A DNA stretch of 64,000 bases, from assembly GCA_030710605.1 (NCBI GenBank), contig CP092884.1, positions 25,339,483 through 25,403,482 on the forward strand, written 5' to 3'. This document shows, piece by piece, positions 1 to 64,000 of this stretch. The position numbers and the translations under genes are program-made. The notes beneath the pieces were generated by a model, which did not search any database, was not told the origin of the DNA, and saw only the letters and a list, made by a program, of their open reading frames with translations. The stretch is from Cordylochernes scorpioides. Its lineage: Eukaryota; Arthropoda; Arachnida; Pseudoscorpiones; Chernetidae. Position 1 is the first letter of the stretch; each line of letters opens with the position of its first letter.

Positions 1-1278
1 ATAGATCTTTATAAAATTTAGCCACAATGATTATGATACCATTTTATTTCAATATTCCATTTCCATGTTATTATAAAAGATTTAAACACAAAACGATAAC
101 ACCTGCAGCAGCAGTGGATGTCTTTAATACAAAAAAACTCTATTATTTAAAAGACATTTCAGAGGAATAAAGACATGCATGTCTTTTAAAAATAAACCAT
201 CTGGAATACATCCTGAATAGGATTTCAGTGCAAAAACACATCTATAAAGGACTTTTTAAAAAATCTTGATGATTCTTTTTATAATTAATATTTTAGAATT
301 TTATTTTTATTTCCCATATTCATTCCCTTTCAACTGCTATATTCTTCAATTAGAATAAAATATTTGTAATTATTTGTTTCGAAAATATGTATTAACGCCA
401 TTTTGTTCCTTATACTAAAAGTTAATTATGAAAATAAAAAAAATGAATACCAAAAAAATACACACAATGGTTTCAATTAATATTATTAATTTATGTTACA
501 AAGCTATTTTGACGTGACAACGTCTTAAATTAGGTTGCGGCTGGGAGTCACTTAAGAAAAAGTGTAACGCCCGGTAACGTTACGATGAGTCACCGAACGA
601 GAGTGCTAGAGAATTAGGCGCATTGAATCGGCGCATGCTTGTCTCTGTCTTTGTCTTTCTCGAACGTTCTTGGCGTTGGAAAAACAAGAAAGCGTCATAA
701 TACAAGTTCACACGTGTGGTTAAAGTATCGTCAGCTGTGTCTGTAGTGAAAATGTGGAGTGCTTAGATTCGTCATTTACAACAACTACAACAATAAAGGT
801 AAATAATTGTACACTGATATTTCATTATCGTAAACTATGATTGATTGATTAATTGTTAGATTGACACAAAAGTTGAGAAACTGAGTTTATAGGTTATGTC
901 ATACTATTGATAAATGTTGATAGTGTTAAGTAAATTATTAGTTTAAAATTAATTAATTAATTAATTATTATTTTACAAATTTTAAATAGTTTAAAATTTA
1001 TTTAGCAAAAATTTGAACCTTCGATCTGAATAAATGTTTTGATTTTCGAATTGATTCTTTAAAATTACAAATATCAAGAAAAAGTGGCAGATATAAGAAA
1101 ACTTTATTTAAACTGTGTTGAGCAAGAATTTTAACATCTAATTTAAGTAAATGGTTTAATTTTCAACTTCATCATTTACAATTACAAATTTTATTTAATT
1201 TCAAATTTATTTAGCAAAAATTTGAACCTTCGATCTGAATAAGTGTTTTGATTTGCAAATACCAACGCGGCTGGTGGA
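1..1278. other. AT-rich non-coding flank with promoter-like patch
   Basis: No convincing coding region is seen. At about 530-800 the composition becomes more GC-rich, and a possible splice donor (AAAG|GTAAAT) follows near 799, so this may be a promoter and first exon of an element or gene. That is inference only. A 51-bp direct repeat occurs at 995-1045 and 1204-1254 (209 bp apart, one mismatch seen), showing a local duplication just upstream of the endonuclease fragment. Confidence 0.45.
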
Positions 1279-1800
1279 GTGGCGATCTATCGTAAATTAT
1301 CATCGACATCTACGGCGGAAGTGTTCCAAGTTGCGATTACAGACGTAACTCGTGTCATTAAAACCAAGGGTGACATGTGCATGACTGAAGTTACTTGCTT
1401 CGCCGCTAATACTAGCTTCAAGTTTATACTCGGTGCTGTATATATTCATCCAGGAGCTAGTATGCAGGATATTGGAATGTTACTATGGCAAGGACTCGGT
1501 CCGTACATTCACAACAGCCAGTACGTGCCACCGTTCGTGCAAGTTGATTCTAGTATACCGATTCTTCTGTGTGGTGATTTTAACAAAAACGTAAAGCCTG
1601 ACAACTCGTTTCTTAATATCATGAAAAATAAGTATAATCTTGATTGCGTATCAAACGTTTCTAAGTCAACTACGTTAAAAGGAACAACTATCGACTTGAC
1701 TTTTGCAAGACACATTACAGCAGAAACACTTCCTTTCATTTCATATTTCTCCTATCATCGTCCTATCCTCAACAAAATCACTCAAATAGGAATTAGTTAA
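1279..1800 (+). pseudogene. Endonuclease/exonuclease/phosphatase domain fragment, Helentron-like
   Basis: This 173-codon open frame holds the C-terminal half of an apurinic-type endonuclease. Visible motifs are GVAIYRK at the start, GAVYIHPGAS, the metal-binding LLCGDFN, TTIDLTFAR, and a degenerate final motif YHRPI where SDHRPI is usual. The combination resembles the endonuclease that Helentrons (Helitron relatives) carry after the Rep/helicase; a LINE origin is the alternative. The N-terminal catalytic half and any helicase are absent. The reading frame opens upstream of the listed ATG, so the start is arbitrary. It is a remnant, not a working gene. Confidence 0.6.
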
Positions 1801-2041
1801 GTTTAAGTTTACATGTACAATGTTTTAGTAAACAAAATATATTTCTATAGTTAAAATTTGTGCAATTCTTATTTTCATTCAATTCCTTGTTCCTATTGTG
1901 CAATTTAATTATATTCATATCAATAAATATTCTACCGTTGTCACGTAAAATCTTCGCCCGTAAAACCGACTTTTTTTTAAATGTTATTTTAGCAAGTTAG
2001 ATGATTAGCTAATCATCTGAGTAACTTTAATTCAACACTTC
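1801..2041. other. Non-coding; left flank of BEL insertion in a Tigger-like repeat
   Basis: AT-rich sequence without a gene. The last bases (TTTAATTCAACAC) resemble the right flank at 8141-8195, which reads GTGTTGAATTAAAGAGG and ends in CTGTA. The BEL element therefore appears to have landed inside a Tigger/pogo-type terminal inverted repeat. The final five bases, ACTTC, are the target duplication. Confidence 0.5.
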
Positions 2042-2427
2042 TGTTTCGTTTTATTCTAACACAGGTGGCAGAAGGCAGCTCGCGGCGGTCAAGGTTGAGC
2101 TACGTCATCGCTGACCAATGGGGGGCCAGCTGGCGGACTGCCAGAGGGAGCTGGCCACCTTCTAGAACATTCTTCTTACCAACGCGCGCCACTAAAGACA
2201 ATGCATTTCATAGCTGCGGCTTTAAATCATATTCTTTAAATATTCAATGTAAAGAAAAATAAAATAAATTCATTTGTAAAGCTTGGGATGATTGCCTGAC
2301 CAAGATAAGTAAATTTGTTTCTTTACACTAGTATAAACATTCTATTCAATTAAGCCTAACGAGAACAAATTGTTTTGTAAACAATCATTCTGATTTTCCT
2401 ACTTGCGTATTTGCCAAGTGGGAAACA
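2042..2427 (+). repeat. 5' LTR of BEL/Pao element
   Basis: 386-bp terminal repeat with TGTTTC...GAAACA inverted ends, matched by 7750-8135. It contains GC-rich sequence near its start, then AT-rich sequence with AATAAA-like signals near 2258-2272. Confidence 0.95.
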
Positions 2428-2433
2428 AACCAT

Positions 2434-2451
2434 TGGTGCCGAAACCCGGGA
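2434..2451 (+). promoter_or_regulatory. Primer-binding site
   Basis: TGGTGCCGAAACCCGGGA starts six bases after the 5' LTR. A TGG start next to an LTR is the usual complement of a tRNA 3' CCA end. The priming tRNA is not assigned. Confidence 0.75.
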
Positions 2452-2540
2452 ATAAATCTATTAAATAATTATTTAAATATAAATAATTATAATTCATTTT
2501 TGAAATATATTATTAAAATTAATAATAACAAAGATTAAAG

Positions 2541-5500
2541 ATGGCTGCCAAATTTAAAGCTACTTTAAATATTCTTGAATTTCATTTCAAACAAGTGGAT
2601 TATTTTGAGCAAATTTCGCTCAAGATGATTGAATCGAAGGATGATGCAAATTTACAGACATTTAAAAAAGATATTTTAGATATAAAATCTAACATTGAAA
2701 AAACTTATTGTAATCTTTTAACATTTTCTGAATTTGATGATGAAGTTTACTTTTCTAGAGTGATGCAATACAAGGATAATCTTAGAAATTTAGTGGCGAA
2801 TATCAATAAAGTATCTTGTACAGCCATTTCAAGCAAAATTGATGATCTAAATCAATCAACCACAAGTAAAATAGAACTTCCTAAATTTAATTTACCTTCC
2901 TTTTCTGGTGATGTTAACGAATGGCTTAGTTTCAAGCAATTGTTTTCTCTGTCTATTGATTCCAATACCACTCTAACTGATTCACAAAAGCTGCAATATT
3001 TACAATCAGCTGTTACTGGAGACGCTGAACGACTTATTAGAGGATTTCCTGTTATTGATGAAAACTATGCCCATGCTTGGGCCACATTGGTCTCCAGATA
3101 TGATAACAAAAAAGAACTTGCCTTTTCACAATGTACAAAATTATTCACTTTAAAACCTTTAAAACTAATAAATTCCAAGGCCATTTTCGAACTATTAGAT
3201 ATATGTAATGAAGCCATGAGAAATTTGAAATCACTGGGTTTGGAGAGAAATACACTTGTTGATATCTTTCTAATACATTTCCTACAAAGGAAGATAGGTG
3301 ATGATTTGAAAAGGCAATGGGAATTGACATTGATAGATGATGGCTTTCCATCCTACGAAAATTTTATTATGTTTCTTGAAAAACAAGCAAAAAGTTTGCA
3401 ATCGATAAAAGGTTATGCTAGGGAGGATAAATCTGTAGTGAAACAAACACATGTATATAATTCTATTTCAAAAGGTGATGAAAAATGCCTATTATGCAAA
3501 AATTCACATCCTATATTCAAATGTGACAAGTTCCATAAAAGTTCTCTCCTTGAAAGATGGAACATAGTAAAAACCAATAACCTTTGTTTCAATTGTTTGC
3601 GATCCAACCACAGAGTAACATCATGTAAAATCACTATGCATTGTAAATCATGCAACAAAAAACATCACACTCTTTTGCATTCCTTCCAACCCGAACCTTT
3701 GAATACCACTTCAATTGAAGCCCCAATTGCCCAATCTAGCGTTTCATGTTTTCTCAGTGATACAACAAAGCCCAATGAGACAATCTTATTATCTACTGCT
3801 ATCGTGAGAGTGAGAGCAGAAAATGGATCGTTTCATCCATGCAGAGCTTTGATTGATACTGGTTCTCAAAGAAGTCTAATAACAGAAAATTGTCGTGAAA
3901 AGTTGAATCTTCCTGTTAAAAAGAGCCAACTCACAGTTTTTGGAATTGGTAACCAATCAATACAGCAGTCTGCTAGTGAGACTTTTCTTCAATTTAAGCC
4001 TCATTTTTCTGATAGAATATTCAAAATTTCATCCATAATACTCGATCAAATCACTGTTGATTTACCTAATTTTCTGATAAATAGAGATAATTGGCCTCAT
4101 CTTAAGAATACTTTATTAGCAGATCCCAATTTTGATAAAACAAGTCCCATTGATTTAGTAATTGGTGCAGACCTAGCCCCATTTTTATATACAGGAAAAC
4201 TACGATTCCAAAATCATCCAGGACCAACTGCCTGTAGTTCCAAGTTAGGATGGATACTTTCAGGAAATGTTTCCAGTTCTGAGACTGGAAACAACTATAT
4301 CTCATTATGCTCAACATCCCAAGGAGATGATAATCTGCGAAAGTTTTTTGAATTGGAATCAGTTCCTGCCGCTCTTCCATTGACTAAAGAGGAGAAGAGT
4401 TGCGGGGACATTTATGTCAAGAACTTTTGCATATCAACAGATGGAAGATATTCTGTTGGTCTACCGTTTAAATCTGTGCCTAATCTCGGAGACTCACGTC
4501 AGAATGCCATGAAACGATTTCTTGCTCTTGAGAGAAAATTGCACAAATCTTCGAATCTTCTTCAGCAATATAAGGATTTCATGATGGAATATCTTTCTCT
4601 CAACCACATGGAGCTCATTCCGAAAAAGGAACGTGACAAACCATCAGACAAGTGCTATTATATACCTCACCATTGCGTTCTGCGTGAGCAGAGCAGCACT
4701 ACTAAATTAAGAGTAGTGTTTGATGCATCGTGCAAAACGAGCAACAATTACTCCTTAAATGACTTTCTTCATACTGGACCAAAATTGCAGCATGATATTT
4801 TCAATATTCTTGTGAAGTTTCGTACTAATCCTATAGCTTTTACGGGAGATATTGAGAAAATGTACAGACAGATAAAAGTGAACTCTTCTGATCTCGACTT
4901 TCAGAGAATCTTCTGGAGAAATAGTCCATTGGAATCTTTATTGGAGTATAGATTGCTCACAGTAACTTATGGAATGTCGTGTGCACCATATCTTGCAATC
5001 CGTACCTTGATGCAACTTGCCACCGACAAAGAACTCCTGTTCCCAGAGGCATCTAAAATCATAAAAACTGATTTTTATGTAGACGACCTACTTTCAGGCG
5101 CAACAACAATCGAAGAAGCAAAAGTTCTCATTGATGATATCCGGAAAATCCTTTTATCTGGTGGCTTTTGCATAAGAAAATGGATGTCAAATGTCCCTGA
5201 GGTTCTTTCAGAGGTACCAGAAGCGCTGAAAGCACATGATTCATATGAAATCGGAGATAATTCATCTGTTAAGATTCTTGGGATAAATTGGAATCCATCC
5301 ACGGATAATTTCACAATTACAGTCAATTCACTAAAAGACGTATATTCTAAAAGACAATTGTTATCGGACATTTCTCGAATTTATGACCCTTTGGGATGGT
5401 TATCACCGGTGATCATTAGCTTCAAGATTCTGTTCCAAACTTTGTGGAAACAGGATTTGGATTGGGATGATCCCTTGTCTGAATCGTTGTGTTCTCATTG

Positions 5501-7623
5501 GAGGAGAGTGAAAATGGATTTGGCCATGCTAAATCATATTAAAATTCCTAGATATATTTCCTGCAAGGGACTTATACACTCTTTAGAACTCCACGGATTT
5601 TGTGATGCTTCCGAATCTGCATATTCATCAGTTGTTTATATGAAATCTCGTTTTAAATCTGGTCATGTTCAAGTCACATTGATTGCTGCCAAGACAAAAG
5701 TCGCTCCCTTGAAGGCAACGTCAATACCTCGTCTGGAGCTTTGTGCTGCTCATCTCCTTTCAAATTTATATGATTCTATTTGCAGCTCATTGCTGTTGCA
5801 GATTGACCGAGTAATGTTGTGGACAGATTCCCAGATTGTTTTATGCTGGATAAAATCTGAATCAAAACATTGGAAACCTTTTGTTGGTAACCGGATTGCA
5901 GAAATTCAGCGACTAACTCTGCAATCTTCTTGGTACTATGTGTCTACCAAGGATAATCCTGCAGATTGCGCCTCCAGAGGTATAACTTCTTCAGAACTAG
6001 TAAACCATTCACTTTGGTGGAATGGTCCTGATTGGCTATCAAACTCAAGTTTACAAGATCCGCTACCAATCACATATGAACTTCCAAAAGAAGTTTGTAA
6101 TGAAAAAAGAAAGACTGTTCCGATTGTTCATTTCACTACTTGTCCTATTCTAGACTTTATTTTTAAATTCTCAACATTCAGGAAGCTGAGCAGAGTTACG
6201 GCATGGCTCCTAAGATTTATCCACAATGCTAGACACAGCAGCGACAAAATAAAACACAAAGAATTGTCCTCTAATGAGCTCGATAATTCAATTCGAACTC
6301 TTATTCAAATCATTCAAAGTTCAGAATTTAAAACTGAAATTCAATGTTGTAATCAAAGCAAAGTACTACCATCAAACTCAAAACTTTTATCCTTAAACCC
6401 ATTTATTGATTCATCAGGAATTCTACGTGTAGGAGGTCGACTGCGCAAATCCAACCTGCAATTCAATGAGAAGCATCAAATAATTCTTCCTCACAACCAT
6501 TTTGTTACAGAATTGATTGTTCAACAATTCCACGTAGAGCATCTTCATTCTGGTCTCCAATTAACTCTGTGTGCCATCCGACAAAAGTACTGGATTCCAT
6601 CCGGTAGAATTCTAGTAAAAAAGCTCATTAATCGTTGCATGACATGTTTCAAGACGAAACGCCAAGTGTCAAAACAAATCATGGGAGATCTGCCTATCCA
6701 TAGAATCATACCCTCAAGCCCTTTTAGCAAAACAGGAATAGACTTCGCAGGACCATTTATAACTAAACCTAATGTCATAAGAACAAAAGTAACATTAAAA
6801 TCATATATAGCATTATTCATTTGTTTCTCAACGAAGGCTATTCACCTTGAGATAGTTTCAGATCTGTCAACCCCTGCCTTCCTCGCTGCTTTTAGAAGAT
6901 TCATCTCTCGTCGAGGAAAACCCTCTGATATTTTCACCGACAACGCTACTAACTTCAAAGGAGCTAAGAATATTTTGAATAATATACATCAACTTGTAAA
7001 GGATTCTTCAATTCAAAATTATGTCGCTAATGAACACATCACTTGGCATTTTATACCTCCATCTGCTCCAAACTTCGGCGGCATTTGGGAAGCAGGAATT
7101 AAATCATTGAAGTATCATCTCCTAAGGTGTTTAAAATCTGCAGTTTTAAATTTTGAAGAACTCAATACTCTGACAAGTCAAATTGAAGCGTGCTTGAATT
7201 CTCGCCCGTTGTATCCGATGAGTTCGGATCCAAATGATTTCAACCCTCTTACTCCAGGACATTTTTTGATTGGAAGACCATTAACAGCACTCCCAGAGCC
7301 CAGTTATCACCCTAATGACAACTACGTAACTAGATGGAAATTAATTCAAAAGGCCAGGGATGTTTTCTGGCAAAGATGGTCCAGGGAATATCTGAACAAT
7401 CTGCAACAACGGTCCAAGTGGAAAAAAACCCTCTTCCAACCTGAAGGTTGGAGATTTGGTGTTGGTAAAAGACTTTCCTATGCCTTCAATGCAGTGGAGC
7501 CTTGGCCGCATCACCAAGGTGTCACCTGGAGCGGATGGCAATGTCCGAGTTGTGGAACTTCAAACAGAGAAACAACATCATCTAATAAGACCCATCTCGA
7601 AGATTGCACTTCTGCCATTCTAA
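2541..7623 (+). CDS. BEL/Pao gag-pol polyprotein with one late frameshift
   Basis: Reverse-transcribing polyprotein. Order by approximate residue: DUF1759 gag (about 105-260, SFSGDVNEWLSFKQLF), zinc knuckles (about 315-375), aspartic protease ALIDTGSQ (about 437), reverse transcriptase with YVDD (about 846), RNase H (GFCDASES about 1019, LWTDSQIVLCWI), integrase zinc finger H-H-C-C (about 1330), and core residues D (DFAGPF), D (FTDNATNF) and E (GIWEAGIKS, about 1515). The C-terminal DUF5641 segment is present but in the +1 frame after an A7 run at 7422-7428, and ends at TAA 7621-7623. Without that shift the frame runs on through poly-A into the 3' LTR to 7970. One extra A in a homopolymer could be a mutation or an assembly error. 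Confidence 0.93.
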
Positions 7624-7749
7624 TTCTTTTTCTTCTTCTTCTTAAAAAAAAAAAAAATAAAAATAAAAAAAAAAAAAAAAAACACTTTCTACACTATGTG
7701 ATCCTTTTCTTTTGCCTTGTGTGTGGACTACGTCCACAGGAGGGGAGTA

Positions 7750-8135
7750 TGTTTCGTTTTATTCTAACACAGGTGGCAGAAGGCAGCTCGCGGCGGTCAA
7801 GGTTGAGCTACGTCATCGCTGACCAATGGGGGGCCAGCTGGCGGACTGCCAGAGGGAGCTGGCCACCTTCTAGAACATTCTTCTTACCAACGCGCGCCAC
7901 TAAAGACAATGCATTTCATAGCTGCGGCTTTAAATCATATTCTTTAAATATTCAATGTAAAGAAAAATAAAATAAATTCATTTGTAAAGCTTGGGATGAT
8001 TGCCTGACCAAGATAAGTAAATTTGTTTCTTTACACTAGTATAAACATTCTATTCAATTAAGCCTAACGAGAACAAATTGTTTTGTAAACAATCATTCTG
8101 ATTTTCCTACTTGCGTATTTGCCAAGTGGGAAACA
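7750..8135 (+). repeat. 3' LTR of BEL/Pao element
   Basis: 386 bp, apparently identical to 2042-2427. Upstream lie a long A run (about 7645-7681) and a purine tract ending GGAGGGGAGTA. Confidence 0.95.
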
Positions 8136-8140
8136 ACTTC

Positions 8141-8200
8141 CTTTAATTCAACCGAAAGCTCTGACCCTTGGGGTGTTGAATTAAAGAGGTTCGACTGTAT
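8141..8200. repeat. Tigger/pogo-type terminal inverted repeat remnant
   Basis: GTGTTGAATTAAAGAGG followed by a CTGTA end resembles, in reverse, the 51332 repeat that begins CAGTAAAACCTCTTTAATTC. It is the right flank of the repeat interrupted by the BEL element. Confidence 0.55.
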
Positions 8201-8347
8201 TAAAAGGTATAGGAATATTTTAGAATAACCTTATCATATAATACTAAATTTACTTGCAGAAATGTTTCTTGTTTGAAATCATCCTCCAAGCATTGCCCCT
8301 TTCAAATAAAGTTCACCCTTTGAACGTATTAGCCCTGTGTAAATAGC

Positions 8348-8709
8348 TCTTCTTCTTTCTTATCTCCATTCAATCATATTAGGATGTCAAGTTGTGACCC
8401 TTGATGGTGTCTGTTGACAACCATCATGACTGAGTGAAGTAGAATGCCTTTGTCATTAAGACTGAGAGCACTACTCAGTGGCAGGCCGACTTAGCTCCAA
8501 AAGAAATGGCCGCCTCTGACATGAGGAACAGACGCCATGTGCAGCTGCTCCTAACATGGAGTACAAAAGCTGCTCATCCTGTATCCCTGGATTAGGAGCC
8601 CTTACAGGGTACTATCAGCTGGGCCAGCTGAGCCCAGGTTTTTTAGCGAGCTTGTTACTGCTCCCCCTCCTCCTTTTTTATCCTGTCTTGGAACCGGCAA
8701 AGGCGAAGT
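8348..8709 (-). mobile_element. 366-bp-class SINE (copy 1)
   Basis: Reverse copy of a short retroposon also found at 15627-15992 and 30519-30867. Read on the minus strand it starts with the GCCTTTGCCGG region and ends in GATTGAATGGAGATAAGAA followed by a GAA-rich tail. The flanking 12-bp duplication TGTGTAAATAGC (8336-8347 and 8710-8721) supports target-primed insertion. There is no coding capacity. The 3' terminal 60-70 bp match a Jockey-type LINE end at 31011-31090. Confidence 0.85.
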
Positions 8710-8721
8710 TGTGTAAATAGC

Positions 8722-8980
8722 AATTACAGTGAATACAAATTTCATGCTATATAGAAAATTCTTTAAAATACAAAGGTTGAAATTGAATATTATTCAACAA
8801 ATATTACTCAAAAATAAGCAGCAATGTTTCTTCAATTATTTGTTAACAAAAAGGCTCTGTAAAAATAGAGGGAAATTATAAAATGGTTTACTTGACATTG
8901 AGTGTTTTTTTATTGGTAGAGTGAAAAATGATACTTTTTGTGGGTCATCTTGTTACATCTTCCCATTCATAATTATTAGA
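8722..8980. other. Non-coding AT-rich spacer
   Basis: Nothing recognised between the SINE and the PLE. Confidence 0.5.
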
Positions 8981-9637
8981 GAATAAAAGGCATATATTGG
9001 ATTTAATAAAATATTTATTTTGCCAATATTTCGGCTGGCTGAACGCCAACCTTTATCGAGGCATCACATTTTTGTATACACAAACTCAGCCCCGCATAGT
9101 GTTATAATATCCCAGTTGAAATCAATTAAAATACAGAGTAGGTGGGAGAAATTTGTGCGCGAAAAAATTATTATAAAAAATGCAATCAAATATGTAAAAT
9201 ATCTTAAAATATTAAAGGAAAAAAATGAGTTCTATCTTATATTTAAAAAAAATTGTAATAAGTACATAAATAATTCATTAATAACTCATTAAGAGATAAA
9301 TCTAAAAATATATGTATCTATTAAAACATTTGAAAATAAATTTTAAATGATTTAAACAATACACTGTAAGAACCTTTTTAAAATTACAAAATTACAATTA
9401 AATATTGATCAATTAATTCCTAAACTTAAAGGAATTTTAAATGATGAAGTATTTGACAAATTTTATAAGTGTTTAGATACCAAATGTCAAAATAAAGCCA
9501 CTGCTATTCGCAACATTCAATCAAAAAAATTAAACACTTGGCAACAAAAAACACAACCCCAATCTCACCAAAATACTGTTATTAATCTTTCTAATCAATC
9601 AATTACACCCGAAATTACGACACTTCTATCAAAAGGC

Positions 9638-9871
9638 TTGAACCTCGTACCTTCCAAAAAAATTGATATTCCTAAAACTCTAGCTGCTATAGAAAATTCG
9701 ATAAAACAATTACCAGATAATAATAAGGCTAAAATTAGAACAGAAGTTACTCCTATTATTAAAAATTTAGAACGAAAAAACAAGACTAATTTAAATCAAG
9801 GAGAAAGACAGGACATTAGACTAAAGATTTTAATAAAAAACTTAATAAAATCATACGTTCACATAAATTAG
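9638..9871 (+). pseudogene. PLE N-terminal region, cut by deletion
   Basis: A 77-codon frame with basic, helical sequence (NLERKNKTNLNQGERQDIR) typical of the region before the RT of PLEs. The downstream sequence jumps to the part just before the YGLPKVHK motif, in another frame. The KADKG-type motif normally between these parts is missing. A deletion of roughly 150 bp is inferred at about 9822-9826, which also explains the frame change. Confidence 0.7.
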
Positions 9872-9906
9872 GCAAAAAAACATTTGAAAATTTAAAGGCT
9901 GAGGAC

Positions 9907-10905
9907 ATGAATTTACCCAACTTTTATGGCCTCCCAAAAGTACATAAGTCAAACACACCATTACGTCCGATTGTTTCCTATGCTGGTTCTCCTCTTTACC
10001 CCCTCACTAAATTTATTTCATCTCTTCCCCTCCAGAAATTACTTCCCCACACTGTCCCTAATTCTACAGTAGCTGCAAAAACGATCAGAAACCTTTCAAT
10101 TTCTAGTAACAGCCGTATGGTATTTTTCGACGTTGAATCACTCTACACTTCAATCCCCCACAATGAAGCTATTCTAGCACTCCAAAAATTTATAGAAACC
10201 CATCAAAATCTAGATTTTTCTTTCTCCACAGAGGCTTTGATTGATTTAATTAAACTTTGTTTGGAACACAATTATTTTAGCCACCAAAATAAATTCTACC
10301 GACAAATCAAAGGCTTGGGAAACCCTATCTCATCTGCTTTAGCAAACATTTTCATGGACCAAATTGATCAAGTTGTCATAGAATCAAAGCAACTCAAAAT
10401 TATTTTTTGGAAAAGGTACATAGATGACATTTTTTGCATTACAGAATCAGATTTTGTAGTAATTTCAAATTTTTTTAATAATTTAAGACCATTTTTAAAA
10501 TTTACACATGAAATTGAAAATAATAATTCTCTGGCATTTTTAGATTTACAGCTCAAAAGAAAGTTTAACCAAATAGAAACTAGTATTTTTAGAAAATCAA
10601 CCCACACAGGTAATTATTTGAATTTCAATTCTTTTGGCCCAGTTCACCATAAAATCACTGTGGTTAAATCTCTCTCCAAAAGATTAAATTCACATTGCTC
10701 GTCAAAAATTAATGATTTAATGGAGAGAAATAGAATATTCAGTGAATTAAAAAACAACAATTACCCAAGCAAATTTATCGAAAAACATTTTTATAAACCA
10801 AAATCTCCACCTTCAAATAACACCCCTGATCAATCAAAAAAGCTTTTCTGCTCCCTCCCCTACAGCTACGGCTCTGAACGCATCGCCAGAGTCCTAAAGA
10901 GATAG
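9907..10905 (+). CDS. Penelope-type reverse transcriptase
   Basis: RT core of a PLE, which uses a nicked target 3' end as primer. Visible blocks in order: FYGLPKVHK (residue about 5), PLRPIVSY (about 18), FFDVESLYTSIP (about 73), GLGNPISSALANIFM (about 137), and the catalytic WKRYIDDIF (about 168) with two aspartates intact. It ends at TAG 10903-10905. The same frame then continues into the GIY-YIG domain, so this stop probably splits one original protein. The first ATG is internal to the original frame, because the true start lies upstream of the deletion described above. Confidence 0.92.
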   Translation: MNLPNFYGLPKVHKSNTPLRPIVSYAGSPLYPLTKFISSLPLQKLLPHTVPNSTVAAKTIRNLSISSNSRMVFFDVESLYTSIPHNEAILALQKFIETHQNLDFSFSTEALIDLIKLCLEHNYFSHQNKFYRQIKGLGNPISSALANIFMDQIDQVVIESKQLKIIFWKRYIDDIFCITESDFVVISNFFNNLRPFLKFTHEIENNNSLAFLDLQLKRKFNQIETSIFRKSTHTGNYLNFNSFGPVHHKITVVKSLSKRLNSHCSSKINDLMERNRIFSELKNNNYPSKFIEKHFYKPKSPPSNNTPDQSKKLFCSLPYSYGSERIARVLKR

Positions 10906-10983
10906 AACATCACAACCACCTATCAATCATCTTTAAATTTAAAAAAGGCCCTACGCCATCCAGACACTAAACAAATTAACAAA

Positions 10984-11310
10984 ATGGAAAACAAAATCAA
11001 CGTAATTTACAAAATACCTTGTTACAATTGCCATGCTAATTATATAGGGGAAACCAGCAAACCACTCAAAGATCGTATAAATCAACACAAATCAGGACTA
11101 AGGAATTACAACCCACTGTCTCTCCTTGTATTTCATGCACTAAAAAACAACCACACTCCGGATTTCGAAAATACAGCCATTTTATACCAGAACATTAAGG
11201 AAAAACACTGCCGATTGTTCTTAGAAAGCTGGGCCTCTGTAGAAGACAAAGAAAGCATAAATAGGAAAATTGATTTACCAGACATCTACACACCATTTAG
11301 ATCTTCTTAA
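10984..11310 (+). CDS. GIY-YIG endonuclease domain of the PLE
   Basis: C-terminal nuclease that nicks target DNA for PLE insertion. Seen: NVIYKIPCYNC, HANYIGET, the LKDRINQHKSG helix and a late FLESWASVEDKESINRK block, matching the diverged GIY-YIG motif of PLEs with its CxxC insert. It is in the same frame as the RT, 78 bp after the RT stop codon, and so is a cut-off domain rather than a separate gene. A C-rich acidic end (DLPDIYTPFRSS) closes the frame. Confidence 0.9.
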   Translation: MENKINVIYKIPCYNCHANYIGETSKPLKDRINQHKSGLRNYNPLSLLVFHALKNNHTPDFENTAILYQNIKEKHCRLFLESWASVEDKESINRKIDLPDIYTPFRSS

Positions 11311-11866
11311 TTTTTTTGTCTAATTATTTTAATTTCAATTAGTTAATTTTTATTTTTTAATTGACTTATTATGTACTATTTTAAAGGGAGAGGTGTCGTT
11401 TTTTAAATTTCATAACTTTGCTTTATTAAATTTTTTTTGCTTTAATGAATTTTTAAATTTTGTTGTAATACCCGCGATTTCTTAAATTATATTTTCACAC
11501 ATTAGTAATAACCTGTAATTAATACATACCACTTGTTTAATTATTTTTACATTTATCGTTTCAAAACGCAAAAGTATTGATACATTAAATTTATAACATA
11601 TTACATGCAATAATTTAAACTTTTTTAGTTTCCACTTATTAATTTATTTGTTCTCATATTTTCATCCTAAATTGTTTTAACTTCCATTTTAATGAATTTT
11701 TATAAAGTATTTTATTTTACTTATTTATAAATTTTGATCTCCATAAATTTTAAAATGAATTTTTTAAATACCCACATTTTTTTGTTAAACACTTTTTAAA
11801 GAGGTTCTTACAGTTTATTGTTTAAATCATTTTATTTTTTTTTTCAAATGTTTTAATAGTTGATAT
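11311..11866. other. PLE 3' non-coding region
   Basis: T-rich sequence. From about 11800 it becomes the reverse complement of about 9325-9400, marking the start of the right inverted terminus. Confidence 0.6.
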
Positions 11867-12206
11867 TTGCGGAAGAGCGATTGCTCGAAGCATATTATAT
11901 ATTTATAATTATATTCAATTATGCTGTCCTAAAAGCTTATGTCCATAGTTCTTCTAAAATACCCATTCCAAGAGTCTTACAACAGTCAACTATAAAAGGA
12001 AGTTCCAAAAATGCAATATAACAGCGGTATGGTAGATTAAACTGGCAAAACCGCTGGGAGGGTTCACCACTGATGAGCCAGGCCCTCCCTTTAATTTTTC
12101 CATTGCAGTAAGGACAGTAGAAATTGTTTTATTTTAAAAAAGAATATTACGCCTCTAAAATAGTTTTATAATTTGATAACAGATGGCGCGCTAGTGCATC
12201 GTAACA
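11867..12206 (+). mobile_element. HHpk repeat (copy 1) inside the PLE end
   Basis: A 340-bp repeat beginning near a GAGC/GCTC hairpin (11875-11900) and ending GATGGCGCGCTAGTGCATC. The ribozyme-like core lies at 12023-12089: helix III AGCGGT/ACCGCT (12023-12028, 12050-12055), helix II CTGGC/GCCAG (12042-12046, 12077-12081), CTGATGA at 12070-12076, and an outer GGGAGGG/CCCTCCC. The G of the GAAA motif is A here (12047), so this copy is probably inactive. It interrupts sequence that is continuous in the left PLE arm. Confidence 0.75.
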
Positions 12207-12538
12207 TATATTTTTACATTTATCTCTTAATGAGTTATTAATGAATTATTTTTATGTACTTATTACAATTTTTTTATTATAAGGTAGAACTCATTTTTTT
12301 CCTTTAATATTTTAAGATATTTTACATATTTGATTGCATTTTTTTATAATAATTTTTTCATGCACAAATTTTTCCCACCTACTCTGTATTTTAATTGATT
12401 TCAACTGTGATATTATAACACTATGCGGCACTGAGTTTGTGTATACAAAAATGTAATGCCTCGATAAAGGTTGGTGTTCAGCCAGCCGAAATATTGGCAA
12501 AATAAATATTTTATTAAATCCAATATATGCCTTTTATT

Positions 12539-13049
12539 ATCTAAATGAATTAAGTATGGATTGTTCTATTTTCAAAATGATTCATAATTATAATTGTCTA
12601 AAATATTGTGGTTTCCATCAAAGGAATACATTTTTGTGTTATCTGAATCAATTGAATCAACTGATCCCAAAAAATCGGACATGTTGATATGCTAATGCGA
12701 TGGGTAAAATTACCTTCAAAAAATGGGTGATTTGTAATCAGTAGTAAAATGGACGGCCAGCGGGAATATCTGCGAATCCTGAATATACCTAACAAGGCTT
12801 CCGTTCAAAAAATTGTACTGTAGCAGTCGTTTCTATGAATCTATAAGCTGATTTGTTTGTGGCCCGTGAGACGGGCATGATCACGTCATTTGTAATAGCT
12901 TTCTATTTTTATATCTTATAATAGAAAAGTTACATTGTCTTATTCTACATGTTCTGAAAAATGAACATAAATGTGAACAATGTCCCCAAATTCATTGTTT
13001 TGAAATCGCAAATTTTTTTATTTTAAAATTTATTAATCACAATTTTAGG
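12539..13049. other. Non-coding, nothing recognised
   Basis: No gene or known repeat identified. Confidence 0.4.
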
Positions 13050-13231
13050 TTTGTTATAAGCCTAAGATTTTAAATAGATTTTATTGATATGGGACCTAAA
13101 TTAGGTTCTTTTAGGGGTAGTTCACTATTTTAAAAATTGCAAAGTTCGTTATAACGATGGTATTTTCAATAGAATGGAATTGCTGTAGGTTTGTTATAAG
13201 GGAAGGTTCGTATTAGCAAGGTTTTACTGTA
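13050..13231 (-). repeat. Tigger terminal fragment
   Basis: Reverse complement of the Tigger left end at 42888-43080: GGAAGGTTCG, then a terminal GGTTTTACTGTA. No transposase part accompanies it, so it is a MITE-like or truncated copy. Confidence 0.7.
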
Positions 13232-13699
13232 TGTGTAGGGGAATCATTTAGACAGTCCTAGGGGAACATAGTTTACTGGCAGTGAGGCAGGGGTTAATTT
13301 TCAAAACTACATGTGAAAAAAAATTCAGTAGATTTAGAGCTTGTTGAAACTTGGAAGAAAACAATTTTAATGAATATTTTGAAATAAAAGATGTGTTCAA
13401 TGTAATGAGATTAAAAAAAAAAAATTACAACTAGAATCTTGATATTAAAAATGTTTGGAGGGCAAACAAAGCAAAGAAATAATGCTAGCTTGCCCAGACA
13501 GAGGTTGTCCTCTGCTTAACATAGAAGAAATAAACAGGTGCCTCGGCCCTTACATTTCCCAAATATATAAAATGGAATGCCTGGATGACAAGTTACTAAG
13601 TGGGTTCTTGATTTTAATTATAAAATTGCCATCTGACCTAAGATGATAATGAAGAATCCAAATGGCACTCAACCTTGTGACGCTGTAATATTAAAAGCT
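13232..13699. other. Non-coding spacer
   Basis: A 63-codon open frame at 13455-13646 resembles no family I know. It is left unassigned. Confidence 0.35.
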
Positions 13700-13838
13700 A
13701 AATATAAATCTATTATTTTTAATGGGGGGGAGAAGTCTGACCACACCTCCCTGCGGTCCCCCCTGGACCCTTGGAATATTTGACCAAATTCTGGTTAGTC
13801 TCCAAGGTGACTAACGTGGCAACGGCACCCATTTTCCA

Positions 13839-14723
13839 ATGAAGAGAAAAACCGATATCTCCAGTAATGCTACCGCGTCCGGGGTAACCGTCGCGTCAGG
13901 AGCTGCAGCCCGGGCTCCTGATGAGAAATCTACTACGAGGACACAATTGAATCTACTACAGCTCAATATAAATGGCACCCAGAGGAAAACTGAAGAGCTG
14001 ACTTGTCTTCTCCGTGACAACAATGTGCATATTGCTTGTCTTCAGGAGACAAAATTGAATCACAATCTGAGATTCAATATCAAAGGTTATACCACACTAC
14101 GAAAGGACAGACCGGGAAAATTTGGAGGAGGACTTGCCGTTTTGATTAAAACACCAGAAATCAAATTTAAGGAAATCGCCTATAATCAGAGTAAGCCTAC
14201 AGAAAGTACGACAGAAGCTCAGGCAATAGAAATCTACCTCGCAGAAAAAACAATAACAATCATAAATGTTTAACACCCCGATAACACTAGCATCAATACA
14301 GGCCTGATAGAGACATTAAGTGAAGCGTCTTCGGATATCACAATCAAACTTGGCGATTTTAACGCCAAAAGTCCAACTTGGGGATCACCTGTCCCAGGTC
14401 AGCAGGTTGAGGACATGCTAACCGACCTCGACCTTACACCATTAAATAATGGAGAGAACACCTATCTATCCAAGTCCACAGGCACAAAATCCGCAATAGA
14501 CATCACAGCGATAAATTACAACATCGCACCCACAACACAATGGAAAATCTTGAAAAGTGCAATCAGTGACCACAGACCAATTTTAACAACCCTAAACTTC
14601 GAAATTGAAAATGTCCAACAAAATAAAAGAACATGGAACTTTAGGAAAGCCGACTGGAAAAAATTCACAGAAAAGCTCGAAGAACTGTGCAACGAAGAAT
14701 CAAATTACAGAACGCTTGACTAA
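13839..14723 (+). pseudogene. LINE endonuclease domain
   Basis: AP-like endonuclease that nicks the insertion target. The first frame (13839-14273) has LNLLQLNINGTQRK and IACLQETKL. After a stop at 14271-14273 it continues with IKLGDFNAKSPTWGS (about 14350) and the frame 14415-14723 carrying SAIDITAI and the final ISDHRPIL motif. The catalytic Asn, Glu, Asp and His motifs are visible, but frames are broken twice. The 28 residues or so before the domain are Ser/Thr/Ala-rich, and the ATG at 13839 may not be the original start. Confidence 0.85.
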
Positions 14724-15626
14724 AACTTGGAAAAATTATCTTCGAACATATCCAAAGCTGCAAAAGCATCGTTACCTAGAGGCAGACGTAAAGACCTGTG
14801 GATACCTTACTAGAAGGACCACAACATCGAGGCAATGATTGCAGAGAGAGACAATATCAATGAACTTCTCAAAACAAATAAAACAGAAAGAAACTCATTG
14901 AAATTAGTCATAAAATAGAACAAGAAATTTGGATATGCAAACAAGAGAAAAATGGGCAGAATTCTGCGAAACAATGGATCCAAGAAAGGACAGCCAACAC
15001 TGGAATATGATTAGAGTGTTAGAAAACAATCAAAACCAACACCAATCCTTTAACCGATATGAATAGAACAGCGAGAACGAACAAACAGATGGCTGACATA
15101 ATTGCTGAATATCTTTCAAGCACTTCTAGACTCAACTACACGAATGAAGTCAGGACTCTAAAAAATAATATAGAGAGACAAGTTAGTTAAACAAGCAAGA
15201 AATTACCATCAACAAGATATTTTTTCGAGAGACTTCACACTGAATGAGTTAAACTCATCAAAATAGAAAAGTTAGATCCCAAGAGGTCACCAGGAGATGA
15301 TCTAATCTTTGGTCAAATGATTAAACACTTTGGAGACAAAGCTAAAAATCAAATCCTACGAATACTGAACATTTCATGGCAAACTACCAAAGAATTGGAA
15401 GATATCAATTGTGGTGTCAATACTGAAACCAAACAAAGATGCCAAGGAATGCAAGAACTATCGGCTCTCACCAGCTCACTTTGTAAAATAACAATGAATT
15501 ATCAACTCTAGGCTCATAGTCTGGCTCACTAACAATAATAAAATAAACTTCTACCAAACTGCCTATAGATCCAGACATTGTACAACTGATCAACTGTTCT
15601 ACTTCTGCCATTCAATAATAGATTCT

Positions 15627-15992
15627 AACTCCGCCTTTGCCGGTCCCAAGCCCGGATGAAAAAGGAGAAGGGGGAGCAGTAACAAGCTCACTAAAAAACC
15701 TGGGCTCAGCTGGCCCAGCTGATAGTACCTTGTAAGGGCTCCTGATCCAGGGATACAGGATGAGCAGCGTTTGTACTCCATGTTAGGAGCGGCTGCACAT
15801 GGAGTCTGTTCCTCATGTCAGAGGCGGCCATTTCTTTTGGAGCTAAGTCGGGCTGCCACTGAGTAGTGCTCCCAGTCTTAATGACAAAGGCAGACGCAAT
15901 CTACTTCCCCCAATCATGATGGTTGTCAATTTCAAGCTTTACAAGCTTGGCACCATAATGTGATTGAGTGGAGATAAGAAAGAAAGAAGAAG
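15627..15992 (+). mobile_element. 366-bp-class SINE (copy 2) inside the LINE
   Basis: Starts AACTCCGCCTTTGCCGG and ends GAGTGGAGATAAGAA plus an AGAAAGAAGA tail. It is flanked by a 13-bp target duplication AATAATAGATTCT at 15614-15626 and 15993-16005. It splits the LINE RT frame. Confidence 0.92.
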
Positions 15993-16005
15993 AATAATAG
16001 ATTCT

Positions 16006-17326
16006 TTCCAGGAAAAACCAACAAAGAAGACAAAGGCCGTATTCCTGGATATTACCTCAGCTTTTGATCGACATCGGAGTAAGAGGAAAAGCCTTAATCT
16101 GGATTGCAGACTTCTTAAGGGGAAGAAGGATAAAGGTTCGGTTTAATGGAGCATTTTCCAAGGACAGAAGAAGATGGGCTGGTGTACCTCAGGGATCTGT
16201 GCTCAGTCTTCTACTCTTCCTGCTATATATTAACGATATCCATCCTTACCTCACCGAAGACACAAAGGTTGCCTGTTATGCAGATGATATAGCCATATGG
16301 CACACAAGTAGCAGTATAGAAAAATCAGAAAAAATGCTGAACACATCAATGAGAGGAGTGGAGAAGTGGGCAATGGAACTCAAAATGACCATAAACCCAA
16401 TAAAAACAAACCTATGCGTCTTCTCCACTGACAGGAAAAACAGGCATAAATTTAATCCCAAAATAAGCATAAACAACCAAATAATTGATAAAATTAGAAA
16501 TCCAAAATACCTAGGTGTGATACTTGATGAGGAATTGCGATTTACAGAACACATAATTAGCACCTCAAATAGAGCTACCAGAAAACTAAATATTCTGAGA
16601 AGGTTATGTGGAACAAATTGGGGAGCAAAACCCAAAACCCTCAGAACAACATATACCACCTTAATAAGGCCAATAATGGAATATGCAACACCTGTCTGGG
16701 CTCCCTCAAGCTCATCACTAAAAGGAAGACTAGACAGTGTTCAAGCAAAAGCGGCCAAAATAATCACTGGTGCTGTTTCTTCCACCAACAATGAGAAAAT
16801 TCAAAGAGAATGTGGCCTAGACCTACTCAAAAGCAGAAGACAATTAAAAACAATAAACTTCACAAATAGCTTAAAAAGTAAAAAAACTGAACACATATCC
16901 CATAGAACCTATTTAAACTGGACACAAAAAGAAGTGATTAAAAGATCTTCAACACTTCAGTATGACAACAATATTAGGAAAGGCATAAACTTGAAACACA
17001 GTGACTTTCAAATTCAAGAAGAACCAACATTTCCTACCCCATTACCATCAAATATAATCATCAATCTCAACCTGAACAAACCCTGCAATAAAAAAGAGAA
17101 CAAAATCATAGTTAAAAAGAAAGGACTATCCATACACGGATGGATCATCAGACCTTACCCTGAGTAATGGAGGGGCTGGAATTAACATAATACTCCAAGA
17201 TGGAACACACATCAAAATCAAAGAAGGAGCAGGAAAGATTTCGTCAAACTTCACTTGTGAACTGACAGCTATCTGGAAAGCCCTTTGTTGCAGCTTGGAT
17301 CCTTACAGCAATAGTTTGGAAATCCG
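16006..17326 (+). pseudogene. LINE reverse transcriptase and partial RNase H
   Basis: Continues the RT interrupted by the SINE. Blocks: AVFLDITSAFD (16037-16069), then after a frame change GVPQGSVLS (about 16175), CYADDIAIW with intact YADD (about 16272), NPKYLGVILDEE, and thumb sequence with IRPIMEYATPVWAP (about 16665). The main open frame is 16064-17167. RNase H starts in another frame near 17138 with YTDGSSD and GGAG, then breaks off at the BEL border. RT and RNase H make and process the LINE cDNA at the nicked target. Confidence 0.88.
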
Positions 17327-17630
17327 TGCTGCTCTCTAACCTTTTGTTTTAGATGTTGACTATCCTTGGCAGAGCTTAATTTGGACTGTATACTTTCACC
17401 TCGACCTGCGGATTGACTACCGAGAGATTGTACCTATCCTAATGCGATGTAACAACAAGAGAATGGCCACACAGCCTCACGGCGTTTTGCTAACACACTC
17501 TAACTTTATTCAATCATCCATTCATTTTATATACACACATATTTACATAATAAAAAGAAATAAAGAAAGAATTTGCATGACTATGAATCAATGCAGCCTA
17601 GCTAGTGATTTACATAGCTAGGCGCAAACA
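17327..17630 (-). repeat. LTR of minus-strand BEL/Pao element
   Basis: Non-coding sequence between the broken LINE RNase H and the pol stop, with an AATAAAG signal on the minus strand near 17500. Its partner is not in view. Confidence 0.7.
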
Positions 17631-17652
17631 TACTCCCCCCCACCGCTGAACT

Positions 17653-20508
17653 TCAGTTCAGATCTTGAGGCGCAAACGGAAGAGGAGCTAACTTGGTGAT
17701 TGGTCTTTTAAAAACTCCTCTGGCTGTCCTGACGAGTGCGACTCGCACTACTTTGTCGCTCCCTGGAAACACTTCAATTATTCTTCCCAGCCGCCATCGC
17801 ATTGGTGGAGTCCCATCTTCCTTTATTAAGACCAGTTGATCTACCTCTAGATTTAATTTCTTTTGCCTCCATTTTCCCTTTTGTTGTAAAGAGTTAATGT
17901 ATTCTCCGGACCATCTTTTCCAAAAGGAATTTCTTAGTTTTTGCACTAGATTCCACCTCGATGTTAAATTAAATTGGTCCTTAGAAGTTGGCTCTGGTAT
18001 ATCAATCATGGACGTACCAATCAGGAAATGTCCGGGCGTCAATGCTTGAAGATCATTCGGGTCTGAACTTGACTCTACGAGTGGCCGACTGTTCAAGCAT
18101 GCCTCGATCTGGCAAAGTAAAGTGGCAAATTCCTCCGGGTTCATCAGCGATGTCCTGCCAGCCTTGATTATATGGCCCTTGACACTCTTTATATTGGCCT
18201 CCCATAGGCCTCCAAAGTGTGGCGCGGATGGCGGTATAAAGTGCCACGTAATTAATTCTTCTGAAATAAATTCTCTAGTTTCTATTGCATTAATTATTTC
18301 AAACTGCTCTCTTAGAATTCTTTGAGTGCCTTTAAAATTTGTTCCATTATCTGAATAAATGTCGGATGGCCTTCCTCTTCTTGAAATGAATCGTCTTAGG
18401 GCTGCTATAAAGGAGTTCGTAGAGAGGCTGGTTACCATCTCAAGATGGACTGCCTTTACAGCAAAACAGACAAACAATACGACATATGCTTTTATCACGC
18501 TTTTGGACCTGATCAAGCTGGGTCTCAGTCCGAATGGACCCGCTATGTCTATCCCGGTTTTAAGGAAAGGTCTAGAAGGGTTCACTCTATCAGGCGGCAA
18601 GTTTCCCATTATTTGCTCGACTGTTCGAGCTCTGAGTTTAAAACAGATCAGGCAATTTTTGACTACTCGTCTTACTATTTCTCGGCCTCCCAGTATCCAA
18701 TACTTATTTCGTATTAGCGATAAAACCAAGTGAGGGCCCGCATGGAGATATCTTTGATGATATTCTTGTATGATTAACCTGGTGATATGGTGTTTTTTAG
18801 GCAAGATCATCGGATGTTTCTGGTTGGATGACAAGTTAGACCTCTGAAGGCGCCCTCCAACTCTAAGTAGGCCCTCGTCGTCCAAAAATGGCCCTAAATC
18901 CAAGATTCGATTCTTATTTGGAAGCTGACAATGATCATTTAACGATTGAATTTCATGAAGAAATTCGGAACATTGTACTAGCTTGACAATCACCATTATA
19001 GCACGATTCATCTCAGCTGTTGTCAAGGGACCATATTCTCTTTCCTTACTTGCTCGTTGGCAATTTGCTCCAAATCTTAGACACCAAGCTGTGACTCTTT
19101 TTAGTCTCGTGAAAGACGAGTATTTCAGAAAGTATTCCGGAACGTTTGTTGTCTGGAGATGGCAGAATGCCACAATCTCTTCTTGCTCTTGAATTTGAAG
19201 ATCACTGTTCGAGTTCTCCCAAATTCGCTCAACACAGTCATCTTTCAACCACGAGGGTCCTTGCCACCAAAGTTCATGTTTTATCAGTGCCGCAGGCTTT
19301 AGACCTCTCGACGCACAATCGGCCGGATTATCCTTTCCAGACACGTGGCCCCAATACTTTAATTCTGTCAACTGCTGTATTTTCATAACTCGATGACTTA
19401 TAAATTTCTTCCATCTATTAGGATCCGATTTTATCCAGCAAAGTGCTATCTGAGAATCCGTCCATAGACGAACTTCATCTAGTGGCAATTTAATTGATTC
19501 TACAATAGACCTATAAAGCTGTGATAGAAGAAGAGCAGCACATAACTCCAATCTCGGAAGTGTACAAGGTTTGCAGGGGGCGACTCTTGTTTTCGCCGCA
19601 ATTAGTGATATCCCAATTTGTCCTTCAATAGTTTCCGATTTTAGATAGCAAACCGCTGAATATGCCACGCTTGAAGCATCGCAGAATCCGTGAAGTTGGA
19701 TATTCCTACTATTTTGATCCATAAAAATATATCTAGGGACCTCCAACTTGGTCAGCACACTCATTTCGTCACGAAAAGAGTTCCACCTTGATCTCCACCT
19801 TTCTGACATGGGCTCGTCCCAACTTAACTTTTCCTTCCATAGTTCTTGCATCATAATTTTCAAGGCGACTGTAAGGGGTGAAAGGAAGCCCAATGGATCA
19901 AATATCCTAGCAATGTTGGACAAATAATCCCTCTTTGTTATGACTTCACCAGGGTTATTTATATTGATCCTGAAGGCGTCCCGTGAATTATCCCAAAGAA
20001 TTCCTAAAACCCTTGACGAAGCGTTAACACCCAATTCAGTCTCAGTTTCATCCATTTGGGACACAAGTTCATGGCAATTGGATTTCCATTTTCTAATCTC
20101 GAAACCTCCCTTTGACATCAGACCTATCATTTGTTTTATCAACTCCTCGCCTTCCTGTTTTGAAGATACTCCCGTTAAGAGATCGTCCACATAGAAATCA
20201 CTCATTACGACCTTTAAAGCCGTTGGAAACTCTTTGCATTCATCCCTGGCCAGCTGTTGTATTGTCCTAATAGCCAAAAAGGGGGCAGATGTAGTCCCGT
20301 ATGTTACTGTCAACAACCTATAATCTTCCACCGGTTGTTCAGGTGTTTGTCTCCATAATATCCTTTGGTAATCTGCATCCTCTGGGTGAATTCTCACTTG
20401 TCTGAACATCTTTTCTATATCAGCAATAATCGCAATTGGATGTGCTCTGAATCCCGTCAGGATGACAAATATATCCCTTTGGATCTTTGGTCCGGTGTTC
20501 AATATTTG
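17653..20508 (-). CDS. BEL/Pao pol (RT, RNase H, integrase), 5' truncated
   Basis: An open frame of about 950 residues without internal stops. RT with FYVDDLL (about residue 103), RNase H with GFCDASSVAYSAV and LWTDSQIALCWI, integrase zinc finger (YHQRYLHAG, NCLICFK), and core D (GIDIAGPF), D (YSDNGTNF) and E (GGLWEANIKS). DUF5641 is intact here: GKWRQKKLNL through RWRLGRI and RPITKLAPLPF. It starts at the edge of the N gap, so the first ATG is not the true start. It is only moderately similar to the plus-strand BEL at 2042, so this is a separate lineage. Confidence 0.93.
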   Translation of the reverse strand, partial: QILNTGPKIQRDIFVILTGFRAHPIAIIADIEKMFRQVRIHPEDADYQRILWRQTPEQPVEDYRLLTVTYGTTSAPFLAIRTIQQLARDECKEFPTALKVVMSDFYVDDLLTGVSSKQEGEELIKQMIGLMSKGGFEIRKWKSNCHELVSQMDETETELGVNASSRVLGILWDNSRDAFRININNPGEVITKRDYLSNIARIFDPLGFLSPLTVALKIMMQELWKEKLSWDEPMSERWRSRWNSFRDEMSVLTKLEVPRYIFMDQNSRNIQLHGFCDASSVAYSAVCYLKSETIEGQIGISLIAAKTRVAPCKPCTLPRLELCAALLLSQLYRSIVESIKLPLDEVRLWTDSQIALCWIKSDPNRWKKFISHRVMKIQQLTELKYWGHVSGKDNPADCASRGLKPAALIKHELWWQGPSWLKDDCVERIWENSNSDLQIQEQEEIVAFCHLQTTNVPEYFLKYSSFTRLKRVTAWCLRFGANCQRASKEREYGPLTTAEMNRAIMVIVKLVQCSEFLHEIQSLNDHCQLPNKNRILDLGPFLDDEGLLRVGGRLQRSNLSSNQKHPMILPKKHHITRLIIQEYHQRYLHAGPHLVLSLIRNKYWILGGREIVRRVVKNCLICFKLRARTVEQIMGNLPPDRVNPSRPFLKTGIDIAGPFGLRPSLIRSKSVIKAYVVLFVCFAVKAVHLEMVTSLSTNSFIAALRRFISRRGRPSDIYSDNGTNFKGTQRILREQFEIINAIETREFISEELITWHFIPPSAPHFGGLWEANIKSVKGHIIKAGRTSLMNPEEFATLLCQIEACLNSRPLVESSSDPNDLQALTPGHFLIGTSMIDIPEPTSKDQFNLTSRWNLVQKLRNSFWKRWSGEYINSLQQKGKWRQKKLNLEVDQLVLIKEDGTPPMRWRLGRIIEVFPGSDKVVRVALVRTARGVFKRPITKLAPLPFAPQDLN

Positions 20509-20608
20509 NNNNNNNNNNNNNNNNNNNNNNNNNNNNNNNNNNNNNNNNNNNNNNNNNNNNNNNNNNNNNNNNNNNNNNNNNNNNNNNNNNNNNNNNNNNN
20601 NNNNNNNN
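20509..20608. other. Assembly gap (100 N)
   Basis: Exactly 100 N, probably a placeholder of unknown size. It removes the 5' part of the minus-strand BEL element. Confidence 1.
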
Positions 20609-20850
20609 CACAGATATTTTTATTGACAAGTTACAGTAGATGAAGACAGTAAAGCACAGATATTTTATTGACAGAGTTACAGTAGTTGAAGACAGTAAGG
20701 CACAGATATTTTATTGACAAGTTACAGTAGTTGAAGACAGTAAGGCACATATATTTTATTGACAAGTTACAGTAGTTGAAGACAGTAAGGCACAGATATT
20801 TTATTGACAGAGTTTCAGTAGTTGAAGACAGGGACGGCCTCAGTTAGGGA
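20609..20850. repeat. Minisatellite, about 45-47-bp unit
   Basis: Near-identical units beginning CACAGATATTTTATTGACA and containing TTGAAGACAGTAAGG, about 4.5 copies. It abuts the gap, which it may have caused. A short GGGACGGCCTCA duplication follows (about 20831-20859). Confidence 0.9.
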
Positions 20851-21297
20851 CGGCCTCAAACTACAGGCAAAGTCAGACTTTCACCAAAGTGTGCCTGGAT
20901 CATGGTGCCATGATCAACGAAAGCTGCACCCCTACACCCCATTCCATGAGATGTTTATAATGTAAATACATCATATATATGTCTTATATTTAAAAGTGAA
21001 GAGACGTTTTGTCTCATATATCTATACAGTTTGAAGCATTTGTATTTTGCATTTATAGAGGGTTAGGGACGGGTTTGGTAATTCTCACTAACTGGTAGGT
21101 TTGAGGACATGCTCGAAATACATAGCCATTTGTGTTGTAAGGCTAATTGAATGAGGGACTCAAACCCAGGTTCTAGATGTTTGAAAATGTAAAATATATT
21201 CAATTATATTATTTCCAATGCGTTGAGTCGATAACACAGTAAAGTATTATTAAAAATAATACAAAAGTGAATTTGTACTAGGATCAGGTGGATAAAT
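20851..21297. other. Non-coding, nothing recognised
   Basis: No gene or known repeat identified. Confidence 0.4.
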
Positions 21298-21457
21298 TGG
21301 AAAAAAGGGGCATGTCCTGATCGTGCAACTGAAAGTTGCTGATGGCCAATTCTGGAATTAAAAATCAACGATTAGTTGATATTTATTCCAATAGATGGCG
21401 CATGCCATCAGCAACTTTCAGCTGTACGATCAGGAAATGCCCCTTTTTTCCCAGTAA
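21298..21457. repeat. Foldback repeat with about 45-bp arms
   Basis: Arms about 21300-21345 and 21408-21455 are imperfect inverted copies (AAAAGGGGCATGTCCTGATC against its complement; ACTTTCAG/CTGAAAGT). The spacer contains GATGGCGC, also seen at HHpk 3' ends. MITE-like; class unknown. Confidence 0.7.
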
Positions 21458-21724
21458 AGTATTAGTTGTAAGGTTTGGTTGAGAAGGGGTGGCAGGAAAG
21501 GAAGCATGAGTGGGATGGGTGGGCGCAAGAAATCTCTCAGACGCATATAACCCTAGCCCTGTCTCCAGTTTAGCAAAAAACGGTGAAATATGTGACCCTG
21601 CTTTTATATTTATTGTGTATAACTGCAATCCGTTCATGCAGTGCTAGGCCTCATGTCGAGTACCGCTTGTGGCCTGAAAGTTGTCTTTTGATTTATGTGT
21701 CTTTAATTTATTTGGATTAGGTCT
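21458..21724. other. Non-coding spacer
   Basis: Nothing recognised before the mariner. Confidence 0.4.
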
Positions 21725-21726
21725 TA

Positions 21727-22758
21727 CTACTCTGATCAAAAAGTTTCGACACTTTGCTCATAAGTTAAAAAAACTTTATTATTCTACCAAATTCAAATTG
21801 TCCCCTTCAAAGTAGTCCCCGTTGGCCGCGATTCACTTCAGCCACCTTTTTTTCCAGTCGGCAAAGCACCTCTGGTAGTCTGTTTTCGGGATCGCCTTCT
21901 TCGATTCCACTTTGATCTCTTCTATGCTCTGAATTTTCCGACCCTTTAACTTTTTTTTTGAGCCTTCCAAAAAGGAAGAAGTTGCAGGGGGCCCAAATTG
22001 GGACTGTAGGGGGGTTGGGGGAACACAGAAGTTGAGTGGTCCTGCAGGAACTTCGAGATTTTGAGGGCTGTGTGCGCCGGCGCGTTATCGTGGTGGAGGA
22101 TCCACGACTTGCTCCTCCACAGCTCCGGCCGTTTCTGCCTGATCCAATCGCCTCAAAACTCCCAGGTAGGAGTCAGCAGATATTGTAGAGCCTTGTTGTT
22201 GAAATTCATGATGAACGATGATGCCCTGGTAGTCAAAGAACACCGTCAACATGACCTTGACTTTGCTGGAAGCCTTCCTCGCTTTCTTTGGTCTCGGCTC
22301 ATTTTTGAAGCGCCACTCCGATGCCTGTTGGGTAATTTCTGAATCAAAGCCGTAAATCCATGTTTCGTCTCCAGTAGTGACCCTCTTCAGAAATTCGGGG
22401 TCGTCGGTTGTCGCTTCGAGATTGAGACTGGCCGTTTCTTTCCGGGCGTTCTTTTGATCAAAAGTCAAATCTTTGGGAACGAGAATGGCGTTGAGTCTGT
22501 TGTGTGAGTTGCTGTTTTCAACATCCAAAAAATTTCGGCACCCTTGAATCCGTTTTTCACACAGAACTTGATGCAAATTCTTTGATCCTCCATTTCGGTG
22601 ACTAACGAAATCGAAGCACGGGCAAAATGGCTTCACTTTGGCAAAATTGGCAGGTCTACAAGCCAAGGGCGACGCTTGCGTTTGCCACAAACCGGGAGAA
22701 AATATATTGAGTTTTCAGGATTTTTGAGTAAAGTGTCGAAACTTTTTGATCAGAGTAG
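21727..22758 (-). mobile_element. mariner transposon, internally deleted
   Basis: Inverted ends CTACTCTGATCAAAAAGTTT at 21727 and the exact reverse complement ending at 22758, flanked by TA at 21725-21726 and 22759-22760. At 1032 bp it is about 250-300 bp shorter than usual mariners; the missing part is in the N-terminal helix-turn-helix half. Confidence 0.95.
21780..22605 (-). pseudogene. mariner transposase remnant
   Basis: The N-terminus starts near 22595 on the minus strand (MEDQRICIKFCV) in one frame, then the longest frame (22085-22690) takes over with FLKRVTTGDETWIYGFD, which holds the first catalytic D, and VFFDYQGIIVHHEF around the middle. The third catalytic region near 21990 reads PYSPNLGP where mariners have PDLAP. 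Further down, ADWKKRW and YFEGDN mark the C-terminus. The DNA-binding half is largely deleted and the frames are broken, so it cannot make active transposase. Confidence 0.9.
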
Positions 22759-22855
22759 TATTTTCTTGTATCTATAAATCAAATTGTCCTTTATCAAGAT
22801 TTGACTATGATATAAGGTACAGTTGGGATTATACATTAGAATTAAAAGGTAACAA

Positions 22856-22985
22856 GACCAAATCGATACTAAAGGACCTTTTGGAGAGGTTGCTGCTTAT
22901 CATCAAACAGCTCGAGGAGCAGGAACTCATTGAATTTGTGTAAACTTTGTACAAGGAGATAAGAAACAACAAGAGGCCAAATAAA
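22856..22985 (+). mobile_element. 5'-truncated LINE 3' end (copy a)
   Basis: Codes for the last residues of a LINE ORF2 (LLIIKQLEEQELIEFV) followed by a very short 3' UTR ending GATAAGAAACAACAAGAGG. The same end occurs at 29818-30115 (minus), 46020-46285 and 51356-51596. Confidence 0.8.
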
Positions 22986-22986
22986 A

Positions 22987-23017
<31 letters not shown>

Positions 23018-23020
23018 TTA
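22983..23020. repeat. A run and TA microsatellite
   Basis: Poly-A followed by about 12 TA units, directly after the LINE end. Confidence 0.9.
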
Positions 23021-23299
23021 AAATCACAAATATTTCAAATAATTTGGTTTTGTTACCTTTGAAGATTTGACTATATTTAAATGAACAGTTAGTAGTGCAT
23101 GTTTTTTATAGAGGTTATCATTTTATGGCTATAAAAACATTACTAATTTAACCTAACTTAATTGTTAAAATGAATTCAATCATCTATCTTCATTGTTCAG
23201 CAATATTTGTCTAAACAAACAAAAATACAAAGTTTAAATAGAAGAAGCAAATATTCAATTTGTAACAAATAAATTTACTGGTAATGAGTTTCTTTTTAA

Positions 23300-23500
23300 A
23301 AGAGCATCAAATATTATCTCTACAGACCTTACTTCAATGATAAGGCACAATTTAAATTATAGATTATAAACACAAGGTAATAAGACCAAATCCAATTATT
23401 ACAATGATAAAAGTTATTGAATGAGATGGCTCGGCTTATCAGTGGTGAACCCTGTCAGCGGTTTCAACAAATGAATCTCCAGATCGCTCTACTATTGTAT
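23300..23500 (-). mobile_element. HHpk repeat (copy 2), interrupted
   Basis: Reverse copy with CTGATAA, ACCGCT and the GGTTCACCA block at 23430-23497. Helices are decayed (AGCGAT against ACCGCT). Sequence typical of the PLE foldbacks (AATGATAAGGCACAATTT through AGACCAAATCC, 23336-23392) sits inside it. The Gypsy LTR begins at its upstream end. Confidence 0.65.
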
Positions 23501-23741
23501 TTGTATGGTGTTATGCCTTGTTATAAATAAGGAAATACTCTTACCTTAAGGATTTATATCTTAGTTTTATTTATTTAACTATTTACAAGGTAATTATTTA
23601 ACTTATATCAATCACAGCTATGCCGGAACTTCCGCCAGCCTAAGGTAAACAAAAACAGTAATATGATGATGATCACCTTCCCGATGAATCCGCTGGGTTG
23701 TCAGATGGTAACTTATTCTCAACAAATCTCCCCCTTTTCTT

Positions 23742-24506
23742 CTAGAGGTTTAGCTTGTCTGACGGCTTTATCACGCGTCGACTCCTGGTCTTTACTGATT
23801 CCGGTGATCTCTGGAATGTCCTCGGTTCACTGTCACCAGTAGTGTTGTCCCCAGTAGATGTGAAGCACTGACTCATCTCAGGAGACTCCATCTCTTCATC
23901 TCCCATGTCAATCTTTTCACCCTGTGGGTTTGGTAGTAGGTGGAATCTATTTCTTTTTAAAATTCCTTCTGGAGAGTTGACTATATAAGATCTTGGACTT
24001 CCAGCGTCTTCAAGTACCACATCGGGAACTCTCAAGTCTTTCACCCATACTCTAGTTCCTTCATCCAGATGGGGCAATTCTCTTGCACGATGATGTATAT
24101 CAAAATGGGTTTTCTTTTTGCGCCGTTGATTTTTTTCTCTTTTTTTCTAGATTTTCAAGATCAGGTATTCTTGACTGGAGTTGAACTTTGATGTCGGCAC
24201 AGTTGTTCTGAGTTTCCTGTTCATGCATAGTTCAGCAGGGCTGTACCCATTTTCCAATGGAGCGGTTCAATAACCAAGAAGAGAAAGATATGGATCTCTT
24301 CCTTTCTTCAATTGGTTTTTGATATTCTTCACCATCGATTCGATGAAGCCATTGTTTTGAGGAAATCTGGGACTAGATGTTATGTGGTGGAAACCGTATT
24401 CTTTTGCAAACTTTTTGAATTCTAACCCAAACTGTGGTCCGTTATCTGATCTAACGTCTTCGGGTATTCCATGGCGAGCAAAAATTGACTTGCAATGTTT
24501 AATTGT
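23742..24506 (-). pseudogene. Gypsy integrase C-terminal part
   Basis: The frame 23742-24077 has GTRVWVKDLR, PRSYIVNSPEG and RRNR-like KRNRFHLLP, the usual end of Gypsy integrases. The piece 24078-24506 carries the second half of the integrase core in broken frames. This part is duplicated in inverted orientation at 25197-25425. Confidence 0.85.
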
Positions 24507-25178
24507 TTAATGTGTCGTTTGATCCTCCAGCAATGCCAACTCTGGGAATCTAGAGTAATAGTCTGCAATTAGAAGATAGTATTTGCCCTTTAAGTAAAAA
24601 TGGTCGATTCCCACTTTCTCCCATGGCCTGCTTGGGAAATCAGAAACAATTAATGGCTGCTGGGGATTAGATCTTTCTTCAATACAATTTCGGCAGTTCT
24701 TCACAAGTTCTCCAATTTCTTGACTGATTCTGGGCCACCACACAGTTGATCTGGCACGGCCTCTACATTTTTCGATGCCAAGATGACCCTCATGGAGGCT
24801 GTTTAGAACCTTTGATCTGAGGGACTTAGGAATATAAATCTTGGAATTTCTCATTAGAAGACCATCTATGACAGACATTTCATATCTGAGAAACCAAAAG
24901 GCTTTTGCTTCTGCAGAAAGCTCATTCTTTGTAGGCCAGCCTTTTTCACAATAGTCTTTTTTTTCTCTACACACTCTCTCTTCATTTTGATATTGCCAGA
25001 TTTCTTTCATATTTTCATCCTTGAATGGAGGATATGAAGTGATCTGTTGAACAAAATTACATATTTCATTCTCCAGATATTTCTCATGCGATATCTTAAT
25101 TGGGCTTCTGGACAAAGCATCAGCAACAACAATGTCCTTGCCTGGCGTGTGATGAATGCTATATGAATAGCGCATCAT
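24507..25178 (-). CDS. Gypsy RNase H end and integrase N-half
   Basis: A 223-residue open frame. It starts inside the RNase H/connection (YSIHHTPGKDIVVADALSR), then has the integrase zinc finger (HEGHLGIEKCR, VKNCRNCIEE) and the first catalytic D (KVGIDHFYLKG). The frame stops at 24507 before the second catalytic D. In an intact element this would join RT upstream; here it is cut at the inverted duplication, so the ATG is internal. Confidence 0.9.
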   Translation of the reverse strand: MMRYSYSIHHTPGKDIVVADALSRSPIKISHEKYLENEICNFVQQITSYPPFKDENMKEIWQYQNEERVCREKKDYCEKGWPTKNELSAEAKAFWFLRYEMSVIDGLLMRNSKIYIPKSLRSKVLNSLHEGHLGIEKCRGRARSTVWWPRISQEIGELVKNCRNCIEERSNPQQPLIVSDFPSRPWEKVGIDHFYLKGKYYLLIADYYSRFPELALLEDQTTH

Positions 25179-25196
25179 TCGAAGTCGTAGTCAAGT

Positions 25197-25425
25197 TAAA
25201 CATTGCAAGTCAATTTTTGCTCGCCATGGAATACCTGAAGAGGTTAGATCAGATAACAGACCACAGTTTGGGTTAGAATTCAAAAAGTTTGCAAAAGAAT
25301 ACGGTTTCCACCACATAACATCTAGTCCCAGATTTCCTCAAAGCAATGGCTTCATCGAATTGATGGTGAAGAATATCAAAACCAATTGAAGAAAGGAAGA
25401 GATCCATATCTTTCTCTTCTTGGTG
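25197..25425 (+). pseudogene. Inverted copy of Gypsy integrase core
   Basis: Plus-strand sequence coding for the second part of an integrase core (RHGIPEEVRSD then QFGLEFKKFAKEYGFHH). It is the reverse complement of about 24275-24507 with high identity, so it is an inverted duplication separated by the 24507-25178 segment. It sits exactly where protease and RT should be. Confidence 0.85.
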
Positions 25426-25429
25426 GTAA

Positions 25430-26004
25430 CTATTTTTTCATAGACTTGGTCTACATTGGCAGCCCGTGTTGTTGTTGACCAAAGAATAGTCTGTTGCTGC
25501 TTCACACATTCTGTCTGGCAAGCAGCTTGGATAGCCCTTTCCAAGGTCAAGTTAGGCTCTAGTTGCAACTTCTCTGAAAGTTGCAGATTTTTCACTCCTA
25601 AAACTATTCTATCTCTAATCATTTCTTCTTTCAGAGATCCATAGCTACAATTTTCTGCCATTTTGTGAAGCACTCTTATGTATTCCTCGACAGCTTCTCC
25701 ATCCTGCTGATATCTACGATTAAATTGTGCTCTTTCAAAGATGACATTTCGTTTACCTATAAAGTGCTCTTCGAATTTTTTAACAACTATTTCATAGTTG
25801 TTTATTTCTATATCCGTTAAATTAAATGATATTAGCGCATCTTTGGCTTTTCTCCTAATATGTAAATTAGAGCATTTACCTGTTCTTACTCCTTTTTCAA
25901 TTTTAATTCTGACGCTTTTCTAAAACGTTCAAATCTTTTAATCCAATTTGGCCATTCATTTGTATTGTTAAAATTAAATTGCTCTGGAGGATTTATATTT
26001 TGCA
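25430..26004 (-). pseudogene. Gypsy gag
   Basis: Reads from an ATG at about 26004 (MQNINPPEQFNF, then WPNWIKRFERFR), hits one in-frame TAA, then continues through FEEHFIGKRNVIFERAQFN to SLKEEMIRDRIVLGVKN and LTLERAIQAACQTE (open frame 25338-25673). This is the capsid-like gag of K02A2.6-type Gypsy elements. No zinc knuckle is seen before the rearrangement breakpoint. Confidence 0.85.
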
Positions 26005-26161
26005 TTACTTTTCTTCTTTTTTTCGTTATGCAAAAAAAAAAATTCTTTTTATTTTTACTTTTTATTAGGATTTCGATTAGGCTTAGGGCACTATCGCCAA
26101 TTAGCTGCCACCATGTATGGTGTTATGCCTTGTTATAAATAAGGAAATACTCTTACCTTAA

Positions 26162-27467
26162 CCCTTAGTTACTGGCGCCTAATTTTGTTATACAATTACT
26201 GGCATTTGGCCTCTCAGGCAGACTTTTAAAATCAATAATAAACAATGTTAATTATAATATTAAAAAGAAATTAAACGTATACACATAATTTCTAAAGAAT
26301 AAATATTCAGTTTTTTTCGAATAAACAGAGCTCTAAACAAAATTAAATGAAAATGTACAAGAAACACTTTCTATCTAAATATATCTACAATATTCTATAT
26401 ATATATATTCGAAAAAATTCTAACTAAAACATTTTATTCAAGATTAGGTGCACAATTCAAGCATATTTCAATAGAATGATCTTTGCAGATTGGTTCTTTG
26501 CATTTGAGTTCGACGATCTTTTTTAGATAGGTAGCATCTTTTGCGTTTTTTGGGACAAGGACTGCCGCTTGTGGATTCTTAGGAAACACACATTATTGAT
26601 ATTTCGTATGAACATCAAATAAATATTTGCCTACCTCAAGTGAATAAGTTCCAGCATGCTTCTGAATTGATACTTGCAGATCTCTTGACAAATTTTTGGC
26701 TTGATTTCTCATATTCAAGGCATCTCTCATTAGTTGTAGAGCAAGCTGCTTTATAAAATCTTTTCGAGCCATTCCACCGTCTTGCCTGACAGCCTTATAA
26801 ATTACTGCTGAATTTATTGCAACTACATCCAAAAAGTTAAAAAAAAAAAAAACACAGGGGCCATCTTTTGGTTCTTCTCCCAACAGAATACATGGCACAT
26901 TTCCGAACAACTACATCCACACCACCTATGGTCATATTATAAAATGTGATTATCTCGGGGTTTTGTTTTTCAGCAGTTTCTTGATCCATTGTTGTGGTCG
27001 AATGCATTTTGGAGAGTAATGTAACAGATTTTCCAATTAAGGGACATGGGATACCAAATTTTTTGTTTTTTTGAAAAACCAAAAGTGGAAGCAAACTTCT
27101 ATTATATTATACAAAATTATAATCACAAAACACAATTTAGAATGCATATAATTGAAGCAAGAGTAATAAAAAAACGAATTCTCAACTTATTTGGTGCGTT
27201 TGAACGTTTATAACCAAAAGTGAAACGGCCAATAATAGGGGCGCTAAAATTCCCAGTGACGTAATTACTGGCGCTCGGCTTTAAAGGCCGTTTGGTTTAA
27301 TAACTCGGGATATACAAAATAGATTTCTCTTTAAATGCAAAGTTCTTCAAATAAATGCATTTTATTAAGCTACCTGAAATTTTGATGAAAAATGATGCAT
27401 TTTGAAATTTCCACAAACATTTTTATTTTTCACATGGCCTTTCAAGCCGAACGCCAGTAATTAAGGG
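26162..27467 (-). mobile_element. piggyBac transposon, internally deleted
   Basis: Ends CCCTTAGTTACTGGCG and CGCCAGTAATTAAGGG are inverted repeats with one mismatch, flanked by duplicated TTAA, the piggyBac target. The length of 1306 bp is about half of an autonomous element. Transposase C-terminal parts are present on the minus strand; the N-terminal part is missing. Confidence 0.93.
26593..27094 (-). pseudogene. piggyBac transposase C-terminal remnant
   Basis: Two overlapping frames. The first (26837-27094) has LLSKMHST, then PEIITFYNMTIGGVDVV, equivalent to the conserved KGGVD block, and TKRWPLCFFFF. The second (26593-26910) continues with NFLDVVAINSAVIYKA. A long A/T run at 26836-26855 separates the frames and is a likely slippage site. 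The DDD catalytic residues upstream are mostly lost. Confidence 0.85.
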
Positions 27468-27649
27468 TTAAGGATTTATATCTTAGTTTTATTTATTTAA
27501 CTATTTACAAGGTGATTATTTAACTTATAACAATCACAGCTATGCCGGAACTTCCACCAGCCTAAGGTAAACAAAAACAGTAATATAATGATGATCACCT
27601 TCCCGATGAATCCGCCGGGTTGTCAGATGGTAACTTATTCTCAACACAG

Positions 27650-27745
27650 TATTGGATTGGTTTTCTTATATGCCCTGCATTTTCTATGGTAAGAAGCTTA
27701 GGCATTTAGAAAATGCAGTGTATATAAGAAAACCAATCTAATACA
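27650..27745. repeat. Inverted repeat next to the Gypsy LTR
   Basis: GGATTGGTTTTCTTATAT (about 27654) is complemented by ATATAAGAAAACCAATCT (about 27721-27738), with GCATTTTCTA/TAGAAAATGC inside. A foldback that precedes the HHpk copy. Confidence 0.75.
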
Positions 27746-27890
27746 ATAGTAGAGCGGTCTGGAGATTAATTTGGTGCTGAGAAGGTTCACCACTGATGAA
27801 CCAAGTCCTCTAATTCAATAACTTTTATCATTGCAATAAGGTCTGTAGAGATAATATTTGATGCTCTTTTAAAAAAGAAACACATTGTTC
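27746..27890 (+). mobile_element. HHpk repeat (copy 3)
   Basis: AGCGGTC at 27753-27759 and helix II TTGGT (27771-27775) with ACCAA (27800-27804), a compensatory variant of TTGGC/GCCAA. CTGATGA is at 27793-27799. The GAAACC segment is deleted, so this copy should not cleave. Confidence 0.7.
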
Positions 27891-27984
27891 CAAAATCACT
27901 TTACTAGGTACCACTCAAAAAGAGCAGCCTAGTTTATGATATTCGCAACAATGAATAATATGTGAATTTATTCACATATTAAAA

Positions 27985-28062
27985 CAAGGTGTCCAATGCA
28001 GGATTCGATCCAGGTTCATGGCTGTCGGGAATCGAGGGTTTTATCCACTCGTCCACCGACCT
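27985..28062 (-). repeat. tRNA-related SINE head fragment
   Basis: On the minus strand: an A-box-like TGGACGAGTGG and a B-box-like GGATCGAATCC at tRNA spacing, followed by GCATTGGACACC. It is the Pol III promoter part of the tRNA SINE family seen in full at 28180. Confidence 0.7.
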
Positions 28063-28179
28063 CTCTAAGAAACACATTACCAGTAAATTTAATCGTTACA
28101 AATTTTATCGATAGATGGTAATTGAATTTATAAATTTTCTTCGCAAACATTGAATGTGTTCTGCTCATCCCAAGTACAC

Positions 28180-28490
28180 ATGGGGGGTTGGTGGAAGGCT
28201 GGTCAAACCGTTTGGTTTTCGACCACTACGACTCAAGTTCGATTCCCGCATTGGACACTTTTTTCTGTTTTAAAAAAAAATGCTCCAATGGCCCCCGATT
28301 CTTGCAAAAATCCAACCCCACCAGCGAATGCAAGTAACCAAACGGGGCTCTGGCACATTTGTAAGTGCAAAGTCGAACTGCTTTTTACGTGTGTAGACAT
28401 GTGGTGTACTTACAGTAAAAGCAGTCGCCTTCTTCTACCCACCATGATTATCATGGCCTGTACCACGTGTACTAGGGATAAGAAAAAAAA
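28180..28490 (+). mobile_element. tRNA-derived SINE (plus)
   Basis: About 310 bp. An A-box-like GGTGGAAGGCTGGTC, B box AGTTCGATTCC, then CGCATTGGACAC, a T/A-rich link, a unique body (CCAACCCCACCAGCGAATGC) and a 3' end with ACGTGTACTAGGGATAAG plus poly-A. Non-autonomous, transcribed by Pol III if active. Confidence 0.85.
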
Positions 28491-28790
28491 AACCACGTGG
28501 TACAGGCCATGATAATCATGGTGGGAAGAAGTTGGCGACTGCTTTTATTGTAAGTGCACCACATGTCTACACATGTGAAAAGCAGTTCGACTTTGCACTT
28601 ACAAATGTGCCAGAACCCCGTTTGGTTACTTGCACTCACTGGTGGGGTTGGACTTTTGCAAGAATCGGGGGCCATTGAGGCATTTTTTTTTTTAAATCAG
28701 AAAAAAGTGCCCAATGCAGGATTTGGTTCCAAGTCGTAGCGGTCAAAAACCAACGGTTTAGACCACCCTTCCACACACCCCCTTATTGAA
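28491..28790 (-). mobile_element. tRNA-derived SINE (minus), tail to tail with the previous
   Basis: Reverse copy of the same SINE. Its 3' end abuts the poly-A of the plus copy without its own tail, making an approximately 600-bp inverted pair. Confidence 0.85.
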
Positions 28791-29580
28791 TGTCTAAATA
28801 TTTTAAAATTAACAACAACACCATGTGTGAAAACATTTAAAAAAACGTTTTTATTCTATAAAAAAATAAATATAATTTTACCACAAAAAAAAAAAAAAAA
28901 AAAAAATTCTGATAATAAACTTTGGAAAAATAAAAAATATATATAATATACACAATATATTTTAGTAAATAATTATTTGATCTATAATAGTCCAATTATT
29001 TCCATAGTTGTGCATCAGCACAAAAAAAAAAAAGAGAAATCTAAAAAAACTAAAATAACTGCAATGATATAAAGGAAAAAGCTGTATATATATACAAAAA
29101 AAGGAGCAGAAAAACATATATAGAAAAAATAAAAACATAAAATGAATAAAAATAAAAACTAAGAGGATGTAAAAAAGTAAAGAAATTTCTATGGGAGGAA
29201 AAGTTCTAAAAACAGATCAAAGTGGGGAAATGAAGTTTACTATATTTACATAAAAGAATAAACATACAAATTTTATATATCTAGGAGTGATGTTATCAAA
29301 GTTGTATATATATATGGAGAGATATAGAGGGGGGAGGTTAGGTATAGGGGGGAAAATAATGGTAAAAAAACAAAACTTCAAGATCTTTTGTACAGTTAGT
29401 TTCCACAGTGTCATTTCTGGGGAGCCTCTAGGCCTTGCAAGCTCCTTGGGCCTAAAACAACAGCATTCAGTTCTAGTCATGAGAACTATCAACAACTTAC
29501 AAGTTTATATTGTCATGTAGAAACATGAGGGAAGATGATAAGGTAATATACTCTTTGATCAAAACAATTACCAAGTTATG
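28791..29580. other. AT-rich non-coding sequence
   Basis: Many A runs (28883-28906, 29019-29031). No supported gene. Confidence 0.4.
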
Positions 29581-29584
29581 ATGT

Positions 29585-29757
29585 ATTAGCGCCCCATCTG
29601 TTATGAAAATTTGAAACTATTATAGACGGGTATGATTCTTTTAAAAATAAAATAATTTCTACTGCCCTAACTGCAATGGAAAAATTAATGGGGCGGCCTG
29701 GCGGCTCATCAGTGGTGAACCCTCCCAGCGGTTTTGCTAGCTTCACCGTTATTTACA
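29585..29757 (-). mobile_element. HHpk repeat (copy 4), partial
   Basis: Reverse copy: AAAACCGCTGGGAGGG, then GTTCACCACTGATGAGCC, and the 3' end CAGATGGGGCGCTAATACATC. Helix II and the cleavage-strand part are not conserved. Confidence 0.65.
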
Positions 29758-29817
29758 ACAAATAAGTACTTAGTAGTTTTTTTTTGGATATGGTCCTATT
29801 ACCTTGTACATCAGGTA

Positions 29818-30115
29818 CATATTTATCCTGTTGTTGTTTCTTATTCCCTTGTATAAAGATTATACGAATTCCATGAGTTCATGCTTCTCGAGCTGTTTTA
29901 TGATAAGCAGTGACCTCTCACAAAGGTCGTGTTTAGTGCATCTAATGCAAGCCAAAATGTGTTCTGGAGCTGCAGGTGCCAAGCTACATTTTGGGCAAGT
30001 GGGGTAGATTTTGTTGTTATTTTCTATCTTCAATGGCTTGAGATGGACTGACATATTTATTCTTGTGCCTTCATGCAAATTAAACATAATCATCTATGAT
30101 GAAGACTAGAGATTG
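29818..30115 (-). mobile_element. 5'-truncated LINE 3' end (copy b)
   Basis: Minus-strand frame 29860-30093 ends a LINE ORF2. It has a CPKC...PEHILAC metal-binding pattern, then LLIIKQLEKHELMEFV and stop, followed by a short UTR ending in GATAAGAAACAACAACAGG on the minus strand. This is the best view of the source LINE's C-terminus. Confidence 0.85.
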
Positions 30116-30435
30116 TAAAAACCACATTCCAAATTTTCCATAGCTGTTGTATTGACCTTATACCTGCAGTGACATTTAAACGATAGATCGCAGCACATGG
30201 TTTATTCAGCAAGAGTCTCTTCCTTCCACACCTGGGTTTGTTAGTCAGTCTAGCGATGGAAGGGGAATTTTAATAGGAGAGTTGCAGTTTATAAGAAAGC
30301 TTACCATTAAGGTTCTAACCCTGAATTCCAAAACTTATTGAACTAGCGCATTAGCCCCTGTCACCCATGCAACAGGTAAATTCAAGAATATTTACACTGT
30401 GTACTCAATTTAGCCTGAACAATAGCCTGTCACCC
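30116..30435. other. Non-coding, nothing recognised
   Basis: No gene or known repeat identified. Confidence 0.4.
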
Positions 30436-30437
30436 AG

Positions 30438-30518
30438 GTACAGTAGAACCACCATGAGAGGACACCTCTCTACAAAATAAAATTTGCTTCATCAAAATGA
30501 CCATTTTTGCTAATTAAC
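30438..30518. repeat. Tigger/MITE-like left end
   Basis: CAGTAGAACCACCATGAGAG resembles the start of the MITE at 50655 (CAGTAGAACCTCTCTC). It is interrupted by the SINE at 30519. Confidence 0.5.
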
Positions 30519-30867
30519 AACTCCGCCTTTGCCGGTCCCAAGCCCAGATGAAAAAGGAGGAGGGGGAGTAGTAACAAGCTCACTAAAAACCCCTGGGCTC
30601 AGCTGGCCCGGCTAAGAGTACTCTGTAAGGGTTCCTAATCCAGGAATACAGGATGAGAAGTGTTTGTACTCCATGTTAGGAGCGGCTGCACATGGCATCT
30701 GTTCCTCATGTCAGAGGCGGCCATTTCTTTCGGAACTAAGTCGGCCTGCCACTGAGTAGTGCTCCCAGTCTTAATGACAAAGGCAGATGCATTCTACTTC
30801 ACCCAGTCATGAAGGTTGTCATAGCTTGATACCCTAATATGATTGAGTGGAGATAAGAAGAAGAAGA
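30519..30867 (+). mobile_element. 366-bp-class SINE (copy 3)
   Basis: Starts AACTCCGCCTTTGCCGG and ends TGGAGATAAGAAGAAG, the same borders as at 15627. Possible 8-bp duplication AACAACTC, ambiguous because it overlaps the SINE start. Confidence 0.85.
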
Positions 30868-31010
30868 ACAACTCTCCACTGGAGACTTTGGATGAGCAAC
30901 TAGGTATCCTTTACAGATGGGTTCTACAGTTTATCTGAACAAAAATACTCAACTTGTAGGAATGCATATTTATAAGAGAGCACACTTTTGAAATTTAAAA
31001 ATATTTTCTT

Positions 31011-31442
31011 CTTTTTTCTTATCTCCACTCAATCATATTAGGGTATCAAGCTTGTAGAGCTTGAGACTTTTGATGGTGTCTGCTGGGGATGAGTAGAGCT
31101 CATCGATGGATGAGTCAATACAGTCAATTATGTGGTTTGGGGTTGCAAGTTGAGAATTTCATTTAGTACATAGTAGGGAAACTTTGCAACCATTCTGGAA
31201 AGTCATTGTCCATAGATGACCAGGCTTAAGTCTGGAAATCAAAGACTGTTGTTCTCTTGGGAGGACAGAACCAGTGCTTGTCCCTCCTGCTCAGTACCAG
31301 TCATATGCAGCATTAGATTTCCATTCCTGCAGGCATTGGGTTTTGATGGCACGGAGGAGGTCTCTTTCATCTAGTTGGGTGGTAGATTTCTTGGCCTTAG
31401 GGAGGCCAAGAGCTCCAGACTTTGCCCCAGAGATTCAATATT
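31011..31442 (-). pseudogene. Jockey-type LINE C-terminal fragment
   Basis: On the minus strand it codes in pieces for a LINE ORF2 end: RDLLRAIKTQCLQEW, then LISRLKPGHLW, a Cys/His-poor form of the CTKC...PDHILDC block, and SSIDELYSS, with stops inside. The 3' UTR (31011-31080) ends TGATTGAGTGGAGATAAG. That last part is shared with the 366-bp SINEs, identifying this LINE as their likely mobiliser. Confidence 0.75.
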
Positions 31443-31620
31443 TTAAAAGATATCAGTAAAAAAAAAAAAAGGTTGTGAAATTTGTCAAAACAGTTAGGAG
31501 CTAAAAATTAAAGGGGAATTGTGAAAGATAATATTGTTTTTATGAATACACCAATACACTAAGCCAGGAAAACAAAGGTAAATACAAATGCATGGACATA
31601 TTTCAACTTAATTTTCTTTA
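31443..31620. other. Non-coding spacer
   Basis: Poly-A at 31458-31470, otherwise nothing recognised. Confidence 0.4.
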
Positions 31621-31624
31621 ATAT

Positions 31625-31862
31625 TGTCGCGATGAAAAATAATTAACTAGGCCTTCGAATTACTTTAAATATTTATTTAATTAGTTATATGCGAGATTTT
31701 AAATATAAAATAAGAGTTACTATTTACATGAGCCAAATCGACCCAGCCGTTAGAGCCAGAGGGGAGAACTGAGATCTTTCCTCCTTTTCCGTGGCGCCAC
31801 TGTTTACCCCGACCGGTCGGTCCAAATAAGAGGGAATACCAGGAAACTCTGTCCTCCTGACA
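31625..31862 (-). repeat. Gypsy 3' LTR
   Basis: 238-bp terminal repeat matching 36658-36896. Confidence 0.95.
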
Positions 31863-31899
31863 TCATCCCTCCACAAGAGAAACAGCGTCCCGCTGTTTA

Positions 31900-33945
31900 C
31901 TAGTCGGTCACATGACCCTGGGCAATCTGTTCTTGGACTTCGGGGTCGTGGTAGGGCTTCATTCTCACTACATGGACGATATCTTGGGTTTTTCGTCTTC
32001 TCCTAGTATTCGTCATGCCTTCTACTTGATAATTTACACTTGATATTTTTCTGATCACTCGATAGGGTCCGAAATATCTCTTCAATAACTTCTCCGACAA
32101 GCCAATGGTACGGACTGGGGTGAACACCCACACCAAATCACCTTCCTTGTACGTCACCTCCTGATGCTTCTTGTCGTAGCGTTCTTTGTCTTTGCTCTGA
32201 GCCTGCAGGATGTTAAGACGGGCTAACATCCGTGCGTCCTCAGCGTTGGTCACAAGATGGCCCACATAATCTTCTGCAGTTCCTGCCGGCTGGTATGGCA
32301 GTATAGAATCCAGCGGTGTTTCAACTTATCGGCAGTGGACGAGAAAGAACGGGCTGTATCCTGTTGTCTCTTGTCGAGCGGTATTGTAGGCGAAGGTCAC
32401 ATATGGTAGGATGCAGTCCCAATTTTTCTGATCAACGTCAACATACATCGAGATCATGTCAGTTAGGGTCTTGCTAAGTCTTTCTGTCAAACCATTCGTT
32501 TGAGGGTGGTATGCCGTGGTGAATCTGTGAATGGTTCCATTTAGAGTATTTATTTCTCGTACGGTCTGAGACATGAAATTTCTTCCTCTGTCCGTGATGA
32601 TTTCCCGAGGAGCGCCGTGCTTGAGTATGACATCTTCAATAAGGAAGGTTGCTAATTCAGTGGCTTCCGCTGTTGTCGCGGCCTTTGTTTTCGCAAATCT
32701 GGTGAGATAATCAGTCGTGACTATTATCCATCAATTTCCCGTGTGAGATATGGGGAATCTTCCCAGATAATCAATTCCTATCTTTTGAAAAGGCGAGGTA
32801 GTTGGCGGTATTGGGACCAGTAGTCCAGGAGGTTTCTGAGGCACGCCCTTCCTTCGCTGGCATTCTTTACAATGAGCAATGTATTGGGAAACTGTCCTAT
32901 AAAGTCCAGGCCAATAGAATCTCTTTCTAACGCGGTCATAGGTCTTGGCAAACCCCAAATGATCGGCCATTGGAGTGTCGTGGACATCTTTAAGAATTTC
33001 GTGCCTCATCTGTTTTGGGACTACTAGCAGCCATGGTTTGCCCTCAGGGTCGTAATTTTTCTTTAAGAGAACGCCTCCAATCATCTGATACCCTTTTAAA
33101 TTTTCATTGGCAAGTTTTTCACGGATCCCAACCAAACGAGGGTCTTTACTTTGTTCATCTGCAACGTCTTGGATAGAAATAATGTGCCCTTCTATCTCCA
33201 CGGTGTCAGCCAAGGGGCTTCTTGACAAACAGTCAGCGTCTTTATGCTTCCGTCCGCTTTTGTAAACAATGTTTATGTTGTATTCTTGTAGTGTGAGGGC
33301 CCAACGGGCTAAGCGGCCGGATGGATCTTTCAAGCCTACCAGCCAACATAGCGAGTGATGGTCGGTAACCACAGTAAAGGGTCTGCCATATAGGTACGGG
33401 CGGAATTTACCAAGGGCCCAAACAACTGCGAGGCATTCCTTTTCTGTAGTGGAATAATTCTTTTCCGCTTTGGTTAGTGTTCGCGAGGCATAGGCTATAG
33501 GTCTCTCCGCGTCATTCTGGATTTGAACAAGAACTGCCCCTAAACCATAACTGCTTGCATCAGTATGGACATGAGTTTCCGCACCTTCTACGAAATGTCC
33601 TAACACAGGCGAAGATCCCAATTCCTGTTTGAGAATCCGGAAAGATTCATCTTGTTCTTCGCCCCAAATGAATTTTTCGTCTTTCTTTAAAAGGCTATTC
33701 AAGGGTCGAGACTTGTTAGCATAACTTTTGATGAAGCATCTATAGTACGAACTTAACCCAAGAAAACTTCTGGTCTCACTGATATTACGGGGTTTTGGAA
33801 AGTGGATAATGGCTTTCACTTTTTCTGGGTCTGGCTGCGTTCCAAATTCATTAACGACGTGCCCGAGGATAGTTATTTGTCTCGAGGCGAAATGACACTT
33901 TTTATAATTCAGGCACAGCCCCCCCCCCCGGCCTGCTGAATGCAT
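31900..33945 (-). pseudogene. Gypsy RNase H and integrase
   Basis: One continuous frame with two nonsense codons: TGA at about 32728-32730 just before the integrase core WIIVTTDYLTR, and TAA at about 32323-32325. RT end and RNase H: GHVVNEFGTQPDPEK, VHTDASSYGLGAVL, TTEKECLAVVWAL and VVTDHHSLCWL. Integrase zinc finger: ADHLGFAKTYDRVRKRFYWP and CKECQRR. Core: GIDYLGRF, ITDRGRNF and HPQTNGLTER. The C-terminus has EGDLVWVFTP and a chromodomain-free end at 31900. Confidence 0.92.
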
Positions 33946-34976
33946 CTCAAAACTTTGTATAAACGTGTTAAATGTTCTTTAAAGGTCGATCCATAGACTA
34001 CAATGTCGTCTAAGTAGCATAAACACATGTCCCATTTCAATCCCCGTAGGACGTTGTCTATCATTCGCTCGAAAGTTGCTGGTGCGTTGCATAGACCGAA
34101 TGGCATTACATTAAATTCATAAAGCCCATCTGGAGTGATAAATGCCGTTTTCTCCCGGTCCTTATCGTCTACTTTGATTTGCCAGTAACCCGATCTCATA
34201 TCCATAGTGGAGAAGTAACTGGATCTAGAGAGGGTGTCCAGCGCGTCATCGATACGAGGGAGAGGGTAAACATCTTTCTTTGTAATTTTGTTTAGACGAT
34301 GATAGTCGACAGAGAATCTCAACGAGCCGTCCTTCTTCCTCACTAATATAACGGGAGAGGCCCATGGACTCGATGATGGCCGGATGATTTTAGTCTCCAT
34401 CATTTTCTCCACTTCACTCTGAATGACACGTCTTTCGGCGGGAGACACTCTATAAGGACGCTGTCTGACAGGCGGATAATCACTCGTATCGATTTTATGT
34501 TTTATTTCGCCAGAGGCAGGGAAGCTCTTTTTCTCAAAGTCGAATATATCAGCAAACTCATTTAGGCACATGAGTAATCTGTTTTTCTTTGTTTCCTCCA
34601 AATCAGTAGAAATCATTGAAATTAAACATTCTCTCACATCTGGGGAAGTTACTTCATCTTTTCCAGCTATTTCAGAACAAGCGTCAAGATTAGATATGCT
34701 TCCTACTTCTAGATCTTGCATTGTTCCTACCTTCATGTCCGAAGGTATCACTTGAGACTGGTGAGTACTGTTAGTCACCCATAACACCGCTCTGCCATGT
34801 AAGAACCTAACGAGGGAAGAGGGAATAAAAAGTCCTTTTTCTAACTGCAGGCCTTTGGAACCTGTAACGACTAATCTCTGCTGCCAAATACATCCTGGTT
34901 GGTGACAACTATCTTGCCAAAAGATTTCGGCGGTAGGACACAGTCCATAGCAGCACAAAGTTTCAGGTCTTTCCAT
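33909..34976 (-). CDS. Gypsy reverse transcriptase
   Basis: RT with YRVSPAERRVIQSEVEKM, SPWASPVILVRKKDGSLRF, MDMRSGYWQI, MPFGLCNAPATFERMID and the catalytic CYLDDIVVYG (about residue 315). The two catalytic aspartates are intact. The frame is left at an 11-base C run (33919-33929), after which the RNase H frame continues, so one or two bases were gained or lost there, or the run is misassembled. The N-terminal 90 residues overlap the protease frame. Confidence 0.92.
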   Translation of the reverse strand: MERPETLCCYGLCPTAEIFWQDSCHQPGCIWQQRLVVTGSKGLQLEKGLFIPSSLVRFLHGRAVLWVTNSTHQSQVIPSDMKVGTMQDLEVGSISNLDACSEIAGKDEVTSPDVRECLISMISTDLEETKKNRLLMCLNEFADIFDFEKKSFPASGEIKHKIDTSDYPPVRQRPYRVSPAERRVIQSEVEKMMETKIIRPSSSPWASPVILVRKKDGSLRFSVDYHRLNKITKKDVYPLPRIDDALDTLSRSSYFSTMDMRSGYWQIKVDDKDREKTAFITPDGLYEFNVMPFGLCNAPATFERMIDNVLRGLKWDMCLCYLDDIVVYGSTFKEHLTRLYKVLRCIQQAGGGGCA

Positions 34977-35374
34977 TCGTAGGATTTTTCAGCTTCGCTT
35001 AAATACAATTTGTTTTTCCCACAATCTATAATGGCATCTGTGGCTCTGAAGAAATCCCAGCCCAGTTTAACATCGTGGCTACATTCAGCGGCTACTACAA
35101 AATAAAAAATAATATTGAGTCCTTTGATTTGAATTTCTAAAGAGCACTTACCATGGGTCACGATAGGCTTCTTGTCCGCGGCTCTTAGAAGTGGTCCATT
35201 TTCTTTAAAAACTGGAGCCTTTATAGAACGTCTGAAAGCTTCAGAAATTACTGAGTAATCAGCGCTGGAGTCCACAAGAGCTTGTATATTTCGTCCTTGT
35301 ATGTTGACAGATATCCAGTTCTTTTCCATTGTAGCGGCTATACGGCAGGGAGGATTTTCGTCTGTGGCGGCCAC
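34871..35374 (-). CDS. Gypsy aspartic protease
   Basis: Retropepsin-like domain: ISVNIQGRNIQALVDSSADYSVIS holds the active-site Asp, and LGWDFFRATDAIIDC the later conserved part. The usual D-T/S-G triad reads D-S-S, so the Gly is replaced, which should weaken or abolish activity. It is preceded by a linker rich in Pro/Glu in another frame. Confidence 0.85.
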   Translation of the reverse strand: MAATDENPPCRIAATMEKNWISVNIQGRNIQALVDSSADYSVISEAFRRSIKAPVFKENGPLLRAADKKPIVTHGKCSLEIQIKGLNIIFYFVVAAECSHDVKLGWDFFRATDAIIDCGKNKLYLSEAEKSYEWKDLKLCAAMDCVLPPKSFGKIVVTNQDVFGSRD

Positions 35375-35571
35375 ACCTCCAGAGGGCGCACCATCTAGTT
35401 TTCCTCACTGCGGCGACTTGGTGAGCGGCTGGGACGGCAAGCAGGGGATTGTGAGGTTCTTCTGGGGGCTTGGAATCTTCCGCGGTGGGGATATGGCGAC
35501 GGGTTTCTAAATCTTCCTTGGGATAGTTCGCTTCCTGATTCGCCCATGGTGTAATTTTCCGTTCTTGGTCT

Positions 35572-36654
35572 TCAGAAATCGACTGTTTCTCTTCCAAGTC
35601 TGGCATCCGCAAAAGCTTGGCTTCTGTCTCTGCAATAACGTGCAACGTGGCCAGGGCGCCCACAGTGGAAGCAGATCGGTCTGTCATCTTCAGTACGCCA
35701 CTGAGTCCTTTGATTATTTGGTGACCCTTCGGTTCTTCGTCGGTAACCTTGATCGTTCTGGGGGAGGTATTGTCGCCGAGGGCGGAAGCTCTCGGGCTGA
35801 CGAGGGGCAGAGATTGGAGCCAATGTTTGCTGGATTTCGCTACGGATGACATCCCGTAGGTCGGGAGGTAGAGTGTCGATATCCTGGGCGGCAAATTTAG
35901 AAGGAGGAGCCATAAACTTCTGAACCTCCTCTCTTACTATTCTTCTAATCAGGGCTTCTAGGTTCTCAGGTTCAGCGGTCGAGATGGTGGTCACATTGGG
36001 CAGTCGGTTGAACCTGGGTGGTGCAACACGCATCCTCTTGAATGCCTCGAATCGGCGGCAGAATGCAACAAATTGGTCCACTGTGCTGATGTCCTTCCCA
36101 ACAAGTGCCTGATACACTTCCTCCGCTACGCCTTTAAACAGGTGACTCACCTTTTCTCCTTCCGACATTCTGGGGTTGCTCTGTTTACAAAGAAGGAGGA
36201 CTTCTTGTATGTAGCTCTCGACGTTTTCCCCACTCGTCTGTGCTCTAGTTCGAAGAATGTTCTCGGCTTTTCTAGCCGTGTCTTCCTTGTTCCCAAATAT
36301 TTCACAAAACTTTATCTTAAATTCCTCCCACGAATTCAAGATTTCCTCGAAGTTTTCGAACCAGCACTTCGCTGTGCCAGTGAGGTAGAAGATGACGTTG
36401 GCCAGACACATGGAGTCATCCCACTTGTTGTAACGTGCCACACGTTGGAAGTCGCTCAGCCAACGCTGCGAATCTTCCCCACGTTCCCCCGAGAAGACAG
36501 TGGGATCTCTCCACCGATGGCAGAATGGTCGGTTTTCTTCTCTCTCCATTTTCTTCCGAGCAGGAAAGGCAAGCACTGTAGATAGCTCTGGTTGCAATCC
36601 TTGAAGGCGACGACTTTGTCTGGTGACTGTCTCGTTCCCCCGCGTCTCCACCAC
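35572..36654 (-). CDS. Gypsy gag with zinc knuckle
   Basis: 360 residues. Starts MVETRGNETVTRQSRR close to the LTR and PBS. The capsid-like core spans about residues 50-215 (DPTVFSGERGEDSQRWL, GTAKCWFENFEEIL, FKGVAEEVYQAL). Then comes a linker with Pro and Arg, and one CCHC knuckle CFHCGRPGHVARYC near residue 330. Gag coats the RNA in the particle. Pol follows in a different frame, so expression would need a frameshift or the frame has decayed. Confidence 0.92.
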   Translation of the reverse strand: MVETRGNETVTRQSRRLQGLQPELSTVLAFPARKKMEREENRPFCHRWRDPTVFSGERGEDSQRWLSDFQRVARYNKWDDSMCLANVIFYLTGTAKCWFENFEEILNSWEEFKIKFCEIFGNKEDTARKAENILRTRAQTSGENVESYIQEVLLLCKQSNPRMSEGEKVSHLFKGVAEEVYQALVGKDISTVDQFVAFCRRFEAFKRMRVAPPRFNRLPNVTTISTAEPENLEALIRRIVREEVQKFMAPPSKFAAQDIDTLPPDLRDVIRSEIQQTLAPISAPRQPESFRPRRQYLPQNDQGYRRRTEGSPNNQRTQWRTEDDRPICFHCGRPGHVARYCRDRSQAFADARLGRETVDF

Positions 36655-36657
36655 AAT

Positions 36658-36896
36658 TGTCGCAATGAAAAATAATTAACTAGGCCTTCGAATTACTTTA
36701 TAATATTTATTTAATTAGTTATATGCAAGATTTTAAATATAAAATAAGAGTTACTATTTACATGAGCCAAATCGACCCAGCCGTTAGAGCCAGAGGGGAG
36801 AACTGAGATCTTTTCTCCTTTTCCGTGGCGCCACTGTTTACCCCGATCGGTCGGTCCAGATAAGAGGGAATACCAGGAAACTCTGTCCTCCTGACA
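36658..36896 (-). repeat. Gypsy 5' LTR
   Basis: 239-bp terminal repeat. On the minus strand a PBS starting TGGTGGAGACG lies just inside. Confidence 0.95.
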
Positions 36897-36989
36897 ATAT
36901 AAAGCAATAACAGGCCATCTATATATAGCGAATTAAAACATTGACGCAAATGTTTCTTTCACACATAAATCAAATTTCTACCGTCCTTA

Positions 36990-37155
36990 AACACCAGGTA
37001 ATAAGACCAAATCCAAATAAATAAATAGTGTGTGACATTTCGGTAGCAGCGTTGTTACCATCTTCAGAAAAAAAAGTACTGAATTACACTACTTATTTAT
37101 TTGGATTTGGTCTTATTACCTTGTGTTTATAATTTATAATCCAAATTGTGCCTTA
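36990..37155. repeat. PLE-derived foldback with hammerhead-type variant
   Basis: Arms read AAGACCAAATCCAAATAAAT and its reverse complement. The left arm, minus strand (37034-37067), holds CTGAAGA, a GGTAAC/GCTACC helix and GAAATGTC, a hammerhead-type core with very short helix III. Confidence 0.75.
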
Positions 37156-37262
37156 TCATTCTACTGTCCTTACTGCACTAAAAAATAATGGGAGGGCTTG
37201 GCTCATCAGTGGTGAACCATCCCAGCGGTTTCGCCAATTTAATCTACCAGTATTGTTGTGAA
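37156..37262 (-). mobile_element. HHpk repeat (copy 5)
   Basis: Reverse copy with TTGGCGAAACCGCTGGG, TTCACCACTGATGAGCCAAG and CCCTCCC. Helix II is intact (TTGGC/GCCAA). The AGCGGTC strand is replaced, so helix III and the cleavage site are lost. Confidence 0.75.
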
Positions 37263-37357
37263 AGAAACATTTGCATCTTAATGTTTTCATTTTCTTTCCC
37301 CGAAAAAATGTAAAAGTAAGGCCAAAGGAACCGCTGGCCAATAAGGAAGGTACTTAC

Positions 37358-37485
37358 CGAGTCTGAGGAAGATTTGAGAACCTTGGATAAGGATTGCTCC
37401 ACTATTGCATTGAAGTCCAGGTTGAATCTGTGGGCTCTTTGTTGGAGGGCATCGTAGATTTGAATAAGGCAGAAGGCATCGAGTG
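37358..37485 (-). CDS. EXD3: EXD3-like exon f (motif III)
   Basis: Codes ALDAFCLIQIYDALQQRAH through KVLKSSSDS. Acceptor TTGCCCCCAG|CA, donor TCG|GTAAGT. Confidence 0.9.
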
Positions 37486-40400
37486 CTGGGGGCAACAAAC
37501 AGACTTTCTTTTACTGGGAATATATAAACTAGGAAAATGACCCAGTTTTGCCTGTCTGTGGGGTAGGAAGGAGTTCTACTGTTAGCATCACTGGTATAGA
37601 GGACAGGCAACATCCTAATGAGATGGCTAACAACACAAAAGGGGGCCGAATGAAAGCCAGGATAAGCTTTCGACTTCATTCTTGTAATCAAGGACACTCA
37701 GGGGGTCGGTGGAAGGGTGGTCTAAACCATTGGTTTTCAATGGCTATGACCCAGGATTGAATCCCGCATTGGGCCCTTTTTTTATAATTAAAAAATGCTC
37801 CAATAACCCCTGATTCTTGCAAAAGTCCAACCCCACCAGCGAGTGCAAGTAACCAAATGGGGCTCGGGCACATTTGTAAGTGCAAAATCGAACTGCTCCT
37901 CACATGTGTAGACATGTGATACACTTACAGTAAAAGCAGTCACTAACTACCTACTATGATTATAATGGCCTGTAACACGTGTACTTGGGATAATTAAAAA
38001 AAAAAAAAGGACACTCTCTTGTCCTTGGGGGAAGAAATCGTCCCAAAAGGTGGAAGAGCCAATTTTATTTGGCCAATAGCATAGAGGGAAGAAGGCAAAC
38101 CACTTCTGTATCAAACACTGTTGAGAAAACTATATGGTATAAAATATGGCATAGCCACCAAAAGTAAACTTGATGGACATTAACAACATAACAAAGGAGG
38201 GGTATAAAACCATTGATTTTTGACAGTCATAACTTGAAATCCAATCCCACATTGGATGCTTTAAAAAAAAAAGAAAATTGCTTCAATGTGGCCTCCAATT
38301 CTTGCAAAAGTCCAACCCCACCAATGAGTGCAAGTAACTAAACAGGACTCTGGCATACTTGTAAGTGAAAATTCGAAAATATTATAGACGTGTATGATTC
38401 CTTTTAAAATTTAAACAATTTCTACTGCCCTTACTGCAATGAAAAAATTAATGGGAGGGCCTGGCTCATCAGTGGTGAACCTTCCAGGTTTTTCCATTGC
38501 AGTAAGGGCAGTAGAAATTGTTGAATTTTTAAAAAGAATCATACACGTCTATAATAGTTTCAAATATTCATAACAGATGGCGCGCTAATGCATCATAATA
38601 CTTGTAAGTATAAAAAGTCAAACTGCATTCTACATGCATAGGCATGTGGTGCACAGTAAAAGCTGTCACCAACTACTCATCATGATTATCAAAGCCTGTA
38701 CCGTGTGTACTTGGAGGGATAAATTTAAAATATATTAAAAATAAAAAAGGCATATCCTGACATTGGGAAGCATGAAAATTACACATTCGATGTCAAATTT
38801 TGCATATAGTAATTAGAAATAGTAGCTTGAAATATGTACAGACAACACTTTTGCCTTAAAATATACAGCCTGCAGAATCTATTAAACTTGATGTATTGGT
38901 CTTTATTGCAAACAACCTGCTTTGCATTTGTCAGGTAAAGTTGGTTTTCTTCCCTTAGATCAGAAGTTAATGGACAGTTTATCAGAAGGTGTTCAGGGGT
39001 TTGTTTTTCGTTTCCACAAGTGCATGCAGGTGAACTAATTTTGCCAATTCTAAACAAATATGTGTTGAAGTCACCATGTCCAGTAAAAAATTGAATGTTA
39101 TAGAAGTTGGGTTGAACATAGTTAGGAATTCTTGAAGTCTCAAAGAATCCCTTGAAATTATCATTGGCACCTCCATAGTATTCCTAAAATTTCTGGTTTA
39201 TAAAATTAGATATAATTTTTCTTTTAGTTGGATCTGATTTTTTGTATCCAATATTTATTTTTAGTATATTTGTTTCAATAAAATCTGTGAGCTTTGGTCT
39301 TCTAGCAACAATATGAGTACAGTTTGAAGATGTTGAATTATAAACCTGTGTAATGTGCTTCAAAATTTTGTACTGCAGAGAGTTCAATTTATCTTTGATT
39401 TCTTTGGGTATAAAGTTGTACCAGATCATGGAACCATAAGTTAGTGAACTTCGAAACAGTGTCTTATAAAGTACTATTCTTCTTTTACTGTCCAGTCCCC
39501 ATGCTTTCCCGGTTAATCCAATTAGGTATCCACTAGCTCTATTTGTCTTAGTAATAATCTCATCAATATGAGGCACAAAATCCAATTTGTTTTTATTTCT
39601 ATGATTTTTAATAGTTATCCCCATAATCTTCAGTTTTTACACCCGATTGGCAGTGATAGTGTTCGGAATTTTTGCAGCTATTTTGCTATTAAACAAGTAT
39701 AAGATTTTCGTTTTCTCTTCAGATACGGTCAACTTATTGTTCCCACACCAGTCTAATATTCTCCCCATGACCTTTTCTGTTGTATTCCAAAGTTCTGTCA
39801 AGTTGTTTCCCCAGCATATCAGTTATATCACCGCATAAGCAATGATTTCACTGTTTGATTCTGAATAGTTATCCAATAAATCGTTTATTATTTGATTATT
39901 TTTTTAAGGGTTTCATTTGATGAATATCTAAATCTCACTCTTCTATTATTAAAGAAATACTGTAGTAGTTTTATTATTGAAGCTTGAACGTTGTCCTCTT
40001 CTAGTCTTTTTAGCACCATCGGCTACCATGCATTGTCGAACGCTCCACTTATATCAACTGCGATTATAGCTGTATATTCTTTGTTTTTGTGTTCTAGAGA
40101 TATTTTGACAATTTCATTTAATGCAGAGATGGTAGATCTTGATCTTCTAAATCCATGTTGACGATTGTTAAGCAGATTCAAGTCTTCATAAAATTTTATT
40201 AAATTGTTGTTAATTATTTTTTCAAATATTTTGGAAATGTTTTGGAGTTAAGATAAATGGGTCTGTAGCTTTTATAACTTTTCATGTCTGTTTTACCTGG
40301 TTTGGGAATAATTATTACCTCTGATTTTTTACATTCATTCGGATAATAATTTAAATATAAGCATTTTTGAAAAGTTTCACCAATATTGGAACTATTAGTT

Positions 40401-43400
40401 GCTTAGTATGTTTATCATATTGTTAGAAATATTATCAATTCCAGGCGTTTTCTTTGAGTTTAGCTCATCAATTATTCTATTTATTTCATTGGGCGTTATT
40501 ATTATAATATTTTCTTTATTATGAAATCCTAGAGTATAGTTCCTTATGTTTTTGTGGAAGGTTGTGTCTTCATTATCTTTATCATCGGGGAAAAGGTTGT
40601 TAAAAAGTTCCGCTGTGTCTTCTGGAATCGTTCTTCCTCTTTATTCACTTCTAAAATTTCCAAAAATCCCTTTCGGTTAGAACCGTTTTTGATATTTTTG
40701 TATACCCTGTATAAATTTCCATATGGGTTTTTTGATTTGATGTCCTCTAAGAAAAACCTCCAAGACATTCTTTTAGCCTTATTTATTTCCCAAACGTATT
40801 TGTTTCTTGCACTTTTATACAGTTGTTCAATAAGGATAGAGGGATTTTTTGTCCGATGATGTGTCAAGTCCGCGTTCCACCATCTGTTTATGGTGTTTTT
40901 TATTGGTTTATTTTTTTCTTGGTTTAAGAGTATTATATGCTGCTTCAATGAGCGTGTTTGAAAGTTCTTTTACCGCGCTATCGACTTCTTTCCTTGTATT
41001 AGCTGTATCTAAAAATTTTTCAATATTATTGTAATCTATTTTATTGAAATTCTGACCAAAATTTGACCAGTTCGCTTTTTTTTCACTGAATTTCCATGTG
41101 GAATAATTAGTAGCTGTGGAGAAATTATCAACGTATGTACCCCATAGATTATTGCTACATGATCAGAGATCTGCGATATTTGTTCTGTGTGCAAGTCTCA
41201 GATAGCTGCTATTGCTTGTTTGTTAGTCTGCGTAAGATCAATCACACTAGTATTTCGACATGTAGTGGATTTATTATTATGTATGGTTAAGTTCGTTTTG
41301 TCAATGATAGGGATCAATCTATGCCGGTTGAAATTTTTTGTGGAATCATACCATTATGGCGATCTGGCATTAAAGTCACCACTTATAATTAGGGGCGTGT
41401 TTATAAGTGTGTCAGTTAGTGCTCTAAAGAATGTTTCGTGCTCCTTTCTCATAGAATTGGGGTGAATATAAATGTTTGATATAGCAATTTTCTTATTTTC
41501 TGTTTGTATAGTAATGGTTGTGGCGAAGGAGTTAGTAAATTCTTTTATTAGTTTAATTTGTAAGAAATTGTTTCAAACAATTATTGCTGTATTTATATTT
41601 GGACTGTTCTCCTGATGATATATTATATTGTTTCCTGGAAAAATTATTTCTTCTTTTATTTTATAAGGCTCCTGAGTCAGAAATCAGTCTGTGTTTATAA
41701 ATTTTTTGGCTGAACATAGTTCACTTATGCAGGTATTGCTTTTCCTAGCATTTTGTTGAATAATTTTAATTCTATCAGTAGCTGTATTTCTTGCGTTCAT
41801 ATGCATTCAAATGCTGTTTTAATTCTTGTTCTCTTCTTCTTGAGTTGTTGAATAGTCGGTACGCTGCATCGTGTTTTTTATCTCTCTTTCGTAGATCGGG
41901 CAAGCTTGGGTATTTGGTTTGTGACCTAAATTTCCGTTCTTAAAATAAGGGTACCTGCAGCAATTGCTGCATCTTATTATTTCGGAGCAGCGATGCTGTA
42001 CGTTCAGTCCACATTTTACACATTTTTTTATATATATGGGCAGTTTCTGGTCTGATGTCCAGGGTGGAATAAGAAACAATTTTGGCATTGATCAACAAAA
42101 ACTTTATCCCTAATATCGCACCGTTGGATATCCGTATATATTTTGCCAAGTTTTTTAATAATAGCATAGGTCCCCGGGGAGACCCTCAGAACTACATCTT
42201 GCTCAGCCTTTACAGATTTAATAGGAAATAAGACCTTGATCTCACTATTTAGCCCAGCAAGTTGTGGGTCCATCTCACAAATTACCGTTACCAAATTGTA
42301 GGATTTCTTAGTTTTGGCTTATATATTTTGCTGATTTGGTCAAGCTTCTTGAAACTTTCAATCAGTTGGTCTATATTCTGATCATTAGGCAGTTTAAGGA
42401 TCGTCCCTTTTATTGTATTTATTATTCTATTGATTCTTGTTTTAATACCCTCTTGTCTAAGAAATTTGATACCCTCATTTACCTTTTGTTGTACCTGTGA
42501 TATTGATTGATTTTCATTAGCCGTTATAATAATGGTTTGTTCCTTAGTATTTTGTCGTACTTTTTGTGTAAGTAAGTAATCTTTGTTTTTAGCCACTTCT
42601 ACATACGAATCTTTACTTAAACCCTGCCCAATTATTTTTGATAAATCGTTATTGATTACCGTAAAGTTATTTTGCATACATTCTTTGATTTTGTTTATGT
42701 TCTGATCAATTTTAAGTGATTCTGTTATATTATCCTTTATCTGTTTTATTGTTCCCCTTAAATATCCTATATCTTATTTATTTAATGTTTTCTGACAGTT
42801 ATCAAATTTATCCGTAAAATATTTGCATAGTTCATCCAATCGTTCTACAATTAGAGCATTCATTTCCAAATTTTTACATACAGTAAAACCCCGCTAAGAC
42901 GAACCATGGATATAACGAACCTTCCCTTATAACGAACCCATCGAAAATCCCAATTCCATTCCATTAAAATTACCATCGTTATAACAAACTTTCCACTTTT
43001 CAAACTAGCGAACTATCGCTATAACGAACCCAATTTTGGTCCCAAAATATTAAATTCTATCAAAAATACCATGCTTATAACGAAACTTTTAATTTTAATT
43101 CTAAAATTCCAAAATTATAATTTTCAAAACTAATTAAAATTTTGTGTGAGCTCTAGCTCACAGATCGCAATTCAAAACAAAGAATTTAGCAACATTGGGT
43201 GTTTTTATTCACGTTTTATTTTTATACTGCGCACTTTTATAAATTTTTCATGCCTTATTGAAAACTAAATTTCTTAACTCTACATTAAGAAAATTCCTTA
43301 AAACATGGTTGAATTATTAAAACCAGTTTTAAAAGATAATGGAAGTGCCAAAGAAAAAGTCGTTCGTACCAAGATATCACTTGAAAAGAAATTAACCATC

Positions 43401-46400
43401 ATAAAAGCTATTGAGAGTGGTACATCGCAAGCGGAACTTCGGAAGAAAATGAAAATGAGCAAAAGTAGCATTTCTACGATATGGGGCAAAAAAGAAGACT
43501 ATAAAAAAAAAATGCTACAAAGAGGAATCAATCCCAACTATTGCCGCTATCGTCAGTGTCATTATCCACTTTTAGAAGAAGCCTTGTATACGTGGTTAGT
43601 ACATGCTAGGCTAAAAAACATCCCACTAAATGGACTCATTTTACAACAAAAGGCCATTTATTATGCCATGGGTATGAAATATGATGAATTTGAAGCCAGT
43701 AATGGCTGGCTTGATAGATTTAAGGCCAGAAGAAATATTATTTTTAGAAAAATTTGTGGAGAGGAAAGGGCAGTGAACCCATTGGTGGTGGAAGATTGGA
43801 AAGAGAAAATTCCTTCTTTTTTGGACAAGTATTCTCCCTCCAATATTTATAATATTGATGAATCAGGATTATTTTATAAATGTTTGCCTGACAAGACACT
43901 CACCTTCAAGGGAGACACTTGTTCTGGGACAAAGAGGTCCAAGGAGAGAATTACCTTTTTGGCTGGGACTAATATGGATGGCTCAGATAAGCTTCCTCTC
44001 CTGGTTATAGGGAAATATGCCAAGCCACGATGTTTTAGAAAAGAAAAAAATCTCTCCACCCATTATGAGGCGAATAAAACAGCGTGGATGATGGCCGTAA
44101 TTTTCAAAAAATATCTTCACTATTTAGATGAATATTTTGGCAGTGAAAATAGAAAGGTGCTGCTCATCCTGGACAACTGTCCAGCACACCACATCCCTGA
44201 AAAATTGGAAAATATTCAGGTAGTATTTCTCCCCTCCAATGCCACAGCCCATGGATATGGGGATTATTCTTGATTGATTTATATTCTACTACTTCGTAAA
44301 CTTTTCTCATGGTTGGTCGTAGTCCGATGTGCGTCACTTGGCTCTGCTAACTCCGGTAGGCTTTGTTTATAAAACTTCTTCCTTGCCTGTTATAAAACTA
44401 ACATTTCATATATAAATAGCTTAAATCGAAAATAATATTGACTTTTGATCGGCAATTGCTGTTTTATTTTTGAAGGTTTATTATTAAATATGTCTACACA
44501 TTTAAAAAACCGTTCAACTTTTGCACTTACAAGTGTGCCAGAGCCCCTGTTGGTTACCTGAACTCACTGGTAAGGTTGGACTTTTACAAGAATCTGGGGC
44601 CATTGGAGAATTTTTTAATTAGGAAAAAATAAAGTGTCCAATGCGGGATTCAATCTCAGGACATAGCGTCGAAAGCCAATGGTTTATACCACTTGTCCAC
44701 TAAACCCTTCGAATGGAAGATAAACAGAATCCGTCAAAAAGGTTTTCAGGCTTAGTCCTAACCTGAAACCATAGTATATAAGGTTGGCTTTTGCTTGAAT
44801 GATCTGAATCTGTGTTCCAAGAAGATCAAATATAGGCATTTTTAACACATTTATTAAAAGTGCCCCCGCCCAGAAGTCCAACCCCTCCTCTACGTGGCGG
44901 GCGGGAGAAGCAGCACAAGTAAGGGACTGTTCTGTAGGGCGAAGTACGGTGTCGTGAGCCCCGAGCCGCTACGGTAAACGTGAACGGGGAACTCTGAAAT
45001 GTGACTGACTAATGGGGCAATGGAAAATATTCAGGTAGTATTTCTCCCCTCCAATGCCACAGCCAAGCTACAGCCCATGGATATGGGGATTATTCTTGAT
45101 TGATTTATATTCTACTACTTTGTAAAAACTTTTCTCATTGTTGGTCGTAGTCCGATGTGCGTCGCTTGGCTCTGCTAACTCCGGTAGGCTTTGTTTATAA
45201 AACTTCTTCCTTGAGCCCCCCCCCTTTCCAAGGATGGACAAAACACCACCATTAAAATTGCCTTTTTTGGTACATAACTACCATCATCCATCCTTCCTAC
45301 ATTTTAAACATTGTATATACATGCCATTATTTGCAGTTGAGCGCCTATAAGTGAAAAAAAACTAACAATTTTTTCGAATCCATTAAAGAAAGGCATTAAA
45401 AATTTAGACAAACTTGGAAAAAGATATTTATTTTTTTCCCCCAATGTACTGGAGTAGTATGGGGAAAGGCTCGACTATAAGATCCCATCTTCTAGGAAGA
45501 GAGAATCTGGCACCTCTATGTGAGAGAGGGGGGACAGGAGGGGGCTGATATATATCCAACTCCATGATAATATGGGCATTCAACTTGAAGTTGGAAACAG
45601 CTTCTAAAGGTGGCTGAATTTGCATTAGGTCAATAGCATATAGTCAGAAGGCAAGGGAGACCAAGCATTATATATTTCCCCATGAAAATCCTCAATAAAT
45701 GGCCAAACTGGACCAAGGCAACATCCTACCACCTTGGAGAAGCATGATTCAGGAGGAAGGGGGAAAAAACTAAATAAACTCTTCCTTCTACCAGGGTGGA
45801 AGAAATCAAGTAGAACAGACCTGCATAGCTGATGAGAGAGGGTCTCAATGGGCGTTTCTCCCAGTTAGACTTCTGCTCCCTCTTATCCAGGGGGTAGCCC
45901 AGGATGGCCATGGCCAGTCGGCTCAGTCCCACCTGGCTGGAGTTGCCGCCCATCTCCTCCGCCAGCTCTGGGTAGTGTTCCTGGAGCTGCCAACACACAT
46001 TACCTTTCAACCCCTCCTATGGTCAACAGCATTTTTAAATACATAACAAGATTTAGAGCAGACAATCTTAAGCCTTTGAAGATAGAAAATAACAAAATCT
46101 ACCCCACTTGCCCATAATGTAGCGTGGCACCTGCAGCTCCAGAACACATTTTGGCTTGCATTAGATGCACTACACAGGACCTTTGGGAGAGGCTGCTGCT
46201 TATCATAAAACAGCTCGAGGAGCATGAACTCATGGAATTTGTGTAATCTTTACACAAGGGGATAAGAAACAACAACAACAGGATTTTTAGATGGTCAGGC
46301 AGTCTGTACTCTTCACTAGCATGGACACACCTGTCCCCTTCAACCATAGGATGCAACTTACCTCCTCAAAGAAATCCTTTAGATCAAGAACAGACTTGGG

Positions 46401-48474
46401 TTTCCCCATTGAAGACATGACGGGGGAACATCCCTCCAGTTGACTCAAGTCTCCGTTCTCAAAGTGGTAGGCTGGGCACAGACTTGTAACATTAATGTGC
46501 CACATCAGGGAACATCTCTGGAGTGTCATTTTATTTTGAGACAAACTCGCCTAACTCCATTCTGCGTCTCATTGGGAAAATATTTGTGTTGCTTTAAGCA
46601 AAAATGACTTCATCGAAAGCTTTATTTGGGGTGATGTACAAATGCCTCCAAAACCAGGACTTTTAGGAATATAGAAATGGTAGAGCAACAGGTTTTGAGA
46701 TGTAGTGTTGGCTCCGAGTAATGAGATTTCCATGGACTGACAGATGTAGATATGGCCTACTAGAGATAATAGAGAGGTGGGGAACAGCATGTTTGGACGT
46801 CTGACACTCAGAGTGGATAAAGGTATTGCTGGGGGGGGGGGAAGACCAGGAAGTCTGAGAATGGAATTCTTGGACAATTTGAGAAGCATATATGATACTA
46901 GCTATAGAGAGAAAGAAGCTCTGAGAGGACAGGAACACTGCCAGTCACCAACCTATGGCTAGTTGAGGAGGAAAAGATTGCTTCTCATCAAGGAAAAAAA
47001 GAAGTTTTGATGTGATAAAGCACAATTTGGATTATAGATTATAGCTACAAGAAAATAAGACCTAATCCAAATAAATTAATAGTGTGTGACATTTCGGTAA
47101 CAACGCTGTTATCGAATCGTCACACACTATAAATTTATTTGGATTAGGTCTTATTTTCTTGAAGTTTTCATGTCTTTAAAAGAGCCCCGAATTAGGTATA
47201 AAACTTGGAGTGAGCTGACTTACCCAGCTTCAGAATGTCCGGGTTGACAAAGAGGTGGGCCAGAAGCAGCCAGTGACTTTTGGTGAGGGTCGGCTTCAGC
47301 CTCACTATGTCCAGGATGAAGACCCGCGACCTGGTGGCCAGTTGGAGCAGCGCCAATCTGTCACCAACCTATTCAGTTACATTTCCCACAACAACTCCTT
47401 GGTTTAAAACATACATTGTTACCTATCCCAACTACATAATGAACATAAGTGCAAAGTTAAACTGCTTTTCACATGTATAGACATGAGGTGCACTTACAGT
47501 AAAGCGGTCGTCAACCTTTGCCCACCATGATTATCATTGTCTGTACCATGTGTACAGGGAATAGGCAAAAAAAACAAAACATAATGATCAGGGTAAATGT
47601 GGGGGTTCTTTCATAACTGTTACTATAACTGTGCTTCTCTTACAAAAACTAAAAACAACAAATAATTTGATAATACAAAAGTAATTTTGAAGCCAAAATG
47701 TATTATGGGTAAAAAAGTTTATATAAATGGATTTTTTAGGATTGTCACTTTTCTCATCATATCTACAATACACATTTTAAACTACAACATCTTCAAAATT
47801 GTATCACAAGTCATGCCAAGAGTACTATACAGTAAAACATTACAAAATGGAACATTGGGACTGAACATTTTACTATAACTATAAACACAAGGTAATAAGA
47901 CTAAATCCAAATAAATAAATAGTGTGTGACGTTTCGGTAACAGCGTTGTTACCATCTTTAGACAAAAGTAGGGAATGAGAAATTTTACCACAGCATGTTT
48001 CAAATAGTTACTGTTATCAAGTGTGTAAACAAGATAGCAGATAAGAAGAATATTGAAACATGCTGTGGTAAAATTTCTCATTCAGTACTTTTGTCTGAAG
48101 ATGGCAACAAAGCTGTCATACACTATTTATTTGGATTTGGTCGTATTACCTTGTGTTTATAATCTATAATCCAAATTGTGTCTTATTACTCTAGCTATAG
48201 TTTACTATATTAAGGATTAGATTGCTATATCCCAGGTAGGGAGGGAGGACCTACGGAGGGTCAGTATCTGTGATACCAAGGGATGGCTGCCACTCTTCAT
48301 CCACCCCAACAATGGAACTCTCCTGGAGACAGCAGGGTGAGAAGGGAAACCTGTGGTGGACAGCTTGGTGGACATACCTGAATGACCTGGAGGGCATTGA
48401 TGAACTGCCGCGGGGTCTCCACCATGATGATGTTGCACCTGTTCAACTCCAGGGGCAGGTACTGCTGAGGGTCT
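37358..48474 (-). CDS. EXD3: EXD3/mut-7-like 3'-5' exonuclease gene, six exons
   Basis: Host gene. Exons on the minus strand: 48378-48474, 48255-48322, 47224-47357, 46362-46471, 45821-45986, 37358-37485. All borders are GT-AG and phases join exactly. The encoded stretch of about 234 residues is a DEDDy exonuclease domain as in EXD3/mut-7: IVGVDEEWQP (motif I Asp, Glu), LALLQLATRSRVFILD, YHFENGDLSQL (motif II Asp), LDKREQKSNWEKRPLRP, then YAALDAFCL across the last junction (motif III Tyr and Asp). Such enzymes trim 3' ends of RNA; C. elegans mut-7 acts in small-RNA silencing. The 5' exons lie beyond 48.5 kb, perhaps in the gap, and the 3' exons with the Mut7-C region are not seen to the left. 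The last intron is 8335 bp, filled with transposons; the first visible one is 55 bp. Confidence 0.9.
37700..38006 (+). mobile_element. tRNA-derived SINE in EXD3 intron
   Basis: Full SINE: GGTCGGTGGAAGGGTGG head, B-box-like GGATTGAATCC, body CCAACCCCACCAGCGAGTGC, and a GTGTACTTGGGATAAT plus poly-A tail. A 10-bp target duplication AAGGACACTC lies at 37690-37699 and 38007-38016. Confidence 0.92.
38190..38725 (+). mobile_element. tRNA-derived SINE split by an HHpk insertion
   Basis: SINE parts at 38190-38366 and 38598-38725 surround an insertion. The 12-bp ATACTTGTAAGT is duplicated at 38355-38366 and 38598-38609. Confidence 0.85.
38367..38597. mobile_element. Palindromic HHpk half-units (copy 6)
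   Basis: Two HHpk 3' halves in inverted order. The left reads ATTATAGACG...GGGAGGGCCTGGCTCATCAG; the right ends GTAGAAATTG...CAGATGGCGCGCTAATGCATC. The catalytic strands are mostly lost. The flanking duplication shows it moved as a unit. Confidence 0.75.
38779..39057 (-). pseudogene. R1-like LINE ORF2 C-terminus
   Basis: CTCGNEKQTPEHLLINCPL is the conserved C-terminal metal-binding pattern of these LINEs. A frame change at about 39040 separates it from the preceding RFFTGHGDFN-like sequence. Confidence 0.8.
39184..41780 (-). pseudogene. R1-like LINE ORF2 (EN and RT)
   Basis: EN begins near 41770 with a QANVGR-like motif and the QEPYKIKEE block; SGDFNARS-like sequence is near 41380. An inter-domain part (40544-40948) has NRWWNADLTHHR. 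RT has KKTPGIDNIS near 40450; the catalytic YADD position reads YAVI near 39835, so RT is dead. The thumb is at 39184-39624 (RIVLYKTLFRSSLTYGSMIW). Confidence 0.82.
41819..42677 (-). pseudogene. R1-like LINE ORF1 (gag-like)
   Basis: Start MQNNFTVINNDLSKII at 42677. Coiled-coil-like N-terminus (NQSISQVQQKVNEGIKFLRQ), then a frame change near 42288 and an RRM-like stretch, then Cys knuckles CQNCFLFHPGHQTRNC, CVKCGLNVQHRC and CSNCCRYPYF. It binds LINE RNA in active elements. Three overlapping frames indicate at least two small indels. Confidence 0.82.
42886..44280 (+). mobile_element. Tigger (pogo group) transposon, right end lost
   Basis: The left inverted repeat starts TACAGTAAAACCCCGCTAAG at 42886. 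The transposase gene follows. No matching right terminus is found before the duplicated block at 45023, so the element is incomplete. Confidence 0.85.
43305..44273 (+). CDS. Tigger-type DDE transposase, C-terminally damaged
   Basis: 322 residues. CENP-B-like helix-turn-helix (about 25-75: LEKKLTIIKAIESGTSQAEL), second DNA-binding domain to about 155 (NGWLDRFKARRNI), and DDE core with D in NIDESGLFYK (about 185) and D in VLLILDNCPAHH (about 283). The third Asp motif, expected after LPSNATA, is lost. An 11-bp deletion between two ACAGCC copies at about 44243 shifts the frame to an early stop. The undamaged version of this spot survives in the duplicate at 45055-45080. Start at ATG 43305, at the usual distance from the terminus. 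Confidence 0.92.
   Translation: MVELLKPVLKDNGSAKEKVVRTKISLEKKLTIIKAIESGTSQAELRKKMKMSKSSISTIWGKKEDYKKKMLQRGINPNYCRYRQCHYPLLEEALYTWLVHARLKNIPLNGLILQQKAIYYAMGMKYDEFEASNGWLDRFKARRNIIFRKICGEERAVNPLVVEDWKEKIPSFLDKYSPSNIYNIDESGLFYKCLPDKTLTFKGDTCSGTKRSKERITFLAGTNMDGSDKLPLLVIGKYAKPRCFRKEKNLSTHYEANKTAWMMAVIFKKYLHYLDEYFGSENRKVLLILDNCPAHHIPEKLENIQVVFLPSNATAHGYGDYS
44209..44392 (+). repeat. Direct duplicate of Tigger 3' region (copy 1)
   Basis: Matches 45023-45215 (AATATTCAGGTAGTATTTCT through AAACTTCTTCCTTG), except for the 11-bp deletion and a few bases. Confidence 0.9.
44500..44712 (-). mobile_element. tRNA-derived SINE fragment
   Basis: Reverse head and body: GTGTCCAATGCGGGATTC with a decayed B box, and TTGGACTTTTACAAGAATC. 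Its 3' end is missing. Confidence 0.75.
44713..45022. other. Unassigned, with GC-rich patch
   Basis: At 44865-44990 a GC-rich stretch (CCCCCGCCCAGAAG, CGTGGCGGGCGGGAG) stands out from the AT-rich surroundings. No family recognised. Confidence 0.35.
45023..45215 (+). repeat. Direct duplicate of Tigger 3' region (copy 2)
   Basis: Keeps the 11 bp missing from copy 1, coding for the AKLQPMDMG motif with the third catalytic Asp. Confidence 0.9.
45216..45820. other. EXD3 intron, unassigned
   Basis: Non-coding on both strands as far as I can tell. Confidence 0.45.
45821..45986 (-). CDS. EXD3: EXD3-like exon e
   Basis: Codes LQEHYPELAEEMGG through LGYPLDKREQKSNWEKRPLR to ISYA. Acceptor TGTTGGCAG|CT, donor GCAG|GTCTGT. 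Confidence 0.92.
46020..46285 (+). mobile_element. 5'-truncated LINE 3' end (copy c) in an EXD3 intron
   Basis: Codes the CPKC-like to LMEFV-type end in broken form, then the short UTR with GGGATAAGAAACAACAACAA. It fills about 70 percent of the 375-bp intron between exons e and d, antisense to the gene. Confidence 0.85.
46362..46471 (-). CDS. EXD3: EXD3-like exon d (motif II)
   Basis: Codes YHFENGDLSQLEG through VLDLKDFFEE. Acceptor TGTGCCCAG|CC, donor GAG|GTAAGT. Confidence 0.88.
46569..46962 (+). pseudogene. Possible LINE ORF2 C-terminal scrap
   Basis: A short frame (46777-46962) with GGGGRPGSLRMEFLDNLRSI resembles the GRPxxRWxDN motif near the C-terminus of some LINEs. A G run at 46829-46838 may have shifted the frame. 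Weak evidence. Confidence 0.4.
47020..47162. repeat. PLE-derived foldback
   Basis: ACAAGAAAATAAGACCTAAT and its reverse complement flank a hammerhead-like motif (minus strand GAAATGTC). The right arm is degraded (GTTATCGAATCGTC). Confidence 0.7.
47224..47357 (-). CDS. EXD3: EXD3-like exon c
   Basis: Codes LALLQLATRSRVFILDIV through LFVNPDILKL. Acceptor GGTGACAG|AT, donor CTGG|GTAAGT. The sequence is highly typical of the EXD3 exonuclease fold. Confidence 0.9.
47448..47580 (+). mobile_element. tRNA-derived SINE 3' part
   Basis: ATAAGTGCAAAGTTAAACTG through GTGTACAGGGAATAGGC and poly-A; a 5'-truncated copy. Confidence 0.75.
47880..48200. repeat. PLE-derived foldback with hammerhead variants
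   Basis: Large inverted repeat. Left-arm core on the minus strand (about 47926-47960): helix GGTAAC/GTTACC then GAAACGTC. The right-arm core on the plus strand is degraded. An internal GAAATTTTACCACAGCATG pair extends the hairpin. Confidence 0.8.
48255..48322 (-). CDS. EXD3: EXD3-like exon b (exonuclease motif I)
   Basis: Codes ESSIVGVDEEWQPSLG with the metal-binding Asp and Glu. Acceptor GTCTCCAG|GA, donor CC|GTAGGT. 68 bp, leaving two bases that join exon c. Confidence 0.88.
48378..48474 (-). CDS. EXD3: EXD3-like exon a
   Basis: Codes DPQQYLPLELNRCN through FINALQVIQ. Acceptor CCATCCCCAG|AG and donor CAG|GTATGT. Starts in phase with one codon base, ends at a codon border. Confidence 0.85.
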
Positions 48475-48544
48475 CTGGGGATGGAGAATGGGGGGATAGG
48501 ATGGTTGCTACACTCACACCCCGCTAATGTGAACACAAACCTGG

Positions 48545-49465
48545 TGAAACATGTCTACACATCTGATGGATTACATCTTTGTTGGCACATCCAGTGAAAG
48601 CATGTCTACACCTCTGTTGGCACACTCAATGATAGAATACTACAACCCTGTTGTCACGTCCAGTGGAGGCATGTCTACACCTCTGTTGGCACACTCAATG
48701 ATAGAATACTACAACCCTGTTGTCACGTCCAGTGGAGGCATGTCTACACCTCTGTTGGCACACTCAATGATAAAATACTACAACCCTGTTGTCACGTCCA
48801 GTGGAGGCATGTCTACACCTCTGTTGGCACATTCAATGATACAATATGACAACCCTGTTGTCACATCCAGTGGAACATGTCCCTGTCTACTCATCTGATA
48901 GAATACTACAACCCTGTTGTCACATCCAGTGGAGGCATGTCTACACCTCTGTTGGCACCCTCAATGATAGAATACTATAACCCTGTTGTCACATCCAGTG
49001 GAGTCATGTCTACACCTCTGTTGGCACACTCAATGATAGAATACTACAACCCTGTTGTCACATCCAGTGGAGGCATGTCTACACCTCTGTTGGCACACTC
49101 AATGATAGAATACTACAACCCTGTTGTCACAGCTAGTGGAAGCATGTCTACACCTCTGTTGGCACACTCAATGATAGAATACTACAACCCTGTCGTCACA
49201 TCCAGTGGAGGCATGTCTACACCTCTGTTGGCACATTCAATGATAGAATACTACAACCCTGTTGTCACATCCAGTGAAGGCATGTCTACACCTCTGTTGG
49301 CACACTCAATGATTGAATACTACAACCCTGTTGTCACATCCAGTGGAACATGTCCCTGTCTACACATCTGATTGAATACTACAACCCTGTTGTCACATCT
49401 AGTGGAACATATCCCTGTCTACACATCTGAGGGAATACTAAAACCCTGTTGTAACATCCAGTGGA
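48545..49465 (+). repeat. 69-bp minisatellite, open in one frame
   Basis: About 12-13 units of 69 bp (23 codons) with TGTCTACACCTCTGTTGGCA and CTACAACCCTGTTGTCAC. Because the unit is a multiple of three, the plus frames 48551-48898 and 48877-49371 stay open (repeat peptide STPLLAHSMIEYYNPVVTSS). It lies upstream of EXD3 exon a, antisense to the gene, with no sign of expression. Confidence 0.92.
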
Positions 49466-49560
49466 ACATTTTTTTTTTCAGAAAAAAGTTCCCAGTGCAG
49501 GAATCAATCCTGGATCTTGGTTGTCAAAAATCAGCAGTTTGTACCACTCCTCCATCAAAC
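49466..49560 (-). mobile_element. tRNA-derived SINE head fragment
   Basis: Reverse: AAAAAAGTTCCCAGTGCAGG and a decayed B box, as in the other SINE heads. Confidence 0.65.
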
Positions 49561-49702
49561 AACTGAACAGCTTGTAAATCAACAAAGGTGTACTGTAAGC
49601 CAAGATGGAAACTATGATAGGTTTAACTGAATATGCATGGCTCCCTGTCAGGAAAGAGGGGTATGTAAACAAACATCTAGTGGAGCCCAGCTAGGGACTC
49701 AC

Positions 49703-49713
49703 CAGCGTTGGTA
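49703..49713 (-). CDS. EXD3: Possible 3' end of an upstream EXD3 exon at the gap edge
   Basis: The minus strand reads ACCAACGCTG|GTGAGTCCC, a strong donor site. The exon itself would lie in the N gap. Tentative. Confidence 0.35.
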
Positions 49714-50235
49714 NNNNNNNNNNNNNNNNNNNNNNNNNNNNNNNNNNNNNNNNNNNNNNNNNNNNNNNNNNNNNNNNNNNNNNNNNNNNNNNNNNNNNNN
49801 NNNNNNNNNNNNNNNNNNNNNNNNNNNNNNNNNNNNNNNNNNNNNNNNNNNNNNNNNNNNNNNNNNNNNNNNNNNNNNNNNNNNNNNNNNNNNNNNNNNN
49901 NNNNNNNNNNNNNNNNNNNNNNNNNNNNNNNNNNNNNNNNNNNNNNNNNNNNNNNNNNNNNNNNNNNNNNNNNNNNNNNNNNNNNNNNNNNNNNNNNNNN
50001 NNNNNNNNNNNNNNNNNNNNNNNNNNNNNNNNNNNNNNNNNNNNNNNNNNNNNNNNNNNNNNNNNNNNNNNNNNNNNNNNNNNNNNNNNNNNNNNNNNNN
50101 NNNNNNNNNNNNNNNNNNNNNNNNNNNNNNNNNNNNNNNNNNNNNNNNNNNNNNNNNNNNNNNNNNNNNNNNNNNNNNNNNNNNNNNNNNNNNNNNNNNN
50201 NNNNNNNNNNNNNNNNNNNNNNNNNNNNNNNNNNN
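49714..50235. other. Assembly gap (522 N)
   Basis: Unresolved bases, directly before a long palindrome, which is a common cause of assembly failure. Confidence 1.
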
Positions 50236-50610
50236 TTTCGGTAACAGCGTTGTTACCATCTTCAGACAAAAGTACTGAATGAGAAATTTTACCACAGCAT
50301 GTTTTAAATAGTTACTTTTATCAAGTGTGTAAACAAGATAGTAAATAAGAAGAAGATAGTTTTCTGAGAAAAATAAAAAAGAATAATATTCCGTTTTTCT
50401 CAGAAAACTATCTTCTTCTTATCTGCTATCTTGTTTACACACTTGATAACAGTAACTATTTAAAACATGCTGTGGTAAAATTTCTTATTCAATGCTTTTT
50501 TCTGAAGATGGTAACAATGCTGTTACCGAAACGTCACACATTATTTATTTATTTGGATTTGGTCTTATTACCTTGTGTTTATAATCTATAATACAAATTG
50601 TGCCTTATCA
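50236..50610. repeat. Long PLE-derived palindrome with two hammerhead variants
   Basis: Arms of about 170 bp meet near 50390. Left core on the minus strand at 50236-50268; right core on the plus strand at 50512-50535: CTGAAGA, GGTAAC/GTTACC and GAAACGTC, all intact. Confidence 0.85.
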
Positions 50611-50654
50611 TGAGGCAATATTGTTATCAAATTCATAAATTTTTAATTTGTCAA

Positions 50655-50830
50655 CACAGTAGAACCTCTCTCTAAATGACAACCCCTAGTTGCAGAGCTA
50701 AAGAGTCCTTTAGAGATAAGGGGCCCTCTCATAAGAAAGCAAATAATAATAAAAATGGTCATTCTCTTTTTTTGGTAATGAAAACTGTCTTTTGTAGCGA
50801 GGTGGTCCTCTCCTGGAGGTTCTACTATAT
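50655..50830. mobile_element. MITE-like element
   Basis: Ends CAGTAGAACCTC and GAGGTTCTACTATA are inverted. About 175 bp, no coding. Tigger-like terminus style. Confidence 0.6.
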
Positions 50831-51189
50831 TTCAAATGAGAGAATGCCAATATCTATCATGGTATACAGAAACAAGGTTATTTTAAGCAAGTGAGCTCGT
50901 TGCATTATGAAATTTCAGCTGGAAGTATTGGGCTTATAATACATTCATGGATGAAACTTTAGGAAGTTTCATAGTTTGATGTTGCCGGCCATCTATTTTT
51001 TTTTTTTTAGGAAGACAGAAACAATTTTGTTCACACTTGATTATCTTGTATATCTTCAATAAAGGTCACTGTAATATATTTCAGAGTTATTGTCTAAATC
51101 GCCATATTCATACTAAAAGGTACAACTTCCTTAAGTGTATATAAAAACCAAATTTTTGCATAAATTGTTCATAGTGTGATACCATAATC
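50831..51189. other. Non-coding spacer
   Basis: Nothing recognised. Confidence 0.4.
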
Positions 51190-51325
51190 AGAGTAAAGTA
51201 GAATAAGCTGGCAAAACCAAGGGAAGGGTGCAACACTGATGAGCCAGGCACACCCTTTCCCTTCTATTTCTCTTATTGCATTAAGGAAAGAAGAAATTGA
51301 TTTTTTTTTTAACTATAGCATTAAA
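51190..51325 (+). mobile_element. HHpk repeat (copy 7)
   Basis: Helix II CTGGC (51208-51212) with GCCAG (51242-51246) is kept. The outer helix is changed on both sides (GGGAAGGGTG against CACCCTTTCCC), a compensatory pattern. The cleavage strand is lost. Confidence 0.65.
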
Positions 51326-51329
51326 TACA

Positions 51330-51700
51330 GTAAAACCTCTTTAATTCAACACACTACAATTCAGATTTAGAACAGGCCATCTCAAGCCATTGAAGATAGA
51401 AAATACCAAGAAAAGCTACCCCACTTGCCCGAAATGTAGCTTGGTACCTGCAGCTCCAGAACACATTTTGGCTTGCATTAGATTGCACTAAACAGGACCT
51501 TTGGGAGAGGCCGCTGCTTATGATAAAACAGCTCGTGGAGCATGAACTCATGGAATTCGTGTAATCTTTACACAAGGGGATAAGAAACAACAACACAATT
51601 CAACATTTTATTTTCAAATCCCAATCTATTTATTTTAAATAACCACCTATAATTCAACACCTCCAAAGTGCTGACAATAGAATGTCCACTAGCAGTGAAC
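51330..51700. repeat. Tigger-like terminus interrupted by a LINE end
   Basis: CAGTAAAACCTCTTTAATTC at 51332 continues after 51597 with AATTCAACATTTTATTTTC, split by the LINE insertion at 51356-51596. Confidence 0.6.
51356..51596 (+). mobile_element. 5'-truncated LINE 3' end (copy d)
   Basis: Same LINE end as at 46020. An apparent 8-bp ACAATTCA duplication flanks it. Confidence 0.8.
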
Positions 51701-51829
51701 AATGAATATCAATCATCAAACAAATGCCGCAGGTTTCTGGTGATGAGTTTCTTTATCTTTATTAAACGTAATATCGAGCTTTAGGGAATTTCTGCCCTTC
51801 TATAGGAGTACATAGAAACATATATGTTT

Positions 51830-52205
51830 CTAGAATGATGTTTGACAAGTTTTACCGGAAATGTTTCTTTTGAACGAAAAATCGTAATTTATTTAAAGGC
51901 GAAATAATGACTATTTCTATCCTTAGGGATGAAGTATGAAAGGATGAATTGTGAAGAGTAATGATAAACGGAAAAATATAGTGTCCAGGGATGGGAATCG
52001 GGCAGATGCCATGTCCACTAGGCTACCCTGGACATATTTTTTCATTTGTAAATAATATATGAATCCTTACTCTTCACAATTCATCCGTTCATACTTCATC
52101 CCTAAGGATAGAAATAGTTGTTATTTCTCCTTTAAATAAATTACGTTTATCGTTCAAAAGAAACATTTGCAGTAAAACTTGTCATACGTCATTCTACAAT
52201 CATAA
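51830..52205. repeat. Foldback with tRNA-like centre
   Basis: Arms about 51830-51980 and 52040-52200 are inverted copies (ACGAAAAATCGTAATTTATT region; CATCCCTAAGGATAGAAATA). The central 50 bp form a tRNA-like sequence on the minus strand. Confidence 0.8.
51983..52033 (-). tRNA. tRNA-like remnant without anticodon arm
   Basis: Perfect 8-bp acceptor-like stem GTCCAGGG/CCCTGGAC, an A-box-like TAGCCTAGTGGACA and a decayed T-arm region. At about 51 nt it is too short for a tRNA, with the anticodon arm missing. A pseudogene or SINE core, not a working tRNA. Confidence 0.45.
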
Positions 52206-52212
52206 GCCGCAT

Positions 52213-52395
52213 TATAAACACAAGGTAATAAGACCAAATCCAAATAAATAAATAGTGTGTGACGTTTCAGTAACAGCGTTGTTACCATCTTCAGAAGATG
52301 GTAACAACGCTGTTACCGAAACGTCACACACTATTTATTTATTTGGATTTGGTCTTATTACCTTGTGTTTATAATCTACAATCCAAATTGTGCCT
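52213..52395. repeat. Near-perfect palindrome of a hammerhead variant
   Basis: Arms 52213-52295 and 52299-52380 with about 3 bp between. The minus strand has CTGAAGATGG, GGTAAC/GTTACC and a motif altered at one base (GAAACGTC has become GAAACGTC-like CTGAAACG). The plus arm keeps GAAACGTC but starts CAGAAGA. Confidence 0.8.
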
Positions 52396-52439
52396 CATCA
52401 ATAAGCCGCATTATATTGTATTATATATGTTTCTATTAA

Positions 52440-52700
52440 AAATAAAGAGGCCATATTATGACTAAAAGCACAAGTGTTTAGATAGCAGAACACGATCTGG
52501 TGGAACAGAAATCAACTAAACATTGATTTAACCTGTTCCCTGATATTTGGCCAACCCAATTTCTTGATAAATCAAGAAAAGCCATCCACGAACATGTTTC
52601 GCGCTGTTGGCCCTTGTCAGCGTGGAGCAGGCTGTACCACTGAGACCAAAAGTATTATTGGTCCCAGAGGCTTCTTGAGAAACCAAGAAATGGGTATTTA
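52440..52700 (-). mobile_element. PLE-family repeat B (copy 1)
   Basis: Shared with 62930-63160. On the minus strand it carries CTGACAAGGGCCAACAGCG then CGAAACATG, a hammerhead-like variant with GGC/GCG pairing, and TTTCTTGGTTTCTCAAGAAG. Confidence 0.65.
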
Positions 52701-52734
52701 AGGCCAAACTTGCGTAAATACGCTTAACACATGA

Positions 52735-52893
52735 AAAAATAATAGAAAAAAATAAAAGGTCATGTGTTGATATTAAAAATAAAGAAGGCTTATCCTGACC
52801 AAAACACAAAACTAAAGAACATGTGCTTTTGGTCAGGATATGCCTTCTTTATTTTTAATATCAACACCTGACCTTTTATTTTTCTATTATACA
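52735..52893. repeat. Foldback with about 69-bp arms
   Basis: AAAATAAAAGGTCATGTGTT against AACACCTGACCTTTTATTTT, with a loop of about 20 bp. MITE-like. Confidence 0.8.
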
Positions 52894-53150
52894 AGAAAAT
52901 AAGACCTAATCCAAATAATTTATTAGTGTGTGACGTTTCGGCAACAGCATTGTCACCATCATCAGAGAAGAGAGACAAAATAATAAATCTATTTTATTAA
53001 AATTTATTAAAAATATAACACATTTTTTTCTTTTGTCTCTGATAATGGTGACAATGCTGTGGCCCGAAACATCACACACTAATAAATTATTTAGATTAGG
53101 TCTCATTTTCTTGTATTATAATCTATAATCCAAATTGTGCTTTATCATTA
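52894..53150. repeat. PLE-derived foldback, second subfamily
   Basis: CAAGAAAATAAGACCTAATC arms. Minus core 52932-52972 (CTGATGATGG, GGTGAC-type helix, GAAACGTC); plus core 53038-53078 with GAAACATC. Confidence 0.75.
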
Positions 53151-53415
53151 TTTTTCTATTGTTTTTCCATAGGTTTCTATGCACTGCTGTAGAAGGGAAG
53201 AGATGCCAGAAAGCTTGTAGTACTACATGTATAATTGTGCTTACATATAGGAAGATGCAGAAAGAAGAAAAAGTAAGAGAGGAAAAAGGTCAGGCAGTTA
53301 AAAGGAATGAAAAGGCATGTCCTGAATCACTTCAAATGAATGTTTTTCATGTCTTTTCAATTATTTTAACTGCCTAACCATTTAGTCACTTCTTTAATAA
53401 CTTTTTATTTCATAA
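53151..53415. other. Non-coding spacer
   Basis: An 80-codon frame at 53135-53377 has no recognised similarity. Confidence 0.35.
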
Positions 53416-53419
53416 ATAA

Positions 53420-53585
53420 AAACACAAGGTAATAAGACCAAATCCAAATAAATAGTGTGTGATGTTTCGGTAACAGCGTTGTTACCGTCTTCAGACAAAA
53501 GTACTGAATGAATTTATTTATTTGGATTTGGTCTTATTACCTTGTGTTTATAATCTATAATTCTAATTGTGCCTTACCATTCATA
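53420..53585. repeat. PLE-derived foldback
   Basis: AAGACCAAATCCAAATAAAT arms. Minus core 53462-53496 with CTGAAGACGG, GGTAAC/GTTACC and GAAACATC. Confidence 0.75.
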
Positions 53586-53840
53586 CATTTAAGTTAATTT
53601 TTATGCAAATTCTGCCTAAAATTCTTGATTTTTCAGGAAGTCTCTAGGCATTTGGTTGACTTTTCCTAATTTATTAAGAAGATTCTTCATTTCGACTTAG
53701 AGCGCTATGTCCCCCAAGGGACACTTGCACTTTAGAGATAAACAAAAATTTTGAAAGAAAAGAAAAATATTTTAAATATGTACAGAATTAGTATGCAAGT
53801 TAGTTAGATGAAAGTTAAAAAAAAAATATATATATATATA
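53586..53840. other. Non-coding spacer
   Basis: AT-rich, with a TA microsatellite before the long repeat (53827-53840). Confidence 0.4.
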
Positions 53841-54456
53841 TGGTAATTTAAACCAACAACCCCATACTGTGTATATAACTTATAATAAGATTGTCATGTT
53901 GTATATAGAGACACATCTATAAATAATTATGCGCATGATTAATCTGTGTCATCGCATCGCCCTATGTAATGTAATTTGTACAAAGTGGATAAATAAATAA
54001 AATCTGTAATAGATTTAAGAGTTGAGCTAGGGCAGAGATCGAACATATAGTATTGCCAAAACAACAGAGTTTAAAGATGGAAGTCATAAATCAGGTAGAT
54101 TCACAGTTCCCACGACAGGCCACCCACACTGTCACATGTGGTGGAATGCAGAGACCCCTCTCACACCTGGACAGGTAAAGGCGCCCTTTCTCAAACGCCC
54201 CTGTCACATAAGGTCACCCCGTCTTTAACCTATAAATCATCACCTTACAGTGACTTGACAGCTCAGTACAGTTCAGTACAGTTGAGTTTAGTTCACCCTT
54301 AGTGCAAGCCGCGTCGGTCGTATGTTATGTCGATCTCATCCAACATGTAGTTAGGAAGAACTCGTCTATCTCCATCTTTTCGCTCCTTAGCTCAACTTTT
54401 ATCTGTTACGGGACTTTCTTAGTGCAACTGTGTCTTCGTTTTTTGTGTGGATATCC
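53841..54456. repeat. Long direct repeat, left copy (possible LTR)
   Basis: Contains GTACAGTTCAGTACAGTTGA-type short repeats near 54268 and a CT-rich stretch. It keeps the intact Helitron target (ATAAATAATTATG at about 53924). Confidence 0.75.
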
Positions 54457-54753
54457 CCAGCTTTCCACTCTGCCTCGACCACGACTGCCTGTATTTTGTG
54501 AGAACTTTTAAAGGTCTTCCAAGGTGCAGAGAGGTACTGGAAAACTCTACATCCTGACTGTTCCTCTCGGTCAACACAGTACAAAAAGAGCTACCAGGAC
54601 TTCAACATTATTTCAGTAGTCGACAGGATCTCTACAAAAGCTACTGGAATTCTCAACTCATTACATGAGTCGACAGGATTCTCTCATCACAGATAAGTCG
54701 ACATCAAACTCAACAAATCATTACATGAGTCGACAGGATGACCAAAACGAAGG

Positions 54754-55251
54754 ATGACACAACGAAGAGGTAAGAAGACCGTTCAGATAGGAAGCGAGAA
54801 AGAGCAAAGATGGAGGAACAAGCCCGCCATACCAACGAAACGACAAAGCAATCTCTCCCCCCAACAAGAGACGATATTTACGGAAGAAACGCCGCCCCAA
54901 CGGACTTCCGCATACCCGCTAACCGATCGCCAACGTCGGGAGCAAGCTGACTGCGCCAACGACAGCCCCGATATTCCCGCAAGTCATGGAAACCGAGCAG
55001 CGATGTGGCCCAAACCCTGTGACAAGTTCCACACCTTCGACTTGACATCGTCGAGACAATGCTCAAGGCAACAAGCCACAATCAACTTCACAGAAGCTAC
55101 AAGCGTCTACAAGCTCTACATGGAGCGTCTTCAACGTCAGCAGGAATACAAGCCAAGACCAAGTTTCCTGACTGAACTTTCACACAACTGTAAGTTTTTA
55201 AAAAAACCTACCTTAACTTTATCCTCAAGTTCAAAACTTGATTCCCTATAA
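54754..55251 (+). CDS. Unidentified 165-codon open frame in the LARD-like element
   Basis: Hydrophilic, Arg/Gln/Pro/Ser-rich (TQRRGKKTVQIGSEKEQRWR at the start; LYMERLQRQQEYKPRPSFL near the end). No family recognised. It may be a degenerate gag-like frame or chance in a GC-richer patch. Three copies of CATGAGTCGACAGGAT-type sequence precede it (54664-54740). Confidence 0.35.
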   Translation: MTQRRGKKTVQIGSEKEQRWRNKPAIPTKRQSNLSPQQETIFTEETPPQRTSAYPLTDRQRREQADCANDSPDIPASHGNRAAMWPKPCDKFHTFDLTSSRQCSRQQATINFTEATSVYKLYMERLQRQQEYKPRPSFLTELSHNCKFLKKPTLTLSSSSKLDSL

Positions 55252-58200
55252 ATTTTGTATTTATATTTTCACTTTAAGCATTTTAAAATCAATTTTTACC
55301 TTTTTTATACCATTTTTTAAATCAATTTTTAAAACTTTCACATTTTCATTGATCAAATTTACTTTAATTTTTAATCAGATTATAAATTTCAAGTTATTAC
55401 TCTCAATTTTACTTTAAAAAAAAAAAAATTCGCCCATCACGCATTTTTACTAATTTACTAATCTTACATGCCTTTCCTAAATTTACCTAAAATGGCATTA
55501 TCCAAAGCTACGACTTGAAAAAAAAAAAAAATCATTATTATTATTTTTTAAAAAAATCTCATTCATCATAATTCTCAACTTATTTTTGTTTTACTTATTA
55601 GCTATCTTTATATCAAAAGACCAATATCTTTATCAATTCTTAAAATTTGGTAATGTTCACCATTTTAAGTAAGCGCCCAATTCAAATTATTGGTAACTCT
55701 CACGACATTGCCCTTTTATAAGAATCATTTTAATTATCATAATCAATAATTTAAAAAGTATATTCAAATTTTAAATATAAATTAACATAGGTGAAACGCA
55801 TTTTTTTTAATTGCAAAAATCGGAAGATACAATATCTTCAAAAACACCACTAGGGAAAACAACTATCTTTCCCAAAACAAGTTAGGAATAAAGATTCACT
55901 CCACTTCACCGCCAGTAGCTAATTTAAGTCACAGCCTTCCAAAACGATTACAATCGTTAATATTCGAGAATAAATACACTCCCTCATCTTTCCTTTTACA
56001 TGCATATTTAATCATTAACAAATCTCTCTCAACAAACGTTACAACACCCTCGCATCACTATCTCAAATTGGCAACAATTATTAGTGCGCGACTCAACACA
56101 CAAATCCAATTTCGAGCTCCACTTAGCTCTATATCGTCGCCACAATAAAATAATTTCACATTAAGCGTGCCACATCCACTAACAGTCAAATATTCTCTCG
56201 ATGTGTTTCATACAACAACCACCCATGACTTTATTAAATTTGTTATTCATGGTGAAACAGGTTAGATTTTGTACCAAACTAAGACTTCACATGACACCTT
56301 TTTATTCACATTTCTCACTTCGTGTCACAGTGCCACACCACAAAACTTTTTCACTTTTCAGGCCAAAGACGCCCTTCACGCCTGTGACACCACAATTCAC
56401 CCCAAAACGTGTCTACGTCGAAAGTCATATCTTTCACTCACTTCTAGCCTGAAATCATCGTATAACAATTTTACTAAGTCTAAACTGATTTCGAGACACA
56501 ACACTTACGAACATCGAGAAAACTATATTTTCAAATAGGCAAGAAAATTGCCAAACTTCAACAAAAGAAGAGAGAGAAAGTCAGTTTCAAGTAAGACAGA
56601 AAATAAACACCCCGCACGTGACCACCCCAAAAATAGAATTTCCGTAAAAAAAAAAGGGGGGGGGAAGTGGACGCCCTTTATGACGTCGCTCCCTTGGTCA
56701 CTACTATCTTTTGAGAATATCTTTGGACATGCCCTCTCTTCCCCCTCAAGGCAGATCTTCTTGACCGCTAGCTTCATGACGCCATTTTGAACACATGTGT
56801 CACACTACTCATTTAGATTTCCTCGAGAATCTCACAAATCTCACCAACGAGATATCACAACACAACATACTTTAAACATTTTACATGTTAATTGATAACA
56901 CCAATTAAAACAATTTGGTTAAGTCTTATATAGACTTTTTAACGCGAAAGAGAAATCATTCTCTACATACCAGCATTGAGGACAAACGAAGAGATCATTT
57001 CACATATTCCCAGTTTCAGAGTCATAGAAACACCAATGTTTACCAATGGGATATAATCTAGTCACACACCACAACTGTAACTTTTCGTCAAAAGAGACAA
57101 TTTTTGTTCAATTTTACACTACTTAAAATTTATCCAATCATTAATAACCTTCAATTATATTATAAATTTTGTATAAAATCTTGAATAATTATTCTTATTC
57201 TTACCTTTCAATTATATAAACAAATTTTTTAATCCAACATTTAAAAAAAAAAAAACCTTTAATCAAATTTACTTTTATTTATCATGATATTATTTTAGTA
57301 TTTTAAAACATCTAATTGTTTCAAAAATTATTTTTATTTTATTATTTATTATATAATTTATATATTACAGGTTTAATTTTGTCCACTTACACTTTTTGTA
57401 CCCGCAATCATATTTCTATATTTCTATTCACTATATTTTATTTGTTTAAATACCTTTATTATCTGACAAAGTTTATCATCCACTATCGGGCATCTACAAC
57501 AATCGTTTTCAACAATCATATTCTTTAACCAATCCCCTATATTTTTCATCACTATCTTTTCAGTCATTGCGTCACGTCAATGTAGAAAAACGACAGCACT
57601 GCTTGACAATTTATTTTTTGATTTCGTAATTCAACAAACGCCTTGAACACAGTTCCCCAGACTTACAAATCCAAACTTCTGGTCTGAACAAGCTTCAAGA
57701 GTTTATTTCATTTCATCCGCAGAGCAAATCACCAACGCATACACAAAGCGTTCACTTTTTTCAACTTTCAACTTTTTTTTTCAGCTCTAGCGGACCACAT
57801 TCAACCTTTGATTTCGAGTCAAGTCAGATCACCTACTGTCGCTACAATTCTACTTATCGCATGGCTCTATTTCACTCCTTTTCAATCATATTAATAAGCA
57901 ACTTTTCTTCAACAACTTTTCAACCCAATAACACTACAATTGTGACAAAGCACTGTTACCCTATACAGGATCACAGGTGAAACATTGCCTAGGAAGACGC
58001 TCAAGTCCATATCCTCGCTTTGCACCTGGACCTAAGTATTTGATTGCATGTGTAAATCTCACAATTGCTTATTCTTTAACTATTAACCCTGTCCAACGCC
58101 CACCAATATTCTCTTAGAATGTGAATTTTTATGTCATCATTTTATTTTAATCATCTTTTTTGTTAATCACACAAAATGTCATTTTTATTTCACTTTTATA

Positions 58201-58344
58201 TATCCAACAAATATCATCTTGTTATAGCCCTTTTTAACCCTCACAGTTTAAATTAATTAAAAGAAATTTTAATTACTTACCTGTGTTAGAGAGGCTTTAC
58301 CCGCTTAAACCCGGATAAACCCTTTCACTCCCGGGGCCCATCTA
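55252..58344. other. Non-coding interior of the LARD-like element
   Basis: T- and A-rich, pyrimidine-biased plus strand, no supported genes. A G-run GGGGGGGG lies at about 56656. Confidence 0.45.
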
Positions 58345-59810
58345 TGGTAATTTAAACCAACAACCCCATACTGTGTATATAACTTATAATAAGATTGTCA
58401 TGTTGTATATAGAGACACATCTATAAATAACTAGCGGACGTACCCGGCTTCGCCCGAGGTTTTACCCGAGTAAAGGTTTGTCTAACGAACATCTGTTAAA
58501 ACAATTCTCTATAAACTTATAAAAAAAAGATATATTTCGATAATTTGAAACTCGTAAATTTGAATCTCTCGATAAAGTGAACATTTTTTCCCGGTCCCTG
58601 TGAGCCGTGTCATCCTGAATTTTGTCTTCCATAATTTTCTACATTACAAAATCATCGTTTTATCTAGTGAACATATTTTCCCGGTCCCTTGAAAAATATT
58701 CGATAAGTTGAATAAAATCATGGTCGTGAATCTCTCGATAAAGTGATTATTTTTTCCCGGTCCCTGTGTGCCGTGTCATCCTGAATTTTGTCTTTCCTAA
58801 TTTTCTACATTACAAAATCATCGTTTTATCTACATATTTTCCCGGTCCCTTGAAAAATACTCGATAAGTTGAATAGAATCATGGTCGTTTATGGAAGATG
58901 GACGTAGTTCCCGGAGGTTACCCGCCCCCCCCAGCGCCAGGACCTCTTGATCCCTCTGATTGGCCGGCGGCCGGACGGGGGTGGGGGGGAGGGGGGGCTC
59001 TTGATCCCTCTGATTGGTCGGTGGGAACTTGGACTGTCCAATGGCCGGCGGCCGGACGGGGGGGCAGACCTAAGCCTGAGGTGGCGTTGCTTGCGAGTTA
59101 AAGCTACAAATCTGCAAATAACTCTAAGGATATTAAAGATATTCAAGAAATTATTTTTCGTAAACCTTTCCGGGGATACACCTAATAATACCCCAAAATT
59201 TCACGGCGATTGGATGTATGGTTTTTGAATCCATAGAGGACACACACACACACAGACATTCAATTTTATATATATATAGATTATGCGCATGATTAATCTG
59301 TGTCATCGCATCGCCCTATGTAATGTAATTTGTACAAAGTGGATAAATAAATAAAATCTGTAATAGATTTAAGAGTTGAGCTAGGGCAGAGATCGAACAT
59401 ATAGTATTGCCAAAACAACAGAGTCTAAAGATGGAAGTCATAAATCAGGTAGATTCACAGTTCCCACGACAGGCCACCCACACTGTCACATGTGGTGGAA
59501 TGCAGAGACCCCTCTCACACCTGGACAGGTAAAGGCGCCCTTTCTCAAACGCCCCTGTCACATAAGGTCACCCCGTCTTTAACCTATAAATCATCACCTT
59601 ACAGTGACTTGACAGCTCAGTACAGTTCAGTACAGTTGAGTTTAGTTCACCCTTAGTGCAAGCCGCGTCGGTCGTATGTTATGTCGATCTCATCCAACAT
59701 GTAGTTAGGAAGAACTCGTCTATCTCCATCTTTTCGCTCCTTAGCTCAACTTTTATCTGTTACGGGACTTTCTTAGTGCAACTGTGTCTTCGTTTTTTGT
59801 GTGGATATCC
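58345..59810. repeat. Long direct repeat, right copy, with Helitron inside
   Basis: 58345-58430 plus 59281-59810 equal 53841-54456. Confidence 0.8.
58431..59280 (-). mobile_element. Non-autonomous Helitron (copy 1)
   Basis: Minus strand: 5' TCTATATATATA and 3' ending GTACGTCCGCTAG, with a hairpin (GGGCGAAGCC type) just before, and insertion between A (58430) and T (59281) without duplication. All are Helitron hallmarks. It holds a GC-rich core (58920-59070) with repeated TTGATCCCTCTGATTGG. Confidence 0.88.
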
Positions 59811-60489
59811 TTTGAGAACTTGCTTTCTCGACAATCAATTCAAGTAGTTGTCTAACGTACATTTCTGTCAGTAATACTTTGTCGCCGAATTTTTCTTGTA
59901 GAGCTTCTATGGCCTTTGCATAATTGGCCTCGGTGACGGTATACCCTTCCAGAAATTTTTGAGCTCTGGAACCCTTGGTCACTGCTTGGTGGAGGTAATG
60001 GAACTTGTCCACATCGCTTAAGGTATCGTCCTTATGAATTCTCTCGAACTCCCCCCACCATGGCAACCATTCCTTCAAGGTTCCGCTGAACTTCAAGAGT
60101 TCCAACTTGGGCAATTTGCATATCCTCTTTTCCGATAATGCAGAAGTAGAGCCATCTCTTTCCCGCTGATTCGTTGCGATGGAATCCAACGCGTCTTGTA
60201 CCTCCACCTCCATTCTGGTCAGCATACGCTCATACACATCGCAGCCTTCCAATTCTGCTGAGACTAGGTCTTCTGAGGCCTCCTCTTCTAAAAGTAAGGT
60301 CTCGATCTTTCCATTCAAAGCCTTTACTCTCTGCTTCAAATCTTTTAGCTGCTCGTGTAAAGCTAATATTTCCTTTCTATTCAAAGGATCATCCTCTATT
60401 ATCCTTTTGATTTCGACCACCTTCTTCGTCATCAATCCTCTGAGAGGAGATCTCATCTTCCTTAGGTTTTCCATCTTCTCTAGGATCAC
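59811..60489 (-). CDS. BEL/Pao gag, C-terminally truncated
   Basis: About 226 residues from MILEKMENLRKMRSPLRG. Coiled coil (about 25-75: ILALHEQLKDLKQRVKALNG), then DUF1759: KLPKLELLKFSGTLKEWLPW, FHYLHQAVTKGSRAQ and ALQEKFGDKVLL. Capsid role in the particle. It breaks off where it meets the long direct repeat; the last residues of the open frame (to 59773) come from the neighbour. A third BEL lineage in this window. Confidence 0.9.
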
Positions 60490-60717
60490 GTCCGGCTCAC
60501 CAATTTGTTAAGTCTTTGTGTTATTTCCAAGAATGACTACCAGTCATTAGAATCCCAGAGAAAGATCACTCTCAGCCTTTCTAAATAATATTTAACTTTA
60601 TTTTCTAATATGCAAATCCGAAATCTCAAAAGGCTCTATTTACATATGTACAGTTCACAATGTTTCTTTGACTTTATCTTATTTGACTTGATCCTCTTTG
60701 ACCTTGACTTCAAATTT

Positions 60718-60845
60718 ATCTTTGTAACTGTCTGGACAGGGTTCTTCTTTATCTACTTTCACTTTGGAACTGTCTGGACAGGGTTCTTCTTTATCTACTT
60801 TCACTTTGGAACTGTCTGGACAGGGTTCTTCTTCTTCTTTGAACC
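60718..60845. repeat. Tandem 42-bp repeat in the BEL LTR
   Basis: Three units of ACTGTCTGGACAGGGTTCTT plus CTTTATCTACTTTCACTTTGG. Confidence 0.9.
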
Positions 60846-62033
60846 TATACCTTCTCTTCCGCCTTACTTACTTCTACTCTTTTCTATTCTTACTTCGATC
60901 CACCTTCCGCCACTTCTTACTTTGATTTAACACTTTCAACTTCTTCTTATTCAACCTTCAACTTCTTGAACTTTATCCTTTCAACTTCTTGATCTTTAGC
61001 CTGTTGACTTTAACTTTACTTCCCCGACCCTATCTTCCTCTCAGCGACTATCTCCGTTCAAATACCTTCTTCTCCCTCGCGCGCCCCCTCGCCTTCTATC
61101 TACCTTCTTTTATATAGTTGAAAACTGTCACGTGGGCGCACTCTGTGGTGCTTTTGCGGCGCATCCCGTGGCTCGCGCCATCTAGAGCCGCTTTCCCCAA
61201 CCATTCTTAACAATATGCATTTATTTAAGGAGCGACCCGCTCCAACACAATAGTTACAAAAACCAAAAAGCAAGTGGGGGGGGGCAAAGGTGGTGTGATC
61301 GTAGCCAACCAATAGGAGAGCGCCATTCCAAAAAAAAAAGCAAACGGTGACAGAGATGAAAAATTATTAAGAACGCATGACGCTCGTAACTGTATATAGA
61401 ATATATAAAAGTGAATGTATGTGTGTGTGTCTGTCCTTTATGCCTGACCAAACCACTCATTGGAACGCCATGAAACTTTGGGAAGTTATTTAGTATAGTA
61501 CTGGCAAGGTTTTTGAAAATTAATTTCTTGAATATCCTTAGAGTTATTTGCAGATTTGTAGATTTAACTCGAAAGCAGCGCCCCCATTGCGACGATGATA
61601 ACAAGTTTTTTTATCTATAAGTTTTATTATCACTAAGTTTATTATCTTAAAGATTATTTATCAAAAGTAAGATTTTCTACCTATTAATTGCGCACAAGTC
61701 AAAGTTAGTTTTATCATTTATCTACAACATATATATTGGAAGAATAGATAAAATGATGATTTTGTAATGTAGAAAATTAGGAAAGACAAAATTCAGGATG
61801 ACACGGCAATTTATTTGAGACAAGAATAATGATACAATTCCAAGGCAAAGATACTATTCCTTTAACTTCCAATTACCGAGGGAACCAATTAATATTGATT
61901 TTATTCAACTTATCGAGTATTTTTCAAGGGACCGGGAAAAAATGTTCACTTTATCGAGAGATTCAAATTTAGGAGTTTCAAATTATCAAAATATATCTAT
62001 TATTTTTTTTTTAATAAGTTTATAGAGAATTTT

Positions 62034-62688
62034 TCTTCAAATAAAAGACACTTCGGCCAGTGAATCTTTTTATTGTCTCGACGTTTCGACAAAAATCTTT
62101 TGTCCTTGTCAGGAGCGAACAAAAATTAAAACATTAGGCAAAGCGTTAGAAATTATTCTAAGGCTGCAAGGGCGTTCTCACGCGATATTCAAAATTTTGT
62201 ACAACATCTAAACCACGAGTCAAAAACAAATATTTAACTCACAAAAGACTATGATCTTTTAAATAAATTATTCAAATATTTATAATGAGAAATTATAAAA
62301 CAAAAATAAATATAAAAAATCAAATAATATTTACAAAGATTTTACAATAGTATAAATAAATCTATTTCTATTATGTACAATTTATACCTACCATTTTAAC
62401 TAATCTTTAAATTTAAAAACGAATTGTACTGTTGCGGAATATCTTCAAATATATTTATAGATCTTTTCCCCATTTCCCGTGATACCCATCCCTCTAAAAA
62501 TGATCTTTCTTTTTTAAATTTTATATTCCTATGAAATATCTCAATATCATTCCAATTTGGCCTATGTCCTGAATATAATGCATGTTCCCCAATTTTGCTT
62601 AACGCCCTTCTCCCCATTAAACCCTGTTTTTGTCGAAACGTCGAGACAATAAAAAGATTCACTGGCCGAAGTGTCTTTTATTTGAAGA
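62034..62688 (-). mobile_element. Mini-PLE with long inverted ends
   Basis: About 58-bp inverted termini (TCTTCAAATAAAAGACACTT against its complement) carrying TTGTCGAAACGTCGAGACAA, with a CTGACAAGGAC-type hammerhead variant on the minus strand near 62090-62120. The interior codes for a GIY-YIG C-terminal part. Confidence 0.82.
62396..62662 (-). pseudogene. PLE GIY-YIG C-terminal fragment
   Basis: SKIGEHALYSGHRPNWNDIE then FHRNIKFKKERSFLEGWVSR matches the C-terminal half of PLE GIY-YIG nucleases (H-x-GH, then the catalytic Glu helix). RT and the GIY-YIG start are absent. The first residues come from the terminal repeat. Confidence 0.8.
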
Positions 62689-62808
62689 ATATGAATGCCG
62701 GCCAGGCAGCCTCTATCTTTACAATTTATAGAGAATTGTTTTAACAAATGTTCGTTAGACAAACCTTTACTCGGGTAAAACCCGGGCGAAGCCGGGTACA
62801 TCCGCTAG

Positions 62809-63300
62809 TATATATAGAAAAAGAAACTCTTCCCTCAGCTAATTGTCTTTTATTTATAATTTTACCAAAGGGATTATAATATTAATAGTTATATATAAAT
62901 AATAAAAAAATCATATCCTGAACAAGAGCACATGAACTTTTTAGATAGCAGAGTGCCATCTAGTTGAACAGAAATCAACTAAACGTTGACTTAGCCTGTT
63001 CCCTGATAATTTGCTCAACCTATTTTCTTGATTAATCAAGAAAAGCCTTCCACGAAAGTGCTTCAGGCTGTTGGCCCTCATCAGCATGGTGCATGCTGTA
63101 CCACTGCGACCAAAAATGTTTTGGTCCCAGAGGCTTCCTGAGAAACCAAGAAAAATTATCATTTTAAAAATATTTTTCATTATTTTTTAACAAAAAATTA
63201 TATATTTAATTTTTAATTAAAAGGCATTTATTAGATCAAAATATCATTTATTTTACCAATATTTCAGTTGGCTGAACGCCAACCTTTATCAAGGTATTAT
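62809..63300. repeat. PLE-family repeat B (copy 2) and PLE terminus
   Basis: 62930-63160 matches 52440-52700. 63236-63300 matches the PLE terminus at 9010-9070 (CCAATATTTCAGTTGGCTGA). No gene. Confidence 0.65.
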
Positions 63301-63329
63301 AACATATTATCTTGTCCTTGTCTTTATTG

Positions 63330-63702
63330 CCTTGTCTTTATAGTTTGCTGAAGAGCACTGCTCGAAGCAAATATTTGAATGTAATTCTACTGTCCTATAA
63401 GCTTATGTCCATAGTTTACTTGAAAACCATTTCTAAGATTCCATCCTTCAGTGTAGCATATAAAAGCAGAATGATCCAATACAGTAATAGAGCTCTGAGA
63501 AGCGGTCTGGTGGATTAAATTGGCGAAACCGCTGGGAGGGTTCACCACTGATGAGCCAAGCCCTCCCAATATATTTTTTCATCGCAGTAAGGACAGTAGA
63601 AGTTCGTTTTATGTATAAAAGAAACATTCGCGCTTTAAAATCCTTTCATTTTATATGTATAGATGGCGCGTTATTGCTTTGTGTTAATTTATTCCTAACT
63701 GG
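63330..63702 (+). mobile_element. HHpk repeat (copy 8), full unit
   Basis: 373-bp unit from CCTTGTCTTTATAG to TTAATTTATTCCTAACTGG, followed directly by a second unit. Best-preserved ribozyme-like core at 63501-63567. Confidence 0.85.
63501..63567 (+). ncRNA. Hammerhead-like ribozyme core with pseudoknotted strand order
   Basis: Helix III: AGCGGT 63501-63506 with ACCGCT 63528-63533 (6 bp). Cleavage-site C at 63507 in a GTC triplet. Helix I: TGGTG 63508-63512 with CACCA 63543-63547 (5 bp). CTGATGA core at 63548-63554. Helix II: TTGGC 63520-63524 with GCCAA 63555-63559 (5 bp). GAA at 63525-63527 followed by A63528, which pairs with T63506. An extra outer helix joins GGGAGGG 63534-63540 and CCCTCCC 63561-63567. 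Every conserved catalytic-core position of a hammerhead is filled, but the strands come as cleavage strand, GAAA strand, CTGATGA strand, so all three helices cross. Activity is inferred, not known. Confidence 0.7.
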
Positions 63703-63985
63703 CCTTGTCTTTATAGTTTGCTGAAGAGCACTGCTCGAAGCAAATATTTGAATGTAATTCTACTGTCCTATAAGCTTATGTCCATAGTTTACTTGAAAAC
63801 CATTTCTAAGATTCCATCCTTCAGTGTAGCATATAAAAGCAGAATGATCCAATACAGTAATAGAGCTCTGAGAAGCGGTCTGATGGATTAAATTGGCGAA
63901 ACCGCTGGGAGGGTTCACCACTGATGAGCCAAGCCCTCCCAATATATTTTTTCATCGCAGTAAGGACAGTAGAAGTTCGTTTTGT
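63703..63985 (+). mobile_element. HHpk repeat (copy 9), second tandem unit
   Basis: Repeats 63330-63612 almost perfectly at a 373-bp offset. In its core helix I has TGATG instead of TGGTG (mismatch at 63883). It then leaves the repeat and enters GTCTGATGATGGTGACA. Confidence 0.85.
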
Positions 63986-64000
63986 CTGATGATGGTGACA
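63983..64000 (+). ncRNA. Start of a conventional hammerhead variant, cut by window end
   Basis: CTGATGATGGTGACA equals the first half of the variant at 52932-52972 (minus). It shows that HHpk units are followed by the standard PLE hammerhead variant. Confidence 0.5.

What the first reader, a model, noticed from the sequence alone, without database searches (positions are those of the whole stretch)
63501..63567. Complete hammerhead core in a non-permuted, pseudoknotted strand order
Seen: helix III AGCGGT/ACCGCT, helix I TGGTG/CACCA and helix II TTGGC/GCCAA are all perfect. CTGATGA, GAA plus the A-U pair, and the GTC cleavage triplet are all at the exact positions a hammerhead needs. Known hammerhead types I-III are circular permutations of one strand order (cleavage strand, CTGATGA strand, GAAA strand). 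Here the order is cleavage, GAAA, CTGATGA, so pairs run 1-4, 2-5, 3-6. The molecule would be two side-by-side hairpins (AGCGGT/ACCGCT and GGGAGGG/CCCTCCC) whose loops pair twice to build the core. The linkers (GATTAAA, 7 nt; GGGAGGGTT, 9 nt) look long enough to span. I know of no described hammerhead with this topology.
Basis: partly seen in the sequence, partly recalled or inferred. Interest (0 to 1): 0.96.

Follow-up and report, generated by a model that had tools for sequence, protein, structure and literature searches.

The report
Rearranged hammerhead ribozyme in arthropod retroelements
The sequence encodes a hammerhead self-cutting RNA whose parts come in an unusual order that was first published in 2023 from environmental RNA; here it sits, in tens of thousands of copies, in small repeats of an arthropod genome that look like jumping elements.

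Summary
A scan for all six strand orders finds only this site in the window; 40 random windows give none in this order. Copies show compensatory changes in stem II, the fourth helix and, weakly, stem I. The novelty claim is wrong: this is the published 'type-SGC' hammerhead (Eckert et al. 2023, PMC10085705), which self-cleaves in vitro and has the same fourth helix. That paper reports such RNAs almost only from metatranscriptomes and none in a genome of a known organism. New here: a 2.6-Gb arthropod genome with 38,368 matches to a 34-nt core pattern, in several subfamilies; two of three compared with the window's unit share little beyond the ribozyme. The carrier is a ~372-bp non-coding repeat, in tandem or inverted pairs, whose ends resemble the two-site 'tail' of Penelope-like retrotransposons. 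Best reading: a retrozyme-like non-autonomous element, probably mobilised by Penelope-like elements, using a type-SGC instead of a type I hammerhead. Cleavage and RNA circles are inferred, not shown.

The parts
63501..63506 (+). stem III, first strand (S block); U16.1 is 63506
63507..63507 (+). C17, predicted cleavage after this base
   Evidence: position by hammerhead numbering (recalled); of 97 aligned copies 66 have C, 26 A, 4 T, 1 G here
63508..63512 (+). stem I, first strand
63513..63519 (+). 7-nt linker joining stem I to stem II (published type-SGC: typically 3 nt)
63520..63524 (+). stem II, 11.x strand
63525..63527 (+). G12 A13 A14
63528..63533 (+). stem III, second strand starting with A15.1
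63534..63540 (+). fourth helix (stem I-II interaction helix), 5' strand, joined to stem III with 0 nt between
63543..63547 (+). stem I, second strand
63548..63554 (+). CUGAUGA core (C block)
63555..63559 (+). stem II, 10.x strand
63561..63567 (+). fourth helix, 3' strand
63329..63701 (+). first 373-bp repeat unit (family A), carrying the ribozyme
   Evidence: (identical 282-nt stretches, spacing 373)
63702..63983 (+). second, 3'-truncated tandem unit; ribozyme at 63874-63940 with one stem I mismatch
11860..12203 (+). one family B unit, with an SGC motif at 12023-12089 whose G12 is A in this copy, lying inside a Penelope-like element
9347..11859 (+). decayed Penelope-like element around that unit: RT piece 9820-10902, GIY-YIG piece 10906-11307
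   Evidence: (RVT_1 E 4.8e-9; GIY-YIG E 2.2e-4, 21.9 bits, just under the 22.6 cut-off)
23422..23488 (-). diverged SGC-like copy, core decayed (CTGATAA)
27753..27812 (+). diverged D-type copy that lacks the GAAA strand
37159..37250 (-). copy that has lost the stem III part of the S block; G and C blocks kept
29632..29734 (-). truncated or diverged copy without a recognisable S block
38394..38485 (-). truncated copy without S and G blocks
51198..51309 (+). strongly diverged copy

Best explanation
The site is a type-SGC (non-circularly permuted) hammerhead ribozyme carried by a ~372-373-bp non-coding, non-autonomous retroelement of an arthropod. Shown: core, order, four helices, covariation at some pairs, tandem and inverted arrangement, two 3'-end classes, very high copy number, and Penelope-like elements in the same genome. 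Inferred: transcripts of tandem units fold so that the stem III and fourth-helix hairpins sit side by side; their loops pair twice (stems I and II) to build the normal hammerhead core; the RNA cuts itself after C63507 into 372-373-nt units with 5'-OH and 2',3'-cyclic phosphate ends; the units are ligated to circles or left as multimers; and a Penelope-like reverse transcriptase copies them from two sites ~30 nt apart, giving 5'-truncated tandem or two-armed inverted insertions.
For: Exact core and order. Published type-SGC RNAs with the same block order and fourth helix cleave at the predicted site; in the one tested in detail (SGC-3) all four stems were needed. Pair counts on 97 distinct copies: distal stem II pair UA 40, AU 24, CG 21; first stem II pair CG 70, UA 5; second fourth-helix pair GC 63, AU 26; stem I pair 1.2-2.2 GC 83, AU 4; covariation score 0.176 against 0.117 in shuffles and at most 0.094 in slid structures. 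One real copy each compared with A: B, C and D match at 22-29 of 30 bases in the three ribozyme windows 63509-63568, while C and D match at 7-16 of 30 upstream (63329-63493) and fall again to 8-18 beyond 63599. 78 of 97 distinct copies keep every tested core base. Copy number: 19,310 + 19,058 matches to a 34-nt core pattern, control 0; exact 67-nt ribozymes 5,122 + 4,947 (A) and 2,902 + 2,961 (B). Of 45 family B arms in 27 loci, 3' ends fall at unit positions 144-161 in 21 and 178-191 in 20; 13 of 14 loci with exactly two arms have one of each. This fits the Penelope 'tail' of 30-40 bp and its two RT start sites (passages of PMC11167929). 114 RT matches listed for the genome, a number of them in open frames of 800 aa or more, some in tandem.
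Against: No cleavage assay or RNA data were available. The rows of the alignment were chosen by likeness to the motif, which inflates pairing. Against shuffles, neither the number of pairs with a double change (9; reached by 153 of 500) nor further pair types (30; reached by 151 of 500) is above chance; 71 of the 95 double-change cells come from two pairs that switch between subfamilies. Stem III has 2 double-change cells and stem I pairs in 81% of cells. C and D copies have a gap and a mismatch in stem I. 5' ends of insertions are not enriched at the cleavage site (1 of 45 within 3 nt), so cleaved linear monomers are not the usual template. The one inter-ORF stretch fetched from each of two tandem Penelope arrays has no SGC motif, so the partner element is inferred. 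The 0-nt join between stem III and the fourth helix is hard to reconcile with the known hammerhead shape, as the authors of PMC10085705 say of a few of theirs.
Confidence: 0.85

Rival explanations
1. The three blocks act between tandem units: S and C blocks of one unit with the G block of the next unit form an ordinary type III-order (SCG) hammerhead with a ~370-nt loop, and the local SGC fold is not the active one.
For: Units occur in tandem, so the order S1-C1-G2 exists, and covariation cannot tell the two apart because the pairs are the same.
Against: The local fold needs no 370-nt loop; the fourth helix can pair within one unit; published type-SGC transcripts of about 80 nt cleave on their own.
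Confidence: 0.1
2. The conserved stretch is kept for another reason, such as binding the Penelope protein or priming reverse transcription, and the hammerhead core no longer cuts.
For: It is the only clearly shared part of the A, C and D copies compared; in one Penelope element hammerhead cleavage was not a necessary step for insertion in vitro (passages of PMC11167929); insertion 5' ends ignore the cleavage site.
Against: Binding alone would not demand C3-A9, G12-A14 and a cleavable H17 that is C or A, nor Watson-Crick exchanges in stem II.
Confidence: 0.1
3. Chance resemblance in an ordinary satellite or SINE.
For: The nested folding energy is unremarkable.
Against: 0 SGC hits in 40 random windows; exchanges between subfamilies; conservation concentrated in the ribozyme.
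Confidence: 0.01

Closest known systems
Type-SGC hammerhead ribozyme, HRIMA-1 motif and variants (Eckert et al. 2023, PMC10085705; abstract and parts 2-6 of 8 of the text read)
   Same: Block order, all core bases, stems I-III with two pseudoknots, and a fourth helix joining stems I and II; a few of theirs also have 0 nt between that helix and stem III.
   Different: Theirs are reported almost only from metatranscriptomes and none in a genome of a known organism; stem I-II linker typically 3 nt there, 7 nt here; here the carrier is a genomic repeat. Their alignments (supplement) were not available for a direct comparison.
Metazoan non-LTR retrozymes (PMC7229834; passages read)
   Same: Short non-coding tandem repeats (150-450 bp), GC below 50%, a hammerhead in each unit, Penelope-like elements in the same genome.
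   Different: Those carry type I hammerheads; that survey searched type I and III layouts, so an SGC element could be missed. RNA circles are not shown here.
Penelope-like elements with minimal type I hammerheads (PMC11167929, passages; Cervera and de la Pena 2014, not read, recalled and cited there)
   Same: Tandem or partial-tandem copies and two 3'-end classes about 30 nt apart.
   Different: The 372-bp unit codes for nothing long (longest frame 77 codons in the doubled unit); the two inter-ORF stretches inspected carry another hairpin, not the SGC ribozyme.

Membership tests
Type-SGC hammerhead | Blocks in the order S, G, C | tested here: met
Type-SGC hammerhead | Core C3UGANGA9, G12AA14, A15.1-U16.1, H17 | tested here: met
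   window copy intact; 78 of 97 distinct copies keep all
Type-SGC hammerhead | Stems I, II, III and a stem I-II interaction helix | tested here: met
   89.7% of cells paired; 81-93% by helix
Type-SGC hammerhead | Covariation in the stems | tested here: inconclusive
   clear at one stem II pair and one fourth-helix pair; weak for stem I; nearly none for stem III
Type-SGC hammerhead | Self-cleavage at the predicted site | not testable with these tools
   no experiment; published RNAs of this layout cleave
Metazoan retrozyme | Tandem non-coding units of 150-450 bp, GC below 50% | tested here: met
   373 bp, 37.5% GC; arrays at 372-bp steps
Metazoan retrozyme | Canonical type I hammerhead in each unit | tested here: not met
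   only the SGC order among 53 hits; no Rfam hammerhead in the window
Metazoan retrozyme | Small circular RNAs in tissue | not testable with these tools
   no RNA data
Penelope-like element | Encodes RT with GIY-YIG endonuclease | tested here: not met
   the unit has no long frame; the element at 9347-11859 has an RT piece and a GIY-YIG piece just under cut-off
Penelope-like element | 3' tail of 30-40 bp in part of the copies | tested here: met
   two end classes, 144-161 and 178-191, in 41 of 45 family B arms; two similar classes among family A ends, with some others
Rfam hammerhead families | Covariance model match | tested here: not met
   no hit at gathering threshold in the window; no hammerhead at E up to 5 in 63300-64000. 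Those models describe the circular orders (recalled), so a miss is expected

The most novel reading that the evidence does not exclude
A new class of animal retrozyme that runs on a type-SGC hammerhead, present in tens of thousands of copies and mobilised by Penelope-like elements. Because a tandem array reads S-G-C-S-G-C, it also contains the ordinary order S-C-G across units; tandem repeats could therefore be the route by which an ordinary hammerhead became non-circularly permuted, a question the discoverers left open.
Probability: 0.55. Interest if true: 0.75.

Novelty: new variant of a known kind. Interest (0 to 1): 0.6.

Why it matters
Type-SGC hammerheads were known almost only from metatranscriptome contigs. 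An arthropod genome with tens of thousands of them gives an animal host, a large natural set of variants and a biological context (a mobile element). It also offers many natural versions with a 0-nt join between stem III and the fourth helix (no letter between them in any of the 97 aligned copies), the case whose geometry the discoverers found puzzling, and a possible route for the origin of non-circular permutations. Retrozyme surveys that look only for type I and III layouts may have missed such elements.

Tried and rejected
Rfam on the window at gathering threshold (no hit), on 63300-64000 at E up to 5 (two sub-threshold snoRNA matches) and on L091 and L092 (one weak PreQ1 match): none informative. 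Rfam Hammerhead_1 in the whole genome gave nothing, but the control also rang nowhere, so it says nothing. Viral contigs hold no exact match to the 34-nt core pattern. First idea that the unit is the pseudo-LTR of a coding Penelope element: set aside, because the stretches from two tandem arrays lack it and the window's element reads as a Penelope copy with one unit inside. Enrichment of insertion starts at the cleavage site: not found. Direct comparison with the published HRIMA-1 alignments: supplements not available.

Full report
What is there. Window 63501-63567 (+) reads AGCGGT-C-TGGTG-GATTAAA-TTGGC-GAA-ACCGCT-GGGAGGG-TT-CACCA-CTGATGA-GCCAA-G-CCCTCCC. [quoted passage not shown] The strand order is cleavage strand, GAAA strand, CUGAUGA strand, and a fourth helix encloses the CUGAUGA strand. 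The same motif lies 373 bp downstream with one change in stem I.

Chance. A scan for hammerheads in all six strand orders (stems of at least 4 bp, span up to 110 nt, both strands) has one hit in the window, this one. Forty first-order Markov windows, both strands, gave 3 hits in other orders and none in this one; none met stricter stem lengths (5, 5 and 6 bp). In L001-L092 plus the window (350,848 bases, some loci overlapping) 53 distinct hits were all in this order; 52 belong to the repeat family and one does not. Those loci were fetched mostly as copies of the family, so this second count shows consistency, not an independent rate.

What it is. The order is the published type-SGC hammerhead. 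PMC10085705 (abstract and parts 2-6 of 8 of the text read; one word search) describes 583 predicted type-SGC RNAs. Five that were expected to work cleaved at the predicted site, and one lacking the site did not. All four stems of SGC-3 were tested by disruption and rescue. The authors describe the same fourth helix and note that a few of theirs have no nucleotide between it and stem III. [quoted passage not shown] Searches of the paper library for hammerhead with Penelope (22 papers), for hammerhead with pseudoknot, topology and permut- (13), for the article's DOI fragment (3), for 'non-circular permutations' with hammerhead (3), for 'type-SGC' (1), for 'HRIMA' (7), and two looser searches of which only 20 of 41 and 15 of 286 papers were listed, showed me no title or abstract that reports a genomic or animal type-SGC element (listings only, apart from the three papers cited). 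The library lacks most subscription papers and preprints.

The host. The window lies in a 2.62-Gb genome of 24 contigs. At least 150 Chitin_bind_4 matches mark it as an arthropod. That this family is typical of arthropods is recalled; the 14 control genomes, which ring in 0, are not named and may be microbial, so they add little. The species is unknown to me.

Copy number and subfamilies. A 34-nt core pattern (one two-letter position) occurs 19,310 times forward and 19,058 times reverse, with 0 in the reversed-pattern control. The exact 67-nt family A ribozyme occurs 5,122 + 4,947 times and the family B one 2,902 + 2,961 times. By eye the copies fall in five subfamilies, A to E. They differ in the distal stem II pair (mostly T-A in A and D, C-G in B and E, A-T in C), in the second fourth-helix pair (mostly G-C in A, B and C; A-T in D and E) and in the cleavage base (mostly C in A, C and D; A in B and E).

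Covariation. From L001-L128 and the window I kept 97 distinct motif sequences that resembled the three blocks within set mismatches; copies that had lost the S or G block, or lay at a locus end, were dropped, and rows class as A 22, B or E 26, C 28, D 20, other 1. On their alignment, 89.7% of cells pair (shuffles 86.6%), 95 cells have changes on both sides (shuffles 38.0) and the covariation score is 0.176 (shuffles 0.117; best slid structure 0.094). The number of pairs with a double change (9; shuffles 7.8) and of further pair types (30; shuffles 28.7) is not above shuffles. So the signal is strong at two pairs that switch between subfamilies (71 of the 95 cells), small at the first stem II pair (5) and one stem I pair (GC to AU, 4), and nearly absent in stem III (2). 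78 of 97 sequences keep all tested core bases.

Conservation. One real copy each of A, B, C and D was aligned; E was not included. In the three 30-base windows at 63509-63568 the other three match A at 22-29 bases. Upstream (63329-63493) C and D match at 7-16; downstream they fall from 22 (63554-63583) to 8-18 beyond 63599. B stays at 12-27 away from the ribozyme. I did not test these low values against unrelated sequence. The ribozyme is the only clearly shared part between A and C or D in this comparison.

The carrier. The A unit is 373 bp with 37.5% GC and has no long frame; the B unit taken from a tandem in L035 is 372 bp. Units occur in tandem arrays (many at steps of 372 bp) and in inverted pairs. 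For family B, 45 arms of at least 100 nt in 27 of the 30 loci fetched were listed after removal of repeats: 21 end at unit positions 144-161, 20 at 178-191 and 4 elsewhere; 13 of the 14 loci with exactly two arms have one of each class, though in L050 the two arms are not adjacent. Family A ends also cluster at about 155-165 and 186-195, with some others. Passages of PMC11167929 describe a 30-40-bp 'tail' in part of the genomic copies of Penelope-like elements and two adjacent RT start sites that explain it. Starts are scattered; 1 of 45 lies within 3 nt of the cleavage site.

Penelope-like elements. The window holds one at 9347-11859: RVT_1 at E 4.8e-9 and GIY-YIG at 2.2e-4, just under the cut-off, in separate pieces. 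A single family B unit (11860-12203) lies in its 3' region, and Penelope sequence resumes after it, matching L091, which has no unit there. 114 RT matches are listed, with tandem runs at about 3.24 kb and 2.77 kb spacing. The inter-ORF stretch that I fetched from each of these two runs has no SGC motif; both carry another hairpin upstream of the frame that resembles a decayed minimal type I hammerhead (by eye).

How it most likely works. Inferred: tandem transcripts fold unit by unit; the stem III and fourth-helix hairpins lie side by side and their loops pair twice to make the core; cleavage after C63507 frees 372-373-nt units; ligation gives circles, or multimers persist; a Penelope-like enzyme copies them from two internal sites. 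Arms longer than about 180 nt cross the cleavage site, so their templates were circles or uncut multimers. Stem energies (-5.1, -5.2, -8.3 and -13.6 kcal/mol for I, II, III and the fourth helix) fit hairpins that form first and loops that join later.

Verdict. The topology is known. The genomic, arthropod, repeat-borne and very abundant setting is new as far as the searches named above can tell.

Noticed in passing
L091:1194-1231, L092:726-764, window 63255-63300 (-), window 9022-9064 (-): Upstream of Penelope frames a hairpin (in L091 CTCGATAAAGGTTGGC-loop-GCCAGCCGAAATATTGG) looks like a decayed minimal type I hammerhead; by eye only, and Rfam at E up to 5 did not report it in L091 or L092.
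   Followed up: partly
window 8963-9315 and 12204-12559: 94% inverted repeats flank the Penelope copy and its unit at 9347-12203, perhaps a two-armed inverted Penelope insertion.
   Followed up: partly
window 63344-63371 (and 63717-63744): TTTGCTGAAGAGCACTGCTCGAAGCAAA hairpin in each unit, largely kept between families A and B; could be a binding site for the reverse transcriptase.
   Followed up: no
window 2529-7967 (+), 17656-20619 (-), 59776-60507 (-): Long frames that look like BEL/Pao retrotransposons (by eye and recalled).
   Followed up: no
window about 49630-50420 and within 17656-20619: Translations show runs of X, so the window holds runs of N there.
   Followed up: no
G000:C9:82543654-82557710: Five Penelope RT frames in tandem at ~3.24-kb steps, three of them listed with open frames of 814 aa.
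   Followed up: partly
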